DNA of 64,000 nucleotides. It comes from Utricularia gibba. Lineage: Eukaryota; Streptophyta; Magnoliopsida; Lamiales; Lentibulariaceae. Below, piece by piece: positions 1 to 64,000 of the stretch. Where the stretch lies: positions 1,116,001-1,180,000 of the forward strand of contig NEEC01000004.1 of the NCBI GenBank assembly GCA_002189035.1. The letters are read 5' to 3'. Positions within the stretch are counted from its first letter, which is position 1. Each line of letters starts with the position of its first letter. The notes beneath the pieces are model-generated. The model was not told where the DNA came from, made no database searches, and saw only the letters and a list, made by a program, of their open reading frames with translations. The translations under genes and the position numbers were made by a program.

Positions 1-1
1 T

Positions 2-78
2 GTAAGCTTTGTTTGTCTGGGAACCAAGTCTAGCTTCGACTCCTTCTGCTTATTGTTTACATCTACTTGACATTGCAG
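2..78 (+). other. putative 5'-UTR intron of the DUF1644 gene
   Basis: The window opens with a gtaagc donor at base 2. A pyrimidine-rich stretch then leads to a cattgcag acceptor ending at 78, fifteen bases before the first good ATG at 93. This fits a 77-bp intron in the 5' leader of the next gene, whose first exon would lie outside the window. There is no cDNA evidence here. Confidence 0.5.
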
Positions 79-92
79 CTACTCCGAAAGTC

Positions 93-1142
93 ATGGTTGG
101 AGACCGCCCCAAAGATTTCCATTTTCAGAAAGAAGAGATTGAGTTGTTCACGAACCTGGACGATGTCACCTGCCCCATCTGCTTGAACTTTCCTCACAAT
201 GCTGTCCTCCTGAAATGCACTTCCTATGCAAAGGGATGTCGGTTTTTCGTTTGCAATACAAGCCATTTGCATTCCAACTGTCTGGTACGCTTCATACAAG
301 AAAATGGGATGCCACATGCCTCTCAAGCCCTGAGCTCCACAGAGAATTTGAACTTTCCGGCCTCAGGATCTCAGATCAGGCCGGTGTGCCCGCTCTGCCG
401 AGGACTCGTTTGCGAGTTTGTTGTATCGGATTGGGTGCGCATGCTATTGGATGGCAAGATAAGATGCTGCGAAGAGGAGAAGTGTATATTCAGCGGCACT
501 TACACAGAGCTTCAAAAGCACTCGCAAGTTGAACATCCTCACGCTTGCCCTTCAAAAGTTGATCCAGCAAGGCAGCTTGATTGGGAAAACTTGCAGCAGT
601 CGTCGGCGGCAATCGATGTTTTGAGCACTATCCGATCATCGTTTCCGAATAGCGTGGTTTTTGGAGACTATGTTATAGAATACGGGGGAGAGAGCTCTGT
701 GGATGACTTTCCCAGAGATCATGGAAACTGGTGGAATTGCTGCGTACCTTGCCAGGTTTTTACCAGTTTCAGGAGACACAGAAACAGGAGAAGCTCAAGA
801 AACAGCAGCCAGTCACTCCCACCTTCCGGATCCGAGGAGACCGACGAGGATTTAGTCAATGCAGTGAGACTCGCTAGGCGGCGAGCCGAACAACGCAGGT
901 CAGGGGAAGGGGAAGCTGCATACCCGTCTGTTTCGTTCATTATAACTTTACCTCTTCCAATGAATTATCTGCCTGCAATTTCAGTCACCGGAGGCGCCGC
1001 CCCCGCCTCCGTTCCAGCTAGGCGAAAGATGAGATCAAATGCCCCGGAACAAAAAGGGCTGGCAGTGGCGGTGGGAAACCATAGAACCCCAAGGCCCTGG
1101 TTCAGTGGTTGTTGTGCTTCTCAACATTCATCAGCCTGCTAG
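93..1142 (+). CDS. DUF1644 zinc-finger (RING-like) family protein
   Basis: A single open frame from ATG 93 to TAG 1142 encodes 349 residues. The N-terminal half carries the plant DUF1644 cysteine-rich domain: CPICLNFPHNAVLL, then a KGCRFFVC segment, an HSNCL motif and a CPLC pair. A C2H2-like finger follows (C-C-E..C..SGTYTELQKH..VEHP), then the family's STIRSSFPNSVVFGDYVIEY block. The C-terminal third is basic and low in complexity (RRHRNRRSSRN, LARRRAEQRR) and ends in a short Cys-rich tail, so a late intron could be hidden there. Members are plant-specific and poorly characterised; some respond to salt and ABA. Ubiquitin-ligase activity is not shown by the sequence. The longer upstream in-frame stretch has no ATG and is taken as leader and intron. 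Confidence 0.85.
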   Translation: MVGDRPKDFHFQKEEIELFTNLDDVTCPICLNFPHNAVLLKCTSYAKGCRFFVCNTSHLHSNCLVRFIQENGMPHASQALSSTENLNFPASGSQIRPVCPLCRGLVCEFVVSDWVRMLLDGKIRCCEEEKCIFSGTYTELQKHSQVEHPHACPSKVDPARQLDWENLQQSSAAIDVLSTIRSSFPNSVVFGDYVIEYGGESSVDDFPRDHGNWWNCCVPCQVFTSFRRHRNRRSSRNSSQSLPPSGSEETDEDLVNAVRLARRRAEQRRSGEGEAAYPSVSFIITLPLPMNYLPAISVTGGAAPASVPARRKMRSNAPEQKGLAVAVGNHRTPRPWFSGCCASQHSSAC

Positions 1143-1855
1143 TTATCTTGTTCATAGTTCTTTCTTGCAGAACCATTTGCTCTATTTGTTCCTCCAACCA
1201 ACTTCTAAATGATTTGCTTATAACAAACAAAATTGTATATATTGCATAGGCTGCTTTTCTTGAAAACAAGGAGATTCCAAAAATCACAATTTCAGGTAAT
1301 AATTTTAGGTTGTTATATCAAACCAACAAAAATGTTATTCATTAATTTAAATTTATCAAATGATCAATTTATTAAATTTTTTTATTTAAATTAAATGAAT
1401 AAAAATTTATCTCGTTTATAAATATGTAAATAAGTAAGTATATATTTATTTATATTTAAAATTAATTAAATATATATAATATATTTTACTAATTTAAATT
1501 TAAACACAAAAATATTATATATATATATATATGTATGGTTTGTTTTCTTATTATTCTGAAAATTCAATGAAGAAAACTGCAAAGACTAAATCGTGACTTA
1601 TTTTTTATTTTCATAAATAAAATATAATAATCAACAACAAAAGCAATCGAGGCTGTACAGACGGAGATGCCAAGGGCTATCCAAGACAAGAGAGAAGAAG
1701 ACAGAAAGACTTCGGCCCTTCTGCGGCTTGCACTTCAATGAATCTTGTACGGAAAACATTTTGAAAAAATAGCAAATCCACTGGAGAAAAGCAAATTGCA
1801 ACAGCTCCTCCGTCTATTATCATATTACACAATTAGCCCACGACCGCCCAAGTTC
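1143..1855. other. AT-rich convergent intergenic region with (AT)n tract
   Basis: This separates the 3' ends of the DUF1644 gene (+) and the WRKY gene (-). It is strongly AT-rich, with a pure AT dinucleotide run near 1525-1544. No coding region is supported; the ends probably hold 3' UTRs and poly(A) signals. Confidence 0.6.
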
Positions 1856-2986
1856 TCAAGAAGACTCAAATACGACGAGGTGAGGTGGCACCGCCGCGGC
1901 GCCATCATCGGAGATCTCCTGCATCGCCGGTTGTGTGTGGTGGTGCTCGCCTTCGTACGTCACGATCAGCATATTCGGATCGTCCATAGCCCGCTCCACG
2001 TGTTTCCTCGCTGGACACCCTCTCACGGTGCTGCACTTGTAGTATCCCCTGGAATGAGATCACGATAAGAGTTACGGCTGAGAAATCGAACCCGGAGCTA
2101 GACGAATCGAAGAGTTTACAGCAATTTTACCGTGGGTATGGGGATCCTTTGATGGGTTTCTGTCCGTACTTTCTCCACGAGTATTCATCCGGTGGGATGT
2201 CGGCGATTTTTGGGCTGATTGCCGGAACTCTGATACTCCGTTTCACCCTCGATTTTCTGTTCCACAAAAGGAAATCTCAAATCAGCGATCTGCTTGCGGA
2301 TTGGGATAAACAGAAAGTCAAAGGAGAAATTGACGGGACACTGACCTCTTTTTGCAGTGACATTTTGAGGCGTTGGAATTTTTACCGGAGATATCATCCG
2401 AGAATTCGTGCTCACGACATCTCTTATAGCCGGAGCCGTTGCCGTTTCCGGAGAGAGGAGATTTCCCGACGGGTGTTAGAAATGCGGTGTCCTTCCCATT
2501 AGAAACGCTCCCTTCGCCGGTAATAGATGAAACGAACGTCGATGAGGAGTTACCAGACGTAGAAACAGCCGTCGACAAAGTAAACAACTCTTTGGCCGTC
2601 CCCACATCTTTCCTAAACAAAGCCCCAGCCCCCGGTTTCGTAAAATCGAGAGTCAACGGCTGCGCGGCCGATAGAGAAAATAAACCCATCGGAGCAGTAG
2701 GAGGAGGCTGAGGAACAGGATTATGCACCATCGCAGCCGCCGACACCGCCGCCCGGTGTTGAACCGGCCCGCGGCGGAACCGCGCGTGACCGGCCCGGTC
2801 AAGAATCGAGATCACTTTCTTGAACTTCGAAACCGTAAAATCCGTAACCTCTCTGCAATCCACATGCCGATTCTGTTGAGAAACCGTCGTAATCAGATGC
2901 TCCATCGATTTCAATCCTGCCGTCGCCGCCTCCTGAATCGCCATCTGCTCACTCCGATTCGCGTAGCCCAGCAACTCCACCGCCAT
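1856..2986 (-). CDS. WRKY transcription factor, group IId
   Basis: Exons on the minus strand are 2986-2346, 2256-2131 and 2048-1856 (319 aa, closing in frame). Exon 1 starts at ATG 2986 (MAVELLGY), a typical IId start. It carries the amphipathic [15 protein letters not shown] region, the plant zinc-cluster/calmodulin-binding block [23 protein letters not shown] and the basic KCHCKKRKSRVKR motif, which is split by intron 1. Exon 2 has the invariant WRKYGQK heptad. Exon 3 completes the C-x5-C-x23-H-x1-H zinc finger. The intron inside the WRKY domain (after YPR) is at the conserved position. Such factors bind W-boxes (TTGACC/T) in the nucleus and act in immunity, stress and senescence, often as calcium/calmodulin-responsive regulators. 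Closest relatives by motif are WRKY7/11/15/17; the exact orthologue is not resolved. Confidence 0.96.
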
Positions 2987-5332
2987 ATCTTCCAACTCCG
3001 AATCTCTCTCTTTCTCCTCCTATTTGAAACTCATCTCAGTCCAAGGATCCCAATGGCGATTCGTGTGTGAACTTGAGGAAGAAGAAGCGAGAAAAGGGGG
3101 AATTTTATTTATGGAGACGCGGTTATGGCTGACCGGACGGGCAGGTGACCGGGAACACGAGTCAATGTTGAGGTCTAAATCCAACGGCTGAGATCTCACG
3201 ATTAATATAGTTGTTGAAAAGGACAACTTACGGGCTCCGTGTTTCTGCTTCATAAGACGGGAGTCTTCGCCAAGGTGTTGGGGCCTAGTTGACATTTTCA
3301 AGAAATAGGGATGGCGCTCCTAATAATTTAGCCGGAAATGGTAAAGGGGGGGGGGGGTCTTTTAGTAATACATAGTTTCTTGGGGGTGGAATTGTGATTT
3401 CGAGTAAGTGTACAGTGATTGAAGCGACCTCATTGAAAATTTGAGTGGACTCGAGGTATTTGCAGAAATTCAGTTCCCAACTTTTTAATTTATGTGCAAT
3501 ATAAAAAAAGATAATTAGCTTAGAAATCATTTTATTTTTTCAAAAAAACTCTATATATTTTTTGTCCATACAAACTAAAACACAAAACCTCTCTTTATTT
3601 CCAAAATTAATCATTCTCATAATATCCAAGAATTTTTTTTAAAAAAATAAAAATAAAATACAATAAATATATTTGCCAATTATGAGTTATTCTCTATTAT
3701 TTCATTTTATTCATATGTAGTTCTTATTCTTCTTTATTTTATTTCATTTATTGCTCACATAGATTGGTACGATGAAGGTTGAGACTCTAAAAATACACTT
3801 ATGCTAATCTTCAAAGGATACTCATGTGACAAGTAGATATAAATGTTGCTATATCTATCTTTTCATTTGGCTTATCATTAATTTAAGTATCTTTCATTTC
3901 TTATTTTACTCACTTGAATTCTAATTGTTTTAATTTAATAGTTTTTAACAGATAGATTTTTGTTTTAAATTAGCATGCATGTGTACCCCGAGGGCTGACT
4001 GGAAAAACGTGACAGGTCACATGGGAAATGGTTGACCATCATTGTCTCACGTCCCCGCCCTTTTAATTATCTGTAGACCGTAATCTACTCATAATCGTTA
4101 GATCGGTCCAACCGGGGAATGGACGGCCAGGATTGGCTTATGAAAGACTTCGGTACAAACCCACTCTTGCACGTTATCACGGCTGCTGGGTCTCCTCCCT
4201 CCATTGTATATTTTCATTCTTTTTTCGAAAAAAAATATTGTTTGAAAATTAATTTAATTGAATATATATAATTTCTCAAAAATATTATGCGTATTTTTTT
4301 AAAAAGAAATCATTCATAATTAATAATAATAATTATTATTAAGTAATTAATCACTACACACGTCTCAAATGATCTCATCGACATTAGATCATTAATTGCC
4401 GATTGTTTTTGGAGACCCTTTGGAAAATTGCACATTATTTTTTCATAATTCCACTACTCATTTTCAATTCATTTGACAAATTAATTACATCAGAGTTGAA
4501 TAATAAAAAATAAAAGAAAATGGGAAGGCATGCATTATCACCATATTTAGTCAATTATCGTGAAATCACAAAGTCTGTGGAGTTTAATTGTCCAACATTT
4601 ACTTTTTTTAACAAAATAAATTAATTCTGCACCCAAAAGTCAACAAAAAGAAAAGAAAAAATAATTAGATTAACTATTGCAAATTGTAGTTCTTAAGTTT
4701 TGGTAGAGGGTGTCATTATTGAAAAATTTATCTAATTAGAGTGGGGGCCATGGACAGTAATTTAAGATTAATTGCATGTTAGACCACATAATTATGGATT
4801 CTCGAAAGAAAGCCCCGTGGCGAAAAGGTAAATGCCACTTTAAGTCAACACACATCATTTTTAGTAATGCATTGTGTCCTAGGGGTTTTATGGAGGCGAG
4901 ATATCAAATTTCATGGTATAAGTAAATAAATAATTAGTTAAAGGTTAATGATTCCTCAACTATGTTATTTGAGAATGTTTCAAGTGGAAGTAACTAAATA
5001 TAAATTATCATTAAACAAAATTTAGATATTATAAAACGAATAATATTATTATAATCAAATAAAATATAAGTTATTAGAATTGTTATATTCAAATAGATTT
5101 AATGTTTCAAGGGGACTAATAATGTTTATGATCGTGTTAATTGTCAAGTAATAAATTACTCCCATGTGGATTAAGGAACGAGGGTAAAAATGACATTAAA
5201 AAATCTTTATTTCACACATGAAAATAAAAAATATTATATTTGATTAATTTTTTTACACACATATAAGAAGGTGTCGAAATTTTTAAATTATCCAGAAAAA
5301 AACTCACTCTATGGCAATTAGCATGTACGTAC
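2987..5332. other. intergenic region upstream of WRKY, AT-rich
   Basis: The proximal ~250 bp is the likely promoter and leader of the WRKY gene. A pure run of 12 G lies at 3346-3357. The rest is AT-rich with scattered W-boxes. No conserved coding frame, RNA gene or clear transposon was recognised. Confidence 0.6.
3160..3165 (-). promoter_or_regulatory. W-box in the WRKY gene promoter
   Basis: TTGACT on the minus strand lies about 175 nt upstream of the WRKY ATG. WRKY genes often carry W-boxes and regulate themselves. Further TTGACC/T copies lie upstream at 4032-4037 (+), 4549-4554, 4638-4643 and 4843-4848 (all -). Function is inferred only. Confidence 0.45.
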
Positions 5333-6348
5333 GTGTTTCATCTGGGCCATGAAGAGAAGAGAAGAGAAGAGAGGCGAATTCCTAAACTGCAGGCTGCGGC
5401 CCAACCGTTCAGCCATGGGGCGGGATCAGCTCGAGTTTGGCGGGGCTTCCGAATTTGCTTTTCTGTCACGGTAGGATCGGAAATGTTTGCAGTTTTGCTC
5501 ACTTGGACGTATTTCTTCAGCGTGATTTCATATGACGATGCTATGGAGTTCTAAAGTTTTTTAGGTTGCGTTCATGCCATGCTTATTTCAACGGCGAGGC
5601 AATTCTGGGAGACGGCGGAGTCGTAAGTTTTCATTGATGATGCAAAATAGTGATCAATTGTATTTCCTGGTTCTTTTTACCTCAAGGCATGAATGAGCGT
5701 TGGCTGGATCGTAATGAAGTAGGCGACGTTACGTGTGTGAAACAGGTAGTGTTCAGCGTGCTGTTCTGTCATTTAGGCTTACTCTGTTATGAATTCTCTG
5801 GGTTTGCAAGGTAGAACACCTGCGTTTCCAAGATGGGCAAAATAGTTCTATGTTGAAGCCATTAGAGTCGAATAAAAGCTTCTTTATCTGCAGTCTGTAA
5901 AACGAGGTATGGAAGGCTTGATGCTTGCGGGTCTTTCAGTTTACATTCTTTGTGCTTCCAATGTGTGTAGGGTGCATTGGGTAACTTGATTTGTATGTGA
6001 TTCGGTGTACTTCAACTATGGGGCAGTAGCAATCTCAGGTTACTCCATGAACGAATTTAGGTATCGGCTTATAGAATCATTGCCATTCTTTTCATTTAGT
6101 CTCCATGAATGAATCCTCTGGTTTCTGTTAGTCTCCAGTGGCATCAATAGAAAAATATGACAGACAACATTGTAAGAAGACTTTTCAAGGACGCATACTT
6201 GAGCTGCATTCTTGGTTGGCATTATCTGCTACAGCTACATGCAGTGTTGCAAGGTAAAAGAATAGACCCGACTCTAGTAAAAGAAGTGTGTTGAAGCTTT
6301 TATCTATCAAACTAGAGCTAAACTGGGTGTTTTCTTTCATCTTCTGCT
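5333..6348. other. moderately GC transcript-like region, no supported CDS
   Basis: It starts with an (AAGAG)n pentanucleotide microsatellite (5351-5372). Base composition is higher in GC than its left neighbour and several donor-like gtaag sites occur, but no frame resembles a known protein. The part next to 6348 is probably the 3' UTR of the cyclin on the minus strand. A 60-codon minus-strand frame at 6040-6222 has an ATG but no recognisable family. Confidence 0.4.
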
Positions 6349-7317
6349 TCAGCTTCGAAAGGCCTTTTCAGGAATGGAAGATGGCATCCCCTTCAGTGCA
6401 ATCACCAATGTCCTGTCCATGTCTGACCAGGTAAGGTCCCTTGGGCTATTGAACAAGCAGCTATGCAATGTCATTACACATTCCTTCAAATCAAGTGCGC
6501 CATAGCCAGTGTAATACTCGAGAGTTGCTGTCCAGGGCCTGACCAATGGCATTAGCATGTATTTGGCCAAGAAAACACAAGCTGCAGCTACCATGGATGG
6601 CCAATAGCGGAGTATTTCGAATACAGTCAGCGAGACCTCGGCAATATATGTTGCAGTTGGGTATATCCCTTCCAGAATGCACATTCCTCCATACTCCGCA
6701 GCATGAATGTATCTCATCAAGAACGTCCATGTCGTCGGCGCTGAGAAACTGTAGTTTATAGAGACGCAAACCTCCATTTCCATGGCAATAACCTCCCTCG
6801 CAGACGCATCAAAGTAGGTTCTCTTCAGAAAGTAGTCAATGATACCATTCTGTGAACGAGCATATTCAGACTTGAAGGCCAAGATCAAGCAAGTAAGCCC
6901 CGCCAGGTATAGTTTCTTGTCACCAACATTTTCATTCACAAGTAGATACTTATCCAAATTCGCCACTGTCAAATGAATGACTTCTCCAGGTGCCTTGCAG
7001 GAAGCTGCCACACGAAGAAGCCAACCAATGCAAGTGCTGCGCCTTGCTGCATTATCATCTGATTCCGGCCACACCCTTCGCTCCATTTCCCCACGATTCC
7101 GGAAGGATTTGTCGATGAAATCATCTGCCCCCTCAAGCTCCTCTGTGTGGACATGGTCGATATCGATCACCACTGCCCCAAAGATATCTTTGAAAAGAAA
7201 AGCCGGTGAACCAGGGTCTTCCTTCCTCTCCAGAAACGAATCCCTCCGCTCCGAATGACGACGAGTACTCAGCATGGTCGGAGGGAACACGAACAAACTC
7301 TCGCTGTTATCAGCCAT
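6349..7317 (-). CDS. divergent A/B-type cyclin-like protein, intronless
   Basis: One exon encodes 322 aa from ATG 7317; a TATA box lies ~80 nt upstream, and the longer in-frame stretch above it has no ATG. Two cyclin folds are visible. The N-terminal cyclin box has STCIGWLLRVAASCKAPGEV followed by LTVANLDKYLL and LAGLTCLILAFKSEY. The C-terminal box has SLTVFEILRYWPSMVAAACVF and LEYYTGYGALDLKECV. The usual MRAILVDWL signature of mitotic cyclins is degenerate and no D-box (RxxL..N) is obvious at the N-terminus. Cyclins activate cyclin-dependent kinases in the nucleus. The lack of introns, unusual for plant A/B cyclins, suggests an old retrocopy or a fast-evolving lineage. CDK binding cannot be judged here. 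Confidence 0.8.
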   Translation of the reverse strand: MADNSESLFVFPPTMLSTRRHSERRDSFLERKEDPGSPAFLFKDIFGAVVIDIDHVHTEELEGADDFIDKSFRNRGEMERRVWPESDDNAARRSTCIGWLLRVAASCKAPGEVIHLTVANLDKYLLVNENVGDKKLYLAGLTCLILAFKSEYARSQNGIIDYFLKRTYFDASAREVIAMEMEVCVSINYSFSAPTTWTFLMRYIHAAEYGGMCILEGIYPTATYIAEVSLTVFEILRYWPSMVAAACVFLAKYMLMPLVRPWTATLEYYTGYGALDLKECVMTLHSCLFNSPRDLTWSDMDRTLVIALKGMPSSIPEKAFRS

Positions 7318-7878
7318 TCTCAGGGACACCCTGAACCCGGGGAACTTCAAAGACGAAAGCTTGATGAGGCTGATGATGCTACTCGTGAATGGTTTATATA
7401 GAGACAACGCCAGGGAGATAGAAATTCGGATCTCTAGTCAAGAAAAGATTCAGGTATCCTTCTTTTTTATGGAAACGTTGATCTCCTGGCGGTTATTTAC
7501 GTTTTATGGAAAGCCCGCCAGATCTTTATCTTAGTTAAACCGAATAAATGAATCTCATGGTGTATCTATGGATATTGTCTTATCATTGATTTACTAATTA
7601 TGTAACTATTATATTAAATATGGCAAATACAATCTTGGAATGTGTAAGAAAAAAATGAAATAAAATTAAGAATTTTTAAAGTATACGTGGAGATCATTGA
7701 TTGGTGTAATATTTAGTAATATTATTTAGGGGACGAAATTAGTTGTCAACCACCCCCCCTTCTCGGGATTCAATCCTTGACTGGTTCGAGGTTTGGTCTC
7801 CCCCTGCTCCTGGTATTCTCCCAGTCGCCTTCGCCTTTGCTTCTTTGGTTCTATTTCCCCAACGGAGGGGTGCCGCTT
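7318..7878. other. divergent promoter region, cyclin (-) / G gamma (+)
   Basis: About 560 bp between two divergently transcribed genes. The cyclin TATA box is at its left end. The centre (7540-7740) is AT-rich, and the last ~130 bp are C-rich and look like the G-gamma leader. No separate gene is seen. Confidence 0.55.
7393..7401 (-). promoter_or_regulatory. TATA box of the cyclin-like gene
   Basis: CTATATAAA on the minus strand, about 76-84 nt upstream of the chosen ATG at 7317. It supports that start over any upstream in-frame codon. Confidence 0.55.
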
Positions 7879-8582
7879 ATGGACCTGCCGCAGCCGCAGA
7901 CCACGACGGAGCACATCGAAGACGAGTCTTCTTCTGCCGTTTCGGCGGCGGCATTACCACCTTCTACGGAGCCGCAGTCTCCGTCTACTGGTTTCATGGG
8001 GAGGCATCGATTGACTGCGGCCATCTCTCGCCTCAATCAGCAAATCCAGGAGCTTCAGGTTTTCCGTTTCCTTCCTCGATCTATTCTGCTTCCCGCTGGT
8101 GGATTTACGGATTTTGGTTTGATGTGAGGTGGAGTTCGATTTTGTAGTTTAATTTTGGCTTCGTTTTGACAAGTAGAAAGAGCTGGATGGGCTTGAGAGT
8201 ATTGATGGGGTTTCTGTGGTTTGTGAAGAGTAAGATCTCTGTTTCATGCACTTTGTAGTCGTAACCACAGTTCAAACGCAAGGTTTTCATTTCATAGAAA
8301 CGCAGGCTAATTTCAACTGTGGAATCAGTACCAGATGCATTGCTCCCTGTGTAAGTCATGTTCTTGAATTCACCTTCATACCTTAGGGGAATCAATGACT
8401 AGAAATACAGTTTAACCATCGATTCGATTTCGAACCAGCTTTTTGGAAGCATTGATATATATAGCGAAAGAGCTCACCGCTTTGATATGTTTGGTGTATG
8501 CAGAACCAAAGGGCCAAGTGGGGTTGGATGGGACAAGTGGTTCCAAGGAGCGCAGACCTCCAAGTGGATGCGATGGAGATGA
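7879..8582 (+). CDS. heterotrimeric G-protein gamma subunit, type B (no CaaX)
   Basis: Exons are 7879-8058, 8177-8229, 8306-8350 and 8504-8582 (118 aa, all joints in frame). Exon 1 gives an acidic, Ser/Pro-rich N-terminus and the start of the coiled coil (HRLTAAISRLNQQIQELQ). Exon 2 continues KELDGLESIDGVSVVCEE and exon 3 LISTVESVPDALLPV. Exon 4 carries the plant G-gamma signature TKGPSGVGWDKWFQGAQ. The protein ends SKWMRWR with no cysteine, so it lacks the prenylation box of AGG1/AGG2 and matches type B subunits. It should dimerise with G-beta and couple to the G-alpha/RGS system at the plasma membrane. The Trp/Arg-rich tail may substitute for a lipid anchor (inference). Confidence 0.92.
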
Positions 8583-10441
8583 AAAAAGCCCACCTCTTTG
8601 GACTTCTAAAGAGTTCGTTCATCTTTTTCTTGCACAAATTTCGTTCCCATATTCCTGAATTTGAAGTACACGGTGTGTTGTTCGGCATGAACCTTGGAAT
8701 ATTCTGTATCAGATAAGGAAATGACAAGTTGCAGTTTTGCATCCATCCACGCAAGCCTCTGGCTTTCCTCTACGCCCAAATCCTTCCCATTACACACTTT
8801 TCATCATCTGTAAGGTGTATCACCAGTGGCACCTTGAAATGCATCTTGCAGGTATCTAGAATCACAGAATCCGTGTTAAGGAACATATGTAGTTCTGCAA
8901 GTGCAGTTACTTGGTAAACATGACTGGCACAAGATAGCCCAGATGCAAGGCTTCAGTAGATGTACCCTCTCTGGTGTAAAGGTAAAACCTTCCACCCCTC
9001 TCGCACGCAGTCAAGAATGTAGTTGAAGTCCCGGTGGGAGAAGAGGCACGGCGGAGGAGCGCCTCATCGAGACGCCGGCATCCAGACTTGCCTATGAGCT
9101 TGCTGTAGGCAATGGTATACCTTTTTTCAGTCGCCACTTCCCATGGCGTCGCGATTTCAGGACATCCCTCAAATGAGAGGGAAGCGGAGGAACGAATCTA
9201 ACCATGGACTCGATGTGCAAAGAGGAAAAGTCTAGGGCCTCTTTCGAATTACCATAAATTATTTTTTTTTAATAATTTTTATTTGGAATATATAAAATAC
9301 GTATACTTTTTTTGAGATATTTTAACAAATATTTACCGAAATTTATGTTACGAAAATAAGCAATACAACGTAAGATTCAGAAAACAGTGGTACGAACGCT
9401 GTCGGACGAACAGGGTGTCTGGCTTGCTCCCACGTGTCCTCTCGAGGCAGAGCCGCGTAGCCCCTACAATAGACCAGAGTAGACTAGCCAGTAGCCCCCT
9501 TGGCTCTGGAGTCTGGACCTCTTCTTCTCTTCCGCTGTAATCTTTCTTTTTTTGCTTTTTCTACTGTTCAGTGTAATGGTGTACTGCTGCGTATGCAAAT
9601 AATGCAACTGCATAAATACACGATTACTGGAGAGGAAAGAGAAAATGGGAAACAGGGGACCTCAAATTTTTTGGTTGCTTTACTTTTTTACACATCAAGG
9701 CTCGATTTCGCTGTCCCTTCTTCTCTTTCTTTCTTAAGCTCAAATACAAATTGCACGGATCGAATCACCGCTACCCTCAGGTGCATTTTTGTTTTTCTGG
9801 GTTTTTTCACTCATCTGAGTTCTTGAGGTTTCGTCAGGCTGCATTTTATTTGGATGCTGATTTGATTTGGGAATGTAGATGTTGGGGAATAGTGTTGTAT
9901 TCTTTGTTTAAAGAAAGATTTTAGTGTTTTTCTGGGTAAGGCAGGAGAGTGAGCGGCCTCTTTCGGTTAGGAATGCGCCAATAAGGCTGTTGTCAGCTTC
10001 ACTTTTCTTTTTCTGAACTTTCGTCGTTTATTTCCTTTCAAGAACAATTTTTTTATTGCTGTTGTCTAATTTTTACCAGCGGTTTTGATGTGGCGTCCTC
10101 CTCTTGTTGCCTGCCGTCTCTTGGGAAATTGGTCTTTTCATATGTTTGATTACTTATTTTGTCTTTGCACATGCTTCTGTTATTTCTTTATCACTACCAT
10201 ATATTTAGCTTGTCTGGAGTGCAGGGATTTTTTATAAAATATTTATTTGTCACATGGCAAGTTGGTGCTAAATTTTCTTCCAGTTTTCCTGGAATACATT
10301 TGATTTACTGACTATTGGTTGGTTACTAAATATTGGGAGCTAACTCTCTGCATCTTCTCCAGGAATCCTGTTTTCCCACGTACCATGAGATGAAGTAGGA
10401 GATTCGGAGTCTGATGATTCGTGTCTCGTTTATATTGCTTA
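8583..10441. other. intergenic plus 5' leader of the FEI-type kinase
   Basis: The G-gamma 3' UTR probably fills the first few hundred bases. At 8907-9220 a GC-richer patch holds open frames on both strands, none with a convincing start or family. An ABRE/G-box-like CACGTG lies at 9431-9436. From about 9500 on, the pyrimidine-rich DNA resembles the leader and 5' introns of the receptor kinase. Confidence 0.5.
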
Positions 10442-13400
10442 ATGTATTTCGCTACAGTGAACAGCTCCAGATTGGACATTCATCGGCAGTTTTTGTGTAT
10501 TCTGTACATATTCCTTCTTTATGGACTAGCTAAAGAAATTGAAGCTCTCAGTCCTGATGGTATGCTTGCTAAGCCTTTGTTTCAGTCATGCTTCAAATTT
10601 CTGTCTATGTTCCTGTTGGGCGGCAGATTTTCTATGCGTTATCTACTTTACATGGACACAGCTAAGTCGAAATATTTGCCTTTCAAGTTCTTATGGAGCT
10701 GTTTATCTTTCAGGACAAGCTCTTGTCAACTTCAGGACAGCAATAGTTAACTCTGATGGCATCCTGCATCAATGGAGACCTGAGGATGAGAGTCCCTGTG
10801 GATGGAAAGGAATAAAATGTGATCTCAAAACGAAGAGAGTGACAGCCTTGTAAGCTCTTCTGTAAATTGAGTTTCTTAAGCAGAAATTTAAATGTATCTT
10901 TTGGTTTATCTGGTGCTAAAGTTGGATGGTACACGGTTATTTACATATATATAAGAACTTTTGCTTCAATATCACTGGAATTTACCATTTTTCTTGAAAA
11001 TAACTGTGTCCACTATGCAGGAGCCTTGCTAACCATAAACTGATTGGGCCTATATCGCCAGATCTTGGGAAATTGGAGAGCCTACGGTTCCTGTATGCAT
11101 CCTTTTCAAACTCCTCCAAATCCTTCTGTAGCCCCATCAAGAATTTTTTTTTTGTTTTTTTGTTTTTATAGAGCTCTTAATGGCAACAATTTTTATGGGG
11201 CTATACCTCCAGATTTTGGGAACTGTTCTCAGCTGCAATCCCTGTAAGTAGATATATGGCATTTGCATGATGTTCTGCTTTCAAATGATGGTGGCAGTTC
11301 TATTTTGTGTCTGAAGCAGTTTTGTAGGTATTGAACATTTGAAGATTCAATTTGTTTGTAGGAATTTCATCTGAACTTTTCATGAAATCCTTCTGAATTT
11401 TTTTATTAGTTAGTATACGTGATGTCATATCTATTGGAAACTACATTTTAAAGCGTCCATTGAATCCATTGTATGACATACATGTTCAGTTACTGGAATC
11501 TTGCATGTTGTCAATAGACATATAGGTGTAGGTTTCAATGCTTTTCTCTCTTCTTTTTAGTAATAGCCATTCTTTTTAAAGATTGTTGCAGGGTAATTAC
11601 TTAAGTGGTTGGATCCCAAGTGAGTTGGGAAATCTTTCTCAGCTTGAGAATCTGTAAGTTAATTTAGGAACTTCAAATTATGGATTTTTGTTAGATTTAA
11701 ACCTTGGTGTGAAAAATTACACGAAAAATTATCACAGCTTATGCTTTCTCTGTTTGTGTCTCTCTGTTGGCAGTTTTATTGTATTTTTTGCCATCTTTAT
11801 TTTGCTTATGAAGCATACATGATGATCATGACATTACGGATTTCATTCATTATCATCATAGTAGGCTTCATGAGTTTACTTCTTTTTGTTAAGTGAAACT
11901 CTTCCCAATTCCATGAATTAGAACCTTTTGTTGTAAAGCACGATTCAAAATTTGTCTCTTCTGTGTTATCTTACTGTATTTGTAACTCACATTGTTATGT
12001 TGGACACGCTACTTTTTAGTGACCTTTCAAGCAACTCTCTTAGTGGAAATATTCCTGCATCACTTGGGAACTTGAAGAAGCTATCCATGTTGTAAGTGTG
12101 ACGTATATGCCTCTTATGGATTAGTACTATTCCTTCTTCCTTTTTTTCTTTTTTCCTGTTTTGATATCTTCCCTATGTTTTTACTTTTTAGTAACGTATC
12201 GACCAACTTTTTGGTTGGTCCGATACCTTCTGGAGGTGTTCTTGATGGCTTCAGAAATGACTCGTAAGTGTGATACATTGGTTATTTTTCTTCATGCCGT
12301 TACCATCCTGGTTTCACATGCTTAGCCGGTGTGGAAATTCTTAACTCGTCCTTGTTATAAACGCCCCATTTCATGATTTTACTGCTGTTTTTTGACTAAT
12401 TTGAAGCTTCTTTTTGTACCAATATTCCAACATGTGTTTGAGAAAGGTTGCAATTCCTTCATAAAATCCGTTTTTGCTGTTTTTGTTTTCCTTTCTTTTT
12501 TATCACACAGGACTAGCGTCAAACTCTCTTAAAAAATAGTACTCATTTGTCCTATTTTTGGCACAAATGTTTGCACTTCAACTGTCTTCCATTCTCATTT
12601 AATTTGCTTTGAACAGCTTTGTTGGTAACCGTGAGTTGTGTGGCAAGCAAATCCAAGCATGCAGGAATAATGTCAATGGAACTTCTGCACTTGAGGCGAC
12701 TGATTCAGGTAGGGTATTTGACGTATGTGCAATCAGATACGTAATCTCTTTGGAAGGCCTGGTAAATTGCAGGAGTCTTTTGCAGGCCAGTCCCAGGGCA
12801 AGAAAAAATATTCAGAGAAGCTTCTTATAAGTGCATTGGCCACGGTTGGTGCATTGCTTCTTGTGGCACTCATGTGCTTCTGGGTTGTTACCTTTATAAG
12901 AGGCTTGGTAAAAACGACCATAAAGGCATCGGAGTGGATATTACTGGAGGTGGAGTTATGAAAACTTCTAAAGCAATTTAATTCCTATCTTTTTATTCCC
13001 ATTATGATCATGAGACACCTCATTCCTATATGTTCATTGTATGCAGGAGCCTCTGTTGTTATGTTTCATGGAGATATACCCTACTCTTCAAAAGATATCA
13101 TTAAAAAATTAGAGCATTTGAATGAAGATCATGTGATTGGTGTGGGAGGCTTTGGAACAGTGTACAAGCTAGCAATGGATGATGGTAACGTGTTTGCCTT
13201 GAAAAGAATTATGAAGGTGAATGATGGATTTGATCGTTTTTTCGAAAGGGAGCTTGAAATTCTTGGTAGCATCAAGCACAAATACCTTGTGAACCTTCGA
13301 GGATATTGCAATTCCCCAACATCCAAATTATTGATATATGACTTCTTGCCGGGTGGAAGCCTAGATGAAGCCCTTCATGGTCAGTAACTTTCAACTAAAT

Positions 13401-14416
13401 AGTTTGCAATGTTTAGGCCATATCTATATCGTTTTACCATAAAAATCTCTTTTTTTTTATGTTCATGCTTCTTTTTTTGTGGGTGTTTTCTTCAGAGAGA
13501 GGTGAGCAGCTAGACTGGGATGCTCGCTTAAACATCATCATGGGTGCTGCCAAAGGGCTCGCTTATCTGCATCATGATTGCTCTCCTCGAATTATTCATC
13601 GTGACATTAAGTCAAGTAATATTTTGCTTGATGGTAATTTTGATGCTCGAGTCTCGGACTTCGGTTTGGCTAAATTGTTGGAAGATGAAGAGTCCCATAT
13701 CACTACTATAGTAGCTGGCACATTTGGGTATCTAGCTCCAGGTAGAGACTAAGATTTCTTTTGATTCTTAGCAGCAGCGTATACATTGCTAGAAGATGCA
13801 CTTGCGTTCCCTTAGCATGCCATGCATGTTTAATCCATCTTGTATTTTAAATTTGCATCATTTTAGGAAAAAAAAGAGTGGAGATTGTGAGCATGTCTTC
13901 TGGTGGAGTTTTTTTCTTAATGTAAATTTGTTGTATTTTCGTTCTGAACTGTCGAAATCTCCACATCACAGAGTATATGCAGAGTGGAAGAGCTACAGAA
14001 AAGAGTGATGTTTACAGTTTTGGTGTTTTGGTTCTTGAAATTGTGAGTGGAAAGCGGCCTATTGATCCATCATTCATAGAGAAGGGCCTCAATATTGTCG
14101 GATGGGTATGTCTTTTCCTCCCTCCCTACTGAAGTTTCGTGACATCAACCTGCTGTGAGGTCTCCCTGCATCTGATTGGTATGCTTTCATCATGCAGCTT
14201 AACATTCTAGTTTCTGAAAATAGACCACGAGAAATATTGGACCCGCATTGTGAAGGAGTTCAGACAGAGAGCCTTGACGCCCTTCTTTCAGTAGCCATCA
14301 AGTGTGTTTCTTCAGCACCAGAGGATCGTCCCACCATGCACAGGGTCATCCAGATTCTGGAATCTGAAGTCATGACTCCCTGTCCCAGTGATTTTTACGA
14401 TTCGAGTCCCGAGTGA
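10442..14416 (+). CDS. FEI1/FEI2-type LRR receptor-like kinase, with apparent frameshift
   Basis: Thirteen exons: 10442-10559, 10714-10849, 11021-11092, 11172-11243, 11582-11653, 12020-12091, 12192-12263, 12617-12708, 12786-12949, 13047-13379, 13496-13741, 13972-14105, 14198-14416. Order of parts: signal peptide, LRR N-terminal cap ([13 protein letters not shown]), five LRRs each on its own 72-nt exon, a transmembrane segment ([20 protein letters not shown]) and a kinase with [17 protein letters not shown] and DFGLA intact. Without the frameshift it would be about 600 aa, as expected for FEI proteins, which act in cell-wall and cellulose signalling at the plasma membrane. In exon 9 the family expects GGGG after the TM segment, but only GGG (12882-12884) is present. 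Read literally, this ends translation at TAG 13110-13112 before the kinase. The start at 10442 is the first ATG in frame with the hydrophobic leader and is less sure than the rest. Confidence 0.9.
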
Positions 14417-14929
14417 TTGCTGTCTTGCCTTCTGACATTTGCTGACTTCTGATATACCATGTTGTTCAACTAGCACTTGGCAGAGACACTGGTCTCCCGG
14501 TCCGGTTTCTCCTGTATCTATTTGTTCATTCTTCCTGCAGACCGAGTTCTCCATTGGCGATGGATACTGCTGCTGTCACGCACCCCAACTGCTCTAGGTC
14601 AGTTTTCTGTAAGCTACAAATACTTGTTCTATTCATGGAACTTCTCCACTCTTGAGCAACTGGTACCCTTCTTTTCACTTTTTTTGGTAGCTTTTCTAAA
14701 TGAAATGTACGTGAAATGGACACAGAACGTTTATTTACTCCTCACCTCTCCAGATATGGCATCATTTCAGCTTTCCTGCTTTGTTCTTTCCTGGTATGAA
14801 GTGGATAACCCATATGGTTGATGATTGTCTTTAAGCAGAGACTTGTAAGCATGTTGGCTCCTCAAGTAATTATAGAGAAAAGCAAGTAGCTTGCCAGTGT
14901 AGAAGTTAGAATCAGTAGTAAACAGACGA
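14417..14929. other. convergent 3'-UTR region, FEI-type kinase / SH3P
   Basis: The 3' ends of the receptor kinase (+) and the SH3 protein (-) face each other across 513 bp. Short open frames here match no family. It probably holds both 3' UTRs. Confidence 0.6.
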
Positions 14930-16922
14930 TCAGTTTTGGTAGTTTGGGGACTGAGCTTCTGTGTATGGAACTTCGTCTGTCTTTTCTACATACGCTGAAG
15001 GGAACCATCCTCCTCTTCCATTGCATTCACCTTCAGACCATCCATGGGACGACACCTTCAAAGTTCATCAAAGAATTCCAACTGAGATAAGGATCTCTTT
15101 TTATGGTATAGATCTAGGGAGTGCTTGGAGTTTATATCATCAAACCTGTCGAACTATGACCAAGTCGTCGACTTCAAGATTCAGCTCGCCTTCCTCCAGA
15201 GCATGAAATGAGTGCTTGGCCTGAAGGAAAACCGTCAACAATGCAGTCGATAAGGGCAGCTTAAATACAGAAGTTCGAATCAAAGTTGAGTATCAGCTCA
15301 GGGTCTCAGCAGTAACCAACCTTGGCAACAAAGTAGGTGTTGCCCAGATCTTCATCCCTGTCGCTGCATCCATCTGAAGCAGGGGGCTGGACACTCTCCT
15401 TTTTAAGCGGAACTTCTGAATGCAATGGGATATCCTCGTTGAATGTCATCTACGAGTGAGCATTGGAAAGAAGACAGAAAACCATTGCTTTATTCAACGA
15501 AATTTGCAAACTTGTTGGCAAACAACAGATGGAGCATGACAGACCTCTGAGTGAAGCTTCTCTAATGTAGCAACTACGCTGCGATGATAGGTTCGTTCAG
15601 CGCCAACCTGCGATCAAGTATAAAATGGAGTCAAGAGCAATGATGTCAGAAAACGAGGGTAGATGATCAAACAATTCCCACCATGATACAAAGCTTTTCA
15701 AGTGTCAGCTCCTGTTGGCGATCCTCAATAGACATCATAGCGGCTGTAGCCTCTCTTCCCAGTCCCACCATGGAGCCCTTGAGCTCTGTCAACTTCTTTT
15801 CAGCACCTTTTCGTTTTAGGATGCTCTCTGCGCACGTGTCTCTCGGTCTTGTTTGCCGTCTTAGCACTTCAGCAGCCTGGTGGGAGCTTTAAAGCATGCG
15901 AGTTTAACAGCTAAAGTCGCCCCCCAACAAGTATTGTGAGCATGGAAGAAGTTCAACCTGAATCTCGAATTCATGGCGTGTTCTGTTATAGCAGCGAGTC
16001 AAACGCCGTGCATCTTCTAATGGCGACCCATTTACCATGGCAAGAAGTGGCTCGCAGACCTACATTCAGGGACATTCTGTTCTCTTTTGATTTGCTCTTC
16101 AAGAAAAACCAGAAAGATATACACGATTCACCTGAAAACCGAGAGTTGCAAGCATTTGCTCTCGATGATCTTCCATGGATGCATGTGATGTACCAAAATC
16201 TGAGACGAACTTGGCAAGGGGAAAAGAAGAGTCTTGATTTTCTATCCCATACTTGCAGCAAGCTTCAGCCAGTTTTCGAGCTGGAACAGGCAAAGGGCAC
16301 TCAAGCTTTTCCCACATTATCCTTGCACAGGAAATCAATGGAGTCCAGGAAAATGAATACCTATTTCCATTTGCTTGCGGCTCAGGGCAACGAATCCTTC
16401 CACACCACGCACAATATCTCTCTGGAAATGCTGTGCAAACAAAAGCTCCATAATGTGACTGCTGAAGTTATGTGAAAGGCACTTCATTAGACACAGATGC
16501 CACTCACAGTAGTAGCAAGGTAAATGAAATTGCAGCCATTGATCTACCTTTGCCGCCTTTGTAGATTGGTATAGATCCTGCAATTGCTCATGAAGTCGAA
16601 GATCAGCATCGTCGATCATCACACCATTGTAACCCAATTGCCCCAGATGCCCAAGTACCCTCTGCAAAAGGAAAAAAAAAAAGAAAAAGAAAGATGAACC
16701 ATCGTTCATTCTTCCAGTAATGGATAACCAGAAAACAAAAAGTGCATAGGATCTCTCTTGGCAACTCAACATTTGATGTTGCGCACAGATGTGAATCAAA
16801 TCTGGAATACGAATAGACTCAAAAGAAAAACGAAAAAAATACCCAAACAATGAGACCTCTACCTTTTGCTGCCAAGCGACTTGCTCTCTCAACTTAGCTG
16901 CCTGCTTCTTTATACCATCCAT
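14930..16922 (-). CDS. SH3 domain-containing protein, SH3P family (BAR + SH3)
   Basis: Ten minus-strand exons: 16922-16863, 16661-16548, 16430-16361, 16280-16132, 16059-15958, 15876-15682, 15607-15545, 15449-15321, 15220-15146, 15055-14930 (360 aa, every joint in frame). It starts MDGIKKQAAKLREQVAWQQK as in Arabidopsis SH3P1-3. An AH/BAR-like helical domain covers roughly residues 1-255, including FQRDIVRGVEGF, KLAEACCKYG, PLEDARRLT and GREATAAMMSIEDRQQ. An acidic linker follows, then a C-terminal SH3 domain split by the last intron (HALEEGELNLEVDDLVIVRQ, HGWSEGECNGRGGWFPSAYVE). SH3P proteins bind phosphoinositide membranes and act in clathrin-coated vesicle traffic, autophagosome formation and cell-plate assembly. 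The ALYDY motif is degenerate (KHSFHAL), as is common in plants. Confidence 0.94.
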
Positions 16923-18434
16923 GGCCTTCGAATGAAATGGGTAACCCAGAAATCTTCGATCTGCAACAAGCTTCCTTTAGAAGAAGAAACAAGGGGCGGC
17001 AGGAGGAATCTGAAAGGAAAATGTGTAGCAGGTAACGATTAAACAGCTTTTTGACGCGACTAGAAAAGGCTTGTGGGGAGAGTGGACTGAGAATGACACG
17101 CGAAATTCTCTACGGGGCTACAACTACAGCAACAGCCACGAGATTTAGGTGGGGGAGCAAATCAAGTTCTGAAAATCCGAAATTGACTTCTCTAAAAATT
17201 TCCCCCCTTCTGTCTTCAATTCATTGCTCAAGAGTCAAATTCCGCCATGGAAATGTAATGGAGGTTTGTTTGGCACTGGCACTGGCACACTGGCACTTCT
17301 CTCTCTCTTTTTTCTATTTTAGTAAGAAATTGGATTTTAAATATTACACATATTTTAAAAGTATCCGCCATTTAAATCCAATTATGCAATATATTAAAAA
17401 TCAGTTAACTAGACGATTTTCAGTAATAAAAAATTCAATTTTTTCGAGGAATACGTAATTTCATTATTTAAATCCCAACCTTTGGACCCACATTTTGGGA
17501 CTACTACAATCCACATGGGCCTAGCTACAAATTGCCAATGGGCCTGGATACAATTACTTTCCATTAATCACATTTTTTACAATTTCTCATAAAAATTTCT
17601 ATTTTTTTTACAAATGAAATAATTACAAAATAAGTAAAACTATAGAAAGAAATTTTTAAAATTGGACTCCTACCTCTTTGGGTCCATAATGAATAATTTT
17701 TAAAAAAATAATTAAAAAATTAGGCAATCGTCTTCTTATGACAAATTCTTCATGTTCCGCTCTTGCATCTAATTTGTTTGTAATAATGGTTCTCATTAAT
17801 AAAATCTCATGCATTAGGAGTAGTGCATAAAGAATTTTTTAGGAGGGATGGTTCAATTATTTCTATAAAATTTTGATCACAATAATAATTCAAATACATT
17901 TTGACGGTATTATTAAATATTTTAAAGATAATTCTTAAAAATTGTCTAAACTTTTTTTATCCCATATTTATTTGTCAAAAAATTATTAATTATTTAAATT
18001 TAAATTTTTTTATTGGGTCATGAGGTATTTTAAAAAATTCATATCCTAATATACAAAACAGAAATGAAAGAGGATCAAATTTGTAAATGATCGTTTTTGT
18101 CATATTGGGTTGGTGTGATCATTAAATTAAACTAAAGCTCAAGGGTGTGCACATTTTATGATAATTTTTTAAAAAGTGTGGAATGTAAAATTCACAAAAT
18201 CAGGGGTAGATCTATAAATTCCTATATCTGCATGGACAAAATGGGAATTACTGATTACATACATTTTCTTGATTATTATGCTAGTCTGTCTATTTTTAGA
18301 AAACACTTTGATGAGGATTCCAGGGCCCACGTTTGCCTGGGCAAGATGACAACAAACGGAATGATTTCCATATTTGGAATCTGAGGTTGTTCCTTTTGTC
18401 TCCCAAAGTGCCCAAGTATTTGATTTCAAACTCT
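16923..18434. other. intergenic region upstream of SH3P, AT-rich
   Basis: The part near 16923-17280 is the SH3P leader and promoter. Two TGGGCC boxes lie near 17515 and 17539. The remainder is AT-rich, and its right end holds the 3' UTR of the cytochrome P450 on the minus strand. No gene is supported. Confidence 0.55.
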
Positions 18435-20220
18435 TCACTTTTTGGGCAAAATTGTGATTGGAAGACCACCGTAAGGCAGAGGGAATGGCCCGTACTGGAT
18501 TCCATCTTCAGGACACACCATCTCCCAACTGCAATATCCATTCGTGTATTAAACCAGAAAAAATATATATAAAAATGTCTCCATTTTCAGTGCACTTGCA
18601 CCAACCTGTACTTTGTAGTTAGATGGTGCAACAAGACTAGGATTTCCAGTTTGGCTAACTCGTTGCCCGGACAGCAGTGGGCCCCAGCGCCAAATGGCAT
18701 GAAAGTATTGGGTTTCGAGGGGGCCTCAAACCTCGTAGGATCGAACTTGCCAGGGTCTGTGAAGTGCTCTGGGTTGTGGTGGATGTGTCGGAAGAGAGGC
18801 AGAACTTTCCATCCTTTGGGAATGAGATATCCTGTTGGAATTTTAGATCAAAGGGGTGTGCGTGGTTTTCAGGTATCTGGATTTCTCAGTCACAGAGTGA
18901 AACTCACCGTCGAGCTCAATGTCTTGTACTGCTTCTCTGAAGGTGAAGGATAAGATGGATGCAAGTCTGAGTGTTTCTTGAATAACTCTTGCTGTGATTG
19001 GCATGTTCTTTGTATCTTCCCATGTTAGTGCTCTGTCTTCTCCCAGTCTTTGCTTTTCCTCCACGATGGCCTCTTGCTCCTCCTGCAGTTTTCATTAGAC
19101 TTAGAAGGGTGCTTCACGAGGAAAAGAATCTGATCTCTGAGATAGATTTTTACCGTTACTTGCAGAAGAACTCCCTGGTTTTCTGCAAGGAACTTGAGGA
19201 TCCATGTCAGGACACTGGCAGTTGTGTCGCGGGCTGCGAAGATGACGCCGATTACGTTGTCGACGATCTGCTCGTCGGATAGTCTTTCGGCTTCTACCAT
19301 GAATGATCCTAGCAGATCTTCATGATTCTGCTTTGTTTCTCTTCTGAGGAACAAGATTTCTGCTACAGTTTCGGCTAACTTTTTCCTAGCTTTCAGGGCG
19401 TTGTAAAAGAGGGTTCCTGGAAGATTGATTGGCATCGAATTGTATCCTTTTTCAAGTATGTGGTAACACCTTTTGAGATCCTCTCCGTAGACGGCTTCCT
19501 CCTTCCCAAGGATCGAAAGCAATGCGACGTTGAAGGCGTACTGCAAAATAACAATCACTTGAAAACAGGGAACGAGCAGTCTGGTTTTCAGGGCTGGCTA
19601 TAACGTCTGTTGGTGATTGAGACAAACAAGTTTTGTAAGCATCCCGTACCGTTTTCATTTCTTGGTAGGTGATGACCATCTTCCCTTGGCAGGATTCAAG
19701 GCAGTTAACGGCCAAGGATTCGACCTCGGAGACGATACCCCTGATCGACTCCGGCATGAATGCTCGGAGGACTAGACGGCGGAGCTTAGCATGGTTATCC
19801 CCTTGCTGAAAGAAAATAGCTTGCCTCCCCAGCATTCTCTCCTTGCTCGCCGGAAAAGTCGGTTTGAAGAGATCCGCCTTCGAAACGAGCACAAGTTTCA
19901 CAGCTTCAGGGCTGGAAACGATCACACATGGACACCCCAGGATTCGGGACTTAAAGATGGAGCCATATCTGCATCATTCACAATTCAAACTCAAAACCAG
20001 GAAACACAGTCAATCAATCAACTCCAAAAGAAGCTCACTTTTTGACTTTTTCGTCGAAGTAAGTATTAGGATTCTGAGAGTAAAGCTGCAGAGTTTCTCC
20101 GATGTACGGCCAGCCCATACTTCCGGGAGGAAGTGGGTACTTAGAGCGGCGACGCCGGAGCAATGCTACGGCTGCGAGCCCCACAAGAGGAGAGAGCAGC
20201 AGGAGAACCCAGTGCCCCAT
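18435..20220 (-). CDS. CYP707A: abscisic acid 8'-hydroxylase, cytochrome P450 CYP707A
   Basis: Six exons: 20220-20039, 19968-19650, 19540-19154, 19082-18908, 18831-18606, 18528-18435 (460 aa, in frame throughout). It has an N-terminal membrane anchor (VLLLLSPLVGLAAVALL), a basic stop-transfer and the hinge YPLPPGSMGWPYIGETLQLY. The I-helix oxygen-binding motif is FAARDTTAS, the ExxR motif ETLR, the PERF-like motif FDPTRF, and the heme loop FGAGAHCCPG contains the axial Cys near residue 400. CYP707A enzymes on the ER hydroxylate the 8' methyl of ABA; the product cyclises to phaseic acid, which lowers ABA during germination, rehydration and bud break. Diagnostic CYP707A blocks (FKPTFPASKERMLG, ILEKGYNSMPINLPGTLF) leave little doubt about the subfamily. 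The member number is not assignable. Confidence 0.96.
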
Positions 20221-22859
20221 GGAAGAAGATGTTCAGATGCAGAGGGCAGAGGAAAGCTCGAAGGTGTATTTATAGATGCCAATTTGTGCACTAAACCGGA
20301 GCTCCATGGGATGGGGCCCGCCGTAGTCCCTTTGTTAAAATCATTACATAACCCCCATTAGATTCATAATCATCATTATTATGCTTCAAATATTTTCTTT
20401 TATTGCGGTATTTGTTTACCGTACCGATAATAAATGATTTTATAATAATGAAAAACTAAAATAAAATAAAAAACAATTCAAATTCTTCGAAAAATTCGAT
20501 TTGTATTAAAAAAATAATACTAAGTATATGTTCTCTTTTCATAATTTGTCGAATTGATTTTATATAATTTTTGAAAATTTCAATTTTTAATCATTTTATA
20601 GTAAAATTAGAAATTAAGATTATATGATTAACATTGAATATATGTTTTTGTACTTAAATAAGAGATTAATTAAAAAAATTATAGTATTCATTTTTTATGT
20701 ATTCTAAAGATATATTTATACCATAATATTAAATTATATAATAATTTAATTTATTAAAATTATAATGTATGTTATATTTTATTAAATTTTATATTATCTT
20801 ATAAAATAATTTTACAATCTCAAACTGATTTTATTTACATAATTTAAATCACAACTTCAAATTAGATTACAAACCCTAAACATAGAAAGAAGACAGAAAA
20901 TGGATTTTGTCTAAGAATGGAACAAAAACTATTCTCCATAAAGTGTTACTTTTCAGAGCACAACGGGATGCCCCATTCCACTTCTGTACTACACCTTCAA
21001 ACACACAATTGGACGTGTACTACCGCTATTCGATTTCTTTTACTTTTTAGAATAATTTTTTTAAAAAAAATTATAATGTTGGATCCAATGAAAACAGGAT
21101 CCGATTCATTCACATAATATCGGAATTAAAAAATAGTTTTTTTAATGGTGTGATATTCTCCTATTTATATATTAAATACTAATGTCTTTTATAATAACAT
21201 AATATGTCATTTTTTAAAATGACTCAACGTAACCCTCTCTTGTAAGGGGTCGATCGTGGGTGATTATGTAATTTAATTGAGTTCATGATAAAATGGAAGG
21301 AGGCATAATTAATATAATATGTTGTGGGGGAAAAAATTAAATCCAATGACGTAGGAAAAAGAAATGAGGTAAGCAAGTTGGAAAACGGCGTCGTCTTATC
21401 TTGTCTGGAGTATGTTATTTTAATGAGGTGACATGCTTATCCGCAATAATACCATAAAGTTAGTCTTTAGACTTTTTCGGGGGAGGCCCTCCCTCAATCA
21501 CCCATCAAAATCCAAATGCCTCTCAACTTGTTGCATGAGTGTGTAGTGAAAACTAAACCCAAAGTTTTTGAAAGTCACCTTGTTCGAATTGTGAACGACT
21601 CGAATACGAAACATCGTTGTGATTGTGTAAATTGCAAAACATAGAAGTTAAATTCAAGATTTGATCATGTTGAGAGATGGAGGCGACAGGGAAGCATAGA
21701 AGTTAGTGGGATGGCCTGTGTATTTGTCGTCTTAACAGGAATCATGGTTAACTCAAGAAGCTCCATATGGAAAAGCTTACTGTATCTGGAGGGTGTGGCG
21801 CCATCGCCATCGCCATCTTCGTTTTGTCTTCATCGGATCAATTTCCCAGAGGTGACGACATCATGCAATGAAAGCATAAAGTTGAGTTTGAACCTTTTTC
21901 TGAAAGTGGCCGACATCGCGGCGGGGCGGTCCATCCTCTCTAAACCGTCGCACTGTTGCTTTCGCTTCACCAGTTTGGGAGTCAGACCTGAGTTGCAACC
22001 CATTTTGTGAGCAAAATTAGGAGATCAAATCAATGAATACCTTACTCTAAAGCATCTAGTGTTTGTTTGGTTGGATATACACTTGCAAAGGTTCCCTTTA
22101 TAGGTGCTAAATACGAACCCAAACAGACAAAGTCACTTAATAAAAAGATTACGTAGTTGAACAGTGACACTGAATAAGCAAGTAGGAATAGATTCAACAA
22201 AAACGTTGTGAATAAGCAATAAATTTCCCGTATTATTGCATTTCTATGAAAAGGACAAAATAAGTGTGGACTTTTGCAGATGAAGACGAGAGTGTTTGGT
22301 CAGTGGGCACTCTCGGGTCTCCATTCATTGAACCTTGTACATAGCCGCCGTACTCCCGCCCGGAAATCAATGGTTTCCGAATCCTCATCGGTCGGCCCAC
22401 CAGCATCAACTCAGTCTTCAGGGCCGACAGGGGGCCTAGCGCTTGGTTGGTGCAGATGTGCTGTGGTTTGCACCCACGGCGGAGAAGAGAAGGGATTTCG
22501 TGATAAATTGGATATATTACCAAGACAAAGAACTCAATGTCGACATACACGAAATCCCGAAAGAATTTGGAAACTGAACAAGGTATATAGTATAAGAAAC
22601 CCGCTGCTGTATTTGCAAGCCAGCAATCTAACAAAAAACTAGAAGAATAATGATCGTGCCAGCATACATCCCTCAAGTACCAACTCATTGAATGAAAAAG
22701 GAGTGACACAAAAAACTGCTCACCGGGATCTCACCCCCTGCCTTGTAAGAAAGCACTGAGCTGGTGGTGGTGGGTCAAGGAAAGAAGATCGTCTCGCCCC
22801 ATTGATCTGACTGATGACTCCGGCTAATAAAAACTGTCATCCAGATAGTAGTAGCATGA
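20221..22859. other. long intergenic region, CYP707A promoter to ABCE 3' end
   Basis: The first ~120 bp is the CYP707A core promoter. 20340-21200 is very AT-rich with nothing recognised. Two GC-richer patches (21711-22010 and 22233-22709) carry open frames of about 60-160 codons on one or both strands, none with a recognised family or splice context. The last few hundred bases may be the ABCE 3' UTR. No promoter or repeat was identified in the centre. Confidence 0.5.
20266..20274 (-). promoter_or_regulatory. TATA box of the CYP707A gene
   Basis: CTATAAATA on the minus strand, about 46-54 nt upstream of the ATG at 20220. This implies a short leader and supports the chosen start. Confidence 0.6.
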
Positions 22860-25834
22860 TCAATCATCGAGATAGTAGTATGATCCAGCAGCCTTTTGCT
22901 CCCGGTCCTTGGTGGATTCCAGTTTGTTGATTCTGGGACGATAGTTTGTGGGGTCTCTTCTGAACGTGATGTCCAAATGCTACATGCATGGATACGAGGA
23001 TAAGAGATTCAGAAACAATAAAAAGGTGACAAGGAAACGGAATAGGAGGAATGCTTACGGATAGGAAGAGGTTCATTCCAGTCAGAAGGGACTGAGGGGA
23101 ATTGGCCACACAATCTAATGAGGGTATTCCCTCGTATACGATCACTCTGTCCGCAAGGTATGTTGCCATGATGAAGTCGTGCTCCACCACGAAGGCAGTC
23201 TTCTTGGCATGGAGTATAAATCTTTTTATGACCTTTGAGGCAACAATACGCTGCTCTGAGTCAAGATAGGCACTGGGCTCATCGATTAGATATATGTCGG
23301 CAGGCTACACGCGTAGTCAAGCAAACAAAATTATGGTGAGTCCACTAATTTTGATAGCAACATTGTGTGAATCGGATGCTAACCTTTCCAAGGCAGAGAG
23401 TAAGGGCAACTCTCTGCAATTCTCCACCAGAAAGGTTCACAACCTCCTGATCCATCAGTTGCTCGATTAAGAGAGGCCTCATCACATCAGAAACAAACTG
23501 CGGATGCATGTATGAATCACGGATTTTTTGATGCAGCAATGCTCTAACAGTGGATGGAAACTTGGGACTGATTTTCTGTGGTTTGTAGGAAACATTAAAT
23601 TCGGGTATTTCCACCTCAGATCCTTCCACTGAATCAGGTTTCAGCAGGCCAGCCTAGAATTCAAACAAATGGTAAGTTAACGAATTTATCAGATCATGAA
23701 CTCTCAACTGCATAAAGAGACACAGGAAACGCACCAGCATTCTTATAAAAGTTGTCTTTCCCGTCCCATTCTCACCAAGCATCACAACAATTTGTGAATC
23801 GGTGAATTCTCCCTCCATGACCTTGAGTTTGAAATTACCCTGAGTTTTGGACATGGTTGGATACTTATATCTAGCGTATGTCTCAACATCTTCAGCACTT
23901 TCTTGCACTGTTTCAGCAACCTGGAAAAGAATATTCCATCAATGGAAAACAAATGGGTCAATAATAAGCCATGACAGTGGTAAATTTACCTTGAAAGTGA
24001 GAGATTCATCACGGAACCTAAGATTCTCGGTGGGGACAAATCCAGCAAGAAATATATTAATTCCTTCTCTTACTGAAAAGGGAAGAGTCACCACACCATA
24101 CACACCAGGTTTCCCGTAGAGGCAGCAGATGAAATCAGATAAATAATCAAGGACGCTAAGATCGTGCTCAACAACGATTACATAACTGAAAAGGGATTGG
24201 ACAGCAAATATTCAAGTGAACAACAGAAAAAAACAGTACATGATAAATCAGCTGAATATTACAAGGAATACGAACCTATTAGGCCGAAGCAAAGATCTGA
24301 TAACCTGGGCGGCTTTAAGCCTCTGCTTCACATCAAGATAACTTGATGGTTCATCAAACATATAGATCTCCGCATTCTGTATAGCAACAACAGCTATAGC
24401 AAATCTCTGAAGTTCTCCTCCAGACAGATCACCAACATTTCGGTCCATAACCTGATTGAGCTCAAGATCATTCCCAAGTTCTCCCTTCATATTCTTTTCA
24501 TCCTTTTGTTCAAGAACTTGACCAACATTTCCTTGAACAGCCTTGGGGATGTGGTCAACATATTGTGGCTTTATGATAGCCTGTTTAATGTAAAACCACA
24601 CATGAACTTAAAAACAATGAATAGAGAAAATTGAAATATAAAACAGGTACCATGTACCATAAACAGTCCCGAAACCATGTTAATGCATGAAACCTAGACC
24701 CAGTTATAGACAATCAGAAGTAAACCCAACAGCCATGTTCCTTATAAGGCCAAAACCGTAACTGGGTTGGCCATAAACCCAATTTAAGCTGCTGTCTTTT
24801 CTAGATAAACTTCGTTCTAAAAACTCATTATAGCAAGTTACCTTCAAATTATCTTCCAAAATGCGAGTAAAGTAATTTTGCAACTCAGAGCCTCGAAAAT
24901 AGGTCAATATCTCCTGCCAGTCAGGAGGATTCTGCAAGAAATTTGTTGTCATGCATGAAAGATGAGTAATACGCTAGAGGTGAAGATACAAAAATCCCAT
25001 TACGCAGAAGTAAAGTTACATTAAAGCGGCCCAAGTTAGGTTTCAGTTTCCCAGCCAAAACTTTCAGGGCAGTTGATTTCCCAATACCGTTGGTCCCAAC
25101 CAATCCAAGAACTTGGCCAGGTCTTGGAACCGGTAATCTGTAGAAAAACATGTATGACGAAATTGAAGGAGAATCTGACGCCAGTTTTAATAAACACAAG
25201 TTAAATGCAACCTGTGCAATTTAAATGTGTTGGGACCATAACGATGAGTTGTGTCCTTCTCTAAATCTTTCGGTAAATTGATAATTTGAATTGCTTCAAA
25301 TGGGCATTTCTGAAATAATAAGCGAAAGTAAGAGGACCAGTGTGCCATCATATACGACAGAACATAAAGATTGTGTAACTTTCAGGTCAAGATAAGCTAA
25401 CCTTGACGCAAATACCACATCCAATGCACAATTCCTCGGATATGAAGGCAATTTTGTCTGCAGGGGTTACTTCAATGCAGAGTTTTCCTGACGGTGACAA
25501 ATTTAACTAGTTAATTAAGCTTCAGGACCTCACTGGTAATGCCACTATCTCCCCAAATAACCACCCCCAAGACAAACAGGCACCGTGAAGTTCAAATAGA
25601 TTCCAATACAAACTCCACTTGCACTTAGAAAATATAAACTTGCACACAAATCGAAAGTTTGCATTTTAGAGTCCATATATCCTCAAGCATTTAGCCCTGG
25701 AAACATGCGCCAAGAAATACATACGTACCAGTTTTGACAACAGGGCAACTCTTTTTGCACTCCTGACGACATTTTTTAGGTTTGCACTTGTCCGAACTCA
25801 CGATAGCAATACGCGTCAACCTCTGATCCGACAT
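22860..25834 (-). CDS. ABCE: ABC transporter E family / RNase L inhibitor-like ribosome-recycling ATPase
   Basis: Eleven exons: 25834-25729, 25487-25402, 25309-25212, 25137-25020, 24931-24842, 24580-24276, 24185-23990, 23920-23735, 23653-23384, 23304-23059, 22979-22860 (606 aa, the usual ABCE length). The N-terminus has two 4Fe-4S clusters ([23 protein letters not shown] and [13 protein letters not shown], the former split by intron 1). Nucleotide domain 1 has Walker [10 protein letters not shown], signature LSGGELQR and Walker [10 protein letters not shown]. Domain 2 has [17 protein letters not shown] and IDEPSAYLD. There are no membrane spans. ABCE splits terminated 80S ribosomes into subunits and aids initiation in the cytosol. 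At the exon 6/7 joint the split codon reads Ser ([11 protein letters not shown]) where the family normally has Arg. It is divergent to COG6. Confidence 0.97.
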
Positions 25835-26308
25835 CCCTCTCAATTCAACCGATTTCTACCAAGTTTCAGAAAAATCAGGATCCTAGTCGCGAGGTGATAG
25901 ATCCTAATCCCAGCAAAGACCCACCTGAAGTTCTGGAGAAGGAGTGCCGAGATGAGCAAGTAGAGATCGAGCGGTCGGACAGACGCTAGGGTTGAATGCC
26001 GATGCCAAATATACGCCTTTTTTAGATAAAAAAATATAATCAAATAATTTTTAATACGTGCAGACATTTTTTCAATTAAAAGCCCACGAATAGATTCAAG
26101 GCCCAGACGCTACTGTAAGGATTGGGCCGTTATTGCTGGGCGTAACAACTGAATGATGGGCCACATGGGCCGCTACCAAAGTCGCTACTCCTTTGGTTCC
26201 TCGTATGCGAATTGCGAACCGTTGAAATAATGGGAGTCTCTCACACAGATCTCCGATCAGCTGGAAGAGGTTTGGGGATTTGGTGTGCAGGCTGTACATT
26301 GATTGGAG
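25835..26308. promoter_or_regulatory. bidirectional promoter, ABCE (-) / COG6 (+), with site II boxes
   Basis: 474 bp separate the two ATGs. Five TGGGCC/TGGGCT (site II type) boxes cluster within 26081-26171: 26081-26086 (-), 26100-26105 (-), 26123-26128 (+), 26157-26162 (+) and 26166-26171 (+). Such boxes bind TCP factors and are common in promoters of translation and growth genes, which suits ABCE. No TATA box is evident on either side. Confidence 0.7.
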
Positions 26309-29300
26309 ATGGGGAGCGCCACCGCGTTGGCGCCGGGGCTATCGCGGAAGTTGAAGAAGGTATCGGAGACGCGCACAGACGCTGTCGATCTGCTAGCATC
26401 GCTCAATACGCTCTCGACATTCTACACGGAGAACACTGCACAGGCTCGCCGCAATCTGCGATCCACCATAGAGAAACGTGGTTTATCCGTGAATGAGGAG
26501 TTCCTCGCTGCATCTTCTTCTGCACAACAGGTGCACCGACTAAACAGTTTGGTTCGGTTCCCATTGGATTTTTGGTTCTAAAGTAATGGTGATGAATTTG
26601 ATTGGTTTTTAGGCGTTAGATCAGGTTGAGGAAGAGGTCAACGCTCTAGCAGCAAGCTGTGATATGTAAGAACTCTGCTCTCTTCTCTTTATCTCCGTCT
26701 TTGGTGTGCCTAGTTCTATGGATTTATTCAATCTAAGCATCAATTTTACTTTTTTATGATTGGTTTTCCTTGCATTGAATACAAATTATGATTGCTGGAC
26801 TACATCCTCGAAAATTCTTATTGTAGGATTGCAAAAGTTTTAGGCGAGTGTAACGCAAACACTGGTGATATTATTAGCACCACAGAGAGGCTCAAACAAG
26901 AGCTTGAAACTACCACGCAGAGGCAAGAAATAGTGTCATGCTTTCTACGTGACTATCAGCTCTCGAATGATGAGGTGCCGTGTGTCATGCCCTCGGCATT
27001 CAATTTGTTACTTATCATTTTTCCGTCGGCTCGCTTTCAAATATGTCGAGTTCAAAAACCCAAACCTTAACTGTCACTCTTCTTTTTTCTAGATAAAGGC
27101 TTTGCGGGAGGAAGATTTGAGTGAGAACTTTTTCAAGGCTCTTGCTCATGTTCATGACATCCATGCTAACTGCAAAGTACTCCTAAGGACACACCACCAG
27201 GTTCATCTTCATTGATTTGCAGAATTTGTTATTAGAGCAAACCATTTATCAACTATTTTTTTCTCTAGATAATTACAGAAAACTATTGAATTTTCATTCT
27301 TTATCAATATGATATGTTGAACAGCTGTCGCATAGCTCTTCTATTCAAACATTCTACTATTCATATGCTTAGCATTCAATAGGATGTCTTCCACTAAAGT
27401 ATGTGTGATTCATCAAAAAAGCTTTTTGCAGCGGGCTGGTTTGGACTTAATGGATATGATGGCAGTATACCAAGAAGGCGCATATGAGAGGCTTTGCAGG
27501 TGAGTCTCTAGTTTCAATAATGGATTAGTTTTGTGTGTGTCATAATTGTGGTAGACAGTTTTTGAATAATCTTGTATTCTAATTTTACAGTTTAATTAAA
27601 TGGTTTCAACATTTGGATTTTTTGCACCTGTGTTCTAGGTGGGTACAAGCTGAGTGTGCGAGACTTGGCGATCAGGATAATCCTGAAGTCAGTGAACTGT
27701 TAAAAACTGCTGTCCGATGCCTTATGGCAAGACCAGTTCTCTTCAAGTACTGTGCTGAAGAGGTAGTTCAGTTAAATTTTTGCTCATTATCTAAATTCTC
27801 TTATACTGGTTTTTCTAATCTTCAGGTGGCGAATATGAGACACAATACTCTCTTTAGAAGATTTATTGGAGCCCTGACCCGTGGAGGTCCAGGTGGGCTG
27901 CCCAGGCCGATTGAGGTTCATGCTCACGACCCATTAAGATATGCTGGTGACATGCTGGGATGGCTACATCAGGTTTTTTTTTTTAATTTCAATTTTCATT
28001 TCTCGCCAGAGATTTGTCTTTGTTTCCAGGTTATGGTGACATTGTAATGTTTTGACCCCTGATCCTGTGTTGAAGGCGTTGGCATCAGAAAGAGAACTGG
28101 TTCTTGCGTTGCTTTATCCTGATGCTAACGCTGAAACTGGAGCTATTGCCACAAGATTTTCCCGGATCCCAGAGCATGATGATATAAAAGCCGATCCAGA
28201 GTTAAAATTTGTTCTAGGTCGGATCTTTGAAGGAGTTTGCCGGCCATTTAAAATACGGGTGGAGCAAGTTTTACAGTCACAACCTAATTTTATCGTCTCA
28301 TATAAACTTACTAATACTCTGGAGTTCTACAGCCACACTGTGAGTTAATCAGCCCATGCATTAAGAATTGGAAGTGTTTCTTATTCCTTTTGGTTGATTT
28401 GGTTGAGCCATTTCAGTTTCATACTGACAGATATCTGATCTTCTTGGAAGCGAGACAGCTCTGTGGAACACACTTTTAGGCCTCAAGGATGCTGCTCAAA
28501 AAACTTTTTTTGATATGTTGAGAACCCGTGGGGAGAAGCTTTTACGATATCCTCCTTTAGTTGCTGCTGATCTTTCTCCACCTCCAGCATTAAAGGAAGG
28601 TGTATCCATGCTCCTGGAGCTGATTGAGACATACGACACTATGATGGTCTCCGTCTCCGCAAGGAAGCCAGCATTTGAACCCGTCATATCTGCTCTGCTC
28701 GATCCTATTATTCAGGTTCACTTTCTGATCGCACATATCCACTGCCTTTTACTACTATTTGATTCTGTAGAGATATTTTTACTGATATTGCATTTTTCAT
28801 GAAGAAGTTGGTTGAATTTCGACTTATTTCTGTGATTGGATTTGGAGTCTTATTTTGCATCTGTCCTAATTGTTTTGCTAGATGTGTGAACAAGCAGCTG
28901 AGGCGCACAAGTCAAAGGGAGTTGTGCAGCCATCCAGGAGAAACAGAACCACTTCAGATGCTGCTCAGCTCCGCAGGTCATCCATTGATGCTATTTTGGA
29001 TAACGGCACTGCTCTTCCCTCCCAGGTACATATTCTGCCTCGAGGTATAATCATTGTACCGTTTCAGAACTTCTAAAGGGTAAAACTTTCATCACAGACA
29101 CGCGAAACACCCTCCAGGATATTTCTGATCAATTGCTTATGCGCCATCCGACAACCACTATTTGGTCACGAAGTTGCATCCAGGTACGTGGACAAGCTTG
29201 GCTCTATGATAGAGCACCACATCCATGGCCTGATCGAGTCAGAGCTTGAAGCTATACTGCAAAGATGTGGGTTGTCAAACAAGATGCCCCTTTTCCATGA

Positions 29301-29613
29301 TTCTCTCAAGGAACTCGAATCAGGCTCTTCGATCCCACTTGCCGAGAGAGATGATACCGCCCCAGCTGCCCTCTCGGAGTGTCTGAAGACGTTCTTTGGG
29401 CTGATACTGGGAAGCGGGAACACTCTTCCCGAATTCGAGCTGATGCAAGTCCCCAGCCTTCGGTCGGAAGCATGCCAGCGCCTGGCCAAGTCCATTGCGG
29501 ACTCGTATGAAGTCATCTACAAGGCAATAGTGGAGCCAGGGAACAGGTACCCAGACCCGAGATCACTTGCTAGACACCCTCCTAATCAGATTAGAACCAT
29601 TTTAGGGATCTGA
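26309..29613 (+). CDS. COG6: conserved oligomeric Golgi complex subunit 6
   Basis: Eleven exons: 26309-26530, 26613-26665, 26827-26974, 27093-27200, 27432-27499, 27639-27762, 27826-27972, 28076-28339, 28431-28715, 28882-29025, 29098-29613 (692 aa, all phases consistent). The N-terminal coiled region (LSRKLKKVSETRT, ALDQVEEEVNALAASC) and the helical body match COG6, with blocks such as YERLCRWVQAEC, PEVSELLKTAVRCL and RYAGDMLGWLHQALASERE. COG6 is a lobe B subunit of the COG tether, which captures retrograde vesicles at the Golgi. The start at 26309 (MGSATALAPGLSRKLKK) is the first ATG in this frame. Nothing looks broken. Confidence 0.95.
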
Positions 29614-30227
29614 AATACAACTTTGAAGGCACACCACCCTCATTTCATCTTCTTCCTTCCAGAAGCATACTTGTTCTACAAATCATGTATCCATCATTCA
29701 TTCGAGCTTGAAGATCATCCAATGCTTTGCTTTATGAGGAAGTACATGTGCATGTCAAGTAGAGTTCTGACCGGTTATGAATAGAATGGTTTTTTCGAAC
29801 CGTGGGTTCATAAATCATCAACTTCAATTCTAGTTTTGATTCGAAATTGGATATTTAAACATTGAACTTGAATCGGAATCGAATTGTATGGTTTTGATTC
29901 AAAATCAGATTCGAAAATGTTGAATCAAATTGAAATCAGAATTGTATAGTTTTTTTAGAAATTACTTCCTAGGTTTCTACCTATAAAACACATTGTTGAT
30001 TTTAGAGTGTTTTTTAAATTATTATAATGATTGTTAATTATGTATAAAACCTATACTGAAAATAAAGAATATTTATTAAGTACCAATATAAACTATTGAA
30101 GGTATGTAAGAAAAATATTATTTTTTTAAATATTTTTTCAAACTTTCATAATTACATGTGAACTCTAATGGCAAGCCACCTGCCCGTGGTTTCACATTGA
30201 AAGAAAGTGTTTCATCACGAGGATTAA
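29614..30227. other. convergent spacer, COG6 / CCD4-1, with GAATC-rich repeat
   Basis: 3' UTR of COG6 on the left. 29790-29960 is a degenerate repeat of GAATCGGAATCGAATT-like words, typical of plant dispersed repeats. The remainder is AT-rich. The stop of CCD4-1 faces it at 30228. Confidence 0.5.
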
Positions 30228-31928
30228 TTAGAACTTCTGAATATCACATTCAGGAACAAAGATGCCGTGAAAGCCGTAGGGGACACGGCTGGGAAGCCCC
30301 ACGACGCCGACTACATCAAGTTCCGGTGACTTGGCATCCATCACCAAGAATCTTGATTCACCGCTTGTTTCGTCATGGACGTAAACCACGAGGTATCCAT
30401 CGTCTTCCCCAGTGATAGTCTTCGGGTTTTCGGGTGAGCGGGGCACGAAAATGGCCTCCCCGGCGAAGCAAGACTGCCCGAAATGTCGCCTGCCGACCAC
30501 GCAATCACTAGACAGCGAGATGTCCAGCTTCACTATGCCGGAGAATTTCGGCATCGGATCTCCGATTGCCGCGTAGGCATACCTTATTCGAAAATTTCGG
30601 CATCGGATCATTGTCCATTTTGTGTTGAAAAGGGATGGGGTTCGTCGTTCATACCTGTTCTTTTGTCCGACGAATGCGTCGTTAATAACTGCAAATTCGA
30701 GGTTCATGGGGGAGAGCCGGCGACGAACCACAGTACCTTGCCGGAGATCTATCGTCACCATCTCCATGGAAGATTTTGGATCCAAATCCTCGAGCGCGTT
30801 CTCAATAGAGAGAATGTTGGGGCCAACCATTACTACAGTATCGCCGTCATCCTCGTCCCAAGCATTTGCTGTGTGGATAAGATTTAACCCCGCCGCCTCA
30901 AACCACCGCATCTCCGATTCATTCGCCGCGTATCTTGGTATAATTCCAATTCGGGAAACTTTCCCGGCGTTCGCAGTCACTATTGCATCGCCGTTCACGA
31001 TCCCGACGGGGTTGATTAGGAATTGGTTCTCGTTGAAAATCGCGTATCTTTCAGTGATCGCGAAGTCGTGTAGGAAACAGGGATCTTTAAAAGAGAAAAT
31101 TGGTACGTCGGGCTGTTTTTCTCCAAGGGGGTTTATTCTGAAGAACGTCACAAATGGCGGAATCGGGCTGTATCTGAAACAGAACGTCTCCCCTGTTTTG
31201 GGGTCAGTTTTCGGGTGCGCCGTGAAGTTCGCAGAGAGTTTGCCGGCGAAATCGTGGCGGCCGAGAGTGTCTATCTCGCCGTTGGATTGGATTTCAATGG
31301 CGTAGGGGAGATCGGATTCGCCTAACGCGTAGGGCTTCCCCCCGATAAGTGCCAAACTCGTATTCGCCACTCCGATACCGTTTTCAGGATTATACTCCCC
31401 GGCGATCATCCTGGCCAAGGTGACTGCCCCACGGGCAGCCAATGAAGAGAGACTGGTGATGCCAGAAAATACACTGTGAAAAACAGAGTGTCCCTTCTCC
31501 TTTTCCACTTGATACTTGTAAGTTCTCACAAAGCGGCTACAGAATCTAGCATTTCCACCGGAGATGGTGATCGCGTGAAGCATTCCGTCGCCGTCGAACA
31601 CATGGTACGGGCCTCGGGGAAGGAACTGTGGATTGGGGCCGTTGCGTATATACGTGCCATCGAGCGAGGAGGGCAGGGTCCCTTCTATCACGAAGCATTC
31701 GGTAGGCGGAAGCTCATCCACCGGAGCAAAGTTCCCGGCAAGAACGTGTTTAGGGTCCAAGCAGCGCTTCCGGGGTGGATCAATGAAGGTGTCAATGAAA
31801 TGATCCGCCGCCCTGAAAATTGACCCCAGGAGAGAAGGCGGATGCGGTGGCTTGCGGCGGAGGTTTGCATGCTGAGCGTTGGTCAGAAAACAGTGTTGTG
31901 AAGCGGCGGCTAATGCAAAAAAAGGCAT
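30228..31928 (-). CDS. CCD4: carotenoid cleavage dioxygenase 4, copy 1 (short stop-free intron)
   Basis: Exons 31928-30655 and 30582-30228 give 542 aa; if the 72-nt intron is kept, the same frame gives 566 aa. The Ser/His-rich N-terminus looks like a plastid transit peptide. The seven-bladed propeller blocks are clear: IRNGPNPQFLPRGPYHVFDGDGMLHAI, TAHPKTDP, FLHDFAIT, IHTANAWDEDD and YGFHGIFV, which supply the four iron-binding His. CCD4 enzymes in plastoglobules cleave carotenoids (often at the 9,10 or 9',10' bond), lowering petal and fruit colour and making apocarotenoid volatiles. Splicing gives NRYAYAAIGDP as in the other copies. This copy is the most divergent of the four. An upstream in-frame stretch lacks ATG, so 31928 is the likely start. 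Confidence 0.93.
   Translation of the reverse strand: MPFFALAAASQHCFLTNAQHANLRRKPPHPPSLLGSIFRAADHFIDTFIDPPRKRCLDPKHVLAGNFAPVDELPPTECFVIEGTLPSSLDGTYIRNGPNPQFLPRGPYHVFDGDGMLHAITISGGNARFCSRFVRTYKYQVEKEKGHSVFHSVFSGITSLSSLAARGAVTLARMIAGEYNPENGIGVANTSLALIGGKPYALGESDLPYAIEIQSNGEIDTLGRHDFAGKLSANFTAHPKTDPKTGETFCFRYSPIPPFVTFFRINPLGEKQPDVPIFSFKDPCFLHDFAITERYAIFNENQFLINPVGIVNGDAIVTANAGKVSRIGIIPRYAANESEMRWFEAAGLNLIHTANAWDEDDGDTVVMVGPNILSIENALEDLDPKSSMEMVTIDLRQGTVVRRRLSPMNLEFAVINDAFVGQKNRYERRTPSLFNTKWTMIRCRNFRIRYAYAAIGDPMPKFSGIVKLDISLSSDCVVGRRHFGQSCFAGEAIFVPRSPENPKTITGEDDGYLVVYVHDETSGESRFLVMDAKSPELDVVGVVGLPSRVPYGFHGIFVPECDIQKF
30583..30654 (-). other. 72-nt in-frame, stop-free intron of CCD4-1
   Basis: On the minus strand it starts GTATGA and ends AATAAG, at the same phase-2 position as the introns of the other three copies. 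Its length is a multiple of three and it has no stop codon, so both forms would be translated. Its 3' part repeats 17 bases of the neighbouring exon (see findings). Confidence 0.7.
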
Positions 31929-33896
31929 CCCCGGAAAGTGTAGCAGAAGGAAGCTCCGGTGACACAAGGCACCACCATCTCCTGGCTCCCTTCCTCTATT
32001 TGTAGGCGAGCTATTCAACACTACTCACCGCCTGATTCACCTGCAAATCCAGATCCAATCCATTCGAGACCTAAAGAAGAAACCCTGCAATTTTCTTTAT
32101 ATGTGGTCTTGAAAACAAAACCAGGTTTGGGAGTATGTGGTGTAAGGTTAGTTTATGTAACATATGTTTTTGTTTACTGAAAAGTAATATTTAACATCAT
32201 ATATTAATTATCAAGATGGTTTAGTCATTGATTTATAATGTAATATCAATTTTATGTTACAAATTGATTTAACTAATTCTATAATATAATAATATAAAAT
32301 CATTATTTGTCTATAAAATTATTATATATTATTAATAAATAAAAAGACATACACTTTCAATAATCCTACATATGTTAAATTGATTTATTATTTGCTTGAG
32401 AGGTTACTCTTGTTTATCCAAATGGTATAACTGATCCTTAAATTATTAATGTTTTTATTGCAAAATAAAAAAAATAAATCTCTAATGTTTAGAAATTGAG
32501 CAAAATTGATCCCAAATGTTTTATTAATTGACATTTTATTTTTTAAAATGACAAAATTAATCCTCATAATCAAACCCTAATTTTTCCCAAATTTAAACCA
32601 TCATACCAAACAACTCCTAACCTAACCTGCTCTTTGTAATGGATTGGAACACAGACCCCATCAAAACAAATCCAGACTTGAATGAAGAAAACCTACACTG
32701 TTCCTTTACACCTGATTTTCTTAGATTATCAATGAATGCCACGTGTTCAGACCATAATATCGGACGAGTGGGATTTTTTCATACAAAAAAATATCAGAAA
32801 AATAATGTATTCCTTGATTTAGATAAGGAGTCAGCTTGAATTGGCTTGCATTCCCCAACATCATTGCAGCAAAAAATATTTTAATAAGTCTTCCAGCGAA
32901 GCAAGGCGCCCAATAATCTGAGTTTGTTTTTTCAAGGGACATGGGCCTGGGCCCGGACAGGGCCCACAGCATTGTTCTAAGATACCAAGGCGCCCAATAA
33001 TAGAAGACCAGGTAAAGTTTTTTTTATTCATTGTCGGGGGTAAAAGAGTCTTCCAGCGAAGCAAGCTGACCAAAAGTGTCGGTGGCATATGAAATATCGT
33101 TGTATGTGAAATAATGTGTTGTTTATATATATAGTATAAATTGATATGCAATAATATGAATTAAATATTTTAATAATTTTTTTATTAAATTACCATTCAT
33201 ATAAAACACATTAATATTGTTTATTTTGACATAAATTAATTCTATCGTATTTAATAGTGCATAAATTAAATGTTATTATATCAAGTGGGTCTGTTTTGTA
33301 TCTATTAAAAATATGGTCATCCCATTTCATTGTGTGAAAAAGTAATTAATCTTAATTAAAAAATTGTGCGAGTATGAGAGGGAATAAGAGGTGTCCACAT
33401 TTGTAATTGATCCGTCATTATTATAAAATGATATAAAGTTACAATTTTAAATGTATGTAGATTAACAAACACTAAAAACATTATATTTTTAAGGTGGAAA
33501 TATTTGTTTTGGATAGTATTTGCTATTTTAGAAAGCAATATTTATTATTTTTCTTGATTACTATTTTTCAGTTTACTCCATGTTTCCAATTTTCTACTAC
33601 ATAGAGCATCTTTACTTATTTCTGGAAATGATAATATAGCATTCCCGAAAATGAGATAAATGATTTCAGAAATGAATAAAATTATTTTTCATTTTTTTAG
33701 AAAACGGAAATAAAGAAACTATGTTTATTTTCGTAAATGATTTAAAATGTAGTTTAAAATTTTTATTTTAATATTATGATTTTTGAAAATAAATACAAAT
33801 TAAAATTAAACTAAAATAAATTAAAAAATTGAAAATGAAATATGAGTATTTCCTGAAATTGATAAATATGCTATTATAAATGGCCGCACATGGGGA
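31929..33896. other. intergenic region between CCD4-1 and CCD4-2
   Basis: The core promoter of CCD4-1 sits next to 31929; a weak TATA-like TACAAATAG lies near 32000 on the minus strand. 32150-32600 and 33100-33890 are AT-rich. 32888-33065 holds a local duplication described separately. The stretch 33500-33600 resembles the 3' flank of copies 3 and 4, followed by ~280 bp they lack. No gene is seen. Confidence 0.55.
32888..33065. repeat. local nested direct repeats
   Basis: An 18-bp word (gtcttccagcgaagcaag) occurs at 32888-32905 and 33048-33065. A 16-bp word (caaggcgcccaataat) occurs at 32902-32917 and 32986-33001. A GC-rich palindromic patch (gggcctgggcccgg) sits between them. This looks like a local duplication or the remains of a small mobile element. 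Confidence 0.7.
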
Positions 33897-35706
33897 TTAT
33901 AATTTTTTGAGATCACGTTCAGGAACGAAGATGCCGTGAAAGCCGTAGGGGACCCGGTGGGGTAGTCGCACGGTGGCGACTATATCAAGCTCGGGTGACG
34001 CTGCATCCATCACCACGAATCTCGACTCTCCGCTTTTTTCGTCATGCACATACACTACAAGATGCCCGTCGTCCTCCGCCGCATTCGGATTTTCGGGGCA
34101 TCGGGGGACGAAAATAGGCTCGCCGGAGAAGCGACCCGGCCCGAAATCGCGGCTAACAGCTACACAGTCACGGCCACCATCCTCCTTCATCAGTGAGAGG
34201 TCGAGTTTCACCACGCCGGACATTCTCGGGAACGGATCTCCGATGGCCGCGTACACATACCTTCGTTATTCACACACACTTCTCAATTAAAAAATAAAAA
34301 TAAAAAAACACTATCGGTTAGCCTACTGACGAACAAGTTGGAGAATTATTACAAAAAATAATATTATTAGAACAAAAAAAAGCAATTGGACACAAAAAAT
34401 CGATTACGTACCGATTTTGCCGACCGACAAACGCCGGGTTGATCACCATGAACTCTATGTTCATGACGGACACTAGACAGCGAGCCACCGTGCCCCGCCG
34501 GAGATCGATTTTCACCATCACAGTCGCAGTTTGCAGGAGTTCCATGTCTTCAAGGGCGTGCTCGATACCTAATATATTAGGGGCCAAAATGACAACAACA
34601 TTACCGCCATCCTCTTCCCAGGCATTCGTGAAGTGAATGAAGTTCAGCCTCGGGGTCTCGAACCACCGCATCTCTGATTCGTCTGTCGCGTATCTGGGAA
34701 TAATTCCGATGCGAGGAACTTTTGAGGTTTTCGCCGCCACCATAGCGCCGCCGTTCACGATCCCGATAGGGTTCACTACGATTTGGTTCTCGTTGAAAAT
34801 TGCGTATTTTTTGGTGATCGCGAAGTCGTGTAAAAAGCAGGGGTCTTTGAAGGAGAAGATTGGAACATCCGGCTGCTTTTCCCCGTCGGGGTTGATTCTG
34901 AAAAAGGTTGAAAATGGCTGAATTTGACCGTACCGGAAGGAAAATGTTTCTCCAGTGACCGGGTCGGTTTTCGGGTGCGCTGTCATGCTCCCGGAGAGCT
35001 TCCCGTCGAAATCGTGGCGTCCGAGAGTGTGTATCTCGCCGTCAGATGCGATTTTAATGGCGTAAGGAAGATCCGATTCGCCTAAGGCAAACAACTTTCC
35101 GGCGACCATTGCCAAACTAGTATTGGCCAAGCCGATGCCGCGACCCAGATCATGTTCCCCGGAGATAATCCGTGCCACGCAGAGAGCTCCACGAGCCGCC
35201 AGTCCTGGTAAACTAGTGAAGCCGGAGAACAAACTATGAAAAACAGAGTGCCCCTTTTCTTTCTCCACCTGATATTTGTAAGTTTTCACAAAACGGCTAC
35301 AGAAAATGGCTTTCCCACCAGAAATCGTGATCGCGTGTAGCATACCGTCCCCGTCGAACAGATGGTACGGGCCGCGGGGAAGATAGTGTGGATTTGGGCC
35401 GTTTCGGATATACGCGCCATCGAGGGAGCTGGGCAAAGCGCCGTAGATGACCGAGCATTCTGTCGGCTGGATCTCGCCCACCGGAGAAAAGTTCCCGGCA
35501 AGGATGCGCTTGGGGTCTCTGATGGGATTCCGGGGAGGATCAATGAAGGTGTCGATTAAATGATCCGCCACCGTGAAAAGTACTGCTGCCAGAGACGGCG
35601 ACGCCGCCCCTGGTTTTAGCTGTGTCGGGGTGGTTTGCCGATGGGTTTGAGGAGAGAGAGCCCTGTAAGGTGGGAGAGATTTAGAAGATAACGCTAAAAA
35701 AGCCAT
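33897..35706 (-). CDS. CCD4: carotenoid cleavage dioxygenase 4, copy 2
   Basis: Exons 35706-34412 (1295 nt) and 34260-33897 (364 nt) give 552 aa. The intron of 151 nt contains stops, so it must be removed. The start MAFLALSSKSLPPY is chosen because a TATA box lies ~50-60 nt upstream, which would place the further in-frame ATG at 35757 inside or above the TATA box. The iron-ligand His motifs TAHPKTDP, FLHDFAIT, FIHFTNAWEED and YGFHGIFV are all intact, and the N-terminus is plastid-transit-like. It is very close to copy 3 in both exons and in the 5' flank. Intact and probably active. Confidence 0.94.
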
Positions 35707-36655
35707 GGCCGGAAGTGCAGAAACCTCCGGTGGATACAGACCCCTTTTCCATCTCATATATATATAAAGAAGTAAATAAGTATCTGCAAACAGAGGCGAA
35801 CTAAAAAAATAATTGATATTTTTATGAAAGTAAATTTATTGCGGGCCACCTATGTTGTCCATTTATAAAATTATTCATCCTTATTTTCTATTTTACATAC
35901 CGCAACCAATTTTTTATATATGTGATTATCAATTTTATCAGACACTTAATAAAGATGATTAATTTTGGAATATATCATAGAGCATTGCGGGATCTTCTTC
36001 TTGTATTTTCAATTGTTTTCATGTTGTTAAATTTGAAGATTTATGCCTTGGTGCACAGAAACGTGCGTATTAGATTATTATATAAAAATGAAGATTCAAA
36101 AAAGGAAACAAGTAAGGCCATCCTTTCAAAAAAAATAATTATATAATTGATTTTAATACAATTTAATATTATAATATATATTTTTAAAGTTAAAAATAAG
36201 AATTTGATTTTTATGTGTAAATCCATATTTAGTGATAATTTTATAAAACTAAATTTGTAAATTATATGTTGTTATTATTATAATTTAAATAGATTTACAT
36301 TAAAATTACAATTTAAAATTAAAATATTTCGATGGCTTAAAATCATATTCAATATAGTCATTGAAAACAATAATTGTAAATGTAAATTCAATTTTAAAAT
36401 CACCTCATATAAAAAAAAAATTATCGTTTCATGTTTCTGATAAAATTAGAATGATTGTTTTAAAAAATACTTATCATACAATAGAATATGATATATATTA
36501 GAATTAATTCTACGAAAATATAATTAATTTTTAAATATCCCTAAAATGCCTAAATAGGCAAGCACCGGCTGGGCCGTTAAATTTCGTGTAACCACGCCGC
36601 CTCGGAGACAGGAAAAGTCGGTTCCGACTTCCGAGTAAAGTAATAGGGGGGTGAG
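35707..36655. repeat. 5'-flank block shared by CCD4 copies 2 and 3 (first copy)
   Basis: About 0.95 kb upstream of copy 2 aligns by eye with 42005-42965 upstream of copy 3. Examples are the stretch with ttgttttcatgttgttaaatt and the stretch with ggtgcacagaaacgtgcg, present in both in the same order. Similarity stops at the agtaata..ggtgagat words near 36650 and 42960. There are no genes inside. Confidence 0.8.
35756..35768 (-). promoter_or_regulatory. TATA box of CCD4 copy 2
   Basis: TTTATATATATA on the minus strand, about 50-60 nt upstream of ATG 35706. Copies 3 and 4 have TATAAATA in the same place (near 42056-42066 and 46383-46392), so the core promoter is conserved. Confidence 0.6.
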
Positions 36656-38954
36656 ATGAATCTGCAAACTGTAACAATAAATAGATTTGCAAAATAACTG
36701 ATTTTGGTTTTAAATTGGCAAAGTAACTAATTTTTTTAAAAAAACATTTGCAATATAACCAACATTCTTAATATATTGATTTTATATTACTTTTCGAAAT
36801 ACTTAATTATAAATATCATTTATAATCTTTAAATGAATTTAAATAATAAATAATAAATAATAAATTTGTATAAAAAAAGTTAGAAATTTACCAAAAAATT
36901 AAGATTAATTCAAAAATACAAAAATAAATATCATCTTAAATAATTGATTAATTTACAATACTTATTTTCAAAATACTTCCAAATATACATTTTCTTATTT
37001 TATCTTTTCAATTTTATTAAAATTACAATTAAAATTTTGTTTCAAACATAATGAAAAAAATATAGTTATACTTAATCTAAGTAAGATATTCAATATTTCT
37101 TACATAAAACATCAAATTGTATATTTAACACTTCAATATATACTTATAAATATATCTTAAAAAATTATATTCTAAATTTGTGAATTCTAATTAAGCATTT
37201 AACATAGTTATTTGTTAAAAAACATATAAGTTTGATATTCCTATATTATATTTTTATTAAATATAAATAATTATTATTGATGGTGACTAAACCAGAGTGA
37301 GGTAATCGGACACTGAAAAGTTGATGAAAGGTGTTCTGACAGACTGGTACAAGTCTACAAATCGCTAAGTGTCAAAATTATTAGCGACAGTCGTTTTGGA
37401 CAGTATGAAAAATAACCGAATTACAGCAACGACCTAGTAGTTGGCGGTTATTTGAGAGCAAGGCCATAGTCCGAACATCAGACATAGAAAGCAATCGATG
37501 TCTATAAAGTTCAGAATTCGGACAAACAAACCTTGTCTATAAATATAGGAAACTCCAAACAAGAAAGAGTTGAACTCAATGCCCTTCACAACCTGTATTT
37601 TCATTCTCCGACGGTTTCCACGTTAAAATCTCTAACTTCCTTATTTCTGTTAATCGCATCGTACTCCACACAATGCGTGAACGTAAATCGGGTACGACGC
37701 ATACGGACGTACCCACAACCCGATAATCGGCTCTTGCCTTAATATCGATTTTTAACCATAACAATTATAAAAAGGGATTTAATTAAATTTCTATAAAATA
37801 CCCTATAAACTCATGACATATATTTCATTTTTTTATTAAATATGATGAAATGGATGATCTTTATTTATATTCTATAAAACATATTTAAAAATCATATAAG
37901 TAATCACAAAAAATAATGTAATTTCATATGCATGTAGTTTATATACAATTATTAAAATTTTATAATTATTAAAATCTAAATAATGACATCCTTAATATGG
38001 GGACAATCATGTGGAACAATCACATGTGACATGATTTGATAATACATGTATATTTTGTTAAGGAGAGGAGCACATGGGGAGTTTGTTCATTTATTAATAA
38101 ATCTGTTTTATTCTAAATGATAACTTTCATATCAATAGAATTTATTATGAGTTATTATTCATTAAGTAGAATATATTTTAGGAATCATATTTTTGGTTTG
38201 AAATTAATTTGATGAAATCAGATTTACTGTAAAGAGTAAGTGCAAATATATTTTCCTAAAACTTAAATCATAATATACTAATTAATTTTTTAATTGTAAT
38301 ATAATAATATAATACAATTTTAAAATCAAAGAAAAACAATGAATTTTTTGTCATTGGTTGAAAAAAAAACATATCCTCATGGCACTCGATGGTTTTCGCA
38401 CAATACTATCAACTGTAACTATAGGTTGCAAGCAAAAAAAAATTTATAACGCAATTGTAGATTCTTTTAGAAAACAACTAATAGCATTTATTGATTGCAC
38501 TTGATGTTAAACACCTAATACCATAGAGTGCATCAAAAAATTAAAAAAATTTGAGATATTCTCATTTCACTCTATAAATAAAATAGATATTTCTTATTCT
38601 TAAGTACAATGTTGCGACAATATGTTTATAGTAGTGATAAAATTATTTTATGGCGTAAATATTCTTCGGGATCCATTTGAGTGTATTTCATACAATATGG
38701 ATCATATTCGAGTTATCAACGTTAATCGTTAAATTACATATAAAAAGTTACTTAAATGTATAAAAGAGCAGTTTGATATAAATGCATATAATCTCCTAGT
38801 TACAATAAAATTCTATGATGAACTATCAAACGAGATGAAATGTTTGCATATTTCGAATTCTAATATTTTAAGATATATATTAAACCCAAGCATATATATT
38901 AAGATATATGAAAATAATATATAAATAACTATATATCAAATAATATAATTTTAT
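36656..38954. other. unique AT-rich segment between the CCD4 repeat blocks
   Basis: About 2.3 kb found between copies 2 and 3 but not between 3 and 4, where the corresponding gap is about 0.2 kb. It is AT-rich apart from the solo LTR at 37278-37763. No coding region is supported. Confidence 0.6.
37278..37763. mobile_element. solo LTR (486 bp) with 5-bp target-site duplication
   Basis: The element starts TG (tgatggtgac) and ends CA (accataaca) and is flanked on both sides by ATTAT (37273-37277 and 37764-37768). It is GC-richer than its surroundings and has an internal TATA-like ctataaatata near 37540, as expected for an LTR promoter. No internal retroelement genes are present, so it is best read as a solo LTR left by LTR-LTR recombination. 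The superfamily is not determined. Confidence 0.65.
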
Positions 38955-40185
38955 TAAACATATTATAAACTAATTTTATACCCTCTTATCAAAGACCTAG
39001 AGGTTTTCTCTTTTATTACTTCTCTGTTCTTCTTTTAGGTGCATTTTAACATATTTCATTTTCTTTGTTTAATAAGCCCTAGAAATTCATTGATTTTTTT
39101 CGCAGAATCGACAGGTATAAACAAAGTGAACAAACTCGAATGAAATTCCTTCTCTTGTTGACTCCGTCAAATCTTCATCAACAGTTTTTCTATTTTCCTT
39201 TTTTTACTATCATTTTTTTGCTACTAAATGCCAGCCGTACGGCGTACATTTGAATATTATTTCAGTGGGACACATCAGACAAGCTAAATTTCCTCCGACT
39301 AAAACCAGAAATATTTAATATTAAATATCATATTGTGTTAAATATCATATTTGGATCTTTCGGGCCATGAAAAAAATCAACTTGAAATACCATTGAAGAT
39401 GCAAATTGGGAACAATAATTTATTTGCAAATGGGGAATTTAATACTTTGGTATATAATCTAGCAATGACTTCAAACAATAAAAGCCTAATTAATCCTTGA
39501 AATATAAAACCCTTTACCTCATCAATAAAAAAAATTCAAATCCTAACACTCTTAGTAAAAGTATCAAGTTTTAACGATGAAAAAATGTTGATCAATTTCG
39601 TGGAACTTGAACCCAAACTATTGCTTCGAACTCATATATGATCAATATTTTCGAAATAAAACTCTTTTCAGTAAGTATGACAACACTCAGAACATTGTGA
39701 TCAAAATGGATATTCTATCTTTATATAATATTCTTTGTTTTGAATATTTAACTTTTAAAGTTTTATGTTCTTACTTTTTGAAAAAAAAATGAATCGTATA
39801 AGATTATGAAATTTTTTTTATCAAGTATAAGATACTGTTATTAAGACTCTCGTCTAACAAATCTAATTTATTAGTTTCGAAAAATTGTTTTGGTTTAGAA
39901 TTATGCCCCCTATATGTTATGATTCATTATGTGCATCATTTTTCCCAATCAAATACCCATCCAAATAATGGTTTGTTGTTTGATTGATCATGGCTCCCAA
40001 GCATAGAGACAAACTTAAAAGTAGAAAATATTAGTTTTCGATAATATTTGCTATTTTAGAAAATGTTATTTCTTATTTTACTTTTTTGCTATTTGCCAGT
40101 TTCCTGATATTTCCAATAATCTACTATTCATGCATTTTTCACTATTTACAAATTAAGTAACGTCATCATATCTTAAACCGGTGGA
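38955..40185. repeat. 3'-flank block shared by CCD4 copies 3 and 4 (first copy)
   Basis: About 1.2 kb downstream of copy 3 that matches 43175-44398 downstream of copy 4 almost throughout, including ttttataccctcttatca near the left edge and ggctcccaagcatagagac near the right. Copy 2 retains only a ~100-bp related piece (33500-33600). Confidence 0.8.
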
Positions 40186-42004
40186 TTATAATTTTTTGAG
40201 ATCACGTTCAGGGACGAAGATGCCGTGAAAGCCGTAGGGGACCCGCTGGGGTAGTCGCACGGTGGCGACTATATCAAGCTCCGGTGACGCTGCATCCATC
40301 ACTAAGAATCTCGACTCTCCGCTTTTTTCGTCATGCACATACACGACAAGATGTCCATCGTCCTCCGCCGCGTTCGGATTTTCCGGGCATCGGGGGACGA
40401 AAATAGGCTCGCCGGAGAAGCAATCCGGCCCGAAATCGCGGCTAGCAGCTACGCAATCACAGCCACCATCCTCGTTCATCAGTGAGAGGTCGAGTTTCAC
40501 CACGCCGGACATTCTCGGCATCGGATCTCCGATGGCCGCGTACACATACCTTCATTATTCACAGACACTAGTCAATTAAGAAACACTATCGGAATTCGAA
40601 TATTTAGAGGAGGAGAGGCCCCACGGACGAACAAGTTGGGAGAATTATTACAAAAAATAATATTATTAGAAAAAAAAAAAGCAATTGGACACAAAAATCT
40701 ATTACGTACCGATTTTGCCGACCGACAAACGCCGGGTTGATCACCGTGAACTCTAGGTTCATGGCGGACACCGGACAGCGAGCCACAGTGCCCCGCCGGA
40801 GATCGATTTTCACCTTCTCTGTCGCAGTTTGCAGGAGTTCCATGTCTTCAAGGGCGTGCTGGATACCTAACATATTAGGAGCCAATATGACAACAACATT
40901 ACCGCCATCCTCTTCCCAGGCATTCGTGAAGTGAATCAAGTTCAGCCCTGGCGTCTCGAACCACCGCATCTCCGAGTCGTCTGTCGCGTATCTCGGAATA
41001 ATTCCGATGCGGGGAACCTTCGAGGTGCTTGCCGCCACCATAGCGCTGCCGTTCACGAACCCCATCGGGTTAATTACGATTTGGTTCTCGTTGAAAATCG
41101 CGTATTTTTTAGTGATCGCGAAGTCGTGTAAAAAGCCGGGGTCTTTGAAGGAGAAGATTGGAACATCCGGCTGTTTTTCCCCCTCGGAATTGATTCTGAA
41201 AAACGTTAAGAATGGCTGAATTGGACCGTACCGGAAGGAAAATGTTTCTCCAGTGACCGGGTCGGTTTTCGGGTGCGCCGTCATGCTCCCGGAGAGCTCC
41301 CCGTCGAAATCGTAGCGTCCGAGAGTGTGTATCTCGCCGTCAGATGCGATTTTAATGGCGTAAGGAAGATCCGATTCGCCTAAGGAAAACAACTTTCCGG
41401 CGACCATTGCCAAACTAGTGTTGGCCAAGCCGAAGCCGCTATCCAGATCATATTCCCCGGCGATAATCCGTGCCGCGCTGAGAGCTCCACGCGCCGCCAC
41501 TCCTGGTAAACTAGTGAAGCCGGAGAACAAACTATGAAAAACAGAGTGCCCCTTTTCTTTCTCCACCTGATATTTGTAAGTTTTCACAAAACGGCTACAG
41601 AAAATGGCTTTCCCACCAGAAATCGTGATCGCGTGAAGCATACCGTCCCCGTCGAACAGATGGTACGGCCCGCGGGGAAGATAGTGTGGATTTGGGCCGT
41701 TTCGGATATACGCGCCGTCGAGGGAGCTGGGCAAAGCGCCGTAGATGACCGAGCATTCTGTCGGCTGGATCTCACCCACCGGAGCAAAGTTCCCGGCAAG
41801 GATGCGCTTGGGGTCTCTGGTGGGCTTCCGGGGAGGATCAATGAAGGTGTCGATTAAATGATCCGCCACCGTGAAAAGTGTCCCCGCCAGAGACGGCGAC
41901 GCCGCCCCTGGTTTTAGTTGTGTGGGGCTGGCTTGCTTATGGGTTTGTGGAGAGAGAGCATTGTAAGGTGGGATAGTTTTAGAAGATAACGCTAAAAAAG
42001 CCAT
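40186..42004 (-). CDS. CCD4: carotenoid cleavage dioxygenase 4, copy 3
   Basis: Exons 42004-40710 (1295 nt) and 40549-40186 (364 nt) give 552 aa with a 160-nt intron at the common phase-2 site (AATCG^gtacgt). The four His motifs and the IRNGPNPHYLPRGPYHLFDGDG block are intact. The coding sequence is nearest copy 2, and it shares its 5' flank with copy 2 but its 3' flank with copy 4. A second ATG-free in-frame extension upstream runs through the TATA box and is rejected as start. Nothing appears broken. Confidence 0.94.
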
Positions 42005-42965
42005 GGCCGGAAGTGCAGAAACCTCCCGTGGACACAAACCCCTTTTCCATCTCAGATATTTATAAAGTAAATAATTCAAAGAAGAGGCGAATTAAAAAAT
42101 CATTGATATTGTTCTGAAAGTAAATTTATTACGTGTCATCTATGTTGTCTAATCATCATTATTTTCTATTTTACATACCACGGCCAATTTTTTATATGAT
42201 TGATGATCATTTTTACTACACACTCAAGAGAGATGGTTAATTTTATAACATATCATGTCTGTTTAGAGCATTGGGGGATCTTATTCTTGTCTTTTCAATT
42301 GTTTTCATGTTGTTAAATTTGGAAATTTATGCCTTGGTGCACAGAAACGTGCGTATTAGATTATTATACTAAAATGAAGATTCAAAAAGGGAAACAAGTA
42401 ACGCCATCCTTTCAAAAAAAAATCATTCTATAATTGATTTTAATACAATATAATATTATGATATAATGAAAATTAATATATTTTTTAAAAAATAATAATT
42501 ATAAAAGTTAAAAATAAGAATTTGATTTTTATGTGTAAATCCATATTGAGTGATAATTTTATAAACCTAAATTTGTAAATTATTTGTTGTTATTATTATA
42601 TTTAAATAGATTTACGTTAAAATTACAGTTTAAAATTAAAATAATTCAATAGTTTAAAATTATATTCACTATAATCATTCCCAAAAAATAAATGTAATTG
42701 TAAATTCAATTTTAAAAATCACGTCTTATAAAAAAAAGTTATCATTTCATGTCTCTGATAAAATTAGAATGATTATTTTAAATAATACTTATATACAATA
42801 GAATATGATATATATTAGAATTAATTCTACAAAAATATAATTAACTTTTAAATATCACTAAAATGCCTAAATCGGCCAGCACCGGCCGGGGCCGCCTTGC
42901 CGTTGAAATTTCCGTGAAACAACGCCGCCTCGGAGACAGGAAAAGTCAGCAATAGGGGAGTGAGA
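42005..42965. repeat. 5'-flank block shared by CCD4 copies 2 and 3 (second copy)
   Basis: Counterpart of 35707-36655. It holds the TATA box and proximal promoter of copy 3, so copies 2 and 3 should be expressed alike (inference). Confidence 0.8.
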
Positions 42966-43174
42966 TTGTTCAAAAACAACAATCATTGGTATGCGTCTTG
43001 AAGTGACACCGAAGCGAAATAAAAGACTGTTTTTGGGTGTCGGGAAGGCAAATGCGCACTGGTTTTGGATTTGAAAGCTTTGTTTCATTAGCTGATTTAG
43101 ATTTTTATGTGTTCAGATTATTTAAATTTAGATAAATTCAAATATATAGATATAAAAATATTCATATCTTTCAT
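42966..43174. other. short joint between CCD4 repeat blocks
   Basis: About 0.2 kb links the 5'-flank block of copy 3 to the 3'-flank block of copy 4. It is AT-rich with no gene. In the other interval the same position holds 2.3 kb. Confidence 0.5.
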
Positions 43175-44398
43175 TAAGTATACATATTATAAATTAATTT
43201 TATACCCTCTTATCAATGAGCCAGAGGTTTTTACTCTTTTATTACTTCTCTGTTCTTCTTTTATGTGCATTTTAACATATTTCATTTTCTTTGTTTAATA
43301 AGCCTTAGAAATTCATTGATTTTTTTCGCAGAATCGACGGGTATTAACAAAGTGAACAAACTCGAATGAAATTCCTTCTCTGGTTGACTCCGTCAACTCT
43401 TCATGAACAGTTTTTCTATTTTCCTTTTTTTTCTCTCATTTTTTTGCTACAAAATGCCAGCCGTACAATTGAATATTCTTTGAATAGGACACATCAGACC
43501 AGCTAAATTTCCTCCGACTAAAACCAGAAATATTCAATATTAAATATAATATTTGTGTTAAATATCATACTTGGATCTTTCGGGCCATGAAAAAAATCAA
43601 CTTGAAATATCATTGAAGATGCAAATTTGGAACAATAATTTATTTGTAAATGGGGAATTTAACACTTTGGTATATAATCTAGCAATGACTTCAAACAATA
43701 AAAAGCCTAATTAATCCTTGAAATATAAAACTCTTTAACTCATCAATAAAAAAAAATTTCAAATCCTAACACTCTTAGTAAAAGTATCAAGTTTAACGAT
43801 TAAAATTTTGATCAATTTTGTGGAACATGAACCCAAACTATTGGTTCTAACTCATCTATGATCAGTATTTTCAAAATCAAACTCTTTTAGTTACGTATGA
43901 CAACACTCATAACATTGTCATCAAAATGGATATTATATCTTTATACAATATTCTATGTTTTGAATATTTAACTTTTAAAGTTTTATGTTTTTACTTTTTG
44001 AAAAAAACGGATCGTATAAGATTATGAAATTTTTTTATCAAGTGTAAGATATCGTTATTAAGACTCTCGTCTTACAAATCTAATTTATTAGTTTCGAAAA
44101 GTTGGTTTGGTTTAGAATTATGCTTCCAATATGTTATGATTCATTATGTGCATCATTTTTCCCAATCAAATACGCATCCAAATAATGGTTTGTTGTTTGA
44201 TTGATCATGGCTCCCAAGCATAGAGACAAACTTAAAAGTAGAAAATATTAGTTTTCGATAATATTTGCTATTTTAGAAAATGTTATTTCTTATTTTTTTT
44301 TCTATTTTCCATTTTCCTGATATTTCCAATAATATACTAATCATGCGTGTTTCACTATTTACAAATTAAGTAACGTCATCACATCTTTAACCGGTGGA
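43175..44398. repeat. 3'-flank block shared by CCD4 copies 3 and 4 (second copy)
   Basis: Counterpart of 38955-40185, differing by scattered substitutions and small indels. No gene inside. Confidence 0.8.
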
Positions 44399-46330
44399 TT
44401 ATAATTTTTTGAGATCACGTTCAGGGACGAAGATGCCGTGAAAGCCGTAGGGGACACGGCGGGGTAGTCGCACGGCGGCGACTATATCAAGCTCCGGTGA
44501 CCCTGCATCCATCACCAAGAATCTAGACTCTCCGCTTTTTTCGTCGTGCACATAAGTGACAAGATGCCCCTCGTCCTCCGCCGCATTCGGGTTTCCCGGG
44601 GATCCGGGGACGAAAATAGGCTCGCCGGAGAAGCAACTCGGCCCGAAATAGCGGCTAGCGGCCACACAATCACGGCCACCCTCCTTCATCAGTGAGAGGT
44701 CGAGCTTCACCACCCCTGACATCCACGGCATCGGATCTCCGATGGCCGCGTACGCATACCTTCGTTATTCAAAAAAACATTTACAAATACCCTTCAAGCA
44801 AATCGTATATTTTTTTAATTTAATAATTTTTTAATAGAAATACGACATCAATAATGCCATAGTGAAAAAATCAACTCAAATTTCCTAGAAATAAAAATAT
44901 AAAAAAAGACTATCCTATTCCGGATATTTAGAGGTGAGGCCCTACAGATAAACAAGTTGGAGAATCATATGAACCATAGAATATAACATTATTACAAAAA
45001 AATAAGGAAGTGGACATAAGCAATCGAGTACGTACCAATTTTTCCGACCGACAAACGCCGGGTTGATCACCGTGAACTCTAGGTTCATGGCGGACAACGG
45101 ACGGCGAACAACCGTTCCCCGCCGGAGATCGATTTTCACCATCTCCATCGAAGTGTGCACGAGATCCATGTCTTCAAGGGCGTGCTCGATGGATAAAGTG
45201 TTGGGAGCCAATATGACGACAACGTTGCCGCCATCCTCTTCCCAGGCATTCGTGAAGTGAATGAAGTTCAGCCCCGGGGTCTCGAACCACCGCATCTCTG
45301 ATTCGTCGGTCGCGTATCTGGGAATAATTCCGATGCGGGGAATTTTTGAGGTTTTCGCCGCCACCATAGCGCCGCTGTTCACGATCTCGATAGGGTTCAT
45401 TACGATTTGGTTCTCGTTGAAAATTGCGTATTTTTTGGTGATCGCAAAGTCGTGTAAGAAGCAGGGGTCTTTGAAGGAGAAGATTGGAACATCCGGCTGT
45501 TTTTCCCCGTCGGGGTTGATTCTGAAAAAGGTTAAAAATGGCTGAATTGGACCGTACCGGAAGGAAAATGTTTCTCCAGTGACCGGGTCGGTTTTCGGGT
45601 GCGCTGTCATGCTCCCGGAGAGCTTCCCGTCGAAATCGTGGCGTCCGAGAGTGTGTATCTCGCCGTCGGATGCGATTTTAACGGCGTACGGAATATCGGA
45701 TTCGCCTAAAGCATAGAGCTTTCCGGAAACCATAGCCAAACTTGTATTTGCCAAGCCGAGGCCGCTACCCAGATCATATTCCCCGGCGATAATCCGTGCC
45801 GCGCTGAGAGCTCCACGCGCGGCCAGTCCTGGTAAACTAGTGAAGCCGGAAAATATACTCTGAATAACCGGGTGCCCCTTTTCTTTCTCCACTTGATATT
45901 TGTAAGTCTTCACAAAACGGCTACAGAACATGGCTTTCCCGCCGGAAATCGTGATGGCGTGAAGCATACCATCCCCGTCGAACAGATGGTACGGGCCGCG
46001 GGGCAGGTACTGTGGATTTGGGCCATTTCGGATGTACGCGCCGTCGAGGGAGCTGGGCAAAGCGCCGTGGATGACCGAGCATTCTGTCGGCTGGAGCTCG
46101 CCCACCGGAGCAAAGTTCCCGGCAAGGATGCGCTTGGGGTCTATGGTGCGCTTACGGGGAGGATCAATGAAGGTATTGATTAAATGGTCTGCCGCCGTGA
46201 AAAGTGTCCCCGCCAGAGACGGCGACGCCCCCCCTACTCTTAGTTTTCCGGGGATGGTTTCTTCATGGGTTTGTGCAGACAGGGCACTGTAAGGTGGGAG
46301 CGATTTAGAAGATAACAGTAACAAAGGCAT
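44399..46330 (-). CDS. CCD4: carotenoid cleavage dioxygenase 4, copy 4
   Basis: Exons 46330-45036 (1295 nt) and 44759-44399 (361 nt) give 551 aa with a 276-nt intron. The start MPLLLLSSKSLPPY follows a TATA box ~55 nt upstream. The His motifs TAHPKTDP, FLHDFAIT, FIHFTNAWEED and YGFHGIFV are intact. At the intron the split codon reads TG^G, giving NWYAYAAIGD instead of NRYxYAAIGD in the others. Exon 2 lacks one codon in the acidic loop (MKEGGRDC). Divergence from copies 2 and 3 is visible across the protein (for example PVIQSIFSG against SVFHSLFSG). Probably functional, though the R-to-W change is at a conserved position. Confidence 0.93.
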
Positions 46331-46473
46331 TGCCGGAAAATGCAGAAACCACCCGTGTGCCACAAATCCCTTTTCGATCTCATTTATTTATAAGGAGGAA
46401 TTAAATAAATATTTGCATCATGTAATTCGACCACAAGAAGGAAAATTAAAGAGGCTATTTAGACTTTAATGCC

Positions 46474-46560
46474 TAACTTTAGTTCCTTTCATAATTGTCA
46501 TTTGGTGAATGGTTTTTGTAAGTGACACGGAGTGTCACCAAATGATGAGACTAAAAGTTA
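46474..46560. mobile_element. MITE-like fold-back sequence in the CCD4-4 promoter
   Basis: Imperfect inverted arms: taactttagt at the left and actaaaagtta at the right. Inside are perfect 11-bp arms TCATTTGGTGA (46498-46508) and TCACCAAATGA (46535-46545), plus a small perfect hairpin GTGACAC-GGA-GTGTCAC (46522-46538). It lies ~145 bp upstream of the ATG. No target duplication was established, so the element class is open. Confidence 0.5.
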
Positions 46561-46599
46561 TATTGTAAGATGAAGAAAATATAAAAGATGGATTTAAGA

Positions 46600-47600
46600 C
46601 AAAAATTATGATATTTATAGACTGTTGGTATATCTAGGAATCTGTCTTGATCATATGTGAGTAAAAAAAAAAAATCAAATTCATTATAAAAAAATTTACA
46701 TTAATATGTGAGATAAAGTGAAGTTAGTTAGATATGATCTATTTATAAAATCTATTAAAATGAAATAATTAAATATATACAAAATTAGAAATTTATAGTA
46801 ATTATTTGAATTTAATTTTTTAATATAATTTATATTTATTATGTACTTAATTTATATATATATATTCATTTGATCAATAAAATCTCTAATTTAAATATGA
46901 TATTATAGAGTTTATCTCACATCATGGTTTTCAATGGTAAAGATTGATTTTATGTTGGTCTGAGTTTTGTTAAAAAAAAAGATGTATTAGACATAATTGA
47001 TAAAATTAAATCGATTTATGACTCAAATATTACCTACCATCACAAAAATAAAAACAAGTATTAATCGGATTAAATATCAATTTGACTTGAAGGTGAATAT
47101 TAGAGCAAACAATCTCATATTGAAAATTAAAATGTAATAATCAAATATATAAGAAATTACAGATTAATAATAATTGATTTGATCTATTTTTTTCTAAATG
47201 TGATTAATGTTTTATGTGTAATTAACTTATCACATATATTCATTCTATATACTGTTATTAATTTTAACATAGTATTAAAACCTCTGCCTTGCATTATGAT
47301 TTAGGTAGCTAAATGAGTTTCATATTGATTTGAGTTTCAATTAAAAATTAGATCTATCAATGATTTAATTACTATCTATTATCATAAAAAGAAATAAATT
47401 TTAAGTGAATCAAAGACTAATTCAATTTGATAACAAATATTAAAATAAATAATTTCACATCGAAAAATTAAAATAAAATAATTAAGTATTTAAGATATCA
47501 TATATATTAGTAGTAATCAATTTAACATATTTTTTAATATAATCAATATTTATTATGTAATTGATCTTTATGTGTATTAGTTTGATTTATTCAATACTTA
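46600..47600. repeat. degenerate AT-rich tandem repeat, ~0.35-kb unit
   Basis: Roughly three units follow one another, each with words like catattggtctgagttt, a caa-tattac segment, aaaattaaaataaaataatt and ttattatgtaatt..tttatgtgtatt in the same order. A related two-unit copy lies at 59920-60430. It contains no gene. Unit borders are approximate. Confidence 0.55.
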
Positions 47601-48883
47601 ATTTCAAAAAAATCTTATCATGAGCCACATAAGATGTAGACGACCGACTTTAGGGCCAGTTCCAAAGCCATTGGAATTATTGTGTTTGGTAAGGCAGCTT
47701 ATTATTGATATATAACCATGTGGACATCATAAATTGTTAGAATGAAATTGCCCTTGTCATCATCATCATCATGGTCATGCCCCACCTAATGTTTTTGTTA
47801 TTATAATATGCACATAAAAACTCAAAAATATCATCTTCCATTCCTTCTGGAAAAAAAAAAGATTCTTCTGTTTACCCAAATGAAGTCGAATATTTATTCA
47901 TTTGTACTAATATTTCAACATCTGTAACAAACAAATGGATGATACCTTGACGACTTACCCTACTCTAATGTTGTACATAAAACACTTAATTTGTACGGTG
48001 CCGTTGTTTGCGGGGAAGATTCGCCGTGTCGCGGTAGGAAAAAGAAAACTTGCGCCCGCCACCCGTTCGTTCCATCATTAATTTCTGAACCAATTTCGAA
48101 AGCGAATTTATTGCCCAGGAAGGATCATTTGGCTAATCTTCGGATTTATATTGCATTAATTGCTAATTGGAGATTTATGCCCTGGTTACGCAACAACCGC
48201 TTCTAGAGGAAGGGATGAATCAGTCTGAAACCAATGCTGCCACGCATGAAGAGTACAATACGCATGCCTCCCTCGATGTCCAACTACCCTCATATCATTT
48301 ATTAATTAGTGTTTTTAAAAAAATTTGGAAATAATTTTATTATATAATATTATCAATTATAAAATTAATTCTATCGAAATTAATTTTGAAATTATAATAT
48401 TTGTAATCTTACCAATAAATAAAAGGTTGTTGTTGTGAATTCTTGCAAATTGACAATTTTTTTTATATTATTTACTACAATTACATGTAGACACTATCTT
48501 TTTCGTATTCTCTCTCTTCCTCAATGACTTCTTGATCGATATATAATTCATAGTCTGATATGTTGTTTTGTTCCAGTTAGTAGATTTAGATTTTGGCGTA
48601 ATTTACATGTCGTGATTGATTTACTGAAAGCTCATTCCAATTCACTTAGGTTGCTAATTTATTATTCTTACTAAATCCTCTGATTTTTCTCCAAAGTTAT
48701 ATGACTTGATTCCCTATATTGCCCTTTTTATTTTATCCACATTGCATACTTGTTTTCCGCGCCATTAATCCTAAACCTCATTTTTTTAACATAACCTTTT
48801 TCCCCATCAATATTATCTCAATGAATTGCCAAGTAAGAAAATTAAATACTATTTGCATAGGGAGCCACGCCGGTGAGTTTGGT

Positions 48884-49726
48884 CTAGACCTAGGTATGGG
48901 TCGGACTCATATGGGCAGAATCCGAATCATCGGGTCAAAAATTAACTGATTCGATGGGTCAAATTCATGCACGTTAAATCTTTGACCCAGCTCGTGAAAC
49001 ATTTCAGCAAACTTGATATGTTGTGAAGAGTTTGTGGAGTGAGGCTAAACGGGATATTGGGAGAAAATATGGTATGGTAAACTAGGGCTGCAAGCTCGAG
49101 CCGAGCCGAGCTTTCCGGTAAATTTCGAGCTCGAGCTCGAGCTCGATTGTATATTTTTAGGCTCGAGCTCGAACTCAAGCTCGCTGAGCCCAAGAAAACT
49201 TGGCTCGAACTCGGGCTCGATTCAAGCCCAAAAATATGCATCGAGCCTAAAAATGCATTTCGAGCCCAAAAATATGCCTTCTCGAGCCCAAAAATTTGCC
49301 TCATCGAGCCTCGAGCCTTGGAATGCAAAGCTCGAGCTCGACTGTTGTTAAATCGAGCTGTAGTCGAGTTGAGCTTGAGCCGACTCGAAAAAGATCGCGA
49401 GCCGGCTCGACTTGTTTACACCCCTATGGTAAACCTTGTTTTTCAGCTTGTTTTACATATTACAGTTAGCCCAATATTTATAGGGAGGGATTGTGTCCGT
49501 CGTGAGTTACTGTACTTTGAACGCCACAGCGGCGGACGATAAAGGAGAAGTGAAGAATGCGGCTGATCCTGGTGCCCCTGCATTTGTTCTCTTCGGAATA
49601 ACGGGTTGACGGGTCGAACCCGTACCCGTCCACCTCTACGTACGGTACCCGTTTAGTGACGGGTTGATTCATTACGGGTCAATCTGTGGGTCGGACGGGT
49701 TGACCCGGACTCGTACCCAGCTCTAG
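48884..49726. mobile_element. putative older transposon with hAT-like ends, host of a nested MITE
   Basis: The left edge (ctagacctaggtatgggtc) and the reverse complement of the right edge (agagctgggtacgagtcc) are similar inverted ends. Both sides are rich in the GGGTC/GACCCG words common in plant non-autonomous elements. Flanks read agtttggt (48876-48883) and agtttgct (49727-49734), an 8-bp near-match. The exact ends are uncertain by a few bases. Confidence 0.45.
49083..49426. mobile_element. hAT-type MITE (344 bp) with perfect 8-bp target duplication
   Basis: Ends are TAGGGCTG...ACACCCCTA, imperfect terminal inverted repeats of the TAGGGGTGTAAAC class. The body is a string of GAGCTCGAGCTC, AAGCCCAAAAATATGC and CTCGAGCC words. 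The direct repeat TGGTAAAC lies immediately outside on both sides (49075-49082 and 49427-49434). Eight-bp duplications and such ends are typical of hAT transposons. It carries no transposase, and open frames across it are only repeat translations. Confidence 0.85.
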
Positions 49727-50424
49727 TTTGCTCTGAACGAGTCAAGGAGGGGCCTTCAGCCAATGCCTCTTGATTCGTACATTACTGCGTTGCCCTTCGT
49801 TGGGTCGCCGGCGTTGACTCAGTGGAAGACCATGCTTGCTTACTGACATCTAGAAACGCGAATTTGAAGATTGTTGATCATGTTATTACATCCAAACACT
49901 AGGGAAAATTGGGTCGGGAAAGGCGGTTTCAAAGCACGCTGTCGGTATCGGACGTTGTACTGTACAGAAAGAGGTGGATTTTATAATTTATTTATGCTTT
50001 TGATAGAATTAAATTATGTAATGATTATTATTAAGTTCATTTTCTTAGAAGAAATAATTTTACATTAAGAAATTAAAATAAAATAGTAAAATATGTATAT
50101 TACATTGAATAATAAGTGGCTTGGTGTAATTAATATTTTCTATATACTTGGATTTTACACGTTTTTATTTAATCTACCATATTTTTAATTTCAACACACA
50201 TTTTACGTGAGTAGGAATAAAAAAATGAATACTCACGCTTTTGAAAATAATAGAGAATTAAAAGCTATTTTGCATAAACTCGGGATCTGAAAATATTAAA
50301 TCATGAAGACCATTTCAACGGGTTGTTCATGTCCCCAGCGGCATAGATAAATAGCTAGCCACTACGCGTCTCTTCCTCACTCTGCAACCATTTTTTCTTC
50401 GGCAGAACAAACACACACACACAC
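49727..50424. other. promoter region of GLR copy 1
   Basis: 49735-49905 matches 56033-56205 upstream of GLR copy 2, including a W-box TTGACT in both. About 0.37 kb (49905-50275) is extra in copy 1. The proximal part with agataaatagc (TATA-like, near 50345) is again shared. An (AC)n run sits just before the ATG. Confidence 0.6.
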
Positions 50425-53400
50425 ATGAGAATGGCGGCCGGCTACCTGCTCATATGTTGGGTTCTAGTGTTGCTCGACTTGTGGCCGGAGAATGCGCTGG
50501 CGGCGGTGGTTCCAGTGGGAGTCGGGGTGGTGCTCGACATGAGTACAGAGGTTGGGAAGATGAGTTTGGGTTCCATGAACATAGCTTTGGCAGACTTCTA
50601 CGCTGAAAATCCACAATTTGTGACGAGGTTGGTTCTAACTACGAGGGACTCCGCCGGAGACGTGGTGGCTGCAGCCTCATCAGGTGAGTCTGCGCGTACC
50701 TCAACATTTTACCAAACTGAATACGATTTCTCTTCCCTTCTAGAACTTGGGATTCAGGTCAAAAAACTCTGCTTGGTGGGAGTTTCATAAGAAAGTGGAT
50801 TATTGTTAAGTTATTTACGATGATGGATTTAGAGTTAGACAAGGACCCTAAACTATAGAGTTAAGCCAATTCATATTTTTAATTGTTATTATAATTTTAT
50901 AGATGCCTACATTATTGATTTATAATTTATCATACACAGTTGTAGACTTGTTGGAAAATGTTCGAGTTACAGCAATTATCGGACCACTAAAATCGACTGA
51001 GGCTAACTTTGTGATACATATTGGTGGTAAAGCACAAGTGCCCATTGTATCATTTACCGCTACAAGTCCTTCACTCACATCCATTCGAAGCCCATACTTT
51101 TTTAGAACTGCTTTGAGCGACTCTTCACAAGTGGATGCTATAAGTGCCATAATTGAGGCTTTTAGTTGGAGAGAAGTTTCCTTGGTTTACGTTGATGATG
51201 AGTTTGGACAAGGAATGGTTCCCTTTTTGAGTGATGCTTTGGAACAAATAGATGTTCGCATTCCTTATAGAAGTGGGATTCCTTCATCCGCAACTGATGA
51301 TCAGATTGTTGCTGAGCTTAATAAGCTAATGACTATGCAAACCCGAGTTTTTATTGTTCACATGACAAAGGTTCTTGGTTCCCGCTTCTTCCTAAAAGTT
51401 CAGCAACTTGGAATGATGAGCGAAGAATATGTCTGGATTATAACTGACGCATTGGCAAATCCATTGAATACCTTGAATCCGGATGTCTTGGAGTCCATGG
51501 TGGGAGTCTTGGGAGTGAGACCGTATGTTGGAAAAACGACAAAGCTTGAGAAATTTCGTGCACATTACAAAAGACAATTTCGCCAGCATAATGGATCTAT
51601 GGAACTCACAGTTTTTGGCTTATGGGCGTATGACACTATAACTGCACTAGCCATGGCAACTGAACAAGTTTCAGCATCCATCAGAAATGAAACATTTTCA
51701 ATGCCAAATTTCTCAAGTAATGCCACTGACCTTAAAAAGTTGAGGGTGTCAAGTGCTGGATTCCATCTTATTAAAGCACTGTCAAACACAACATTTCAAG
51801 GCTTGGCAGGGAGATTTAGATTGATTAATCAACAACTTCAATCTCCTCCTTATGAGGTGGTTAACATAGTTGGTCCAGGAGCAAGGATAGTGGGATATTG
51901 GACCAAAGAAGGTGGTATTACTCAAGAACTCAAATCAACAGGTGAAGTCTCTACATCAAAGAGTAAATTCAAGTCCATTATATGGCCGGGAGATAAAATC
52001 TCTCCACCAAAAGGTTGGGTGTTACCCGTAAATGAAAAAAAACTTCGAATTTTGGTACCAGTAAAGCATGGATTTACCGAATTTGTGGATGTCTTAACAA
52101 AAATACAAGGATTTTCCATTGATGTTTTTGATGCAGTTATAAAAGCATTACCATATGGTATATCATATGAGTATATCCCCTTTTATTCAACAAACGAAAA
52201 CATTTCTCATACATATAATGACATGGTGTATCAAGTATATCTCAAGGTAATTGTGTTTTCATATACTTCTCAACGTTTTAGCTCTCTAAATTGACTGTGA
52301 TTGTTTGAATGATCAGAATTATGATGCTGCAGTGGGTGATATCACAATCATAGCAAATCGATCACGATTTGTTGACTTCTCACTTCCTTATTCAGAAGCT
52401 GGTATTTCTATGCTTGTTCCTTATATTAACAAGAACAACAACAAAGCATGGTTATTTCTAAAGCCACTCACATGGCAACTTTGGTTAACAAGCTTCTTCT
52501 CATTCATAGCCATTGCTATTGTGATATGGATTCTAGAACACAGAGAGATGAAAACTGACTTTAAGGGTACTCTTCATCACCAAGCAGGCATGCTATTGTG
52601 GTATTCATTTTCAACTATGGTCTTTTCTCAAAGTAAGTTATTAATACAAGTATAGATATGCACTTTTGAATATTTGAATTTTCTCTTGATTGTTTTTAAT
52701 GTATTTTTGCAGGGGAGAACATAAGAAACAACTTTGCAAGAATAATTATGATCTTATGGTTTTTTGTTATTCTTATTCTAACACAAAGCTACACAGCAAA
52801 TTTGGCATCACTTTTAACTGTGCAACAACTACAACCTTCTTTCACAGATATCAAAACACTTATCCAAACTCATGCTTATGTGGGCTATCAAAAAGGATCC
52901 TTTATGTTTGAATTTCTCTTGAACAACAATTTCAGCCCATCAAGATTGTTACCTTACCGCAGTATAGAGGAACTCAACGAATTGTTCATCAAGGGAAGTG
53001 GAAATGGAGGCATTGCAGCTGCTCTTGATGAAATTCCATTCTTAAAACTCTTCTTGTCCCATCATTGTTCAAAATACACTATAACCGGTCCTGTATACAA
53101 AACAGGCGGCTTCGGATTCGTAAGTAAAAAGACACAAAGTTTATTCCTTTCCTTTCTGCTATGGATGGTACTCATGTGTGCATTATGCTTGGTTGTAGGC
53201 GTTTCCAACCGGGTCTCCATTGGTGTCCGACATTTCGAAGGCGGTACTCAATGTTACTGAGAGTGACGGCATGTTTCTGATAGAAAAAAAATCATTTGGA
53301 GATTCAAGGGAATGTTCAAATGCCCCGTTATCTACCAACGATAGCCTTGGTCTGGAAAGCTTCTGGGCGCTTTTTGCGATCGTGGGCGCAATTGCAGCAT

Positions 53401-53591
53401 TCTTCGTTACTGTTTCCGTACTCACTTTTCTATATCAACAACGAGACTCACTCCACCCACAGGTTTCGTCAGTGTGGTGTAGAATAACAAAGTTGCTGCA
53501 GAAGTTCTTCGTCAAGAGCCATCAGCAAGTACCTACAGCACCTTCGCCATTGGGCAATGGCCAACCTAGTAGCACAAACAGCATTCATTAG
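50425..53591 (+). CDS. GLR: glutamate receptor-like channel (GLR), tandem copy 1
   Basis: Exons 50425-50683, 50940-52246, 52317-52632, 52713-53119, 53199-53591 encode 893 aa, all in frame. Order of parts: signal peptide (LLICWVLVLLDLWPENALA), amino-terminal ANF-receptor domain (VVLDMSTEVGKMS, AIIGPLKSTEANFVI, FTATSPSL), ligand-binding S1 (KKLRILVPVKHGFTEFV), M1 (WLTSFFSFIAIAIVIWIL), pore loop (LLWYSFSTMVFSQRE), M3 with gate motif SYTANLASLLTV, S2 (ITGPVYKTGGFGF, AFPTGSPLVSDIS) and M4 (FWALFAIVGAIAAFFVTV). GLRs are amino-acid-gated calcium-permeable channels in the plasma membrane or endomembranes, used in wound and defence signalling. Exon structure and blocks fit plant clade 2. Nothing broken. 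Confidence 0.95.
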
Positions 53592-56357
53592 ATGTAATGG
53601 ACATTCAAAACGATGATGATTCAAATGTAGCGTTAAAACCTGCAGTAGATCGTGCTAATGGGTATACGAAAGTTGTACGCAATTGATATTAGGTAAAAAC
53701 TTTGATAGTAAAAATAAAAAAATAGATTTCTAGATTTAATGTGATTCATTCTAAAAAAGTAGTTATTCACATATCTAATTTTGAGAAAAATTCAATATTT
53801 ATCATATTAAATACAATAAATTTATTTTGGTAAATTATCGGATTTTAATTTTTTTTTTATCTTTTTTTTTCGAAAATTATATAGTACGATAAACACGAAT
53901 ATAAAACAATACTATCTTTTTTCTTTTTTTATTCTAACCTCAAAAATCGAAAAACTAACTCAAAACATCTAAAATGATATAAGATTGAATCTCATATCTG
54001 GAAGTAACCCACCCTTCAGCCGACGGTACCAATCATCCCTCACCAACCGCATTTTTTTATTTTTTTATTTTTTAATGTGGGCCCACATGGAGTGATCGTA
54101 ACTTGGACAAAACTCATTAGAGACACTCTACAAATGAAGATCAAGTTCATTCTGTTTACAAAATTTTTCATCGTTTTTATTTAAATTCAAATAAATTTAT
54201 CTTTTTTTTTTCTGATCTCGTCAACTAAACGCACATCAAAATTCAAATGTCTAAAACAGAGAAAAGTGCTCTTAATACACAACATGATATTTTTATTCGG
54301 TATTAAACACAGTGTTGGGGTTAGCACCAAAAAGCATATCTTATACGTGCAACATGAAGGACCACGAAAACTAGAGGTCCAAATAACTTTTGAAGTTGCT
54401 TACATTTTTGTTTTGAAAGGAATATCATAATTTTAGACAATTATATTCAATAAAAAAATTTATATTGAATATTTATTTCTTGATTTACTTTTCTGGTGAT
54501 CTCTTGACCGAATCTTCTCATGAGCCCGAGAAGATGGAGGCGACGTTAGGGCAATTTCCAACAGACTTCGGAATTATTGTGTTTGGTAAGGCAGATTATT
54601 ATTCATCATCTTTAACCTATGTGTATTAGAAAGAATTCTAATGAATCTTTTTGATATCACCATATTCGAATATTGCTTAAACATACTCAGTCTCATAGAA
54701 TACATGTTGATAAAATTTCTAACGATCACAATATAATCCATAGTTTCACTAATCATATGACCCATATATATATATTTTTTTTTTTGTAGAAACTAGACAT
54801 TACAAAAATGTTCACCATTATTGAAAATGGATTAAGTAAGACGATCATTAATACAAACTTAAAAAAGACTTTGGATCAATGCACTACCAGGGTCAATATT
54901 CTCCCAAAAATTAAGAAGAAAGTATTGTAAATAAATACATGTTCTTATGTTGCTAGGAAAAAAGCTCTAACTCATATTTTAAAAAAAAAAAAGAAAAAAT
55001 TTGTTGTGTGCTTCACACCCACTTCCTGATTCTGCAGGCTGGATGGGTATAGACTGCTTGGTGACATTTGTTGTCAAGGGGAGAGCCTGATATATTGATC
55101 GGATCAAAATACACTCATGTATAATCATATATCAAATACGGGTAAATACTTTAATGTATGTTGAAATCCATCTAAACCCACATATCAAACACGTTCTTAG
55201 TGTTTCGATTACCTTCTTTGTGGTTATATTAGTTTCACTGTTATTAAACTTTTTTTTTTTGTTTTTGAAAGCTATATTAACTTTATAATATCACTAGAAA
55301 ATAAATCATAGAAAATGGGATACAATGTTTAAATAATATGACCCTTATTTTGTTGTCTACAAAGCTCACTCTACTTTTAAGCATCTTTTTTACTCCTAGA
55401 ATTCTTGAGCAACACGTTTTTCTGTTTTTTTTCCCCTTTTTTTGACTTATTGAATGCCAACTACCCATTTGAATATTATTTCTATGGAAGTCATCACCAC
55501 CAATCAATTTCCTCTGAATAAAACAAAAGTTCCAAATTAAACATAAAAAAAATTATATTTGGAGTTCTTGTTCCATGGAAAGAATGAAGTCTAGATCGCA
55601 AACTTGACCACGCCTTCAAATTTGAACCAATATTCATTCTTTGTTGTTAAATCTAACAACCTCAAAGAAAAAATCGTAACCAATCCATTCAAATATGAAA
55701 CCCCTAATTTTGGGTTTGCGAGGTTGTTTTAAATTTAAGATATGGTTTAAGATAAAATATAATTTATAGATTTAAATTTGAAATGATGGTTCTAAGTAAG
55801 ATAAGGTATGCAAAATTTATTACTTTTTTATTGATACTTAAATTTTAAATTTGGTATATTAAGTTGCTTATTCGTAATTAAGTATTTTTTAAAAATATAT
55901 TACTTTTATTTGTATTTCATAAATAAATTTTTATTTTAAATACGAATACATCAAAATTTAGTAAATTTTCACCCTGGTAGTATTCCCGATCTGCTGACCC
56001 GGAATTGTGTATCATACATAGCTCTGAAGTCTGAACTAGTCAAGAAGTGGCCTTCAGCCAATGGGGTCTGTTGATTAGTAAATTATTGCATCACCCTTCT
56101 GTGGGTCCCCAAAGTTGACTAATATGAAGACCATGCTCGCCTCCTCACATCTAGAAACGCCCATTTGATGATTGTTGATCGTGTTATTACAGCCAACACT
56201 GGGGAATCGAATTCATGTTGCAGAAACTCTGGATCTGAAATATTCAACCCTCAAGACCATTTCAACTGGTTCTTCATGACCCCACCGGGATAGATAAATA
56301 GCTACTTCACATCTCTTCGTACACCCATTTTTTTCCAGAGAACAGACGCACAGACAC
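53592..56357. other. intergenic region between GLR copies 1 and 2
   Basis: AT-rich. 54515-54620 repeats the block at 47616-47730. 54300-54400 resembles 60630-60710. 55420-55580 resembles the CCD4 3'-flank words at 39180-39370 and 43390-43580. 56033-56205 is the duplicated GLR promoter block. No gene is supported. Confidence 0.55.
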
Positions 56358-59300
56358 ATGAGAACGGCGGCCGGCTACCTGCTCTTGTGTTGGGTTCTAG
56401 TGTTACTCGACTTTTCGCCGGAGAATGTGCTGGCGGCGGTGGTTCTGGTGAGGGTCGGGGTGGTGCTCGACATGAGTACGGAGGTTGGGAAGATGAGTTT
56501 GGGTTCCATGAACATAGCTTTGGCAGACTTCTACGCCGAGAATCCACAATTTCAGACGAGGTTGGTTCTTACTACGAGGGACTCCGCCGGAGACGTTGTC
56601 GCTGCAGCCTCATCAGGTGTGTACCTCAACATTTAACCAAACTGAGCACGATTTCTCTTCCTTTCTGAAGCATGGGTTAATAAAGTGGATTACTGTTGCT
56701 TTCATTTAGTCAAGTCATTTATGATGATGGTTTTAGAGTTTAGACACGGAACCTAAACTATAGATTGAGACCATAGATCATTGGGGGTTATATACCATGC
56801 TAATTAATTGTTCTCAATGTATCATTAATTTTTAATTTATGATATACAGTTGTAGACTTATTGAAAAATATTCAAGTTAAGGCGATTATCGGACCACTAA
56901 AATCGACGGAGGCTAACTTCATGATACATCTTGGTGGTAAAGCACAAGTGCCGATTATATCATTTACTGCTACAAGTCCTTCACTCACATCCATTCGAAG
57001 CCCATACTTTTTTAGAACTGCTTTGAGCGACTCTTCCCAAGTAGATGCCATAAGCGCCATAATTGAGGCTTTTAGTTGGAGAGAAGTCTCCTTGGTTTAC
57101 GTTGATGATGAGTTTGGACAAGGAATGGTTCCCTTTTTGAGTGATGCTTTGGAACAAATAGATGTTCGCATTCCTTATAGAAGTGGGATTCCTTCATCCG
57201 CAACTGATGATCAGATTGCTGCTGAGCTTAATAAGCTAATGACTATGCAAACCCGAGTTTTTATTGTTCACATGACAAAGGTTCTTGGTTCCCGCTTCTT
57301 CCTAAAAGTTCAGCAACTTGGAATGATGAGCGAAGAATATGTCTGGATTATAACTGACGCATTGACAAATCCATTGAATACCTTGAATCCGGATGTCTTG
57401 GAGTCCATGGTGGGAGTCTTGGGAGTGAGACCGTATGTTGGAAAAACGACAAAGCTTGAGAAATTTCGTGCACGTTACAAAAGACAATTTCACCAGCATA
57501 ATGGATCTATGGAACTCACAGTTTTTGGCTTATGGGCGTATGACACTATAACTGCACTAGCCATGGCAACTGAACAAGTTTCAGCATCTATCAGAAATGA
57601 AACTCTCTTAATGCCAAATGTTTCAAGTAATGCCACTGACCTTAAAAAGTTGAGGGTGTCAAGTGCTGGATTCCATCTTATTAAAGCACTGTCAAATACA
57701 ACATTTCAAGGATTGGCTGGGAGCTTTAAATTGATTAATCAACAACTTCAGTCTCCGCCTTATGAGGTGGTTAACATAGTTGGTCCAGGAGCAAGAGTAG
57801 TAGGATATTGGACTAAAGAAGGTGGTATTACTCAAGAACTCAAATCAACAGGTGAAGTCTCTACATCAAAGGGTAAATTCAAGTCCATTATATGGCCGGG
57901 AGATAAAATCTCTCCACCAAAAGGTTGGGTGTTACCCGTAAATGAAAAAAAACTTCGAATTTTGGTACCAGAAAAACATGGATTTACCGAATTCGTCGAT
58001 GTTTCAACAAAAGTACAAGGGTTTTCTATTGATGTTTTTGATGCAGTTATAAGAGCACTACCATTTGGTGTATCATATGAGTACATCCCCTTTTCCACAA
58101 CAAATCCAAACACTTCTGACACATATAACGACATGGTATACCAAGTATATCTCAAGGTAATTGTGTTTTCATATTCTTCTCAAAAGTTCAGCTCTCTAAA
58201 TTGAATTTGACTGTTTGAATGATGAACAGAATTATGATGCTGCAGTGGGTGATATAACAATCATAGCAAATCGATCACGATTTGTTGACTTCTCACTTCC
58301 ATATACAGAATCTGGTGTTTCTATGCTTGTTCCTTACGTTAAGAAGAACAACAACAAAGCATGGTTATTTACAAAGCCACTTACATGGAAACTTTGGTTA
58401 ACTAGCTTCTGCTCATTCATAGTCATTGCTATTGTGATATGGATTCTAGAACACAGAGAAACGGATACCGACTTTAAGGGCACTGTTTGGCACCAAGGAG
58501 TCAGTGTATTGTGGTATTCATTCTCAACTATGTCATTTTGTCAAAGTAAGTTGTTAATACAAGTGTAGGTATGTGATTTTGAATATTTGAGTTTTCTCTT
58601 GATTGTTTTTAATGCATTTTTGCAGGGGAGAACATAAAAAACCCTTTTGCGAGAGTAGTTATGATCTTATGGTTCTTTCTTGTTCTTATTCTAATACAAA
58701 GTTACACAGCAAATTTGGCATCACTTTTAACTGTGCCACAACTACAACCTTCTATCCCAGATATGAAAACACTTGTCCAAACTCATGCTTATGTGGGTTA
58801 TCAAAAAGGATCATTTTTGTTGGAATTTCTCTTGAACAACAATTTCAGCCCATCAAGATTGATAACCTACACAAGCATGGAGGAGCTCAACGAGTTGTTC
58901 ATGAAGGGGAGTGGAAACGGAGGCATTGCTGCCGCTTTTGATGAAACTCCATACTTAAAACTCTTCTTGTCCCATCATTGTTCAAAATACACTTTAACCG
59001 GTCCTGTATACAAAACAGGAGGCTTTGGATTCGTAAGTAAAAAGACATAAAACTCATTACTTTCCTTTCTGCTCTGGATGTTACTTATGCGTGCATTATG
59101 CTTGGTTGTAGGTGTTTCCAACCGGGTCTCCATTGGTGTCCGACATTTCGAAGGCGGTACTCAATGTTACTGAGAGTGACGGCATGTTTCTGATAGAAAA
59201 AAAATCATTTGGGGATTCAAGGGAATGTTCAAATGCCGAACTATCTACCAATGATAGCCTTGGTCTGGAAAGCTTCTGGGCGCTATTTGCGATTGTGGGT

Positions 59301-59450
59301 GGATTCGCGGCATTCTTCATTATACTCATTTTCCTATATCAACAACGAGACTCATTCCGCCTGCAGGGTTCATCAGTGTGGCGTAGAATAAAAAAGTTGC
59401 TGCAGAGGTTCTTCGTCAAGAGCCAGCAGCAAGTAGCCCCAACTTCCTGA
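56358..59450 (+). CDS. GLR: glutamate receptor-like channel (GLR), tandem copy 2
   Basis: Exons 56358-56616, 56850-58156, 58230-58545, 58626-59032, 59112-59450 encode 875 aa. The first four exons have exactly the same lengths as in copy 1 and near-identical sequence; the last is shorter because the C-terminal tail ends at QQVAPTS. All channel parts are present: signal peptide, ATD, S1 (KKLRILVPEKHGFTEFV), M1, pore loop (VLWYSFSTMSFCQRE), SYTANLASLLTV gate, S2 and M4. The pore loop differs from copy 1 (SFCQ against VFSQ), and the GFGF-to-VFPTG joint starts with Val instead of Ala. A recent tandem duplicate, intact and probably functional. A TATA-like agataaatagc lies ~65 nt upstream. Confidence 0.95.
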
Positions 59451-61466
59451 ATCTACTACATTACCAACACACGGCCAAACCAGGTAGCAGAAACAGCATT
59501 CAGTAGATGCAATGAACATTCTAAATGATAATGAAGGAAATCGTGCTAATGGGTGTAATGTTCACTTTGGCAATCCTACAATTGTATCCGTTTGGCCTAC
59601 AAAAGTTGTATCTTTGACAAAATTCATCATAGACACTCTAAACCCATATCCAGATCGGTTGGAATTAGGGAGGTGGAATTCGATTTGATCCATGAAGGAA
59701 GGAAAGTTGTCCTCGTATAAAAAAAATACAAGTTTTGAAATTTGAATTACATACTCAAAATTATGTCTTTTTTGTGGGTTTTTACAGTTGGCAAGTAAAC
59801 CACATCAAGCTCAATCAAATTCACGGTGTCGTGATATGATTCTCAAGAATAATACATGAACAGATAATCGAGGTTGCATGAACCAGAAAAATTGTTCAAC
59901 TTGAATAATTATAATATATTAAAATAAAAAATTTCAAAATAAAAAATGAAATAATTAAGTACGTAATATATGATACATAATTTGTAATCAGATGTATTTA
60001 ATTTTTTTAATATTATATGCATTTCTTATGTAATTGAAGTTTACGTCTATTCATTTGAATCCATTGAATATTTAATTCAATATACTATCAAGCTGTTTTA
60101 CTTACGGTACAATTTAGATATTCAAGATGAATTTCATATTGGTCTGAGTTTAGAATAAAAAAAAAAGAAGATATATTAATTAGACAATAATAATTAAATC
60201 AATGATCCAAATATTACCTATAATAAAAAAAGTTTAAATCGAATCAAATACCAATTCAATTTGGAGGTGGACATTACAATAAACAATCAAATATTAAAAA
60301 ATAAAAATTGAAATATTCAAATATAAAATATTATATATTATTAATTATTAATTATATCTCATTTTTTAATACAATATACTTTTATGTATTTGAACTCCAT
60401 ATACTCATTCAAACATTGAATTTTTAATTCTGCACAACACAAAACAAAAACATAGGTTGAAGAAGGGATTCCTTCCTTAATAGCACGCGAACACAGCCCC
60501 TTACAACACTTCAAATATACATACCTAAACGGTTACAAAAGGCATCATTGTTTTAGCAGAAACTGAAAGAATAACTCTTTACTGACAGCTGGCGCACAAC
60601 CGGCTATGAAACAGCACTATGCCCAACTGGTTAAAACAATATATAGGAAGCACCAAAAAATCATATCTTATATGCAACATGAAGGACCATGAAAGCTAAA
60701 GGTCCATGGATCAAACGTCACCTAACATGCTTATACCAAAACCATGGTTTTGAAGATGAGGAAATATTTAATGTTTTAAATGACCAAAAAAAAACCATGA
60801 ATTGCTTATACGAATAGTTTGCGGTTTGATCGATTCAATAATTTAATTCAATCAATATTATGAAAAATTCTAGTTCGATATAATAAAACTACGATTTAAT
60901 CGTGATTTTTTAAACGCTCCAAAATATGATTTAGTTACCAAGAAAAAACTCTACACCCTAATTTCCCTTCGGTTAAATCGCAAAAATGTAAACCACCAAA
61001 CATCCTTTTCTTTTCTTTTTTTTTTTTTGGTTTGCTGAATTGATGATCTGAATATTATATTTCTGTTGGGAAGCACCAATAAGGTTGCGTTGACTAGTCA
61101 AAGGTACGACTTTACACCAAGTGATTCATGAATTATTTCGTTACTCCGAGGATTATTCTAACATTATGAACTAATATTCTCGTTTCACGCACTTGGGGCC
61201 AAATGATTAGGCTAAAGAATATGTTTTTTAGGATGGATTGGGTTGTCCGTAGGAGCAAATGTGTTCTTCAAAAAAGAAAAAAAAAAGACATCAATTCCGT
61301 ATTACACCGGATAGGTTCCGACACAAAGCTTTCTTGAAGTAGAACTTTGATGCGTTCGTGTGGTTACAAATATTCAACCGCCAAAGTCAACTAGAAGAGT
61401 TATTTCTATGGCGACGCCCTTGGAGAGAGGGAGAGTTGTTCATGTGCAATGCATTTCTTCTGCAAA
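59451..61466. other. intergenic region between GLR copies 2 and 3
   Basis: Contains the 3' UTR of copy 2, a two-unit version of the AT-rich ~0.35-kb repeat (59920-60430), a segment like 54300-54400 (60630-60710) and a poly-T stretch near 61015 followed by words shared with 55450. The promoter of copy 3 lacks the 170-bp block shared by copies 1 and 2. No gene seen. Confidence 0.5.
59920..60430. repeat. second locus of the AT-rich ~0.35-kb repeat
   Basis: About two degenerate units resembling 46600-47600, sharing catattggtctgagttt, caaatattacct, tcaaataccaattcaatttgga and ttatgtaattgaa-like words. Function unknown; probably derived from a non-coding mobile element. Confidence 0.5.
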
Positions 61467-64000
61467 ATGACACGGATGGAAATGGCTGTGGGTTATCACC
61501 ACCTCTTCTGGTGGGTTCTCCTGTTTCTCGGGATGTCCCAGGAGAATGCGTTGGCGGCGGTGGTTCCGGTGAGGATCGGGTGGTGCTTGACATGAGCACG
61601 GAGTTTGGGAAGATGAGTTTGGCCTCCATGAATATTGCTTTAGAAGATTTCTACGCCGAGAATCCACAATACCAAACGAGGTTGGTTCTTACCACCAGGG
61701 ACTCCGCCGGAGACGTCGTCCTTGCAGCTGCATCAGGTTAGTGCGTGTATCGATTTTCTTATCTTCTTATCAAACTTATTACAAATGGACTATTATTGCT
61801 GATTTCTCCGATTTACTTATGCTGATGGTGGGTTTAAGGGCTAAAGATCAGAAGCTTGAATATCATAAAACATTAGGGATTAAATCTTATCACTGCATGC
61901 TCCTCTGCTCACTAGGAATTCATTTCCATGGCTTGATTGAGTTTTATCTACCATGCACAGTTGTGGACCTGCTTAAAAATGCTCAAGTTGAAGCGATCAT
62001 CGGATCATTTACGTCGATGGAGGCATATTTTGTGATACATCTTGGTGGTAAGGCACAAGTGCCTGTCGTGACATTTACAGCTACAAGTCCTTCACTCACA
62101 TCAATTCGGAGTCCATACTTCTTTAGAACTGCTTTGAGTGACTCTTTGCAAGTAGGCGCCATAAGTGCCATAGTTCAAGATTTCCGTTGGAGAGAAGTCA
62201 CCTTGGTTTACGTTGATAATGAGTTTGGACAAGGAATCCTTCCTTTTTTGAGTGATGCTTTGGAACAAGTAGATGTCCGCATTCCTTACAGAAGTGGTAT
62301 TCCTTCATCTGCAACTGATGATCAAATTGTTGCTGAGCTTTATAAGCTAATGGCTATGCAAACCCGAGTTTTTGTTGTTCACATGACGAAGGCTCTTGGC
62401 TCTCGCTTCTTCTTGAAAGTTGAGCAACTTGGGATTATGAGCGAAGAATATGCATGGATTATAACTAATGCAATGGCGAATACACTAAATACACTGGATC
62501 CGATTATCTTGGAGTCCATGGTAGGAGTCTTGGGAGTGAGGCCTTATGTACCGAAAACAACGAAGCTTAAGAAATTTCAAACACATTACAGAATACAGTT
62601 GCAGCTCCATAATGGAACAACCAATCCTACAATTTTCGATCTATGGGCATATGACACTATAACTGCACTAGCCATGGCAGTTGAACAAGTTTCAGAAACT
62701 ATCAGAAATCAAACATTCTTAATGGCAGATGTCTCAAATGATGCCATTGACCTTGAAAAGTTGAGGGTATCAAATATTGGCCTAGATCTTATTCAAGCTC
62801 TATCAAACATAACATTTCAAGGACTGGCAGGGAGCTTTAAATTTATTGATCAACAACTTCAATCTCCACCACATGAAGTGATTAACATAGTTGGTTCAGG
62901 AGCTAGAGTGGTAGGATATTGGACTGAAGAAGATGGAATTGTTGGAAAACTCAAATCAACTGTTAAATCATTCGCATTAAAGGGTAAGTTCAAGCCCATC
63001 ATATGGCCAGGTGATAGAACTTCTCCACCTAAAGGATGGGTGTCACCAGTAAATGAAAAGAAACTTCGGATCTTGGTACCCGTAAAAAATGGTTTTTCTG
63101 AATTTGTCGAGGTTAGTTGGAATCCAAATAACTCAACAAATATACAAGGATTTTGCATTGATATTTTTGATGCAGTTATGGGAGCAATGCCATATGGTGT
63201 ACCATATGAGTACATCCCTTTTGCCAAATCAAACAAGAGCTCGGCTGGTACGTATACTGATATGATCCATCAGATACATCTGAAGGTAAATATATTTTTG
63301 TGATCTTCTGAAAGAATTTTGTTTGTTGAATTGATTGTGATTGTTTTTTTTTTCCTAAAAAATGAACAGAATTATGATGCTTTGATCGGAGATGTCACAA
63401 TAGTAGCAAATCGATCAGAATATGTTGATTTCTCACTTCCCTTTACAGAATCTGGTGTTTCCATGCTTGTTCCATACGTAAACAACAATAACAAAGCATG
63501 GTTATTTTTAAAACCTCTAACATGGCAATTGTGGTTGACAAGTTTTTGGTCATTTGTAACTATTGCTATCGTGATATGGATCCTAGAGCATGGAGAGGAA
63601 GGAACCGAGTTCAACGGTACCCTTCATCACCAAATAGGAATGATATTATGGTATTCTTTCTCAACAATGGTCTTCTCTCAAAGTAAGTTATTCAAAGATA
63701 AGTTGTTGATATGCACTTTCCAGAAACATCATTTTCTTACTTGTTTTGGATGAACTGTTGCAGGGGAGAATATAAAAAACAATTTTGCTAGGATTATTAT
63801 GATCCTATGGTTCTTCCTTGTTCTCATTTTAACACAAAGTTATACTGCTAGTTTGGTTTCATTTTTAACAGTCAATCAACTCCAACCTTCTATCACAGAT
63901 ATCGAAACACTTATCCAATCCAATGCTTACATTGGTTATCAAAAAGGGTCATTTGTATCAGAATTTCTCTTGAATAAAAGTATTAGCCAATCAAGATTGT
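61467..64000 (+). CDS. GLR: glutamate receptor-like channel (GLR), tandem copy 3, frameshifted and cut by the window end
   Basis: Exons 61467-61736, 61961-63285, 63370-63682 and 63764 onward to the window edge (partial). After the signal peptide region (MAVGYHHLFWWVLLFLGMSQENALAAVVPVRIG), one G is missing relative to copies 1 and 2 (GGG at 61578-61580). Read literally this gives TGA at 61593-61595 after 42 residues. Everything downstream is intact in the expected frame: ATD, S1 (KKLRILVPVKNGFSEFV), M1, pore loop ILWYSFSTMVFSQRE and M3. The M3 gate reads SYTASLVSFLTV instead of SYTANL. S1 has an extra six-residue insert (SWNPNNS region) against copies 1 and 2. Either a young pseudogene or a sequencing error in a functional gene. 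Confidence 0.88.

Follow-up and report, generated by a model that had tools for sequence, protein, structure and literature searches.

A short stop-free interval in one of four tandem CCD4 genes of Utricularia gibba: probably an inherited intron patched with exon sequence

A 72-nt interval in the first of four tandem CCD4-type genes of Utricularia gibba, a class encoding enzymes that cleave carotenoid pigments, raises a question: is it an intron, or is it coding sequence that may be either kept or removed? A preliminary description of the window (the whole 64,000-nt stretch of DNA analyzed here) had called the interval exitron-like and had ascribed part of it to duplicated exon sequence. The four genes lie on the minus strand, and their spliced products comprise 542, 552, 552, and 551 amino acids (copies 1–4). 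The window also contains at least three similar genes in tandem at 50903–63303 on the plus strand; inspected by eye, their ORF translations resemble glutamate-receptor-like channels. The parts of copy 1 are as follows.

30655–31928, minus strand: first coding exon of CCD4 copy 1, starting at the ATG (31928) and ending ...AAC AG (ORF and alignment with copies 2–4; Pfam RPE65, PF03055)
30583–30654, minus strand: copy-1 intron, 72 nt, GT-AG, phase 2, a multiple of three, retention frame without a stop, 22% T, 42% GC
30583–30589, minus strand: acceptor tail GAATAAG of copy 1, resembling GAATAACGAAG / GAATAATGAAG of copies 2–4; the non-CAG acceptor AAG|G is found in all four copies
30228–30582, minus strand: CCD4 copy 1, coding exon 2, beginning YAAIGDPMPKFSG... 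and running to the stop (ORF and alignment with copies 2–4)

The interval starts with GTATGAACG and ends with the GAATAAG tail; its full 72 nt read GTATGAACGACGAACCCCATCCCTTTTCAACACAAAATGGACAATGATCCGATGCCGAAATTTTCGAATAAG. It is a GT-AG interval (30654–30583, minus strand) and, as had been described, has a length divisible by three and a stop-free reading frame. It sits in phase 2 (AG|G TAT), and both non-retention frames contain stops. The two predicted outcomes of keeping or removing it were likewise borne out: retention leaves an unbroken ORF of 566 amino acids from the ATG at 31928, with 24 extra residues before the YAAIGDP block, while removal yields 542 amino acids with the canonical ...FVGQKNRYAYAAIGDPMPKF. 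The additional residues, YERRTPSLFNTKWTMIRCRNFRIR, would fall directly before the strand RYAYAAIG; because RY occurs on both sides of the insert, RYAYAAIGDP would be intact even in the longer protein. The spliced protein reads NRYAYAAIGDPMPKF and is collinear with those of copies 2–4, with no gap at the intron site. It is an RPE65-family dioxygenase (PF03055, E 2.4e-114). An AlphaFold2 model of the retained form, built from a seven-row alignment of proteins from the window, was uninformative (mean pLDDT 40).

The other three copies proved, as previously stated, to have longer introns (151–276 nt) at the same position.

34261–34411, minus strand: homologous intron of CCD4 copy 2, 151 nt, stops in all frames
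40550–40709, minus strand: homologous intron of CCD4 copy 3, 160 nt, stops in all frames
44760–45035, minus strand: homologous intron of CCD4 copy 4, 276 nt, stops in all frames

Since every frame of these introns is interrupted by stops and two of the three lengths are not multiples of three, they must be spliced. Position and phase are identical in all four genes (phase 2 after AAN-NG|G), exon 2 always opens GTATG[CT][CG]TACGCGGC, and the acceptor is AAG|GTATG in every copy, with GAATAA just upstream. Because copies 2–4 have introns that match it in position, phase, and acceptor, the copy-1 interval evidently descends from an intron: judged by this comparison, it is the ancestral CCD4 intron, of the U2-type spliceosomal class and homologous to those of copies 2–4. 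In the assembly that was searched (100.09 Mb, 516 contigs), the only close CCD4 copies are these four, and further dioxygenase matches are 33–45% identical. In two solved plant relatives, VP14 and a plant carotenoid 9,10-dioxygenase, no comparable insert precedes the RYAYLA/RYVYG strand.

How unusual is the interval as an intron? The background for this question came from eleven Cpn60/TCP-1 (chaperonin) loci of the same genome (L054–L064), in which 19 introns were placed automatically by frame and GT-AG rules, so that their exact ends are approximate. They measure 66–197 nt (median 103). The preliminary description had singled out the small size of the copy-1 interval as close to the lower limit for plant introns; with six of the 19 sampled introns at 66–79 nt, a length of 72 nt is ordinary for the Utricularia gibba genome. 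Among these Cpn60/TCP-1 genes (e.g., L054 and L055), several introns measure 66–80 nt, which is consistent with general intron shortening. The median intron length in Genlisea aurea, a member of the same family that also has a small genome, is 89 nt (PMC3728226). The open frame is not rare either: the retention frame was stop-free in 21% of shuffles of the interval, and together with the one-third chance of a length divisible by three this amounts to ~7%, or about one in 14 introns of such length and composition.

T content is the single real outlier. In the interval it is 0.22 (16/72) vs. 0.31–0.53 in the 19 sampled introns, and it resembles that of exons (0.23–0.25). Not one of 890 72-nt windows within the sampled introns was as T-poor, and random sequence of intron composition reached so low a value in 0.075% of cases. 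The GC content (0.42) lies within the sampled-intron range (maximum 0.49), between intron and exon values. Recognition of plant introns is usually, but not obligatorily, aided by U-rich sequence, and the copy-1 interval lacks this usual composition. Its low T content would lower the expected efficiency of splicing while leaving the homology to the other introns standing.

The splice signals were compared with a simple consensus score. The copy-1 donor, CAG|GTATGA, scored 6.0 vs. 5.8 in copies 2–4 and 1.0–7.0 in the 19 other introns. By the same measure the acceptor AAG|G is weak, a property common to all four CCD4 copies. All of the CCD4 introns end in this uncommon acceptor (30585–30583, 34263–34261, 40552–40550, and 44762–44760, minus strand); the 19 introns sampled elsewhere in the genome all end in CAG or TAG, but their placement favored those ends. 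The best branch-point-like match in copy 1, ATGAT, lies 25 nt upstream and is weaker than in most of the others. Given this second-rate match and the low T content, splicing could be inefficient. RNA structure around the intron was unremarkable (z −0.39).

The intron also contains a copied fragment of exon 2.

30590–30609, minus strand: intronic copy GATCCGATGCCGAAATTTTC, 20 nt, matching the downstream exon at 19 of 20 positions
30541–30560, minus strand: source word GATCCGATGCCGAAATTCTC in exon 2, coding DPMPKF and carrying the copy-1-specific AAATT

The repeated word, 49 nt apart in intron and adjacent exon, is real, and at 20 nt (19/20) it is slightly longer than the 17 bp first reported. 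Its local alignment score of 35 was reached in none of 1000 dinucleotide shuffles of the intron, for which the maximum was 29. When the 20-mer was searched with one position free in the 100-Mb assembly, exact matches occurred at the intronic copy and the adjacent exon only; two further sites came near it, with one and two mismatches, and the latter is the homologous exon of copy 3. The AAATT within the word is common to the intronic copy and the copy-1 exon, and copies 2–4 read otherwise. The word must therefore have been copied within the copy-1 lineage. With one mismatch in 20 nt, against a dS of 1.05–1.14 between copy 1 and the other genes, the intronic copy also appears young. By these comparisons, the transfer is evidently both recent and local. 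The reading frames of the two words differ (MIRCRNF in the intron vs. DPMPKF in the exon).

The proposal that part of the intron arose by tandem duplication of coding sequence survives in one respect: exon sequence was copied. A tandem 49-bp duplication was rejected, as identity at offset 49 ends with the 20-nt word on both sides. The simplest reading is that a local, repair-templated insertion from the nearby exon fits better. A source for the other 45–52 bases of the intron did not emerge: genome-wide searches with a 24-nt and a 25-nt pattern, allowing up to three mismatches, recovered only the patterns themselves, and a direct similarity of 13/15 at the 5′ end of the intron was unremarkable against the upstream exon, the best score being reached by 357 of 1000 shuffles. 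For an inverted match between the intron and exon 1 (CGACGAACC...), 41 of 1000 shuffles scored as high when the whole intron was shuffled and 11 of 1000 when only its first 45 nt were; after four comparisons, the match is suggestive only. An imperfect inverted repeat (30636–30647 / 30721–30732; CGACGAACCCCA / TGTGGTTCGTCG) joins the 5′ part of the intron to exon 1. This repeat may hint at a second templated patch and is statistically weak.

Copy 1 appears to make a product that is needed. Its pairwise dN/dS against copies 2–4 is 0.17–0.19, which denotes purifying selection; a normal copy-1 product is thus required, and this favors removal of the interval. The dS values given above indicate that copy 1 separated from copies 2–4 long ago. 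Copies 2–4 (33897–46330, minus strand) are recent duplicates with respect to one another (dS 0.12–0.23), and their dN/dS is higher (0.33–0.39) than in comparisons with copy 1 (30228–31928).

From these data, we consider it probable that the copy-1 interval is the inherited CCD4 intron, shortened, patched from the exon, and spliced to give a normal 542-residue protein. A single ancestral CCD4 intron would have been inherited by all four tandem copies, and that of copy 1 would then have been shortened and partly rewritten. The rewriting was most likely the repair of a DNA break templated by the neighboring exon, which would have left the 20-nt copy behind. Presumably, the normal spliceosome removes the intron to yield an ordinary CCD4, and its stop-free length divisible by three would be a coincidence or, at most, a sign of weakly tolerated leakage. 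The position, the phase, the homology with the paralogs, and the copied word with its restriction to the copy-1 lineage are all seen in the sequence; efficient splicing and the break-repair origin are what we infer.

Could the interval instead be a true exitron, i.e., a segment of a coding exon that undergoes regulated alternative splicing and whose retained form is the main product? Exitrons are defined as internal coding-exon segments subject to alternative splicing; most derive from coding sequence, and among the distant orthologs examined, their describers saw none in which an intron took the place of an exitron (PMC4484396). A length divisible by three, the missing stops, a GC content between intron and exon values, and the exon-like T content all accord with this class. 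In the paralogs, however, the matching site is occupied by introns of identical phase, and the preliminary label does not fit an interval with such an ancestry. Moreover, the 24 residues are encoded in no homologue examined, the copied word is not in the frame of the exon from which it came, and by the simple consensus score the splice sites are no weaker than those of the paralogs; we regard an exitron as very unlikely. An intron born in copy 1 by duplication of an AGGT-containing coding segment is scarcely credible: AGGTATG does flank both splice sites and the intron is in part copied exon, but copies 2–4 have an intron at the same place with the same acceptor tail. Nor is it a duplicated 72-nt segment, because only 20 of the 72 nt match the exon and the spacing from GTATG differs (45 vs. 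22 nt). A decaying pseudogene, with the interval as mutational debris, is just as hard to credit for copy 1, whose ORF is complete whether or not the interval is kept, whose RPE65 domain match is strong, and whose dN/dS is low.

There is also the case for incipient de-intronization or leaky retention, in which the U-poor ancestral intron would be spliced inefficiently and some copy-1 protein would carry the 24 extra residues before the RYAYAAIGDP strand. The exon-like T content, the weak branch-point match combined with a non-CAG acceptor, the intact 566-residue frame, and the RY on either side of the insert speak for it. On the other hand, the splice sites score as well as those of paralogous introns that must be spliced, and no homologue examined has an insert at this site. 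Computational calls of this kind in fission yeast were mostly overturned by transcripts: among seven putative cases with transcript coverage, one was supported and six were disproved (PMC3629103). We judge leaky retention unlikely. It seems unlikely, too, that the intron is turning into coding sequence, a recent exon-templated repair having erased its stops and intron signature so that part of the enzyme would carry 24 new residues before a core propeller strand. Such a conversion, if true, would be a traceable case in which an intron turns into a protein segment that may be included or left out, opposite in direction to the usual origin of exitrons.

If the intron is an ordinary one, as we favor, the locus is a small and clear illustration of intron shortening in a compact plant genome, with patching from an adjacent exon. 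If it stays in the mRNA, the four tandem genes would afford a natural before-and-after comparison of an intron becoming coding sequence, with a measurable enzyme readout.

Several known systems bear comparison with this one. Like the exitrons of Marquez et al. (2015, PMC4484396), the copy-1 interval has a length divisible by three, no stop, and an exon-like composition; it differs from them in being an ancestral intron rather than coding exon, with splice sites that score no lower than in its paralogs. In the fission yeast cases (PMC3629103), as here, an ancestral intron can be read as coding while relatives keep a normal one, but the splice sites of copy 1 are intact. Within the dioxygenase family, a report on saffron CCD2 (PMC4884571) documents intron retention in a carotenoid cleavage dioxygenase gene, albeit one of another subfamily and another species than CCD4 copy 1. 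Direct repeats within Daphnia introns have been interpreted as footprints of staggered breaks (PMC4202315). The parallel lies in a short, non-chance direct repeat that is tied to an intron and taken as a repair footprint; in copy 1, by contrast, the repeat joins an old intron to the neighboring exon, and the intron is not newly gained. Plant CCD4 genes themselves usually have no intron or one, with introns near the 3′ end at a conserved position (PMC5133782). The single intron described here also lies in the 3′ part, and its position and phase are shared by the four paralogs; copy 1 stands apart in having an intron of only 72 nt that is T-poor and carries a 20-nt copy of its exon.
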